This document shows positions 1 to 36,144 of a DNA stretch of 36,144 nucleotides, one piece after another. Source of the DNA: Fidelibacterota bacterium. Its GTDB lineage: Bacteria > Fidelibacterota > UBA2242. The position numbers were made by a program, and so were the translations under genes. The stretch is taken from the NCBI GenBank assembly GCA_016782645.1, contig JADHYC010000023.1, positions 1 through 36,144 of the forward strand, read 5' to 3'. The notes under the pieces are model-generated. The model saw only the letters and a list, made by a program, of their open reading frames with translations, was not told where the DNA came from and did no database searches. Position 1 is the stretch's first letter; each line of letters begins with the position of its first letter.

Positions 1-41
1 TTAATGTGGGTGCTGTGCACGTCCAAACCGATGTACTTCAT
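1..41 (-). CDS. IS110-family transposase, N-terminal end only
   Basis: The minus strand reads ATG and then MKYIGLDVHSTHI before leaving the window. The start codon is at 41-39 and a strong AAGGAGG ribosome-binding site lies about 8 bases upstream. IYIGLDVH-type openings are characteristic of IS110/IS1111 DEDD transposases, in which the Asp of GLD is the first catalytic acid of the RuvC-like domain. Only 13 codons are visible, so the group (IS110 or IS1111) and intactness cannot be judged. IS1111-type relatives often insert into integron attC sites, which fits the cassette array to the right. The motif is characteristic, but the fragment is very short. Confidence 0.72.
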   Translation of the reverse strand, partial: MKYIGLDVHSTHI

Positions 42-129
42 AGGGTGTCCTCCTTGGTTATGGGTTATTTTTTCATATCACAATTTAATGACTGGGGATG
101 ACACCCGTCTTTCTATTTTACCAGACTCG

Positions 130-275
130 CACCTGACGCAATATAAATAAAATAACGATATCCGAAAATCTTTTATTCGGCGTCAGGGTGCTCCGGACAA
201 GTTTCAGTTGGAACAAGCAGGGATTGAACAAGCCAGTGTGCAGTTGTTATGTAGCAGATCATGATCCGGAATGGC
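130..275. repeat. Dispersed repeat R2, copy 1 (hairpin upstream of IS110 gene)
   Basis: An inverted repeat CACCTGACGC (130-139) pairs with GCGTCAGGGTG (180-190). It encloses a smaller hairpin built on ATATCCGAAAATCTTT-ATTCGG. The same hairpin and part of its right flank (to a GATCCGGA motif) recur at about 14275-14380, next to a cassette gene. Here it sits about 90 bases upstream of the IS110 start. It could therefore be part of the left non-coding end of that element, where IS110 elements carry their bridge RNA, or an attC-like remnant targeted by it. Visible homology to the second copy supports a repeat. Its identity is open. Confidence 0.55.
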
Positions 276-319
276 AGTGTGTGGAGTGTGAAATGGAGAT
301 TTATCTGGAAAAATCATAA
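188..319 (+). CDS. Possible small Cys-pair peptide or gene remnant
   Basis: An open frame ending at the TAA at 317-319 encodes a short peptide whose end contains CSC and, 14 residues on, CVEC in an acidic context (PEWQCVECEME). This resembles a zinc-binding knuckle. The only plausible starts are GTG at 188 or TTG at 224, with no convincing ribosome-binding site. A second frame over the same bases is also open, so coding is uncertain. It could equally be the 3' end of a decayed gene left when the IS110 element inserted. Confidence 0.2.
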   Translation: MLRTSFSWNKQGLNKPVCSCYVADHDPEWQCVECEMEIYLEKS

Positions 320-413
320 ATCAGCAATAAGGATTTGCTTACAATTTTAACAAATATAAAATATCTATATCGTAACATAGACATCGTTAGGCAGTTAATG
401 ATGAGGAAAGTAT

Positions 414-1334
414 ATGAAGAATAGTCTATTCATATTCCTAATATTAACATCTACAATATTTGCGCAGACCAATACATCTTCACTTTCATTTTATCCCCTT
501 CAAATAGATAATTATTGGGAATATAAACACGAATACAGAGATTTGTTAGGCTCGTCACCGATTTGGGAAGTCACCTATGAAAGTAAACGAGTTATTGGTG
601 ATACTATATTACCTAACGGTTTGGTATATAAAATTATCTTATCAACACCAATTCCAGATACCGCAGCAGGATATTTAGAATTTGAACGTATTGATTCGTC
701 GACTGCAAATATATATAGATATTTCCCAAATAATGGATATATAAACGACGAATATTTAATTGATAGCCTTCGGTCTCAAATTGGAGATACGAGTAAAGCA
801 TCACGCGATTTCCCATACGGTTCGTATGATGCGATGACAGTTTGTTTGGATATTTACATTGACACAATAGTTGGCCTATGTAAATTAACGAAAGAATTTG
901 AAAATATGAGTCAGATTCCTAGCATGAAATATTATTTAAGCAAAGATATTGGTTTTACGAGTTATTCTATTATAGAAGAGTGGCAATCATCTGGTTGGTT
1001 AATATATGCTAATATAGGAGGAACCGAATATGGAACTCAGGTATCAATAGAAAATAATAAGTCTATATTGAACGAATATAAATTATTCCAAAACTACCCT
1101 AATCCCTTCAATCCAATTACAACTATCTCCTATGAATTACCACAGATATCTGATGTTACGCTGAAGATTTATGACATCACCGGTCGCTTAATAGAGACAA
1201 TAATCAATAAAAAACAGAAACCGGGATACTATTCAGTTCGATGGAATGCATCGCAATTTAGCTCTGGAGTCTATATATATCGGATTCAGACAGATGGTTT
1301 TTCAGCAGTGAAGAAGTGTATTCTGATGAAGTGA
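414..1334 (+). CDS. Secreted T9SS sorting-domain protein, function unknown
   Basis: This 306-residue protein begins with a Sec signal peptide (about residues 1-18, ending FAQ). The body of about 200 residues (22-220) has no family I recognise. It is rich in Tyr, Asp and beta-type sequence, with motifs such as YPLQIDNYWEY that are common in surface proteins of FCB bacteria. Residues from about 225 to the end are a T9SS type A sorting domain: NYPNPFNP, then LKIYDITGRLIE, then SSGVYIYRIQ and a KKCILMK end. Export through the outer membrane by type IX secretion is therefore likely. GAGGAAA lies about 6 bases before the ATG. A strong terminator follows at once. The 3' end of the gene is nearly identical in DNA to the ends of the genes at 22401 and 25211, which suggests recombination or gene conversion of that module. 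Confidence 0.85.
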   Translation: MKNSLFIFLILTSTIFAQTNTSSLSFYPLQIDNYWEYKHEYRDLLGSSPIWEVTYESKRVIGDTILPNGLVYKIILSTPIPDTAAGYLEFERIDSSTANIYRYFPNNGYINDEYLIDSLRSQIGDTSKASRDFPYGSYDAMTVCLDIYIDTIVGLCKLTKEFENMSQIPSMKYYLSKDIGFTSYSIIEEWQSSGWLIYANIGGTEYGTQVSIENNKSILNEYKLFQNYPNPFNPITTISYELPQISDVTLKIYDITGRLIETIINKKQKPGYYSVRWNASQFSSGVYIYRIQTDGFSAVKKCILMK

Positions 1335-1363
1335 TATTTACTTCAAAAGCACATTAATAGCAA

Positions 1364-1393
1364 AGCCCGACTTTAAAAATCGGGCTTTTTTTA
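1364..1393 (+). terminator. Rho-independent terminator
   Basis: AAAGCCCGA...TCGGGCTTTTTTTA forms a GC-rich stem with a T-run directly after the stop of the T9SS gene. Nearly the same terminator follows the sorting domains ending at 4213, 24734 and 28657, so it is part of a repeated 3' module. Confidence 0.88.
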
Positions 1394-1394
1394 T

Positions 1395-1790
1395 CGCATG
1401 GTTACTTTTTGGTAACTCGCGGCTGTAAGTGCCTGATAATCAATGGGGGACAGGGTACTGAAAATCCCTGTGTCGGCAGTTTCCCGATGAATCGGGATCC
1501 CGAGCCACAACTCTAACTGCCTTGAATATCAATAACTTACAGAAATTCATGTTTTCCATTCTATTTTTAGTAACCTTGTAAATATTGACATATATTGACA
1601 TATATTGCCCTCTGAAACCGGATACGGAACTGGATACGGATTTATACAAAAAACAGTTGCACTCTTTCATAATAAATGATAAAATCACTTCAAGCGGTAT
1701 ATCTTCAACTGGGGGTGGTAAAAATATTGTACCGCAGTCAAATTTCCGGCAGCTGCCGGAGATGGGACTGACGGTACGGAGCCATTGGAA
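1395..1790. repeat. Dispersed repeat R1, copy a (tRNA-like 3' end plus second module)
   Basis: Module 1 (about 1395-1560) matches 4268-4450 and 28718-28890 over long stretches. Shared landmarks are CTTTTTGGTAAC, CCTGATAATCAA, ACAGGGTACTGAAAATCCC, GTCGGC and TCCCGAGCCAC. The ACTGAAA loop between pairing arms and the GGTT...TCCCGAGCCAC end resemble the anticodon arm and 3' end of a tRNA, as at integration sites of mobile elements. The T-arm position is interrupted by a 16-base palindrome (1482-1497). Direct repeats of ATATTGAC follow at about 1583-1608. Module 2 (about 1655-1790) matches 33489-33625 and carries another palindrome at 1745-1760. Open frames across it are not convincing genes. Confidence 0.7.
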
Positions 1791-1795
1791 AACGC

Positions 1796-1936
1796 ATGGA
1801 AGAACAAGAAAAAAGACCGCCCAAACTATTAGATCAACCACGTGAACTGATAAGGGTAGAACATTACAGTTACAGGACCGAACGGGCTTATGTGCAATGG
1901 GTTAAGCGGTTTATTTTATTTCATAATAAAAATTGA
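1796..1936 (+). pseudogene. intI: Truncated integron integrase (N-terminal 46 codons)
   Basis: ATG at 1796 opens a 46-codon frame ending at TGA (1934-1936). It reads [18 protein letters not shown] and then [18 protein letters not shown]. This is the N-terminal SAM-like core-binding region of IntI tyrosine recombinases, where LDQxRxxIRxxHYSxRTExAYxxWxxxFIxFH is the recognisable pattern. The catalytic domain (the Arg-His-Arg-Tyr residues) is absent: the frame ends at NKN-stop and the next bases show no continuation. The fragment is on the same strand as the downstream cassettes, unlike the usual divergent layout. Whether that is original (reversed integrons exist) or a rearrangement cannot be told. 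It supports reading the attC-like sites to the right as an integron array. I am confident in the family and that it is non-functional. Confidence 0.8.
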
Positions 1937-2006
1937 TATTAAAAATTTTGTGAGTTAACTTGCAATTGATATTTAACTGAAGTTATTTTACTTTAAGAGG
2001 TTAATT

Positions 2007-4213
2007 ATGTTGAAAAATATTATTTTGCTAGTAAGTACAACTGTTCTTTTGTTTGCAAATGGATACAGCCAGACGAATAATAATTTTAAAGATAAACTAT
2101 TCGCAGAATATGAAGACATGTATGATATGCACAATTCTTCTGAATTATCAAAAATTAATACAAGTACAACAATACAAGACAGTAATACAACATTAATTGG
2201 TCGCTGGGCTCATGGACCTTGTAGATTTGTGGATATACAAGATAGCATCTCATGTTTTAGTGATGGTGGTAATTTAGTAATGATGAATATCAGTGATCCA
2301 AACAATGTAAAACAATTAAGTAGTATGATTACACCCGGTATAATTGAAGACATCAAAATAAGTGGTGATTATGTTTATATAGTGATGGGTTATGGAGGTT
2401 TTTGCATTATTAATATTTCCGACCCAGAGAATCCAATCGAGGAAAGTATTTTTTATACAAATGCTATTGCAGTAGGGGTTGATATTAAAGGTGATTATGC
2501 TTATATAGCAGATATATATGGCCTAAAGGTGATTGATATTTCTGACCCTGTCAATCCGGTGGAAACGGGCTTTTATGATACTGATGGTTGGGCATATAAA
2601 GTAGCAATTCAGGGAAATTATGCTTATGTAGCAGGTATGAGTGAGGGACTAATAGTGATAGATATTTCTGATCCTGCTAATCCAACTAAAATAGCCTCAT
2701 TTGATACTGGAGACCGAGCTTATCGCATTACAGTAAATGGTGATTATGCCTATATAGCCGATGGATGGGATGGATTAAGAATTATTGATATTTCAGACCA
2801 TGCAAATCTACAAGAAACAGGTTTTATAGATATAGGAGGTTTTGCCTCCGAAGTGGTATTACAAGATAGTTGTGCATATATGGCTTATGGATGGGGGTTG
2901 AAAATTATTGACATCTCTGATCCTGCCAATCCAGAAAAAATCGGAGAATTTGATACTGATTGTACAGTATCTGGAGTAGCAATTCAAGGTAATTATACCT
3001 ATTTGGCAAATGAGGATGATGGTTAAAAATCATAAATATTTCTGATCCTGATAGTACTTCACTAGTTAGACATATTGAGACAGGTAGTTATGCTTCAAAA
3101 ATAGATATACATGGTGATTATGCTTATGTTGCAGGTGGTCATAAAAGTTTGCAAGTGCTGGACATCTCTGATCCTGTTACTCCTGTAAAAATTGGATCTT
3201 TTGATATTCGTTCTGAGAATATTATCATAAAAGATGACTATGCTTATTTAGCAGCATGTGATAGTTTTAAAATATTAAACATTTCAAATCCTGAACAGAT
3301 GGAAGAAGCGGGAAGTTTTCGAACAAATGGTTGCGCTCAGGATGTAGCATTACAGGGAGATTATGCTTATTTAGCATCTGGCTACGGTGGTCTTCAAATT
3401 ATTAATATTTCAAATCCTGAGAATCCAGAACAAATAGGAGTTTTTGATATTGAAGGTGACGGTACATCTATAGTAGCAGTCCAGGGTGAATATGCTTATG
3501 TAAAATTTGATAGTCTGGTTGTACTTGATATTTCTGATCCAACTAACCCTCAACACATCGGTAGTTTTGATTCGTATGTCTATGCAATAGCAGTACAAGG
3601 TGACTATGTTTACATAACTCGCAACAATGTTTTTTGTGTATTAGATAATTCTGATCCTGCAAATCTTGTTGAAATTGGATCTTATACACTAGATGATTAT
3701 TGCTTTGATATAGTAATTCATAATAATTATGCTTATGTGGCAAATGAAAGGGCTGGTCTCATAATCCTGGATATATCAGATCCAGCCAATATAATTAAAA
3801 CCGGTTTTTTTGATACTGGAGATGATGCCAGAGGTGTAGCTGTAGATGATAATTATGTGTACGTGGCAGATGGTGATGACGGAATATATATTATTAGAAA
3901 TAATGAGCTTGATAATACAAAAATTGAAAATAATGAAAATAATATTCCTCAAAAAGTCAAGTTGAGTCAAAATTATCCTAATCCCTTTAATCCGACTACA
4001 ACATTCAAATATGAACTACCCAAAGAATCCAAAGTTCATCTTGTATTATACGATATAAACGGTCGCTTGATAGAGACATTTGTCAATGAAAAGCAACAAC
4101 CGGGATACTACTCGGTTCAATGGAATGCATCCCAATACAGTTCAGGAGTCTATATATACAGAATCCAGGCAGATGGGTTTTCAGCAGTGAAAAAGTGCCT
4201 GCTGATCAAGTAG
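2007..4213 (+). pseudogene. LVIVD-repeat beta-propeller T9SS protein, split by a 1-base frameshift
   Basis: A signal peptide (ending NGYSQ) is followed by about 13-14 repeats of roughly 40 residues with the pattern GDYAYIA...GLxIIDISDPANPxxxG. These are LVIVD repeats, which form beta-propeller-like surface modules. The protein ends in a T9SS sorting domain (NYPNPFNPTTTF...CLLIK). The frame opened at 2007 stops at 3024-3026, and the frame containing the next repeats runs on to 4213. At the junction GGTTAAAAATCATAAAT, adding one T restores GLKIINISDPD inside repeat 7, so the two parts were one gene of about 735 codons. A translation restart at about 3149 would lack a signal peptide. The lesion could be real decay or an assembly or homopolymer error. 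AAGAGG precedes the start and a terminator follows the end. Confidence 0.85.
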
Positions 4214-4235
4214 TCTGAATACAACACAATAACAT

Positions 4236-4264
4236 AAAGCCCGACCTAAAAATCGGGCTTTTTC
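4236..4264 (+). terminator. Rho-independent terminator
   Basis: AAAGCCCGACCTAAAAATCGGGCTTTTT lies about 20 bases after the stop of the LVIVD gene. It is the same terminator family as at 1364, 24765 and 28685. Confidence 0.88.
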
Positions 4265-4267
4265 TTT

Positions 4268-4530
4268 TGCATGGTCACTTTTTGGTAACCTATCCCCGTA
4301 AGTCCCTGATAATCAAGGCATGACAGGGTACTGAAAATCCCTGCCTGTCCGGCTCCTGTCGGATGTCGGCGGTTTCCGGCAGCTGCCGGATCCCGAGCCA
4401 CAACTCAAACCCTTTGTAAATCAACAGTTTACAAGGGGGTTTTTATTTTCTACATTTTAGGTGAAATATAGCCAATAGGGACAAATAGGGACATACTGGG
4501 ACATAGGGTAGTGACTTTTTGGTGACTTTA
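4268..4530. repeat. Dispersed repeat R1, copy b
   Basis: Nearly base-for-base match to 28718-28890 and a diverged match to 1395-1560. Two 16-base palindromes are embedded: TCCGGCTCCTGTCGGA (near 4348-4363), which copy a lacks, and TCCGGCAGCTGCCGGA (4375-4390), which replaces the different palindrome of copy a. Downstream (about 4476-4508) are three spaced GGGACA direct repeats at roughly 10-base intervals, then a second TGACTTTTTGGTGACTTT motif. The arrangement resembles an integration site with arm-type repeats. No gene is visible. Confidence 0.68.
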
Positions 4531-4781
4531 GCAGGATACATTTCCTGTGTGTTTTGAGGTCTTTTGGAGACATTTCTTGATAAACTGGATATAAAATGTA
4601 CCAAATGTCGCCAATATTTGATGTAGAATTATATATAATCATCTCATATGAAATAAAAGAGCAGAGATACTTCAGAGGATCAGGATTTCACTGTACTGAT
4701 TACACCAAACATGGACATATCAAGAAATCAGGAAAGGGAGTGGTATAAACGAAAGTTACCCCCTAGCCAGCTTCAAAATTG

Positions 4782-4883
4782 ATGGAGAAAGATATGGAAT
4801 TGCTTTATGAAGAGAGAAATAAGAGCAATAAGCCAATATGTTTGTTGATTAAGGAAGCGATTAATAAAACATATGGAAAATAA
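4782..4883 (+). CDS. Candidate 33-residue ribbon-helix-helix-like peptide or gene remnant
   Basis: ATG at 4782 opens a 33-codon frame ending LLIKEAINKTYGK. This looks like the second helix region of small ribbon-helix-helix antitoxin-type regulators (pattern SxLIREAIxxxY). There is no clear ribosome-binding site, and a stop lies five to six codons upstream in frame. A hairpin plus T-run directly follows the stop, which suggests it is the 3' end of a once larger gene. No toxin partner is visible nearby. Confidence 0.3.
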   Translation: MEKDMELLYEERNKSNKPICLLIKEAINKTYGK

Positions 4884-4907
4884 GAAGAGTCTTTGGCTCT
4901 TCTTTTT
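4883..4907 (+). terminator. Rho-independent terminator-like hairpin
   Basis: AGAAGAGTCTTTGGCTCTTCTTTTT forms a GAAGAG/CTCTTC stem with a T-run, immediately after the small ORF at 4782. Confidence 0.65.
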
Positions 4908-5120
4908 ACTAAAAATCTTCTGGAGATTTACATATCTTAGTGGTTATATTCTTTTATGAGTGGCATTAAAGTGATGAGGGACTTAAGGTAATTGGACTAA
5001 GTAGTATCAAACCTCAAAAATATCCATTCTGGCAGCCTCCATGTGACTCAAGGAGCGGAGCCACATTTAAGAGTTATTGGAACCTCTCGGGAAGTATGAT
5101 TTTCAATAAAGTTCACGGAA

Positions 5121-5183
5121 TTTTATGCGACACAAAAAGCTGCATATAAGCATTTATGTAAGCTGCATAAACCTATGTTAGGT
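5121..5183 (+). other. attC-like site, R3 type (copy a), upstream of the Lnt-like cassette
   Basis: The segment ends in a right box GTTAGGT (5177-5183). Its arms pair as TTTATGC (near 5122) with GCATAAA (near 5165). A TATAAGCATTTAT core lies inside, the same core seen at 16049-16111 and 34862-34912. No clear left CTAAC box is seen, so the site is degenerate or only its right part survives. Confidence 0.5.
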
Positions 5184-5274
5184 GGCAAAAACAATGACCA
5201 GCCATCCCGGAGTCGCTTATCAAAAACACGGCTAACAGTTCGCTAAACATTGAGATATCATAAGGAGAATTTGC

Positions 5275-6741
5275 ATGAACATGAATAGAGATAACGTGGA
5301 ACGCCTCGGTAGCGGGTTTATCGGTGCCATCCTGATCTTTTTTATTGGCTGGCACTGGCATGTTGCTATCGCCGTCTGGCTGTCCGTAATATTGCTGGTT
5401 CGTTCCTTCAGGATGACGGAAAAATGGTACGGAACCCTTCCAATATTGGGGACGACAGTTCTTTTCCGTTATCTGAGCATTACCGGTGGTTGGGATATGC
5501 CTTTCTATATGGAATTTGCCTTCAGCCTGCTGGTGCTGCTGCCCCTTTGGGCAGCCTTGTACACCGACCGCTGGTACGCTCGTTCCGGGAGGCGACTCGG
5601 TGCGCTGCTGATGTTCCCTCTGGTGTATACAGCCGGCGACTTTCTGCTGGGCTTTTCCCCAATTGGGACGGTCTTTTCCCCGGCGGTGGGCCAGTTCAGT
5701 TATGCGGCTCTTGCGCAGACTGTCTCCCTGACAGGCTTATGGGGGCTCACGTTCCTGATTGGCCTAACGGCGACGACAGTGAACTATATCTGGGAAAACG
5801 GCTTTGATCTGCGAAAGATTGGACGCCCCGTGGCTGTCCTGGTCGCTGTATTTGCCCTGCTCCTGGCTTATGGCTACGGCAAGATCCTACTGACCCGCCC
5901 ATCCGATGGGACCGTCCGCGTCGCGGGTATTACTGAACCCCACCTCAGTGATTATTGGTCCATTACCGACAACGGAGCTCCCCGTGAGAGCAAGGCCGAG
6001 TACACCCCCGAACTAACGGCTATGCAGAACCGTCTCTTTGCTCAGAGCCAACGGGCCGCAGAATACGGGGCCCAGATCATCTTTTGGAGCGAGGGAAACG
6101 CTGTCATGTACGAGGACGACCTGGATACTTTCTTGGAACGTTCCCGGACCTTTGCCCGTGAGCACGGAGTGTACTTTGCGCCCACCCCCCTGGTTCTACG
6201 TTACGATCGGATGAAGAACGACAATCTGATATACCTCTTTGGTCCCGACGGGGATATCCTCTTTCGTTACGAAAAGACCATTTCCTGGTATCCCACGGAC
6301 TCTGACGGAATTATTCCCTCTGTCGAGACCCCTTGGGGCACCCTATCGGCGGTCATCTGTTTCGACTTGGACTTTCCCCAGTTCGTGCGACAGGCCTACC
6401 AGCAGGATGTGGACATCTTGCTGGTGCCCGGTTACGACACAGAGCCTATCAGCCCCTTTCACACACAGATCGGGTGGCTCAGAGGGGTAGAGTACGGCTT
6501 TTCCGTCTTCCGTCAGGCCAACAAGTCCACCTCTATTGCAACGGACTATAACGGGAATGTCTTGGCTTATCAGAACTATTTCGACACCAGCGATCGTTTG
6601 ATGATCGCCGATGTCCCCGCGAAGGGTATCTGGACAATCTATGGTACAGTCGGGGACTGGTTCATTGCATTGGTCTGGGCGACACTGGCAGCGGTGGTTG
6701 TCCTGACTGTCCGGGACCTCGCCCGACGGCGGAAAGGTTAG
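5275..6741 (+). CDS. Apolipoprotein N-acyltransferase-like membrane protein (CN-hydrolase domain)
   Basis: This 488-residue protein begins with several hydrophobic segments (about residues 10-45, 50-95, 108-170, 185-205). A nitrilase/CN-hydrolase domain (about 213-450) and a final membrane segment (about 462-478) follow. This is the layout of Lnt, which adds the third acyl chain to lipoproteins at the periplasmic face of the inner membrane. The catalytic residues appear present: Glu273 in FWSEGN, Lys334 in RYEKTISWYP, Cys362 in AVICFD. Lnt normally has ICYE, so the FD here suggests a divergent or Lnt-related enzyme. AAGGAG precedes the ATG by about 7 bases. Base composition is clearly more GC-rich than the neighbours. 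An attC-like site lies on each side, so it looks like a single-gene cassette acquired from elsewhere. Lnt-like function is likely; the true substrate is unknown. Confidence 0.82.
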   Translation: MNMNRDNVERLGSGFIGAILIFFIGWHWHVAIAVWLSVILLVRSFRMTEKWYGTLPILGTTVLFRYLSITGGWDMPFYMEFAFSLLVLLPLWAALYTDRWYARSGRRLGALLMFPLVYTAGDFLLGFSPIGTVFSPAVGQFSYAALAQTVSLTGLWGLTFLIGLTATTVNYIWENGFDLRKIGRPVAVLVAVFALLLAYGYGKILLTRPSDGTVRVAGITEPHLSDYWSITDNGAPRESKAEYTPELTAMQNRLFAQSQRAAEYGAQIIFWSEGNAVMYEDDLDTFLERSRTFAREHGVYFAPTPLVLRYDRMKNDNLIYLFGPDGDILFRYEKTISWYPTDSDGIIPSVETPWGTLSAVICFDLDFPQFVRQAYQQDVDILLVPGYDTEPISPFHTQIGWLRGVEYGFSVFRQANKSTSIATDYNGNVLAYQNYFDTSDRLMIADVPAKGIWTIYGTVGDWFIALVWATLAAVVVLTVRDLARRRKG

Positions 6742-6834
6742 CAAATATCGATCACTCACTCCCCAGCAAACCAGCAGAAGCACAAGTTGTGTCATGCGGG
6801 GTATTGTCTGGTCTATCTTGTTGGGTGTTTTGCC

Positions 6835-6965
6835 ACCTAACAATTCATTGGAGCTGACGTGGCTATCATGGAGCTTTGCGAGGGTTGCAGAGGTAACTAA
6901 CTGAGGTTGGTGGGCGATGGCTCAGAGCATGGGCGCCGCCACGCAGCTCAATTCAACCGTTATAC
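6835..6965 (+). other. attC recombination site after the Lnt-like gene
   Basis: Left box ACCTAAC (6835-6841) and right box GTTATAC (6959-6965) bound an imperfect inverted repeat. AGCTG-A-CGTGGC on the left pairs with GCCACG-CAGCT on the right, leaving an unpaired A on one arm. Such extrahelical bases are the hallmark of integron attC sites. The roughly 130-base length is in the range of long (VCR-like) sites. Confidence 0.82.
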
Positions 6966-7026
6966 TGCATCTGATAGAAAGTTGAATAGTATCTAAATTC
7001 TTATTTTATAATTTGAAGGGTATTCA

Positions 7027-9567
7027 ATGATAGGCAAAACTATTTCTCACTATAAAATCATGGAAAAACTCGGCAGTGGAGGCATGGGTGTCGTCTATAA
7101 GGCAGAAGACACCAAACTCAAACGTACCGTTGCGCTTAAATTTCTTCCACCAAGTCTGTCTATCGATTCCGAAGCTAAAAACCGCTTTATACATGAAGCC
7201 CAGGCCGCTTCCGCCCTCGACCATACCAATATTTGTACGATTTACGAAATTGATGAAACCGATGATCATCAATTGTTTATGGCCATGTCCTGCTATGATG
7301 GAGAAACACTCAAACAGAAGATTGAGCATGGACCTCTCCCATTTAAGGAAGCAAGTTCCATTGTTTACCAAATCGTCCAGGGTCTGGCTAAAACACATGA
7401 AAAAGGCATTATCCACCGCGATATCAAACCAGCCAATATCATGATTACCAATGATGGCGTGGTAAAAATTTTGGATTTTGGTTTAGCCAAGTTGACCGGG
7501 CGAACCATGCTGACCAAAGAAGGTACGACTCTGGGAACCATATCTTACATGTCACCGGAACAGACACGGGGCGATTCGGTTGACCATCGCACTGATATAT
7601 GGTCGTTGGGGATTATCTTTTATGAGATGCTCACAGGACAGTTGCCCTTTAAAGGTGAATACGATCAGGCTGTGATGTACTCCATCCTGAATGAGGAGCC
7701 TAATCCAGTATCTTCCCTAAATGATAATATGCCCACTGAATTGGATCAGATTATTACAAAGATTATGGCTAAAAAACCCGATGATCGTTATCGTCAGATT
7801 GATGAATTCATCGAAGATTTATTGCATCTAAAAGAAGGTACATTAAAAAAAAGGAAAAGATTGAAGCGAACCGAAAAGAAACGTTTACTATTTCTAACCT
7901 CCATCAGTGTAATTGTACTTATTGTTTTTACAGTATTATTTTATCCGACTAAAACCATACCATTCTCAGAGAGAGACTGGATACTAATCACTGACTTCGA
8001 AAATCATACCAATGAAAGCATTTTTGATAAATCGCTTTACACTGCCTTTTCCTTGAGTATAGATCAATCCCGATATGTTAATGTTTTATCGAAACGCAGA
8101 ATGCTGGAAACACTAAAACGAATGAAGAAATCAGGTACAAAAGTTATTGATGAAGAAGCTGGGCGTGAAATTGCAATCCGTGAAGGAATTGGCATCTTTG
8201 TCGCACCAAGCATTAGTCGGGCAGGAGAAAAATATGCTTTGATGGGGAAAATACAGGAAGTTAAAGGCAATAATATTTTAGAATCTGAAGTTCTTTATGC
8301 AGATGGAAAAAATGAAATACTTGAGACATTAGACAAGTTAAGTCATAATATACGTAAAGAACTGGGAGAGTCAAGATTTTCAATTGCCACTCGGAGCAAA
8401 CCTTTAACTAATGTCACAACTTCCTCATTAGAGGCTCTCAAGCAATATTCTCTGGGAATTGAGAACCATTTAAATTTGAATTTTGAACAAGCAAAGAACT
8501 ATTATGAGAATGCTCTAAAAATTGATACAAATTTCACTTCTGCAAGAGCGTCTTTAGGAAATCTTCTTTTTGAAAGATTTGATCGCAAAAAAGGCAAAGA
8601 ATTATTAGCAGAGGCTGTTAAATATGTAGAAAACCTGACGGATAAGGAAAAGTATGGCATTTTAGCATTTCACGCTATCAATGTTGAAAATGATTATGAA
8701 AAAGGGATAAAATTCACCAGAATGCGTATTGATTTGTATCCGGATGACCCTATTGCACATAATAATCTGGGCTGGTACTATCATAATTTGGGTAGATTTA
8801 ATGAAGCAGTATTAGAGTATAAATCCGCATTAAAAATTAATCCCTACTTGCTGCTTACTTACGGCGGCCTTATCTGGATTTATTGTGAAAAATTAGCCCA
8901 ATTGGATTCCGCTATGGTCTGGTCAAAGCATCTGCTTTTCTATGATGATGAAAATGCATGGGGATATTTTTATTTAGGCTCTTCGTATGTGGGTAAGGAT
9001 AGTCTTTCTGAAGCTGAACGGGCTTATAAAAAAGCCTCTGAATTAAATCCAAATTTAAATCTTAATACTTATCGCCTGGCCCATGTATATCGACTTCAGG
9101 GTCAATATCAAAAATCAATTCAAATTTTAAAAGGAATGCTTAAAGTCCATATGAATGAAGCATCGGCCCATTATGATTTGGGTATTAATTATCAAATGAT
9201 GGGTGATATACAAGCAGCAAAAAAACATTTTTCCAGATTTAAAGAATATGCTGAGAAATGGGTGCAAGATAGTCCGGAAAACGCAGCATCATATATATCT
9301 TTGGCAGTGGTGTTGACAAGACTTGGTGAGAAGCAACAGGGCTGGGATATCGGCTGCAAAGCGATTGAGCTTGACTCCACTCTTCATTTAAGTTTTGCGG
9401 AATTACTAACTACTCAAGGCAAAAAGGAAAAAGCCCTTATACATTTAGAGAAAGCGTTGCAGAAGGGATATAAAAATCTGGTCTGGTTGAAATTAAATCC
9501 CGATTTAGAATTGCTGCAGAATGAACCCGGATATAAAAAATTGATAAATCAATACTTTATCGAATAG
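7027..9567 (+). CDS. Membrane-anchored Ser/Thr protein kinase with TPR repeats (first of tandem pair)
   Basis: Residues 8-268 form a Hanks-type kinase: glycine loop GSGGMG (16-21), Lys38 in VALKF, Glu57, HRD 130-132 with Lys134 and Asn137, DFG 150-152, SPE 176-178 and Asp190. All catalytic residues are present. A basic stretch and one transmembrane helix (about 286-306) follow. An extracytoplasmic region comes next (about 315-445), resembling the TolB-N/FlgO-like domain found in such kinases, then tetratricopeptide repeats to the end. The protein should phosphorylate cytoplasmic targets, with sensing by the outer TPR part. GAAGGG lies upstream of the ATG. The next gene is a paralogue after 67 bases, so the two are probably cotranscribed. 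Flanking attC-like sites suggest both entered as one long cassette. The target is unknown. Confidence 0.9.
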   Translation: MIGKTISHYKIMEKLGSGGMGVVYKAEDTKLKRTVALKFLPPSLSIDSEAKNRFIHEAQAASALDHTNICTIYEIDETDDHQLFMAMSCYDGETLKQKIEHGPLPFKEASSIVYQIVQGLAKTHEKGIIHRDIKPANIMITNDGVVKILDFGLAKLTGRTMLTKEGTTLGTISYMSPEQTRGDSVDHRTDIWSLGIIFYEMLTGQLPFKGEYDQAVMYSILNEEPNPVSSLNDNMPTELDQIITKIMAKKPDDRYRQIDEFIEDLLHLKEGTLKKRKRLKRTEKKRLLFLTSISVIVLIVFTVLFYPTKTIPFSERDWILITDFENHTNESIFDKSLYTAFSLSIDQSRYVNVLSKRRMLETLKRMKKSGTKVIDEEAGREIAIREGIGIFVAPSISRAGEKYALMGKIQEVKGNNILESEVLYADGKNEILETLDKLSHNIRKELGESRFSIATRSKPLTNVTTSSLEALKQYSLGIENHLNLNFEQAKNYYENALKIDTNFTSARASLGNLLFERFDRKKGKELLAEAVKYVENLTDKEKYGILAFHAINVENDYEKGIKFTRMRIDLYPDDPIAHNNLGWYYHNLGRFNEAVLEYKSALKINPYLLLTYGGLIWIYCEKLAQLDSAMVWSKHLLFYDDENAWGYFYLGSSYVGKDSLSEAERAYKKASELNPNLNLNTYRLAHVYRLQGQYQKSIQILKGMLKVHMNEASAHYDLGINYQMMGDIQAAKKHFSRFKEYAEKWVQDSPENAASYISLAVVLTRLGEKQQGWDIGCKAIELDSTLHLSFAELLTTQGKKEKALIHLEKALQKGYKNLVWLKLNPDLELLQNEPGYKKLINQYFIE

Positions 9568-9634
9568 AACAAATAATTATCCGAATTAATTGATGCTATA
9601 AAGAGATTAGCAAAACTACAACAGGATACCTAAT

Positions 9635-12205
9635 ATGATTGGCAAATCAATTTCACATTATCGAATCATTGAAAAACTCGGTGAAGGCGGAATGGGCGTG
9701 GTTTATAAAGCCGAGGACACCAAACTCAAACGTTTCGTTGCTTTAAAATTTCTTCCGTTGCAATCGTTAAGTAACGAGGAGGAAAGAACACGGTTAGTGC
9801 ATGAAGCACAGGCAGCAGCCTCTTTAGACCATCCGAATATTTGCACAGTACACGAAATAGATGAAGTAGATGGCAATACTTTTATTGCAATGGCCTACAT
9901 CGATGGTCAGAGCCTAAAAGGAAAAATTGATTCAGGCCCTTTAAAAATAGAAGAATCACTAAATATTGCCATTCAAATTGCTGAAGGACTCCAGGAAGCG
10001 CATGAAAAAGGAATTGTTCATCGGGATATTAAAAGCTCCAATATTATGTTCTCTTCCAAAGGACAAACAAAAATCACCGATTTTGGATTAGTAAAGTTGT
10101 CCGGTCGGACAAAGCTTACCAAAACAGGCACAACAATGGGTACAGTTGCCTACATGTCTCCTGAACAGACACAGGGCGCAACTGTAGACCATCGCGCAGA
10201 TATCTGGTCCTTTGGTGTGATGCTATATGAAATGATCACGGGACAACTTCCCTTTAAAGGAGATTACGACCAGGCAGTTGTCTATTCCATTGTGAATGAA
10301 GAACCGGAGCAGATAACAGGAGTGTGCACTGGCGTACCGATAGAATTGGAGCGCATCATCAACAAGGCCATGGCCAAGAATCCCGAAGAGCGCTATCAGC
10401 ACGTAGATGAAATACTGGTTGATTTGCGTTCTGTTGCAAAAGAAGCACTGATTAAAATCAAACCAGAGGAGAGTGTCCCTGTTGTTGAAGTATACGAAAA
10501 GGAAGAGTCATTTCAGTTTACTAAGCGTAAAAAGCGCAACAAAAAAATGGCATTGCTGATTGCTGCAGTGACCGCGATTGCGTTGGTGGCCTCAATTATC
10601 TTTATCATACAGAAACAAAGATCCAAATTCATTGCGAATCGGATCGTCGTTGTACCATTTGAGAATAAAACAGGCGATGAATCTCTGGACATGTTAGGTC
10701 AGATGGCAGCCGAAATGATTACCCAGGAGATGTCACAAATAAGTGAACTTGAGGCTGTTCCATTTATATCCGTGATGGATTCATATTCGAAAAAGAAGGA
10801 GAAACCCTCTGCATACACTGTTGCGGCGCAAAATGAAGCGGGTGTTCTTATAACAGGGTCCTACTACTTACAGGGTGAAGACCTTTTCTTTCGGGCAAGT
10901 ATCATGGAGGCTGAGCATAAAAAACTCCTTGAGTCGCCATCGCCGGTAAAAGGTTCTTCCAAAACCCAGGATGTGGTTCTCGAAAGATTATGCAGTCAGA
11001 TTCTAGGCGCCCTTGCCATTTATTTTTATTATGATGTTCAAACCGGTCAAGCGTATATACCTTCATTCGAGGCGTATAAAGAATTTCAGATAGGGATGGA
11101 ACTTTTTGGCATCGACTACGATAAGGCAAGAAGCCATTTTTACAAGTCTGTTGAAATGGATTCTGCATTTACACTTCCTCTGCGATACATAGCAGTATCT
11201 TATTCTAACCAGGGCCAAAATGCCAGGGCAGATTCCCTATATGACTTAATTAACAAGCATCGAGAAAAGTTGGCCCAATTTGACCGTATCATGCTTGATT
11301 GGGGTATTGCAGATAATTCTGGTAATCTGGCAAAAGCGATGAGATTTCTGAGAAAGGCCGAAGAACTTGCTCCAAGAAATTATGTAATCAAATTAATCAT
11401 CGGCGGGAACGCGATATGTCAGAATCTTCCTCAATTAACTGTAGACACCTATGCTGAATTTGGATATGAGAGAATGGCTGAGGAGATTAGGGGGGAGTGG
11501 TGTCTCGGGGTTCTAACCGAAGCACTGTATATGCTTGGAGAGTACGAAGAGGCTTTGGATGTCATTCATTTCTCTCGCCAACATTTTCCTGATCAATCAT
11601 CAAATCTGAGGTATGAAGCAATTTTGCAGGCGGCACGCGGTCAAATTCAGGACGTTTACAGGGTTATCGATGAAAGCTTTCGTCTATCAGGTTCTGCACC
11701 TGGCAGCGTGATGCGTGATGCCGCGATGGCCCTCAGGGCGCATGGGCATAAAGATGTTGCTTATGAGGTGCTCAAACGATCATTAACATGGTACAAATCT
11801 CGCATTAGCGGAGACCATCGATACTCTATTGCTCGAGTATTGTATTGTAATGAGCAGTGGGCAGAGGTGCAACAGTATTTTGAACAGCTTTATCGAGAAT
11901 ATCCAAACAATCAGAACTACCAAGGATATACGGGCATTGTGGCAGCCCGATTGGGAGACCGGGAAAAGGCAAACAGGATTTTAGAAGAGTTACATAGTAA
12001 AGACGAATCTTATCTGTTCGGATCTCATCTTTATTGGTGCGCCAGGATCGCTGCAGTACTTGGTGAACAAAAGCGCGCCGTTGATCTGCTGCGGGAGGCA
12101 TATGGTCAAGGCTGGGGTTATGGAATGTACGAGCTTTTAGAAATGGATTTTGAATCACTTCACAACTATAAACCATACATTGAGCTTATGCGCCCAAAGG
12201 GTTAA
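9635..12205 (+). CDS. Membrane-anchored Ser/Thr protein kinase with TPR-like repeats (second of tandem pair)
   Basis: The 856-residue paralogue of the preceding gene shares MIGKxISHY, KLGxGGMGVVYKAEDTK and most of the kinase core at equal positions. Visible are the glycine loop GEGGMG (16-21), Lys38, Glu57, HRD 129-131 followed by DIKSSN, DFG 149-151 and SPE 175-177. One membrane helix lies at about 303-325. A TolB-N/FlgO-like segment (about 333-460, starting RIVVVPFENKTGDES) and a long helical TPR-like region follow. The outer domains have diverged far more than the kinase domains, which suggests a shared catalytic module with different inputs. AGGATA precedes the start. A third, dead copy of the same gene start lies at 12275, so the family has been duplicating here. 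Confidence 0.9.
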   Translation: MIGKSISHYRIIEKLGEGGMGVVYKAEDTKLKRFVALKFLPLQSLSNEEERTRLVHEAQAAASLDHPNICTVHEIDEVDGNTFIAMAYIDGQSLKGKIDSGPLKIEESLNIAIQIAEGLQEAHEKGIVHRDIKSSNIMFSSKGQTKITDFGLVKLSGRTKLTKTGTTMGTVAYMSPEQTQGATVDHRADIWSFGVMLYEMITGQLPFKGDYDQAVVYSIVNEEPEQITGVCTGVPIELERIINKAMAKNPEERYQHVDEILVDLRSVAKEALIKIKPEESVPVVEVYEKEESFQFTKRKKRNKKMALLIAAVTAIALVASIIFIIQKQRSKFIANRIVVVPFENKTGDESLDMLGQMAAEMITQEMSQISELEAVPFISVMDSYSKKKEKPSAYTVAAQNEAGVLITGSYYLQGEDLFFRASIMEAEHKKLLESPSPVKGSSKTQDVVLERLCSQILGALAIYFYYDVQTGQAYIPSFEAYKEFQIGMELFGIDYDKARSHFYKSVEMDSAFTLPLRYIAVSYSNQGQNARADSLYDLINKHREKLAQFDRIMLDWGIADNSGNLAKAMRFLRKAEELAPRNYVIKLIIGGNAICQNLPQLTVDTYAEFGYERMAEEIRGEWCLGVLTEALYMLGEYEEALDVIHFSRQHFPDQSSNLRYEAILQAARGQIQDVYRVIDESFRLSGSAPGSVMRDAAMALRAHGHKDVAYEVLKRSLTWYKSRISGDHRYSIARVLYCNEQWAEVQQYFEQLYREYPNNQNYQGYTGIVAARLGDREKANRILEELHSKDESYLFGSHLYWCARIAAVLGEQKRAVDLLREAYGQGWGYGMYELLEMDFESLHNYKPYIELMRPKG

Positions 12206-12274
12206 ATGATAATTAAGAATAAAAAACTTAGAATGAAGTAGGATTTGTTAGTAAATTTGTCTGAAGACGATTTT

Positions 12275-12340
12275 ATGATCGGCAAAACCATCTACTAATA
12301 CGATATCATGGAATGACTTTGCTGAGGCATAAAGATCATT
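12275..12340 (+). pseudogene. Vestigial start of a third Ser/Thr kinase
   Basis: From ATG at 12275 the DNA aligns with the first about 65 bases of the kinase gene at 7027: ATGAT-GGCAAAAC-AT, then ATCATGGAA and CTGAGGCAT. The frame reads MIGKTIY-stop-YDIME-stop, so three or more nonsense changes have accumulated. Similarity fades after the glycine-loop region. It is the remnant of another tandem kinase copy. Confidence 0.7.
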
Positions 12341-12391
12341 AAATTCGAACTTCGAATATTATTAATGAAAATCATATTCTTTGTATTCACA

Positions 12392-12583
12392 GTATAACAA
12401 GCGCATGAAGCCGACACGTTAATCGAGGCCTCTCAAGTTGCTTGTTTTGGTTTTGTAGCGTTTCGAGTAGCTGGTGGTGGCACTGCGAAACCCGAACGTC
12501 CAGAGCATTCTCGAAAGCTTAGATTGTATCCAAAAGTTTTGTGCGCTTTCATCCTTGCGCCGCTCAGCACCTAGTCGTTAGAA
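12392..12583 (+). other. Degenerate attC-like site after the kinase pair
   Basis: Left box GTATAAC (about 12392-12398) is followed by GCGCATGAAGCCGAC. Near the right end, GCTTTCATCCTTGCGC is an imperfect complement of GCGCATGAAGC, and the right box GTTAGAA is at 12577-12583. Pairing is weaker than at the other sites and the element is about 190 bases long. It may be decayed or carry an insertion. Confidence 0.48.
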
Positions 12584-12600
12584 GCAGGGAGGCCGTATTT

Positions 12601-13554
12601 ATGCATGCATTCCATAATCTTGTAAATGCGATTCTCGTCATTGTGTTTATTTATGCATTAGCTCTTTTACTGCGACGGAAAGGGACATTAACAGAAGAAC
12701 ATTCTCTGACCCTTGCCCGCATCGTTACAGACTTGTGTTTGCCGGCCATAATTTTCGTGAGTCTGGCAAAGCAGTCAATCCGGTTGGATCAAATAGCCCC
12801 GGCTCTAGTCATGTTGGGCCTGGAACTTTTCTGTATTGCTCTGGCCTGGAGTATTAGTGCCTTGCTGAAGTTCAACAAAGCACAACAGGGAGCAATTATC
12901 TTCTGCTCAGCATTCGGTTCCTCAACGTTTCTGGGTTATTCGATTATCATGCAAATGTTTCCACACACGCCTGAAGCTCTCAGCGAAGCCGTTCTTATTT
13001 CAGAAATAGGCGTTGGGTATCCAATCTTCATTTTGGGTCCCAACCTTGCCGCCTATTTCGGTTCAGAAAAATTAGAGGCAAAATTACAGTGGAAATCGTC
13101 TCTGGCCTTTTTCAAATCCCCTGTATTTTTCGCATTGCTCATTGGCCTTCTTTGGTGCTCTTTTCGACTACCCGGTCAAGAGAATGCCTTTCTGGCTCCG
13201 ATATTCCAGCTCTGCAATGTATTAGCCTCGGCTCTGACGCCGCTTGCCATTTTATCGGTTGGCCTCATGTTCAAGTTGCCCCATCTGCGCAAGATAATAG
13301 CGCCTCTGACAATTGTAATTCTCCTGAAATTAATAATTAAACCCCTACTTGCCAGTTCTCTTGCAACCCAATTTGGTTTTCCTGAACTCTGGAAAGAGGT
13401 TTTGGTTCTTCTAGCCGCAATGCCTCCTGCTGTTCTTGGAGCGGTTTTCTTGAGACGTTATGGTGGAGACGCTTCATTGGCATCAGCACTGCTGCTGGCG
13501 GCAAGTCTCGTAAGCTGCGTGACTCTTGTGGGCGTATTCTGGATGATTGGATAG
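12601..13554 (+). CDS. AEC-family transporter (auxin efflux carrier type)
   Basis: This 317-residue membrane protein has about ten hydrophobic segments in the two-bundle AEC/Mem_trans (PF03547) layout. Recognisable stretches are LRRKGTLTEE after helix 1, LCLPAIIFVSLAK in helix 2, and a helix with SSTFLGYSIIMQMF. The C-terminal half begins at about residue 170 (FFKSPVFFALLIG). AEC proteins move organic anions such as malonate, malate or related compounds across the inner membrane. The substrate cannot be told here. The frame is open further upstream to a GTG at 12541, but that lies inside the attC-like site. GGGAGG at 12587-12592 with 8-base spacing fixes the start at ATG 12601. It is a typical one-gene cassette between attC sites. 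Confidence 0.87.
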   Translation: MHAFHNLVNAILVIVFIYALALLLRRKGTLTEEHSLTLARIVTDLCLPAIIFVSLAKQSIRLDQIAPALVMLGLELFCIALAWSISALLKFNKAQQGAIIFCSAFGSSTFLGYSIIMQMFPHTPEALSEAVLISEIGVGYPIFILGPNLAAYFGSEKLEAKLQWKSSLAFFKSPVFFALLIGLLWCSFRLPGQENAFLAPIFQLCNVLASALTPLAILSVGLMFKLPHLRKIIAPLTIVILLKLIIKPLLASSLATQFGFPELWKEVLVLLAAMPPAVLGAVFLRRYGGDASLASALLLAASLVSCVTLVGVFWMIG

Positions 13555-13576
13555 CGTTACTGTCTTGATATGAATC

Positions 13577-13636
13577 TTCTAACAAGGCTAATGCAGCCGA
13601 CGCAAAAAACAGCGCGGCTGATTAGCGGCATTAGGC
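13577..13636 (+). other. attC recombination site after the AEC transporter
   Basis: A compact 60-base site with left box TTCTAAC (13577-13583) and right box ATTAGGC (13630-13636). The arms are GCTAAT-G-CAGCCG-A-CGC and GCGCGGCTGATTAGC. They pair fully except for two unpaired bases (G and A) on the left arm, the classical attC signature. The right box has A where the recombination G is expected, so the site may be weakened. Confidence 0.85.
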
Positions 13637-13655
13637 ATAATAGAAAGGAATTAAT

Positions 13656-14243
13656 TTGATAAGATATCATCGATTATTTATAATAATAGGCTTGATTTTA
13701 TTATTTTCTTGCGAAAATCATAACAAGGAGATTTTATCGAATTCTACATCAGAAGAGTTACTTGCTATGTTCCAAGAGGATCAGGCTGTAAGAACTGGTA
13801 AAATTGAAGTAGAATCTATTAAATCAGGTAAAAAGAGACGACTACGAGTACTGGAATTGTTATCACAAAATAAAATAAATAGTGCACAAGATAAAATGTA
13901 TGCAGCATATATTCTTCAGCACACTAGTCTTCGCTATTGTGGTGAAAAGTTGGTCAGTTCAAGTCCTGAAAATTGTTACCTTGCTCATAAACTAGCATGT
14001 GAATCCCTAAAGATGGGTAACGAACAAGCACGTCAATTAGTTGCTGCTACTATTGACCGCTATTTAGTGTATACAAAAGGTATTCAAAAATATGGAACAC
14101 AGCGAGGATATAATTCTGAAACTGGTCAGGAATATCTACTTTCAATTGATTCAACTACAACAGATGCAGAACGAAAAAAATATGGTGTTCCACCGCTAAA
14201 TGAATTGAAAAAGAAATATCCATTTAATGAAAGCGGTGGTTAA
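13656..14243 (+). CDS. DUF6624-like lipoprotein
   Basis: This 195-residue protein starts at TTG (13656), with AAAGGA about 8 bases upstream and no in-frame ATG nearby. A hydrophobic leader ends in the lipobox LFSC (Cys19), so it should be lipid-anchored after processing. The middle and end carry the pattern AAYILQH, YLAHKLACES, TIDRYL, QKYGTQ and YGVPPLNELKKKYP. This resembles the DUF6624 family, whose function is unknown. It sits between a clear attC site and a second site fused to repeat R2, so it is a single-gene cassette. Family assignment is from remembered motif pattern and should be treated as probable, not certain. Confidence 0.65.
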   Translation: MIRYHRLFIIIGLILLFSCENHNKEILSNSTSEELLAMFQEDQAVRTGKIEVESIKSGKKRRLRVLELLSQNKINSAQDKMYAAYILQHTSLRYCGEKLVSSSPENCYLAHKLACESLKMGNEQARQLVAATIDRYLVYTKGIQKYGTQRGYNSETGQEYLLSIDSTTTDAERKKYGVPPLNELKKKYPFNESGG

Positions 14244-14255
14244 AAATACAGAAGC

Positions 14256-14380
14256 GCCTAACGAATTCACTTCACACCTGACGCCATAAGGATATCCGAA
14301 AATCTTTAATTCGGCGTCAGTATGCAGGCAGGAGTTGAACAACCTACTATGATAAAAGTCATATGATAGATCCGGAAAAC
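14256..14380 (+). other. attC-like left arm joined to repeat R2 (copy 2)
   Basis: GCCTAAC (14256-14262) is a good attC left box 12 bases after the stop codon. CACCTGACGCC (14275-14285) then pairs with GGCGTCAG (14313-14320). Between them is ATATCCGAAAATCTTT-ATTCGG, the same hairpin as at 130-190 near the IS110 gene. No GTTRRRY right box is found at the expected distance, only AGTTGAAC near 14334. Either the site is degenerate or its right part was replaced. Confidence 0.5.
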
Positions 14381-14454
14381 ATTGTATTAAAAACTGGATA
14401 CATATCTAAGGAAATTGGATATATAAGTACATAAAAAATATAGAATCAGCATTG

Positions 14455-15510
14455 ATGAAATTTAATAACAAACATCACTTACTCATTACTCTTATTATGA
14501 TTAGCACTATGAGTATTTTTTCATGCAGTAAAGATTATAAAACCGACAGATTTTTTAAAATTTATCATGGAAACACAGTTCCCGGAGCTGCATTAATGAT
14601 CATTCATAAAGGTCAAAAAATAGTAGTAAAAACTTATGGAATGGCTAATCTTGAGGATAGTATTTCAGTCACAAGATATACAAATTTTAGATTAGCCTCC
14701 GTCACCAAGCAGTTTACAGCTATGTGTATTATGATTCTAAGAGAGCGCGGCAAATTGGATTATAATTACACGCTTAATGACATTTTCCCAAAATTTCCCG
14801 ACTACGGTAGAGAGATTACAATCAAGAATCTTCTGCAACACACATCCGGTCTTATTGCTTATGAAGACCTCATTCCCGATACTTCAACTAAACAGGTATT
14901 GGATAAAGACATTTTACAAATGATGATACAAGTTGACAGCACTTATTTTACACCTGGGACAGACTACCGCTACAGCAATTCAGGATATACCGTATTGGCA
15001 ATGATTGTAGAGAAGATATCCGGAAAATCATTTGTAGAATTTCTCAAAGACGAAATCTTCACTCCACTTAATATGAAAAATACAGTCGCCTTTGAGAATG
15101 GAATTTCAGAGGTGGAAAATCGTGCTTATGGCTATACTGTTGAATCTGATTCCATTAGATTCTCTGACCAGAGCACAACAAGCGCCGTTTTAGGAGATGG
15201 CGGAATATACACCTCCATTGAAGACCTTTACAAATGGGATCAGGCACTATATTCTGAAAAATTAGTTACTTCTGAAACTCTTCAGAAGGCTTTTACACCG
15301 GCATTGAAAAACTATGGATTCGGATGGCGAATTGACGAATACAAAGGTCGTTTTCGTGTACACCATACGGGAAGCACCTGTGGTTTTCGCACTATAATTC
15401 AGCGTTTTCCCCTGGATGAATTCACGGTTATAATTCTGACAAATCGCAGAGATCCCAACGTAGATAAACTTGCTGATAAATTAACTGATATGTACCTAAT
15501 CGAAAGATAA
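14455..15510 (+). CDS. Serine beta-lactamase-fold hydrolase, lipoprotein (class C / PBP-like)
   Basis: The 351-residue protein has a leader ending in lipobox IFSC (Cys24). The beta-lactamase-like serine hydrolase fold follows, with nucleophile motif Ser82-Val-Thr-Lys85 (SxxK), Tyr173-Ser-Asn175 (YxN) and His304-Thr-Gly306, the usual KTG/HxG strand. Such proteins act as esterases, D-aminopeptidases or penicillin-binding-type enzymes in the periplasm. Antibiotic resistance cannot be inferred. ATG 14455 is preferred to the overlapping TTG at 14452. The ribosome-binding site is weak. The TAA at 15508 is followed in the same frame by about 106 open codons encoding a T9SS sorting domain, so the present protein has probably lost its secretion tail. 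Confidence 0.83.
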   Translation: MKFNNKHHLLITLIMISTMSIFSCSKDYKTDRFFKIYHGNTVPGAALMIIHKGQKIVVKTYGMANLEDSISVTRYTNFRLASVTKQFTAMCIMILRERGKLDYNYTLNDIFPKFPDYGREITIKNLLQHTSGLIAYEDLIPDTSTKQVLDKDILQMMIQVDSTYFTPGTDYRYSNSGYTVLAMIVEKISGKSFVEFLKDEIFTPLNMKNTVAFENGISEVENRAYGYTVESDSIRFSDQSTTSAVLGDGGIYTSIEDLYKWDQALYSEKLVTSETLQKAFTPALKNYGFGWRIDEYKGRFRVHHTGSTCGFRTIIQRFPLDEFTVIILTNRRDPNVDKLADKLTDMYLIER

Positions 15511-15831
15511 TCGTCACCAAAATCTATTTTAAGTAAGCTCAACAAGCCAAATACATCGAATGCTGAATACTTTCGGTATGGGTTTCTATTCTGGAAAAAT
15601 CCATTTAATGCTACTACAACAATAATATATGAATTATCTAAGACAGATATTATCACACTTAATATTTTCGATATGCTTTGTAACTTAATTGAAATTCTCG
15701 TGAACACCACTCAAGAACCTGGTCAATATTCTATCGATTGGAATGCTACTAAATATCCGTCAGGTATATATATAATTCAGATGAAGGTAGGAAATTTCGT
15801 TCAGAGCGAAAAATGCTTGTTATTAAAGTAA
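15511..15831 (+). pseudogene. Detached T9SS sorting domain, in frame with the beta-lactamase-fold gene
   Basis: Reading on past the TAA at 15508-15510 in the same frame gives an uninterrupted stretch to the TAA at 15829. It contains KNPFNATTTIIYELSK, LNIFDMLCNLIEILVN, PGQYSIDWNATKYPSGIYII and a KCLLLK end. This is a T9SS type A sorting domain with an eroded NYPNPFN motif. It has no start codon or ribosome-binding site of its own. A single stop codon therefore separates a hydrolase from its former secretion signal, unless read-through occurs. Confidence 0.8.
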
Positions 15832-15834
15832 TCC

Positions 15835-16111
15835 ACCTAACAAATAAGAATTTGCAACGACGTTTCTGTCGTAATCAATCCAGGGTTCAAGAAGCCCGGA
15901 TTTCTCAGAACAATGGATATATAGGGATCCTTATGTGGAAAGATGGCTCTAAAACAGACTATTCTTGCAATTGCATATTCCAATTGACTTGCTCAAATCT
16001 TATGCTTAACATAGGATTAACAATGAATTACAAAGAAACAGGCTGGAATTTTATACGACATGAAAAGCTGTCTATAAGCAGTTATCCGAGTCGCTCATGT
16101 ATATGTTAAAA
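15835..16111 (+). other. attC-like region ending in R3 repeat (copy b)
   Basis: Left box ACCTAAC (15835-15841) lies just after the sorting-domain stop, and the right box GTTAAAA is at 16105-16111. The last about 60 bases (16049-16111) are an R3 repeat. TATA-CGA-CATGA pairs with TCATGTATA around a TATAAGCAGTTAT core, matching 5121-5183 and 34862-34912. The total length of about 277 bases is long for one attC, so an insertion or two fused remnants are possible. An open frame across it lacks gene-like features. Confidence 0.5.
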
Positions 16112-16219
16112 GGAATAATGACTTTCAAATCCCAAATAGACATAAAAAAAGCAATAAGTTAAATAATGCTAAAGAAGTGTTAATCTAAAACATAGCCGTT
16201 TAATAGGAGGAAATCTAGA

Positions 16220-18088
16220 ATGGGAATTAAAATGTGCAATCTTAAAGATATGTTACCTATTAGAATTATTAGCAATTCAAATACCAGAATATTGAAGGTT
16301 TGTGTCATGTTTATGGTTCTATTCATTATGGGTATAAATACAAAAACCGTAGGCCAACCCTACTATGTGGACCCGAATGGCAATGACAACAACTCCGGCA
16401 CATTAGCAGAACCTTGGAAAACCATTCAAAAAGCTGCTAACACTCTTACCCCCGGCGACACCGTGTATGTGCGCGGTGGTGTTTACAACGAAAAAATCAC
16501 ATTAAACGTCTCTGGTTCCGCCAATAACGGTTACATCACCTTCCGAAACTATGAAAACGAGGTACCCATTCTGGACGGTACCGAACTGTCTGTACCTGAT
16601 GGTAACAACGGCATGTTCTTGATTGTGGATCAGCATTATATCATTATCGAGGGCTTTGAAATACGCAATTATCGTACTTCTACACCGGACATTATCCCCG
16701 TTGGTATCCACATAAGAGGTGATGCTCACCACATTCAATTAAAAAACAACCACATTCACCACATCGAAACCAATGCCCCCGTTGATGAAGACCTGATGGG
16801 CGCAGATGCACATGGTATCGCCGTGTATGGCACTTCTTCTCCTGATTCTATCAACAACATCCTCATCGAGGGTAATGAACTCCACGACCTCATCCTGGGC
16901 TCAAGCGAAGGATTGGTCATAAACGGCAACGTGACACTATTTACCGTTAGCAACAACATCGTTTATGATTGCGACAACATTGGCATAGATTTCATCGGTT
17001 TTGAGGATACTGCTCCCAATAGCGACTATGATCAGGCTCGTGGCGGTGTTGTTAGTGATAACATTGTTTATAACATCACCTCCTTTGGCAATCCAGCTTA
17101 TGGAAATGAGTACAGTGCTGGAGGTATTTACGTTGACGGTGGCAGGGACATCGTCATAGAGCGAAATACAATTTTCCAGGCTGACATTGGCATAGAAATA
17201 GCCAGTGAACACCAAGGTCGGGCTACTAGCTATATAACCGTGCGTAGCAACTTTTTGTTTAAAAGCCGCATGGCAGGTATTGCAATGGGAGGATACGATA
17301 CGGAGCGTGGCAGTACAGAGAATTGTATTATCGTCAATAACAGCTTGTATCATAATGGAATAGGTGAAGATGGAAATCAAGAAATCCTGTTACAGTTCAA
17401 CACGCTAAACAATATTATTAAGAACAACATCTTTTACGCCGATGATCAAAGTATCCTGATTGGTAATCCCTTCACCGAAAACATTAATAATGTAGTTGAT
17501 TATAACTTGTATTTTCATCCATCAGGTATCGATGACTGTGAGTTTGAGTGGCAAAACGTCATATATCAAGGCTTTGCTGCGTACAAATCAGCTACAGGAA
17601 ACGATAGTCACTCGTTATTTGTTACGCCACAATTTGCTGATCTTAACGAGCCTAATCTGCATTTACTGACTGCATCCTCCGCCATCAATGCGGGTGAGAA
17701 CCTACCGGAGATTGGTGATTATGATATAGATGGCCAAACAAGGGTTCAAGGAGGCATAGTAGATATTGGGGCGGATGAATTTAGCGAGACAATAGATGTT
17801 TCTGAGGTTGAGACAAACGTGCCTCAGGAATTTGCCCTAAAGGCGAATTATCCAAATCCATTCAATGCAGTTACAATAATATCATACCAACTACCAGAGT
17901 TATCATTTGTGAATCTTTCAATTTATAATGTTAATGGACAATTAGTAGAGATATTGGTAAACGAGAAAGTGCAAACAGGATATCGTAATGTAACGTGGAT
18001 TTCAACCAATGTTAGCTCAGGAGTGTATTTCTACAAACTATCAGCTGGTGAATATTCAGCTATTGGTAAGTGCCTGTTGTTAAAGTAA
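16220..18088 (+). CDS. Secreted right-handed beta-helix protein with T9SS sorting domain
   Basis: This 622-residue protein starts at ATG 16220 behind a strong TAGGAGG. The signal peptide is unusually late (hydrophobic core about residues 29-42, ending VGQ). The mature start YYVDPNGNDNNSGTLAEPWKT (residues about 47-67) is the DUF1565/parallel beta-helix opening, followed by IQKAANTLTPGDTVYVRGG. Many short strands with Asn and Gly turns continue to about 510. This fold is typical of pectate-lyase-like enzymes and adhesins. I see no catalytic set that names a substrate. Residues about 540-622 are a T9SS sorting domain (NYPNPFNAVTIISYQLPE...CLLLK). It is flanked by attC-like sites on both sides, so this large secreted protein looks like a cassette. 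Confidence 0.85.
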   Translation: MGIKMCNLKDMLPIRIISNSNTRILKVCVMFMVLFIMGINTKTVGQPYYVDPNGNDNNSGTLAEPWKTIQKAANTLTPGDTVYVRGGVYNEKITLNVSGSANNGYITFRNYENEVPILDGTELSVPDGNNGMFLIVDQHYIIIEGFEIRNYRTSTPDIIPVGIHIRGDAHHIQLKNNHIHHIETNAPVDEDLMGADAHGIAVYGTSSPDSINNILIEGNELHDLILGSSEGLVINGNVTLFTVSNNIVYDCDNIGIDFIGFEDTAPNSDYDQARGGVVSDNIVYNITSFGNPAYGNEYSAGGIYVDGGRDIVIERNTIFQADIGIEIASEHQGRATSYITVRSNFLFKSRMAGIAMGGYDTERGSTENCIIVNNSLYHNGIGEDGNQEILLQFNTLNNIIKNNIFYADDQSILIGNPFTENINNVVDYNLYFHPSGIDDCEFEWQNVIYQGFAAYKSATGNDSHSLFVTPQFADLNEPNLHLLTASSAINAGENLPEIGDYDIDGQTRVQGGIVDIGADEFSETIDVSEVETNVPQEFALKANYPNPFNAVTIISYQLPELSFVNLSIYNVNGQLVEILVNEKVQTGYRNVTWISTNVSSGVYFYKLSAGEYSAIGKCLLLK

Positions 18089-18115
18089 AAATTGGATAAA
18101 TACGGTGGATATTCC

Positions 18116-18248
18116 TTCTAACCCTCAGTCCACCAGACGCCAAAAGAGTGTAGCGTGGTTTTACTGGTTTGGAGTTAAGCGAAAGTGAGTAGCTATTTCA
18201 AACGTTCCGATGACAAAATTTTGGCGCAGGTGACTTGCCCAGTTAGGC
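18116..18248 (+). other. attC recombination site after the beta-helix gene
   Basis: Left box TTCTAAC (18116-18122) and right box GTTAGGC (18242-18248) span 133 bases. CAGTCCACCAGACGCCAAAA on the left pairs with TTTTGGCGCAGGTGACTTG on the right, with small mismatches and unpaired bases. It is a convincing long attC. The right box is a perfect GTTRRRY match. Confidence 0.87.
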
Positions 18249-18275
18249 CTTTAATTTAACGGATGGAGGTGTAAA

Positions 18276-19679
18276 ATGTATAGAAAAGTGTTGACATTAT
18301 ATCTTATCTCTTTAATTCTAATTATTTCATCACATAGTTTTGCTCAACAATTATCTCCACAAGAAAAAGAATGGCTTACAAAGTCTTATCGCAGTGAGAA
18401 AAATGGGTGGATATTTTTACATATCGAAGGAAAACCTTTTGAACGAGGATTCCAACGTGGGTATTTGACTGCAAACGAAATTGAAGATTTCTTCAAAATG
18501 CTGGATCATACAGAAAAATTTGAAACCGCTAAAGAGATTGATTTTTTTATCGATGCTGCTGCTATGCTTTTCAAGGATAACGTTTCTGAAGAATATGTTG
18601 AAGAGATGAAGGGTATGGTGCAAGGGATGAGGAGTGCAGGTAAAAAAATCACTTATGAAGAGATGCTGTTTATGAATGGATTTATCGATATACTCTGGCA
18701 TTGGTGGCCTCAGGAGGCGGAAAAGGAGAAAATACCCGACCCAGGTTGCAGCGCTTTTATCGCCACAGGCGGGGCAACAGCCGATGGCAAAATCATTATG
18801 GCTCATAATTCCTGGTATTTCTATTATAGTCTTCGATTTTGTAATATTATTGTAGACATCGTTCCAGATAAGGGACATCGTATTTTAATGCAATCATGGG
18901 GTCCTTGTTTGTATAGTGCCACAGATTTTTTCATTACTGCGGCCGGTTTGGTCGGTACAGAGACCACAATCGGAAAATTTAGCGGATTCAACAAAGAGGG
19001 TTCACCCGTCTTTGAAAGAGCGAGAAAAGCAATGCAATACGCAAATAACATTGATGAATGGACCCAGATAATGATCGAAAACAACAATGGAGCTTATGCC
19101 AATTCGTGGCTATTGGGAGATATTCGAACTAACGAAATTGCTCGCCTGGAACTGGGATTAAAGCATCATAGTGTAGAGAAAAAGAAGGATGGCTATTTTA
19201 CAGGCTCAAATATTGTGGATAATATAAACATTTTGAGAGAGGAAACCGATGCGTCTTATGATGACGTAAGAGATTTTTGCGTCGCTCGCCGTGTACGTTG
19301 GAAACAGTTAATGGAAAAACACTATGGTAAAATTAATGTCGAAATTGCCAAGAGCATGCTGGCTGATCATTATGATGTTTATTTAGAGAAAGAAGAACCA
19401 AGCTTCAGAACGATTTGTGGTCATTGGGAAACAGACAATGGAATTGTACCAGGCACTTGGGGTGCATATTTGCCAGGAGGTGCTATTGATGGCAAAGTCG
19501 TTGACTCGGAGATGGCTAAAAATTGGAAACTTTGGGCAAGATGGGGTCATCCCTGTGGCATAGAATTTAATGCCAAGAAATTTATTGAAAAACACGAGCA
19601 ATATGAGTGGGTAGAAGAATATTTATTAGATATACCTGCTATGCCATGGACTATATTTCCAATCATGGAAATGAAATAA
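18276..19679 (+). CDS. C45-family Ntn-hydrolase / phospholipase B-like protein, secreted
   Basis: This 467-residue protein begins with a signal peptide (ending SFAQ). A region with GKPFERGFQRGYLTA (about residues 52-66) follows, then the core motif PGCSAFIATGGATADGKI (about 156-173) and IIMAHNSW. A Cys followed by SAF, with an upstream ERGxQxG element, is typical of C45 acyltransferase/peptidase and phospholipase B-like Ntn-hydrolases. In these, Cys158 becomes the N-terminal nucleophile after self-cleavage, splitting off the roughly 135-residue linker left after the signal peptide. Family members hydrolyse amide bonds in N-acyl compounds or release fatty acids. The true substrate is unknown. 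GGAGG lies about 7 bases before the ATG. It is a single-gene cassette between two good attC sites. Confidence 0.82.
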   Translation: MYRKVLTLYLISLILIISSHSFAQQLSPQEKEWLTKSYRSEKNGWIFLHIEGKPFERGFQRGYLTANEIEDFFKMLDHTEKFETAKEIDFFIDAAAMLFKDNVSEEYVEEMKGMVQGMRSAGKKITYEEMLFMNGFIDILWHWWPQEAEKEKIPDPGCSAFIATGGATADGKIIMAHNSWYFYYSLRFCNIIVDIVPDKGHRILMQSWGPCLYSATDFFITAAGLVGTETTIGKFSGFNKEGSPVFERARKAMQYANNIDEWTQIMIENNNGAYANSWLLGDIRTNEIARLELGLKHHSVEKKKDGYFTGSNIVDNINILREETDASYDDVRDFCVARRVRWKQLMEKHYGKINVEIAKSMLADHYDVYLEKEEPSFRTICGHWETDNGIVPGTWGAYLPGGAIDGKVVDSEMAKNWKLWARWGHPCGIEFNAKKFIEKHEQYEWVEEYLLDIPAMPWTIFPIMEMK

Positions 19680-19724
19680 TCTTTATAATATTTAATCCAT
19701 CTACCATTAATTAATAATATCTTG

Positions 19725-19822
19725 GCCTAACCCTGCGCTGTAGCCGATACCGCCACGGCGAACGCCATGACATGTTCAAAATTACAATTAGTGCCGGTGC
19801 GGCTAAGCGCAAAACATTATGC
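19725..19822 (+). other. attC recombination site after the C45 hydrolase
   Basis: Left box GCCTAAC (19725-19731). Left arm GCGCT-G-TAGCCG pairs with right arm CGGCTAAGCGC, leaving an unpaired G. The right box is degenerate (ATTATGC, 19816-19822). The outer boxes are weaker than the arms, so the site may be old. Confidence 0.78.
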
Positions 19823-19850
19823 CTAAAAAGAATAATTTGAGAACTTAATT

Positions 19851-20780
19851 ATGATGAATATTATAAGCTATAACAAAAAAATCATTTTAATACACATCTT
19901 TCTTTCTTATGTAATTTTATTATTATTTGGGGGGTGTAACAACAAAGATGATAAAACCGATAAGAATATAAAATCGAACATCATACAAATCAGTCGTGGT
20001 GATACTTTGATTAATTCATTTGGGATAGAATTAATTTATATACCAGCTGGTGAATTTAGGATGGGTAGTCGAGAAACACCTGAAGAAGTAGTAAATACTG
20101 AAGGTGGAAAAGTAGAATGGTATCGTCGTGAAAATCCAATTCATAAGGTGAAAATTTCCAAAGGATTCTATATAGGGATTACAGAAATTACTCAAGAACA
20201 ATATGAAGCAGTAATGAATAAAAATCCAAGTAAATACAAAGGCGATAACTTACCTGTTGAAAATGTGACATGGAAAGATGTAGTTAGATTTTGTAAAAAA
20301 TTAAGTGAAATCGAAAAGAAAACATATCGATTACCTACAGAAGCAGAATGGGAATACGCTTGTAGGGCAGAAACAAATACAAGATTTGCTTTTGGGAATG
20401 ATTATAATACAGTTAATAATTTTATGAATTACTGTGATAAAAGTAATACTTGTGGATATTGGTGGCAAAACAAAGAGCATGACGATGGTTTTGATAGAAC
20501 TTCTCCAGTAAAAACTTATAAACCAAATGCTTTTGGATTATATGATATACATGGAAATGTTTGGGAGTATTGTAGCGACTGGTATTATCATGATTACTAT
20601 GCTAATAGCCCAACCATAGACCCCAAAGGACCTTTATCGGGTCAATATCGTGTTCTTCGTGGTGGTTCCTGGCATGATGGACCTGCATATTGTCGTGCAG
20701 CATTTAGAAATAGAAATGAACCTGATTATACTTGTGATGATAATGGATTTCGAATTGTACTTGAAGCATCTAAATATTGA
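19851..20780 (+). CDS. FGE-sulfatase (SUMF1) domain lipoprotein
   Basis: The 309-residue protein has a leader ending in lipobox LFGGC (Cys29). The formylglycine-generating-enzyme-like domain (PF03781) then covers about residues 60-305. Clear landmarks are YIPAGEFRMGS, ITEITQEQYEAVM, PVENVTWKDVVRFCKKL, YRLPTEAEWEYACRA, GLYDIHGNVWEYCSDWY, RVLRGGSWHDGPAYCRAAFRNR and NGFRIV. Only one Cys stands in the region where true FGEs have a catalytic Cys pair, and no sulfatase is nearby. It is better read as a binding or structural SUMF1-domain surface protein than as a proven sulfatase activator. Two adjacent ATG codons (19851, 19854) are possible starts and the ribosome-binding site is weak. It is flanked by attC sites. 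Confidence 0.85.
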   Translation: MMNIISYNKKIILIHIFLSYVILLLFGGCNNKDDKTDKNIKSNIIQISRGDTLINSFGIELIYIPAGEFRMGSRETPEEVVNTEGGKVEWYRRENPIHKVKISKGFYIGITEITQEQYEAVMNKNPSKYKGDNLPVENVTWKDVVRFCKKLSEIEKKTYRLPTEAEWEYACRAETNTRFAFGNDYNTVNNFMNYCDKSNTCGYWWQNKEHDDGFDRTSPVKTYKPNAFGLYDIHGNVWEYCSDWYYHDYYANSPTIDPKGPLSGQYRVLRGGSWHDGPAYCRAAFRNRNEPDYTCDDNGFRIVLEASKY

Positions 20781-20803
20781 TAATAGAATTTTTAGTAAAA
20801 ATG

Positions 20804-20932
20804 GCATAACAAAAAAATCAACCTGACTGGAACAGCGATTGGCGAATTTTGATTTTTTTGTGCTCACAGAATGTTTTTTAAAAATATTGAAATACAGTGC
20901 GCCGTATGTTCCAGCTTATTTTAACGTTAGAT
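20804..20932 (+). other. attC recombination site after the FGE-domain gene
   Basis: Left box GCATAAC (20804-20810) and right box GTTAGAT (20926-20932) span 129 bases. Inner arms TGGAACAGCG and CGCCGTATGTTCCA pair with unpaired bases in one arm. The right box fits GTTRRRY fully. Confidence 0.8.
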
Positions 20933-21008
20933 GCAAAGAAAAGAAAAAAATATAAAGAATTAAGACATCTAACTAGTATTTACTAATTTGATAAAATGGA
21001 GGTTGAAA

Positions 21009-22043
21009 ATGAAAAAATCACTTTTTATTATCAGATTTCTTATCATTTTTATTATCCTTTTTTCCTTAAATTCATGTAAAGATGATGTTGTCACAACACC
21101 TGAAGAAGAAGCCCTGCTTGGAGATTCAAGTTTACCTTACCATTGGAAAACATGGATGGGGCATATTCCTGATTCCCTTTACCTATCACAAATTACCATA
21201 CTGGGATCCCATGATGCCGGAGCAGACAAAAGTAGCGCAAAGGACGAAGTTGGCTGGCCGGAATGGCATTATGTTATCTGCCATGATTTCCATTTTAAAA
21301 ATCAGTTAAAACTTGGCGTCCGCTGGTTTGACATTCGATTGTACTACCATGATGGTGGAGCGTTATCTATTCACCATGGTACGTACTACTTAAATAAAAA
21401 TTTTGATGATATCTTAAGGTGGTCGATCGATTTTTTACAAGATTATCCTCAAGAAACTGTCATATTGATGTTAAAGCAGGAACATTCCAATGAAAGTGCC
21501 GCTGAATTTGGCAGGGCTGTTTATCATAAAATGGAAAACCATGGTTTAAGTCATTTTTATCTGGATTATAAGGTGCCAACACTTGGTGAAGTCAGAGGTA
21601 AAATTGTAATCGTAAGAAAATTTGATAACCAACTGGGCAAAGACTTCGGTGTTTATTTCTATTGACCTGACAATACTACCGGATCCTATCATCAATATAA
21701 TAATGTGGGCGTCCATGCACAAGATCATTATAGCTTGCATACCGTTTCAACCGATGATAAATATAATGAAGTAGTCGATTGTATAAGAGAAGCGCATTAT
21801 AATACTGATAAGAATATATACCATATTAATTTTGTAAGTGGGGAAAGGGTTCCTGAAGAAACACTTTTTCAAACAGCAGATAAAATTAATTCCCGTATTG
21901 AAAGTTATTTGAAAACTCCACCAGGTACTTGGAGTAACTGTGGAATCATAATGTTAAATTATGCCGGCGGAAGTGATTCAAGAGATGCCGCCCCATATTT
22001 GGGTAAAACAATAATAGAAAAAAATAATGGTGTTCCTTATTAA
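21009..22043 (+). pseudogene. PI-specific phospholipase C-like lipoprotein, interrupted by in-frame TGA
   Basis: ATG 21009 (GGAGG 6-11 bases upstream) opens a lipoprotein leader ending NSC (Cys23). A PI-PLC X domain follows: ITILGSHDAGA with His68, FDIRLYYHDGG with Arg110, and LSIHHGTYYLN with the second catalytic His at 122/123. These match bacterial PI-PLCs, which cleave phosphatidylinositol to diacylglycerol and a cyclic inositol phosphate. Codon 219 is TGA (21663-21665). The same frame then continues for 126 more codons (PDNTTGSYHQ, GVHAQDHYSL) to TAA at 22041. One TGG-to-TGA change would explain it, since the context YFY-stop-PDN suits Trp. TGA ends other genes here (at 1332, 28655), so recoding is unlikely. 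It is probably a nonsense pseudogene or a sequencing error. The attC at 20804-20932 lies upstream; none is evident downstream. Confidence 0.85.
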
Positions 22044-22400
22044 TTTGGTGCATTGATTAGATTTATGCAGATGAAAAATAGGATTCACAATAAAAGTGTT
22101 CTTTTACGCTTATTAAGACTCTAATGAAGGAAACTTTTACCTGTTTCGTACCTGATCGTCCCGATTCATCGGGATCAGCGTGCAAGCCGGTTTTCGATTT
22201 TGATCAAATAACCACAGGATATGGTCTAACCTGAGTATTGAGGCTTGATACTCTTTGCGAATGTAAAAAGTCTCTCTTATATTTTAGCATGTCGAGTCCA
22301 AAATCATTTGAAGACATACAGGGGCAGGTCAATCAATATTCTTTCCTACCCAGCACATGTGTTTCTTTAAGAGAATCTCCAAAGTAAGAGGAGCATACCC
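22044..22400. other. Intergenic stretch with a strong palindrome, no gene
   Basis: No convincing gene or attC site is seen. CTGATC-GT-CCCGATTCATCGGG-ATCAG (about 22153-22177) is a strong hairpin. Its core TCCCGATTCATCGGGA (22159-22174) differs only in the two centre bases from the palindrome at 1482-1497 in repeat R1. A GAGGAG ribosome-binding site precedes the next gene. Confidence 0.5.
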
Positions 22401-24734
22401 ATGAGAGTCAGAGTTCCGCTTCATCGTATGTTGATTTTAACAGCGCTGGTAACCTTACAAATGATAGCCCACGGACAATGGGAGTATGAAACCGTAATAA
22501 CCGGTGGAACGAAGTGCGCCATTGCCGTCGATACAAGTGGCAATCCGCATATTAGTTATAGGGACGGTACAATAGGTTGGCGCCTTAAGTACGCCCACTG
22601 GGATGGTACCGATTGGCAGATAGCAGAGGTGGAAACCACCAAAAGTGTCTATGGAGTAACATCTATTGCCCTTGATGATTCTGAAAACCCCCACATTGCC
22701 TTTGAGAAATCTATTGGGACCGGGGGTCAACTCTGGCATGCTTGGTGGAATGGCTCAACCTGGCAGCAAGAGGGAGTGGATTCTTTAGCTTGGGGTGATG
22801 TTGGTGAATGGAACTCCATCATCATAGCCGGGGATGGCTACCCCCATATTGCATATAAATATTACAAGGATTACACCTCCTATCTAAAATATGCCTACAA
22901 AGATGCATCAGGCTGGCACAGGGCAGTTGCTGACAGTATGCCCACTGATTTTAATTATATTTCCATGGCTTTAGACGGCAATAACAATCCACACATAAGT
23001 TACTATGATGGTAACGTAAGAGACTTAAAATATGCTTATTGGGATGGATCAAATTGGCAGACTGAGACGGTGGATAGTATTGGTAAGGTTGGTAAGTTTT
23101 CCTCTATCGCCTTGGACAGTCTTGACTATCCTTGTATAGCCTATATGGATGGCACTAATTATGGAGTCAAGTATGCACGATGGGATGGCTCATCATGGCA
23201 GATTGAGACAGTAGAATCGGATATTGGATACGGATTTTATACATCGCTTGCACTTGATGCAAATGACTGTCCACACATTAGTTCTGCTGAATACATGAGC
23301 GATCTAAGATTTGCCTACTGGGATGGTTCGAATTGGCAAATTGAGGTTGTAGATAATACTGTCGGGTGTGACTGGACGTCCCTTGCCATTAATGACAGTG
23401 GTTATTCCCATATCGCCTATTATGATGCGGATCTGGGGGACCTTAAATATGCCAAGAAAAGCCCTACTGCGGCCTACTCCGGCCCTATCTGGTACATATC
23501 AGTCACAGGTTCTGATGAAACAGGTGATGGTTCAGAAGAAAATCCATTTGCTTCTATTCAATACGCCATCAATTCTGCTGGTCATGGGGATACAGTATTG
23601 GTTCAGCCGGGCGCCTACTATGAAAACATCAATTACAACGGGAAAAACGTAGTTCTGGGATCACTATTTTTGACCACTTTGGATACCTCCTACATCTCAC
23701 AGACGGTGATTGATGGCGAAAGTAGCGGAAGCGTGGTAACGTTTGAGAATGGGGAAGATTCCACAGCGGTGTTAAGCGGATTTACCATTACAAATGGGTC
23801 GGCTGATAGAGGTGGCGGTATTTACTGTCATAATTCCAGCCCGAGTATGGAGAATGTGACCATCACCGGGAATAAAGCTACTGATTGTGGTGGAGGAATT
23901 ATGTGCAACATTTCCAGCCCAAATCTCAAGAATGCAACGGTAAGTGAGAATTCGGCTGAGATGGGTGGTGGAATCTTCTGTGCTGAATCCAGTCCAAGTT
24001 TGACGAATGTAATAGTAAGCGGAAACTCTAGTTTAGGTCATGGTGGTGGGATTGCCTGTCATAATAATTCTAACCCAGATTTGGTAAATGTAACGATTAG
24101 CAAGAATACATCGGATTGGGGTGGTGGAATTGCCTGTTGGGTTAGTTGCAACCCAATTTTGGTGAATACAATTCTCTGGAATGATTGGCCTGAGGAGATT
24201 GGCTTCCATAATGGTCCTAATTCCATCACAATAGCCTATTCTGATGTGCAGGGTGGGCAAGACGGCATTGTATCCAACGATGATGGCACGGTCTACTGGC
24301 TTGATGGGAATATTAGTGCTGATCCGATATTCTGCAATCCAGACAGTTTGAATTATTACTTAGCCGACAACTCTCCCTGCGTAGGGACAGGTGAAAACGG
24401 TGCAAATATAGGAGCATTAGGAGTTGGCTGTGAGGCAATACTATCAACTGATATGAACGTATTACTTCCAGTTGAATTTGCCCTCCATCAGAACTATCCC
24501 AATCCATTCAATTCAATGACAACTATCTCCTATGAATTACCACAGATATCTGACGTTACGCTTAAGATTTATGACATCACCGGTCGCTTGATAGAAGCTG
24601 TGGTCAATGAAAAACAAGACCCGGGATATTATTCAATTCAATGGGTAGCCTCTGATGTTAGTTCCGGAGTCTATATATACAGGATCCAAGCAGATGGTTT
24701 TTCAGCAGTGAAGAAGTGTATTTTGATGAAGTAA
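22401..24734 (+). CDS. Large secreted T9SS protein: WDGxxWQ repeats plus beta-helix domain
   Basis: The 777-residue protein starts at ATG 22401 behind AAGAGGAG. A signal peptide (ending AHGQ) is followed by about seven repeats (residues about 27-355) of the form ALDxxxNPHISYYDGxxxDLKYAYWDGSNWQxExV. Such repeats probably make a beta-propeller. From about 362 a DUF1565/parallel beta-helix domain begins (GSDETGDGSEENPFASIQYAI). It runs through GGGIYCHNSSPSxxNVTITGN-type rungs to about 690. Residues about 695-777 are a T9SS sorting domain (NYPNPFNSMTTISYELPQ...KKCILMK). Its DNA is almost identical to the end of the gene at 414. No enzymatic motif is visible, so adhesion or glycan binding is the best guess. 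A terminator follows. Confidence 0.85.
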   Translation: MRVRVPLHRMLILTALVTLQMIAHGQWEYETVITGGTKCAIAVDTSGNPHISYRDGTIGWRLKYAHWDGTDWQIAEVETTKSVYGVTSIALDDSENPHIAFEKSIGTGGQLWHAWWNGSTWQQEGVDSLAWGDVGEWNSIIIAGDGYPHIAYKYYKDYTSYLKYAYKDASGWHRAVADSMPTDFNYISMALDGNNNPHISYYDGNVRDLKYAYWDGSNWQTETVDSIGKVGKFSSIALDSLDYPCIAYMDGTNYGVKYARWDGSSWQIETVESDIGYGFYTSLALDANDCPHISSAEYMSDLRFAYWDGSNWQIEVVDNTVGCDWTSLAINDSGYSHIAYYDADLGDLKYAKKSPTAAYSGPIWYISVTGSDETGDGSEENPFASIQYAINSAGHGDTVLVQPGAYYENINYNGKNVVLGSLFLTTLDTSYISQTVIDGESSGSVVTFENGEDSTAVLSGFTITNGSADRGGGIYCHNSSPSMENVTITGNKATDCGGGIMCNISSPNLKNATVSENSAEMGGGIFCAESSPSLTNVIVSGNSSLGHGGGIACHNNSNPDLVNVTISKNTSDWGGGIACWVSCNPILVNTILWNDWPEEIGFHNGPNSITIAYSDVQGGQDGIVSNDDGTVYWLDGNISADPIFCNPDSLNYYLADNSPCVGTGENGANIGALGVGCEAILSTDMNVLLPVEFALHQNYPNPFNSMTTISYELPQISDVTLKIYDITGRLIEAVVNEKQDPGYYSIQWVASDVSSGVYIYRIQADGFSAVKKCILMK

Positions 24735-24764
24735 TATTGACCCTATAAAAGCGCATTAGTATTT

Positions 24765-24794
24765 AAGCCCGACCTTAAAAATCGGGCTTTTTTT
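24765..24794 (+). terminator. Rho-independent terminator
   Basis: AAGCCCGACCTTAAAAATCGGGCTTTTTTTA lies about 30 bases after the stop of the T9SS gene. It is the same terminator family as at 1364, 4236 and 28685, but here it is not followed by repeat R1. Confidence 0.88.
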
Positions 24795-24876
24795 ATCGCC
24801 TGATAGCCAGTATAAAAGAGTAATAAAAAGTACCGTAGAAAAACCACCGACCAACCACCGGATCAAAAAAGGTTTT

Positions 24877-24934
24877 GTCGACGAGAGAGCACCGGCCTGT
24901 CACGCCGGAAGTTGCGGGTTTCAATCCCGTTGAC
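24877..24934 (+). pseudogene. tRNA-Asp remnant lacking the D-arm
   Basis: An intact anticodon arm CCGGC-CTGTCAC-GCCGG (24892-24908, anticodon GTC for Asp) is preceded by AGAGCA. It is followed by AAGTTGCGGG and a T-arm GCGGG-TTTCAAT-CCCGT. These match bacterial tRNA-Asp closely from about tRNA position 20 onward. Upstream only GTCGACGAG remains, so most of the D-arm is missing. The T-loop TTTCAAT departs from TTCRANN, and there is no CCA. It is most likely a tRNA fragment left by integration of a mobile element. A functional D-armless tRNA is much less likely in a bacterium. Confidence 0.65.
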
Positions 24935-25111
24935 TGAGATAACGAAATCCTATTTGTGACATCTGATGGGGGTTAATAGTACTAAAATAAAGACAAAATA
25001 CGAAGTTGGTATTTTTCAAGAATATAGAGTTGAAATCATTCTTACAGATATACTCTATTATCATAAATCGGGTTACCAATACTGCCACAATTTATCAGGT
25101 CAAATACAAGC

Positions 25112-25140
25112 TTGACAATCCTTTAGAAAATAATTACATT
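25112..25140 (+). promoter_or_regulatory. Candidate sigma-70-type promoter of the gene at 25211
   Basis: TTGACA (25112-25117), a 17-base spacer and TACATT (25135-25140) lie about 70 bases upstream of the start. The -35 is perfect and the -10 matches four of six (TACATT against TATAAT). FCB bacteria often use different promoter consensus sequences, so this remains tentative. Confidence 0.4.
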
Positions 25141-25210
25141 TCATTATGAGGACCTTAGAAAAGTACGTTTATATAAAAGATTCTAAAAAATCTAAGAGGA
25201 GGTATTGGCT

Positions 25211-28200
25211 ATGAAACGTTTTATTCTATCCTGTATACTAATTATTTTGCTTTTCAATGCAGTCACCCTAAGTATCACCCAGGACCACACACAGCTAGGT
25301 AATCGGGCGACGCTTTATCCGGTTAATCCCCTTGATCAGTCGGAGTGGGCTTTGACGGATATGGAAATTGTCAAATCAATGCAGTCGACCAAACAGCCGC
25401 TTAGGCGAGCGAATGAAATTTCAAGCGATGGCACTACCTTCACACTCTCCTGGCGTCAACTTGAAATCCCTCGGGGCGGCTTTCGCTTTGCGGTGCCCGG
25501 CGACTCTCTGGCACAGTGGTTTGTACCACTGAGTGCCTGCACTCTACGCACCGTGCGAATTTATATTATAAATTTCGAAGGAGAGATGATTCTTGGTGTC
25601 TACAAGTCTAACTATGATGGACAGATTGAATCCGAGGAATTTACAAATGCTAACGGGTGGATCGGCACCTGGGAAGATAGCATATGGATACCAGGGACAA
25701 ATCCCTTGATGGAAGTTTCACCTCTTGGGGAGCGGGTATGGGGTCCTGATACGATTACTGTGACTTCAGACAACCACAATAGCTGGCTTGAGATTCCAAC
25801 TTCCGTGCTTGGGGATCCTGATCTAGGAAATAGTCCATTCATGATCGGATTCGAAATGAATCAAACGGGAACTGACCGCATTGCATATGAAAGGGGGATT
25901 ACTCCGTATCATTTTTTCAAATACTACGCCAGCTTCCAGTCCCCTTCAGGTAACTCCGGCTGGCACATCCGAAGCATTTCAATGTGGGTGGAGGCAGAAG
26001 TATCGTATTACGGTGATATTCCGCCACTCTTCGAGAATCCACGCGAATTGGTTACAACTACCTCTTCCGACCCAAGGTCAGTATCAGTACAAATTGTGGA
26101 CTTCAACCCATCTGGGGGAGAAGCGGGGATAGATCTGGCAGAGGTAAGATATAGCGTGAATGAAGGAGATCAACAATCAGCTTCACTTTCGGATTTTGAT
26201 GGGGATAGTATCTATACTGGAAATCTTCCTGGCTTCCAGCCCGGTGATGAAATTGTCTACCATTACTGGGCTCGCGATGTTGAGGGAAATGAAGCCCGGA
26301 CTAAAGACTTCATATATGCTATTTTAAAAGTTGAGGATCCAATTCTTGTCATCTACAACGAATCAACCCTATATAATGGCTGCTTTCCCCATTCCTGGAT
26401 GCAGCAGTTCTACTTCTTTGGGTATGGCGGTTACGAGTGGTCGAATGATATTGTAGATTCAACCGTTTATCGTTACGATTTGTGGGACGGTGCGCAATGG
26501 GGTTCAGTCACCGCTGAGATATTAGAGAATTACGACGTCGTGGTTCAGTTGGACAACCAGTTCCCCGCTAATGATAATTCTCCACAGTTATTGGAGTGGA
26601 TCAGTGCTGGCACCCCAGAAAATCCTAGACGGCTCTTTCTTGCCTCGCAAGACTACCCATGGCGGTTAAATCCCGCTGATCCTAATCCAACTTTCCAACC
26701 GGGGAGCTTCGAGTATGACTATCTGGGCATTGAAAGGATTGAGGGGGACATCAACACTAACGATCCCATTTCCCTACGAGGTTTTTCAGGTAATCCGATT
26801 AGTGGATTCATTGCAGATTACTCCGATACTACCGGTCTTTTCTTTAAGTATACTCCAGGGCCTACATTGGGGCACTACCAATGGATTGACTATGTCTATC
26901 CCACTGCAGCCTCAGATACAGCATTCGTTATCGATGATGGAGAGACCTATGGTGTCTCTGGAGTCCATCACGAGGGACCTGGCTTTAAATCAATTTTCTT
27001 GGCTTTCGATCCACTTGGCTGCGTCTGGACAAATGATGCCGATACTACCGTATGGATCATTGACGTGGATAACATCATCGGCAAGGCACTAGAGTGGTTT
27101 AATGCGCCTCTTGGACAATCAGAGCCACCCACCCTTGTTGTTGAGCCTATGGATTTGGACTTTGGCTCTGTTGCTGTTGGGGACACCGCTGTCCTACAGT
27201 TACACCTTATAAATGGTGGAACTGCACCACTGGAGATCTTTGACATCGACGTGACCACACCCCTTGTGACTGTCACTGATACGGCTTGTGTCATAGCACC
27301 GGGAGATACATTCATAAGTATACTCTTCTTTGCTCCAAAGCTGATAGAACCACTAGAAGAAGAAATAATGATCAAGAGCGACGATCCAGCAAGTCCGAGC
27401 CTTATTATACCAATCGTTGCAGATGTTCTTCCAGCTATAGTGGCTATCTCACCATACGATATAAACTTTGGTTTGGTGCACCTAGGGGCTAAAGATACCT
27501 TACAGTTTGAGATTTCCAACTCTGGGCAATCACCTCTCGAAATATATGCTATTACCAGCACAAATGATGTCTTTTCAGTTAGCGAGACCACCTTAACAGT
27601 TCTCGCTGGAAGTGCTGCCATCCTCGATGCTTATTTCACTCCTACTGAGGTAGGATTAGAGGGGGGCAATTTTATCTTGGCTAGCAATGATCCATCTACC
27701 CCAGAAGTAATTATCAACTGCGAAGGGATTGGCTTTGATCCTGAACAGTTAACACCAGAACCTCAGATCATAGCTGTCAATGATGTGCCAAACGATCAGG
27801 GGAGGGAGGTCCGCATTCTCTGGACACGAAGTGTCATAGATGAGGAGAGTGCTGGACTTACGTTAACTCACTATACAGTCTGGAGACAGAGTCCAAGTCT
27901 GGATGATGCCTGGGACTTTGTTGGATCAATTGATGCCATCCACTTCGATTTATATGGGTTTGTTGCTCCAACTTTGGGGGACTCAACCATTGATGGGATA
28001 TTTTGGTCAGAGTTTAAAGTTGCTGCCCATACTGATGATCCTCAGATCTTTTATATTTCGGCACCTGTAGCAGGTTATTCTACTGATGACCTTAGTCCGC
28101 AGGTTCCTCTCAATGTTAAAGCTAATCCCGAAGGTGAATTCATCATCCTTACTTGGCAGATGGTTATTGATGCCGATTTTGCATATTATTCGGTATATCG

Positions 28201-28657
28201 GAGTATAACATCACATTTCTATCCTGATACAGCTTACGCTACTGTTACTGACACCACGTTCACTGATGCACTAATTGAGCAAGGTGTAGAATACTTCTAC
28301 AGAATCTCCGCTTTCGACTTTGCAGGTAATGAAAGCAATTATTCTGCAGAGGTTAGTATAGTAGTAACAGAGATGGAGCCAACTACTTTTCCGGACATTT
28401 TTGAGCTGTCTCAGAATTATCCGAATCCGTTTAATCAGGGCACTACCATCCAATATAAGCTTCCTACATCTGCTTATGTAACTCTTAGTATTTACAATAT
28501 ATCTGGTCAATTAATTACTACTTTAATTAGAGAACAGAAAGATGCAGGTTATTACTCAGTCCAATGGGACGCATCACAATTTAGTTCAGGTATCTATATA
28601 TATTGGATTCAGGCAGATGGTTTTTCAGCGGTGAAGAAGTGTATTCTGATGAAGTGA
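25211..28657 (+). CDS. Very large secreted T9SS protein with ASH/choice-of-anchor and FN3-like domains
   Basis: About 1148 residues. AAGAGGAGG at 25194-25202 has 8-base spacing to ATG 25211, so this start is preferred to the TTG two codons earlier. A signal peptide (about 1-22) precedes an Ig-like and beta-rich region (about 30-370), which includes a VRYSVNEGDQQSAS segment. An unrecognised region (about 375-640, beginning ILVIYNESTLYNG) follows. Two ASH/choice-of-anchor D domains come next (about 640-750 and 745-850, each with DFG/NFGxVxxGxxxxLQ and NGG/NSG-xxPLEI). Then an FN3-like domain (about 960-1055) and a T9SS sorting domain (about 1063-1148) complete it. It is probably a surface or released structural or adhesive protein. 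The last about 100 bases and the terminator are nearly identical to those of the gene at 414. Confidence 0.83.
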   Translation: MKRFILSCILIILLFNAVTLSITQDHTQLGNRATLYPVNPLDQSEWALTDMEIVKSMQSTKQPLRRANEISSDGTTFTLSWRQLEIPRGGFRFAVPGDSLAQWFVPLSACTLRTVRIYIINFEGEMILGVYKSNYDGQIESEEFTNANGWIGTWEDSIWIPGTNPLMEVSPLGERVWGPDTITVTSDNHNSWLEIPTSVLGDPDLGNSPFMIGFEMNQTGTDRIAYERGITPYHFFKYYASFQSPSGNSGWHIRSISMWVEAEVSYYGDIPPLFENPRELVTTTSSDPRSVSVQIVDFNPSGGEAGIDLAEVRYSVNEGDQQSASLSDFDGDSIYTGNLPGFQPGDEIVYHYWARDVEGNEARTKDFIYAILKVEDPILVIYNESTLYNGCFPHSWMQQFYFFGYGGYEWSNDIVDSTVYRYDLWDGAQWGSVTAEILENYDVVVQLDNQFPANDNSPQLLEWISAGTPENPRRLFLASQDYPWRLNPADPNPTFQPGSFEYDYLGIERIEGDINTNDPISLRGFSGNPISGFIADYSDTTGLFFKYTPGPTLGHYQWIDYVYPTAASDTAFVIDDGETYGVSGVHHEGPGFKSIFLAFDPLGCVWTNDADTTVWIIDVDNIIGKALEWFNAPLGQSEPPTLVVEPMDLDFGSVAVGDTAVLQLHLINGGTAPLEIFDIDVTTPLVTVTDTACVIAPGDTFISILFFAPKLIEPLEEEIMIKSDDPASPSLIIPIVADVLPAIVAISPYDINFGLVHLGAKDTLQFEISNSGQSPLEIYAITSTNDVFSVSETTLTVLAGSAAILDAYFTPTEVGLEGGNFILASNDPSTPEVIINCEGIGFDPEQLTPEPQIIAVNDVPNDQGREVRILWTRSVIDEESAGLTLTHYTVWRQSPSLDDAWDFVGSIDAIHFDLYGFVAPTLGDSTIDGIFWSEFKVAAHTDDPQIFYISAPVAGYSTDDLSPQVPLNVKANPEGEFIILTWQMVIDADFAYYSVYRSITSHFYPDTAYATVTDTTFTDALIEQGVEYFYRISAFDFAGNESNYSAEVSIVVTEMEPTTFPDIFELSQNYPNPFNQGTTIQYKLPTSAYVTLSIYNISGQLITTLIREQKDAGYYSVQWDASQFSSGIYIYWIQADGFSAVKKCILMK

Positions 28658-28684
28658 TATTTACTTCAAAAGCACATTAATAAC

Positions 28685-28714
28685 AAAGCCCGACCTAAAA
28701 ATCGGGCTTTTTTT
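28685..28714 (+). terminator. Rho-independent terminator
   Basis: AAAGCCCGACCTAAAAATCGGGCTTTTTTTA follows the stop at 28657. It and the 30 bases before it are almost identical to 1335-1393. Confidence 0.88.
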
Positions 28715-28717
28715 ATT

Positions 28718-28935
28718 GCATGGTCATTTTTTGGTCACTCGCGGCTGTAAGTCCTTGATAATCAAGGCATGACAGGGTACTGAGAATCCATGCCTGTCCG
28801 GCTCCTGTCGGATGTCGGCGGTTTCCGGCAGCTGCCGGATCCCGAGCCACACCACAAACCCTGTGTAAATCAACAAGTTACAAGGGGCTTTTATTTTCTA
28901 CATTCTGGGACATGGTACAGTAAGAAAATGGTAAA
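28718..28935. repeat. Dispersed repeat R1, copy c
   Basis: Near-identical to 4268-4450, including both palindromes TCCGGCTCCTGTCGGA and TCCGGCAGCTGCCGGA (28824-28839), the tRNA-like TCCCGAGCCAC end and the GTAAATCAACAAGTTACAAGG inverted repeat. It then degenerates after a single CTGGGACATGG, where copy b has three GGGACA repeats. It occupies most of the gap before the minus-strand HEAT gene. No gene is seen in it. Confidence 0.7.
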
Positions 28936-29042
28936 CTCTTTTTCGCAACATTCCATTATAGCTCGATTTTCCACTTTTTTATCACATAACTTCAAGCTAT
29001 AGAAAATCATAAGTGATATTCTCAAATTCAAATAATTTAAAA

Positions 29043-30884
29043 CTAATCCAACTTCTTCTTATTTTTCCCCGTTTCGCCACGAAGATGTTTTAATGCTTCT
29101 TTAATTAGCATATATATTTCAGTATTTTCCTCACATTTTGCATTCTCAATCGGCTCAATTGCACGAGGATCATTGATCCGGACAAGGGCGCTTAATGCTC
29201 GTTTTTTTACTAAATTCGGTCCTTCCTGAAAAATATTTATCAGTTTATCTACCACTTTTCTACCTTGATTACACAATGCATTTTCAGCGTTATATCTGAC
29301 ACTCCACGAAAAATCAGATAAACTTTTCAGAAGCGGTTCAATGACTCGATCTTCTCTGAAATCACCCAAAGTACGCACCGCCTGCACACGTACATCCGGT
29401 GATGAATCTTTTAATGCGCATAGCGTAGCTTCAAACAATTTTTCAGTACCTCCCGATAATTTCCTGAGAGCTCTCAGTGCCGTACTTCGAATCCTGTACG
29501 TTTTGCCTTTATTCATAATTTCGATTAAAGGTTCAATAGCTCTTTTATCATTTAATTTATCAAGGCAAATAATGGCTTCGATCTGCACATTTATTGAATC
29601 ATCTTCAAGCATTTTAAGAACAGACGGCACTATTTCACTATTCCCTATCTCTCCCAGAACCGCCAATGCACCGCTCCTGCCCCACGCTGCACATCCAATC
29701 TTCACAAGAGAATTTTGTGCAGCTAAACTAATTTCACGATTGGGATCGCTAAGAAGTGATTTTAACAATGGTGACGCCCTATGGTCTTCAAGACTACCGA
29801 TTCCCTTTATTGCACGGATTCGTCCTTGAACGTCATCTGAATTCTTTATTTCATTTAAAAGCATAGTAATTCGCGATTTATTAAAACTTAATAAATTTAA
29901 GAGATAAGGTACAATTTCCTCTCCGAACTGAATTAATGCTCGAATGGCTCTACGTCTAACAATGTAGTAACTACTTGAGAGATTGTTAATTAAAATGGGA
30001 ATTGCTCTTTCATCTCCAATAGCGCCAAGAGCGGTAATAGCCGTACATTTTACCATTTTATTTTGTGACAGAGATAATTCACTTATGAGTAGCTCTGCAG
30101 CCTGTTTCCCAAAAAGAACAAGCGCGTTAATAATGCTTTTCCGAACATTTTCATTAAAATCGCCGATAGCGGAGATCAAGGGTTTTATTGCTAACGCATT
30201 ACCAATTTTCCCAAGAGCGATTGTGGATTGCGTTCGAACATCGGGACTGGTTTCTTTCAATGCTCTTATAAGATGCGGGATACAAGTCGGATCGCCAATA
30301 ACCCCAAGTGTACGTGCAGAGTTGTATCTTATCTTTTCCCATACGCTTTGCAGTCCATCCATAAGAATCTGGCAAGCGCCAGAATCCATTTTCCGTAGCC
30401 CATCTACTGCCATATTGACAATTTCGCTATCATTGATATTGAGTAATTGGATTAGAATCCGAGCCTGAGCAATATCATTCTGCTCGGATATTTCTACAAT
30501 TTTTTCTTTTAGCACTGTCAATACTTCATTCCGTACAAGCCATTCCTCGTCTTCTACCTGTCTAATCAAATCAGCAATAATTCTGTGATCTCCCAATTTT
30601 CCTAATGCTGATACCGTTGCCCACCGGATATTCATATCGGATGAGGCAAGAAATTTTGGACGAAGCAGTTCTTCTAGAGCACGTTTATCTCCCAATCTTC
30701 CAAGCGCTATTATTGCGGCATGTTTGACTTCATCAATAGGGTCATTCAAACAATCCGTGAATACGGAATATAGCTCTTTCCCCTTTTCATAACTAAGACT
30801 GATTATCGACCGCCTTCTTTGTATCCAGTCTTTGCTTGTTTTAACTTCCGATATTATATCTTTTATTTTCGTTGTATCACTCAA
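29043..30884 (-). CDS. HEAT-repeat (PBS-lyase-type) protein
   Basis: The 613-residue protein is made almost wholly of HEAT-like repeats of about 31-35 residues (pattern DxxVRxxAixALGxIGDxRAixPLI), from about residue 35 to 600. No signal peptide or membrane segment is seen, so it is probably a cytoplasmic scaffold or protein-interaction protein. The start is TTG (30884) with GGAG about 8 bases upstream. The end is Lys-rich. It follows the small gene at 30905-31402 by only 20 bases on the same strand, so the two are likely cotranscribed and may act together. PBS-lyase HEAT repeats are generic and do not imply phycobilin chemistry. Composition and strand differ from the cassette genes, which suggests resident chromosomal DNA. 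Confidence 0.87.
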   Translation of the reverse strand: MSDTTKIKDIISEVKTSKDWIQRRRSIISLSYEKGKELYSVFTDCLNDPIDEVKHAAIIALGRLGDKRALEELLRPKFLASSDMNIRWATVSALGKLGDHRIIADLIRQVEDEEWLVRNEVLTVLKEKIVEISEQNDIAQARILIQLLNINDSEIVNMAVDGLRKMDSGACQILMDGLQSVWEKIRYNSARTLGVIGDPTCIPHLIRALKETSPDVRTQSTIALGKIGNALAIKPLISAIGDFNENVRKSIINALVLFGKQAAELLISELSLSQNKMVKCTAITALGAIGDERAIPILINNLSSSYYIVRRRAIRALIQFGEEIVPYLLNLLSFNKSRITMLLNEIKNSDDVQGRIRAIKGIGSLEDHRASPLLKSLLSDPNREISLAAQNSLVKIGCAAWGRSGALAVLGEIGNSEIVPSVLKMLEDDSINVQIEAIICLDKLNDKRAIEPLIEIMNKGKTYRIRSTALRALRKLSGGTEKLFEATLCALKDSSPDVRVQAVRTLGDFREDRVIEPLLKSLSDFSWSVRYNAENALCNQGRKVVDKLINIFQEGPNLVKKRALSALVRINDPRAIEPIENAKCEENTEIYMLIKEALKHLRGETGKNKKKLD

Positions 30885-30904
30885 ATTTCACTCCAACAAA
30901 TATT

Positions 30905-31402
30905 TCATTTTCTTTCGATAGCGCCGCGGCATTTCTCCTCAACAGCAAATGCAGTTACTTCATAATTACAATCTATATCAGCCAGATATAAAACAGATGC
31001 CCTGAAACAACCTATTCTTGCGCATGTCAGGTCTTTTAGGGAAATGCCCTCTTTTAACAGAGCCTCACAACTTTTAAGATAGGGACATTTATGCACGGTC
31101 AATTCCAGACGGTTCGGGTTCACTTCTACTAATTCAAATTGGCTGGAATCTTTAAATAGTCCGCCTTTAACGCCAATCTTAATATATTCTTTCACAGCAT
31201 CTTTTATCGAATTAACTCTTTTTGCCACGATTCGATAATCATTCTCTAAGATTCGAAGAAAATTCTGTGTTGCATGTTCATAAGCGCGCTGGCAAAAAGC
31301 GTGAGGACGGGTTCCCTGAAAATCACGCGCTACCTCTTCTAAGGCACTTAACCACGTCAACGCCAATACCCAGCCACTCTCTTCTTTGTTCAATTCTCGC
31401 AT
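30905..31402 (-). CDS. Small Cys-rich cytoplasmic protein of unknown function, partner of HEAT gene
   Basis: About 165 residues. The frame opens earlier at TTG 31423, but GGAGA with 8-base spacing points to ATG 31402 (MRELNKEESGW). An N-terminal helical half (about 1-80) is followed by a half with Cys residues in HKCPYLKSC, DLTCARIGCF, DCNYE and EEKCRG. The pattern recalls small sensor-type domains such as V4R or methanogen output domains that bind metal or ligand through Cys, but the match is only impressionistic. I do not recognise the family with confidence. The tight linkage to the HEAT-repeat gene suggests a shared role. Confidence 0.6.
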   Translation of the reverse strand: MRELNKEESGWVLALTWLSALEEVARDFQGTRPHAFCQRAYEHATQNFLRILENDYRIVAKRVNSIKDAVKEYIKIGVKGGLFKDSSQFELVEVNPNRLELTVHKCPYLKSCEALLKEGISLKDLTCARIGCFRASVLYLADIDCNYEVTAFAVEEKCRGAIERK

Positions 31403-31544
31403 TTTTTTATCTCCATTTTTCAATTATTATGAATGAATCTAATTTCCCCATATAGGTTGTATATGACTTCCGGTGAAGGATCTTAACGTGAAGATACGAC
31501 TCATCAATTTTATAAAAAATCGTTTTTAAAATTCCCATGTCATA

Positions 31545-32987
31545 TCAGTAAGTTCTTTTCGTAAACTCTATCTTTTTCTTTTCAGAAACCTTATCCAGAC
31601 CAAGAAGCTTAAGTTCCTGCTTTATGACATGAATACTGACTTTTTTACCGGATTTCTTGCTCAATTTCTGAGAAAGTTCCAGAAGGGAAATATACGGATT
31701 CTTAAACCAGATTGATATTAACTCCGCTTTATCATCGCTGGTAAGTTGTAAAATCTCTTCTGAGACAATTTTCTCTGAAACCTGTTCCTCTGTTTCTTTT
31801 TTAATAGAATTCAAAACAGTCACCGTATCACGGGCAATGGCAAGCTCCTCATTGGTGGGAATAACAAGAACCTTTACCTTTCCTGCTCCAATATCAAATT
31901 CATTTTTACTATTCTTTTTAGGATCAAATTTAATTCCGAGATATTCCATGTTTTTTAAAACTTCTCCTCTGATATACCAGGATTTTTCACCAATTCCCGC
32001 CGTAAAAATAAGGACATCCAGGTCACCGAGTACTGCGGCATAAGCCCCGATATATTTTTTTATCCTGTAGCAAAAAATATCCATAGCGAGTTCATGCTGC
32101 TTACTCCCTTTTTTCGCTTCAAGCTCGATTTCACGTAAATCGTTAGACGTTTCTGTCAGCCCTAACATGCCACTACTTTTATTCATCAAATTATCAATTT
32201 TTTCAAGAGAAAGTTTCTCATTTTGTGCAATGTATGACACTAATGCTGGATCAATATCTCCGCAGCGTGTTCCCATAACCAGCCCTTCCAGTGGCGTAAA
32301 TCCCATACTCGTATCGACTGATTTTCCACCATCCACAGCAGCAATGCTACAACCATTCCCGAGGTGGCAACTAATAATTTTCAGCTTTTCAATCGGCGTC
32401 TTCAAGTACTTAGCGGCTTTATATACAACATATTTGTGGGAAGTTCCATGGAATCCGTAACGCCTGATGCGGAGCTTGCGATAAAGCGCCATTGGCAGAG
32501 CATAAATATATGCTTTCGGTAGAAGACTATGATGAAATGCCGTGTCGAAAACACCCACCTGTGGAATACCCGGAAGTATCTTTTCGCAAACCTCAACACC
32601 TTTCAAATTATGAGGGTTGTGGAGTGGTGCGAATTGAATGCATCTTCGTAGACCTTCCTTAACTTCATCCGTGATAAAAACAGATTGGGCAAATTCTTCT
32701 CCACCGTGAACAAGGCGGTGCCCAATTGCATCTATTTCTGATTTTGATTTTAATATACCATATTGAGAATTCCTTAATGTATTGAGAACTAGATCAAGCG
32801 CTACCTGATGATTTATAATTTCGCGTGTTTGAACGATTTTTTCCCTCCCCTTCGGTTTAAATGTCAGAATGGCATTACTCGAGCCGATTTTTTCAACGAC
32901 TCCTTTAGCGATATTATCTTCATTATCCATCTCGAACACCTGAAACTTTATTGAAGAGCTGCCACAGTTTAAAACTAAAACCTTCAT
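31545..32987 (-). CDS. ackA: Acetate kinase with about 80-residue C-terminal extension
   Basis: Residues 1-400 are a full acetate kinase, which interconverts acetate plus ATP with acetyl phosphate plus ADP in the cytoplasm. Motifs are NCGSSSIKF with Asn7, GHRLVHGG with Arg91, FDTAFH with Asp148, GFHGTSHKYV with His180, LGNGCS, MGTRCGD with Arg241, FTAGIGEKS and NEE with Glu381. The family is usually about 400 residues. Here a linker and a helical domain extend to 480 (KAELISIWFKNPYISLLELS...VIKQELKLLGL). That part looks like a winged-helix or helix-turn-helix-like fold and may regulate or localise the enzyme. AAGGAG precedes ATG 32987. No phosphotransacetylase gene is adjacent. Strand and content suggest resident metabolism rather than a cassette. 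Confidence 0.95.
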   Translation of the reverse strand: MKVLVLNCGSSSIKFQVFEMDNEDNIAKGVVEKIGSSNAILTFKPKGREKIVQTREIINHQVALDLVLNTLRNSQYGILKSKSEIDAIGHRLVHGGEEFAQSVFITDEVKEGLRRCIQFAPLHNPHNLKGVEVCEKILPGIPQVGVFDTAFHHSLLPKAYIYALPMALYRKLRIRRYGFHGTSHKYVVYKAAKYLKTPIEKLKIISCHLGNGCSIAAVDGGKSVDTSMGFTPLEGLVMGTRCGDIDPALVSYIAQNEKLSLEKIDNLMNKSSGMLGLTETSNDLREIELEAKKGSKQHELAMDIFCYRIKKYIGAYAAVLGDLDVLIFTAGIGEKSWYIRGEVLKNMEYLGIKFDPKKNSKNEFDIGAGKVKVLVIPTNEELAIARDTVTVLNSIKKETEEQVSEKIVSEEILQLTSDDKAELISIWFKNPYISLLELSQKLSKKSGKKVSIHVIKQELKLLGLDKVSEKKKIEFTKRTY

Positions 32988-32999
32988 TAGCCAGTAACT

Positions 33000-33698
33000 C
33001 CTTTCCTATTTTTTTAGGATAATTTAATACCTGGAAATGTATATCACATTTTAATTCATAAAACAACTATCAAATTAGGAAGATATTCTAAAATATCAAT
33101 AACAAATATTTTGTTTTTTTAGGATAATTCTATCAGTAATAATTCATGTGTAAAATTTACATGTTTATGATGGACTTGTTTTCAACGAATACTGTTTTCG
33201 AACTCATTATTGTTATTAAAAATCCTAGCTCCACCGTACCAGTTAGTGGTTATGTACCATATGAAAGTTTACCTTTATAAAGGTTGGTTTTTGGTGACTC
33301 ATCCTCGTAAATCCCTGACAATCAGGCTATGTCAGGTTGCTGAAAATTCTACTCGCCTATTTCCTATTGGTGACAGTGTGATTTTTATTTTCAGAAACAT
33401 CCTTAGTCAATCCATAGTTTAGCATATACTATATGATTTTAGCATCTAAAACCGGGCACGGGTTTCATGAGGTGATACCATTAAATCATTGCACTCTTTT
33501 AGAAGATTTAATAATATCACATAGAAGCGGCAATCTACTACATGGTGGAGAAGTAAAAGATTGGTAGCCGCAGTCATGTTCCAATAAATCGGAATGTGAC
33601 TGACGGTGCTGGAGCGATGGGAAAGACAATGTTGAATTGAGAATTAAGAATGCTGAATGATGTTGTTAAATATAAAGAGCAACCTTTTGGAGGTAAAT
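33000..33698. repeat. Intergenic stretch with dispersed repeat R1 copy d (diverged, two modules)
   Basis: 33000-33280 is AT-rich and probably holds the promoter of the acetate kinase gene; I cannot place it. Module 1 (about 33283-33350) retains TTTTTGGTGACTC, CCTGACAATCA and GTTGCTGAAAATTC of R1 but lacks the tRNA-like end. Module 2 (about 33489-33625) aligns with 1655-1785 (TTGCACTCTTT, AGCGG-AT, CCGCAGTCA, GACTGACGGT). At the place of that copy's palindrome there is a different one (TTCCAATAAATCGGAA, 33579-33594). No integrase remnant follows this copy. The open frame at 33210-33422 is repeat DNA, not a gene. Confidence 0.6.
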
Positions 33699-34817
33699 AT
33701 GAACACAATTAAAAAGTTCACCTTATTTTTTCTTACTTTAGTATTCTTCATTAGTCTCAGATCAGATGACTTACAGAATTCGACTATAAGTAATTCTTTA
33801 CGTATTCTTGATATTAATGTCTGGTCGGGTCTCGATTATAAAGGTTATATAAAAATGGGTGAATATGAAACCGATATTATTCGAGAAAAGAGGTACCATG
33901 CACTTCTTACCCAAATCAAACAATTAGATCCGGACATCATCGGAATCCATGAAGCCAATAAACTTCCATACTATGCCAAAACACTCGCAGAAGCCATAGG
34001 CTATGATGTATTTTATCATGTTGGAGTCGGTGGTATTAGGTTGGGTCCAATAGGCTTGCCATGGAATCTACGTGAAGGGGATGCAATTCTTATTAAAAAA
34101 TATTTAAACCCTCAATTTGTTGGGCGTAAACAATTATCAGGTGGGTATGTTGGTAATTGGGCTACTTTTCACTTTGCTGATGCTACACAGGTTATTGCAG
34201 TTAAAATCGCCTACCAGAACAAACCAGTTTTTTTATTTGCCACTCATTGGCATGCTTCCTTATCTAATTCTCCCTACATCCTGGCGAAAGCAAAAGAATT
34301 GTATGACGGGGGCGAAGTAAGTGAAGAGGAATATCAAAACGTTTTAAAAAAAATTAAAGAAGGAATTGATTGGCGAATGTCAGAATCGGAAAAGACCCTT
34401 GAATTCATTCAAAAAACAGCCAAGGATTATCCATTTATCTTAATGGGAGATTTCAATGCTGAGTCTGGTTCACAGGAAATAAAAAATCTTTTGCAATTCG
34501 GTATTGTTGATGTATTCCAAATTTCAAATCCTGACTCATCAGGTTTTACATGGGATCCGAAAACTAACCTAAACCAAAAGGCACATTATCTTATCGATAC
34601 TCCTTCTGTGAAAGATTTAAACTTATATGATAAATTGGAGATATTTTCCAGAGTCACACCAAAGAGAATTGACTATATTTTTCTGGGACCTTTATCCTTT
34701 TTTAATTCTCAAAAAATATCCGTAAAATCGAGCAAAGTTGTAATGAATGAAATTATAAATGGAGTTCACACAAGCGATCATTATGGTATCTTTGCTGAAA
34801 TTGAAATTAATGAATAA
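33699..34817 (+). CDS. Endonuclease/exonuclease/phosphatase (EEP) family protein, exported
   Basis: ATG 33699 is chosen because GGAGG ends 5 bases upstream; an earlier ATG at 33657 has no such site. The 372-residue protein has a signal peptide or N-terminal anchor (about 6-20). The EEP fold (PF03372) follows, with metal and catalytic motifs ILDINVWSG (Asn40), IGIHEANKLP (Glu85), FATHWHA (His183/185), ILMGDFNAE (Asp251, Asn253), RIDYIF and TSDHYG near the end. All core residues are present. Exported EEP proteins cleave phosphodiesters, such as extracellular DNA, sphingomyelin or phosphoinositides. The specificity cannot be read. An R3-type attC follows the stop, so it is likely a cassette gene. 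Confidence 0.87.
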   Translation: MNTIKKFTLFFLTLVFFISLRSDDLQNSTISNSLRILDINVWSGLDYKGYIKMGEYETDIIREKRYHALLTQIKQLDPDIIGIHEANKLPYYAKTLAEAIGYDVFYHVGVGGIRLGPIGLPWNLREGDAILIKKYLNPQFVGRKQLSGGYVGNWATFHFADATQVIAVKIAYQNKPVFLFATHWHASLSNSPYILAKAKELYDGGEVSEEEYQNVLKKIKEGIDWRMSESEKTLEFIQKTAKDYPFILMGDFNAESGSQEIKNLLQFGIVDVFQISNPDSSGFTWDPKTNLNQKAHYLIDTPSVKDLNLYDKLEIFSRVTPKRIDYIFLGPLSFFNSQKISVKSSKVVMNEIINGVHTSDHYGIFAEIEINE

Positions 34818-34819
34818 GT

Positions 34820-34912
34820 ACCTAAAACAAATGCCGAGTAAAATTTCATTATCAAACTATGGAAAAATCTGTCTATAAGCAATTATGCAACTCGTATAAA
34901 CATCTGTTAGCC
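34820..34912 (+). other. attC-like site, R3 type (copy c), after the EEP gene
   Basis: Left part ACCTAAAAC (34820-34828) resembles a left box with extra A bases. The inner arms CGAGT and ACTCG pair. The core CTATAAGCAATTATG is shared with the sites at 5121-5183 and 16049-16111. The right box GTTAGCC (34906-34912) deviates by one base from GTTRRRY. Confidence 0.62.
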
Positions 34913-34932
34913 GCTGGAATGGAGAAAAGCCG

Positions 34933-35286
34933 ATGAAAGTTGTTCATTTTAACAAAGCTGATAATTATGAGCCTGAAAAGGACTGGAAACGCACAAGTCT
35001 CTGCAGTGAGAATGACATCTCTGTTGAGCATTTCATCAAGCCTCCGGGGCATGCCTCCCCTCGCCACGAGCATCCCAACGCACAGGTTCTTGTTGTGCTC
35101 AAAGGTAAACTTACAATCTTTACTGACAACGATGGAGAACACGAACTCGCCGAGGGTGATGCAGCATACATCCCCGGTGGCGAACTGCATGTCGTCAAAA
35201 ATCCGCTTGACCAGCCATCAACTGGTTTTGATATCTTCATACCTGGTCGATTATTTGATTTCTGGCTGAAGCGAAAACAACCCTAA
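34933..35286 (+). CDS. Small cupin-domain protein
   Basis: The 117-residue single-domain cupin starts at ATG behind GGAGAAAAG. Cupin motif 1 appears as PRHEHPNAQVLVVLKGKL (His-x-His present, the usual Glu replaced by Gln). Motif 2 is GDAAYIPGGELHVVKN, a perfect match with its His and Asn. The metal site therefore has three His and lacks the Glu, as in some regulatory or isomerase-type cupins. It has no signal peptide and is probably cytoplasmic. The substrate is unknown. Its stop codon lies inside CCCTAACGG, which looks like the left box of a following attC-like site. GC-richer than the EEP gene upstream, as expected of a cassette of separate origin. Confidence 0.82.
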   Translation: MKVVHFNKADNYEPEKDWKRTSLCSENDISVEHFIKPPGHASPRHEHPNAQVLVVLKGKLTIFTDNDGEHELAEGDAAYIPGGELHVVKNPLDQPSTGFDIFIPGRLFDFWLKRKQP

Positions 35287-35462
35287 CGGCTAACGAACAA
35301 TGTAATAAGACTTAGCAACCGAAAGACAAAGCCGTCGTTTTGTCTACCCAGCTAGCAGGCAGGCACGCTCTATACATCTTTTATTGATACGGGAACAATT
35401 GAAACGCAAATCGATCGGCATCCGATTGCAGATCTGATACATCAGAAGAACGGCAGGTTCGC
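35281..35462 (+). other. Degenerate attC-like left arm and short intergenic stretch
   Basis: CCCTAACGGCTAACG (35281-35295) offers two possible left boxes. Further on, GACAAAGCCGTCGTTTTGTC (about 35323-35342) is an imperfect hairpin. No right box GTTRRRY is found before the next gene, so the site is probably truncated or very degenerate. Confidence 0.35.
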
Positions 35463-35843
35463 ATGTTATTCCAGATAGCTGCAGATTTAATGGTTGTCCT
35501 CCACCTCGGGTTCATCGGCTTTATAGTGATCGGTGGATTCCTGGTCTTTAGGTGGCGGTGGGTCCTTTTCTTACATGTTCCCGCTGTAGTGTGGGGAGCG
35601 CTGATTGAGTTCCAGGGGTGGCTGTGTCCGCTAACTCCCTTGGAGCAGCAACTCAGGCAAGCCAGCGGTCAGACTGGATATACTGGCGGATTCATTGAGC
35701 ACTACATCCTGCCAATAGTGTACCCTTCAAATCTCACCCGTGAAGTTCAGATAGTCCTTGGTACTTTCGTCGTCGTGATAAACGTTGCAATATATGGCTG
35801 GATGATAGCACAGCATAGGCGGAGTAAGAAGGATAACGCCTAA
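35463..35843 (+). CDS. DUF2784-family membrane protein
   Basis: The 126-residue protein has about three transmembrane segments (residues about 5-27, 30-50, 98-118). The typical DUF2784 pattern is visible: ADLMVVLHLGFIGFIVIGGFL, VWGALIEFQGWLCPLTPLEQ, and GYTGGFIEHYILPIVYP. The conserved Cys-Pro-Leu-Thr-Pro-Leu-Glu stretch and the family's usual length are both present. Function is unknown for the whole family. The TAA stop lies inside the left box of the next attC (GCCTAAC), a compact cassette arrangement. GGCAGG upstream is a weak ribosome-binding site. Confidence 0.88.
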   Translation: MLFQIAADLMVVLHLGFIGFIVIGGFLVFRWRWVLFLHVPAVVWGALIEFQGWLCPLTPLEQQLRQASGQTGYTGGFIEHYILPIVYPSNLTREVQIVLGTFVVVINVAIYGWMIAQHRRSKKDNA

Positions 35844-35896
35844 CAATCACCTCAAGAAGATGTGGTAAACCGCACCGTTTAGGTCAGCAGTTAGCG
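35838..35896 (+). other. attC recombination site after the DUF2784 gene
   Basis: The left box GCCTAAC (35838-35844) contains the preceding stop codon, and the right box GTTAGCG is at 35890-35896. The span is 59 bases, a typical short attC. ACCTCAA pairs with TTTAGGT with one mismatch, and TGTGG pairs with CCGCA, around a TAAA loop with unpaired AGAAGA on the left arm. Confidence 0.78.
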
Positions 35897-35905
35897 ATTT
35901 AAAAA

Positions 35906-36144
35906 ATGAAAGCAACAAATAAAATCATTATCATACTTATTGTGTTGTTTCTGATGACTTCATGTAGTCTAGTACCAATAAGACACAAAATTTTTCTTAG
36001 TGGAAATAAATACTCTAGAAGTTTTATAGATGATTCTTCAATAAAGGTACTCAACTGGAATATACATAAAGAAGGGAATAAGGATACATGGAGGTCTGAT
36101 TTTTCATATATAGCAACCCAAAAAAGACCCGATATCGTGTTGTT
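35906..36144 (+). CDS. EEP-family lipoprotein, N-terminal part (cut by window end)
   Basis: ATG 35906 follows the attC by nine bases. The leader MKATNKIIIILIVLFLMTSC carries lipobox MTSC (Cys20), so the product should be a lipoprotein. Further on, IKVLNWNIHKEGNKD and QKRPDIVL match the first strand (Asn metal ligand) and the DxxxLQE-type strand of endonuclease/exonuclease/phosphatase proteins. The catalytic remainder lies beyond the window. It is the second EEP gene of this cassette run, clearly different in sequence from the one at 33699. Confidence 0.72.
   Translation, partial: MKATNKIIIILIVLFLMTSCSLVPIRHKIFLSGNKYSRSFIDDSSIKVLNWNIHKEGNKDTWRSDFSYIATQKRPDIVL

Follow-up and report, generated by a model that had tools for sequence, protein, structure and literature searches.

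Clusters of attC sites with no adjacent intI gene have been proposed to be degraded integrons (PMC9024848). In Treponema integrons intI is transcribed toward attI (PMC3607928). The archaeal integrons found in MAGs have attI downstream of intI, are mostly CALINs and commonly carry cassette proteins with signal peptides, and secreted and membrane proteins are common in cassettes (PMC9668308). Cassettes of the delta-attI type exist in mobile integrons (PMC12901181).

We analyzed one entire contig (C11) of 36,144 bases, hereafter the window, from a MAG assigned to Neomarinimicrobiota, an abundant uncultured marine phylum. As in sedentary chromosomal integrons and CALINs, two classes of IntegronFinder, the window contains single genes bounded by attC, in one orientation and of heterogeneous origins. 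A CALIN is defined by two or more attC within 4 kb in the absence of a neighboring intI, the 4-kb clustering rule being the one used in published surveys; three sites at 18116, 19725, and 20804 were found spaced by 1.1–1.6 kb. Unlike what the rule allows, the gap from 13636 to 18116 is 4.5 kb, and because this exceeds 4 kb only the three sites in 18116–20932, and perhaps 12392/13577, would cluster. Standard tools using the 4-kb rule would therefore split the array.

The Treponema-like layout, in which intI reads toward attI and the cassettes follow downstream, was found on contig C38 of the host MAG, in genomes G008 and G010 and in others, but phylum and attI sequence differ from Treponema, and in at least one relative, G037, the layout is divergent as is standard. 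In the window itself, the orientation of an IntI relic is the sole fit to this layout. A position of attI downstream of intI is also shared with the archaeal integrons, and so, apparently, are a predominance of CALINs and frequent signal-peptide proteins among the cassettes, while the host here belongs to a bacterial phylum. Like the delta-attI-type cassettes, some cassettes here have attI-like sequence at their 3′ end (window 16043–16111 and contig C48); unlike them, the element is a composite of 217–278 nt with an R″-like start, known from sequence alone.

We conclude, with a probability of about 0.9, that this part of the Neomarinimicrobiota chromosome holds a sedentary integron cassette array, partly decayed and now apart from a working integrase. 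The original prediction of a degenerate integron array in an FCB host was borne out by attC sites in a common orientation, an intact IntI in the genome, IntI relics, and one cassette found at two loci with breaks at G^TT and inside attC. The kind of system is known, in a phylum for which no integron report was found: the open-access full texts searched, with subscription papers outside the scope, returned no report combining integron, attC, and Marinimicrobia. Intact integron parts and a cassette at two loci are now placed in this phylum.

Genomes and Search Methods

The MAG has a total of 2.56 Mb and an estimated contamination of 4.7%. The integron integrase on its contig C38 is 81 and 78% identical to IntI of two Candidatus Neomarinimicrobiota MAGs, and for this reason the host was assigned to the FCB phylum Neomarinimicrobiota. 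The host genome (G000) was examined as chosen stretches and not as a whole. Genome G001 was the sole further genome of the host genus among the relatives listed; window positions 28679–36144 are collinear with its contig C55 at 95%.

Sites were searched on both strands with a gapless pair model made from 59 attC of integrons in other phyla, including no Marinimicrobia site. Aligned without gaps, these 59 attC showed covariation in the expected arms. In 100 first-order Markov shuffles, each of one strand of the window, the maximum was 17.9 bits, with 0 expected at 18 bits or above. The identical model peaked at 12.7 bits in approximately 83 kb of host genome outside arrays. A covariance model (R1), for which the training sites had been cut to 52 nt, therefore missed attC with long loops; it was usable genome-wide for short attC, and in the window this limit left it with 13577 and 12392 only, both weakly. 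An Rfam search and a tRNA scan of the window gave no matches.

attC Sites in the Window

The blind scan returned the five strong sites of the original prediction as its five best matches in the window, all on the plus strand and with scores of 24.0–49.5 bits. They are located at 6835–6965 (49.5 bits, R′ GTTATAC), 13577–13636 (28.1 bits, R′ ATTAGGC), 18116–18248 (32.9 bits, R′ GTTAGGC), 19725–19822 (24.8 bits, R′ ATTATGC), and 20804–20932 (24.0 bits, R′ GTTAGAT). A sixth plus-strand site that had not been predicted, at 35838–35896 (21.5 bits), closes an ORF for a 126-aa membrane protein (35463–35843). The pair model gave six sites above 21 bits, compared to the shuffle maximum of 17.9. A cruder structure scan also ranked four of these sites highest. 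Terminators were considered as an identity for the strong sites and dismissed. The 13577 site has a near-identical twin (93%) on contig C39 that closes a different gene, and the 20804 site has a 73% relative on C108.

The R″/L″/L′/R′ arrangement is accompanied by a canonical fold in four of the six sites. As had been predicted, the bottom strands of 6835, 13577, 18116, and 19725 each form a single long hairpin in which isolated extrahelical bases stay unpaired on one of the two arms, while the minimum-energy folds of 20804 and 35838 contain no canonical long hairpin. Fold energy alone was better than that of shuffles only at 13577 (z −4.0) and 19725 (z −2.8), and the case for attC is therefore carried by the box and arm model and not by energy. 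In place of GTT, R′ of 13577 and 19725 starts with ATT, and the G of the crossover is missing.

The weaker predicted sites had different outcomes. The site at 12392–12583 (plus strand) scored 14.9 bits, a level at which 0.1–0.2 matches are expected per strand. It has a classic 5′ half and a classic 3′ half that are mutually non-complementary, which makes it ambiguous as an attC. Two others stood as members of dispersed attC-like families. The site at 14256–14340 (plus strand, R′ GTTGAAC) scores weakly alone; copies of its family are present on contigs C59, C39, C45, and C97 of the host and C116, C195, and C112 of G001. The long site at 15834–16111 (plus strand) has R′ GTTAAAA at 16105 and an attI-like 3′ half. 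It too scores weakly alone; repeats of its family lie on other host contigs, and the same composite closes a cassette on C48, in an array that also has a 39.1-bit attC beside another type IX-sorted protein. The copies of each family open with a YAAC box directly after a gene. A further copy of the first family, at 105–231, is an attC-like hairpin without the R″ box. The candidate at 5121 was rejected as an attC; it resembles the attI-like sequence that follows the integrase, with GTTAGGT at 5177.

Integrase Genes and attI-like Sites

Contig C38 of the same MAG encodes a full-length, intact IntI (TIGR02249, 484.6 bits; cut-off 265). The window contig has no intact IntI and no physical join to C38. 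It carries an N-terminal IntI relic at 1826–2002 (plus strand; TIGR02249 positions 1–59, E 2e-9) with the motif LLDQ..R..HYS.RTE.AY..W.K.FI.FHNK, the rest of the gene being lost. The relic is located upstream of the array and shares its orientation. Further IntI relics were found on host contigs C107 and C108, and the top IntI match of G001 is partial with two stops.

In this MAG and in several other Neomarinimicrobiota, an attI-like sequence ending in GTTRRRY is located approximately 150–250 nt past the intI stop. By position and sequence, attI is predicted at about 2601–2640 of locus L001, where it ends in GTTAGAC, with analogs in loci L015, L043, L095, and others. In G008 and G010, attC follow IntI in the same orientation. 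The window has two attI-like sites on the plus strand. One, at 5117–5183, ends in GTTAGGT (5177), has a motif in common with the site that follows IntI on C38, and is 84–86% identical to copies on C102 and on C52 of G001. The other, at 34863–34912, ends in GTTAGCC and opens another short run of cassettes, with genes for a cupin and a small membrane protein, in a region that is 95% collinear with C55 of G001. In MAG BS750m-G17 the last bases of the contig (locus L014) are ..GTAGTTA, the attI crossover, which is what a variable first cassette would produce if it had interrupted the assembly there.

Of 61 Neomarinimicrobiota genomes, 19 had an IntI scoring above the cut-off of the family, and attC were detected in 27 of 149. 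Other contigs of the host MAG also contain further attC.

A Cassette Present at Two Loci

The cassette at 16106–18242 (plus strand) encodes a 622-aa beta-helix protein (16220–18088). As had been claimed, this is a protein sorted by the type IX system: the C-terminus has a type A sorting domain (TIGR04183, 41.6 bits; cut-off 23), and Pfam agrees. Window positions 16105–18156 match contig C197 of G001 with 90% identity at a different locus. The first matching bases are precisely GTTAAAAGG, where the G^TT crossover (16105/16106) is predicted, in R′ of the site beginning at 15835, and the identity ends within the attC at 18116–18248. Past this end, the 3′ arm of the attC is similar again, with CAGGTGACTTG followed by CCCAGTTAGGC or GCCCGTTAGTAC, and the loop differs. 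The two attC copies (window 18116–18248; locus L217, 2139–2270) have both arms conserved and unrelated central loops.

In G001 the unit adjoins vapBC-like genes and rplM-rpsI-rpsB (gene names by reading translations). The host rplM-rpsI-rpsB locus is 97% identical to that of G001 and is joined to pyrC without an insert, and pyrC and rplM are adjacent in six further genomes of the family. Since the G001 locus differs and the host rplM-pyrC junction is uninterrupted, the 622-aa gene and its attC are located at different places in these two species of one genus. The cassette in G001 is 106 nt from the contig end, so that its far junction is outside the assembled sequence. Apart from 16105–18156, the rest of the array is absent from G001, and a discrete mobile unit cut at G^TT was found for the 622-aa cassette alone. 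A search of relatives for a cassette and its attC with other neighbors had been suggested as a check; the 622-aa unit beside rplM provides such a case.

Gene Content and Size of the Cassettes

All cassettes described below are on the plus strand. The first (5178–6959) contains a gene for an apolipoprotein N-acyltransferase-like carbon-nitrogen hydrolase (5275–6741; PF00795, with a TIGR00546 match below cut-off), which has a third-position G+C of 0.66 and just four remote matches in 148 relatives. An auxin efflux carrier-family transporter (12601–13554; PF03547) in the cassette at 12578–13630 had no homolog at E ≤ 1e-20 in the 148 other Neomarinimicrobiota genomes. The 13577 and 14256 sites bound a probable cassette (13631–14334) with a 195-aa lipoprotein-like ORF (13656–14243) that had no match in Pfam or NCBIfam. 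The next probable cassette (14335–16105) encodes a protein of the beta-lactamase/DD-peptidase fold (14452–15510; PF00144), in which an in-frame stop cuts off a type IX tail that continues in frame to 15831. Downstream of the 622-aa cassette, a C45/phospholipase B-like hydrolase (18276–19679; NF040521, 148 bits, cut-off 85) in the cassette at 18243–19816 gave no hit at E ≤ 1e-20 against the 148 other genomes. It is followed by an FGE-sulfatase-domain lipoprotein (19851–20780; PF03781) with a third-position G+C of 0.19 in the cassette at 19817–20926. The PI-PLC X-domain lipoprotein gene at 20988–22043 (PF00388) has an in-frame TGA, and no closing attC was found after it. Third-position G+C along the array spans 0.19–0.66. 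In contrast to the cassette genes, ackA on the same contig is present in 62 of the 148 relatives.

The bounded intervals measure 0.70, 1.05, 1.11, 1.57, 1.77, 1.78, and 2.14 kb, apart from a kinase interval of 5.6 kb; the boundaries of four intervals are weak or family-supported. One published benchmark implies that the largest annotated cassette is approximately 2 kb (PMC8352920), and the 0.70–2.14 kb found here is about the known range, so that the unusually large cassettes of the original prediction were mostly not recovered. The median length of attC-adjacent ORFs was 332 aa in the genus versus 163 aa in other Neomarinimicrobiota (p 1e-4) in a small, non-random sample.

Origin of the Array

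Each cassette here consists of one plus-strand gene with an attC-type site behind it. The host IntI on C38 would act at G^TT on the bottom strand of a folded attC and recombine it with attI or a second attC, so that cassettes may be gained, relocated, and lost gene by gene. As intI of this lineage mostly reads toward attI, the cassettes come after the integrase gene, which is the Treponema order. At the window locus, the integrase has decayed to the N-terminal relic. Some sites have diverged, with ATT in place of GTT or with halves that do not match, and some genes contain stops. We infer that the C38 IntI made the move of the 622-aa cassette and built the array.

Hairpin families such as those of 14256, 15835, and 105–231 do occur dispersed after genes in the host genome, and the hairpins could accordingly be terminators or dispersed repeats that follow genes by chance, the genes being ordinary horizontal acquisitions. 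This is highly improbable, because six sites fit the box and arm model of attC from other phyla far above shuffles, the breakpoint of the 622-aa cassette is exactly at the predicted crossover, and the host encodes an intact IntI. The array could also be real but owe its moves and reordering chiefly to repeats, through homologous recombination or tandem duplication, instead of to IntI. The region is repeat-rich (kinases, type IX tails, and the repeat families), the kinases are tandem paralogs and the local integrase is a relic. Against this, the breaks of the 622-aa unit are at G^TT and in attC and not in a longer shared repeat, and successive genes are unrelated to one another, as are their compositions, so that we give recombination between repeats a rather small chance.

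The interval 6960–12577 (plus strand) contains two tandem Ser/Thr kinase-TPR genes (7027–9567 and 9635–12205). The predicted two-kinase unit of more than 5 kb was confirmed as to the kinases, but its status as a cassette is doubtful. In favor of one 5.6-kb cassette, the largest of a normal array, the interval is placed between the attC at 6835 and the possible site at 12392–12583, and the C-terminus of the second kinase gave no hit at E ≤ 1e-20 against the 148 other Neomarinimicrobiota genomes. However, kinases of the MIGK..SHY type with TPR tails form tandem pairs at three places in the genome (window 7027–12315, C38, and C39), and the pairs on C38 and C39 have no attC. The interval also holds a third kinase relic near 12275, and its closing site is chimeric, with halves that do not pair. 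A single kinase cassette is therefore unlikely.

Type IX Secretion and Adjacent Elements

The array had also been described as tied to type IX secretion. This applies to two or three cassettes with a sorting domain and not to the array as a rule: the domain was found in two intact cassettes and one with a broken tail, and a C48 cassette has the same type IX tail by motif alone. An enrichment of type IX genes among cassettes was considered but not adopted, with 2 such genes in approximately 13 distinct attC-linked ORFs of the genus and 3 in 121 ORFs of other stretches, the choice of which was biased. No report in the open-access full texts searched combined integrons with type IX secretion. In the 622-aa case, the gene of a secreted surface protein has moved as a cassette, in keeping with the recognized bias of cassette contents to secreted and membrane proteins. 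We tentatively suggest, as a possibility with the odds somewhat against it, that Neomarinimicrobiota integrons circulate type IX surface-protein genes as single cassettes, the 3′ half of the cassette-end sites being derived from attI. If so, the outer-surface repertoire would be swapped gene by gene.

A repeated element, GGTAACTCGC..CCTGATAATCA..GGTACTGAAAATCC..CCGAGCCAC, was found after type IX genes at 1400–1530, 4283–4450, 28730–28880, and 33290–33370. The element from GGTAACTCGC to CCGAGCCAC resembles a tRNA 3′ end, and copies are present on C40 (96%) and on C55 of G001. An LVIVD-repeat type IX gene at 2007–4213 is split into two ORFs in different frames and is apparently frameshifted. At the contig end, positions 1–124 contain the end of an IS110-like transposase (by eye), with copies of 84–87% identity on C81, C70, and C105. 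The acetate kinase at 31545–32987 has a C-terminal extension (residues approximately 395–480) with a weak HTH match (PF01498); the G001 protein has the extension with 96% identity, while in almost every other relative the match covers just residues 1 to approximately 395–400.
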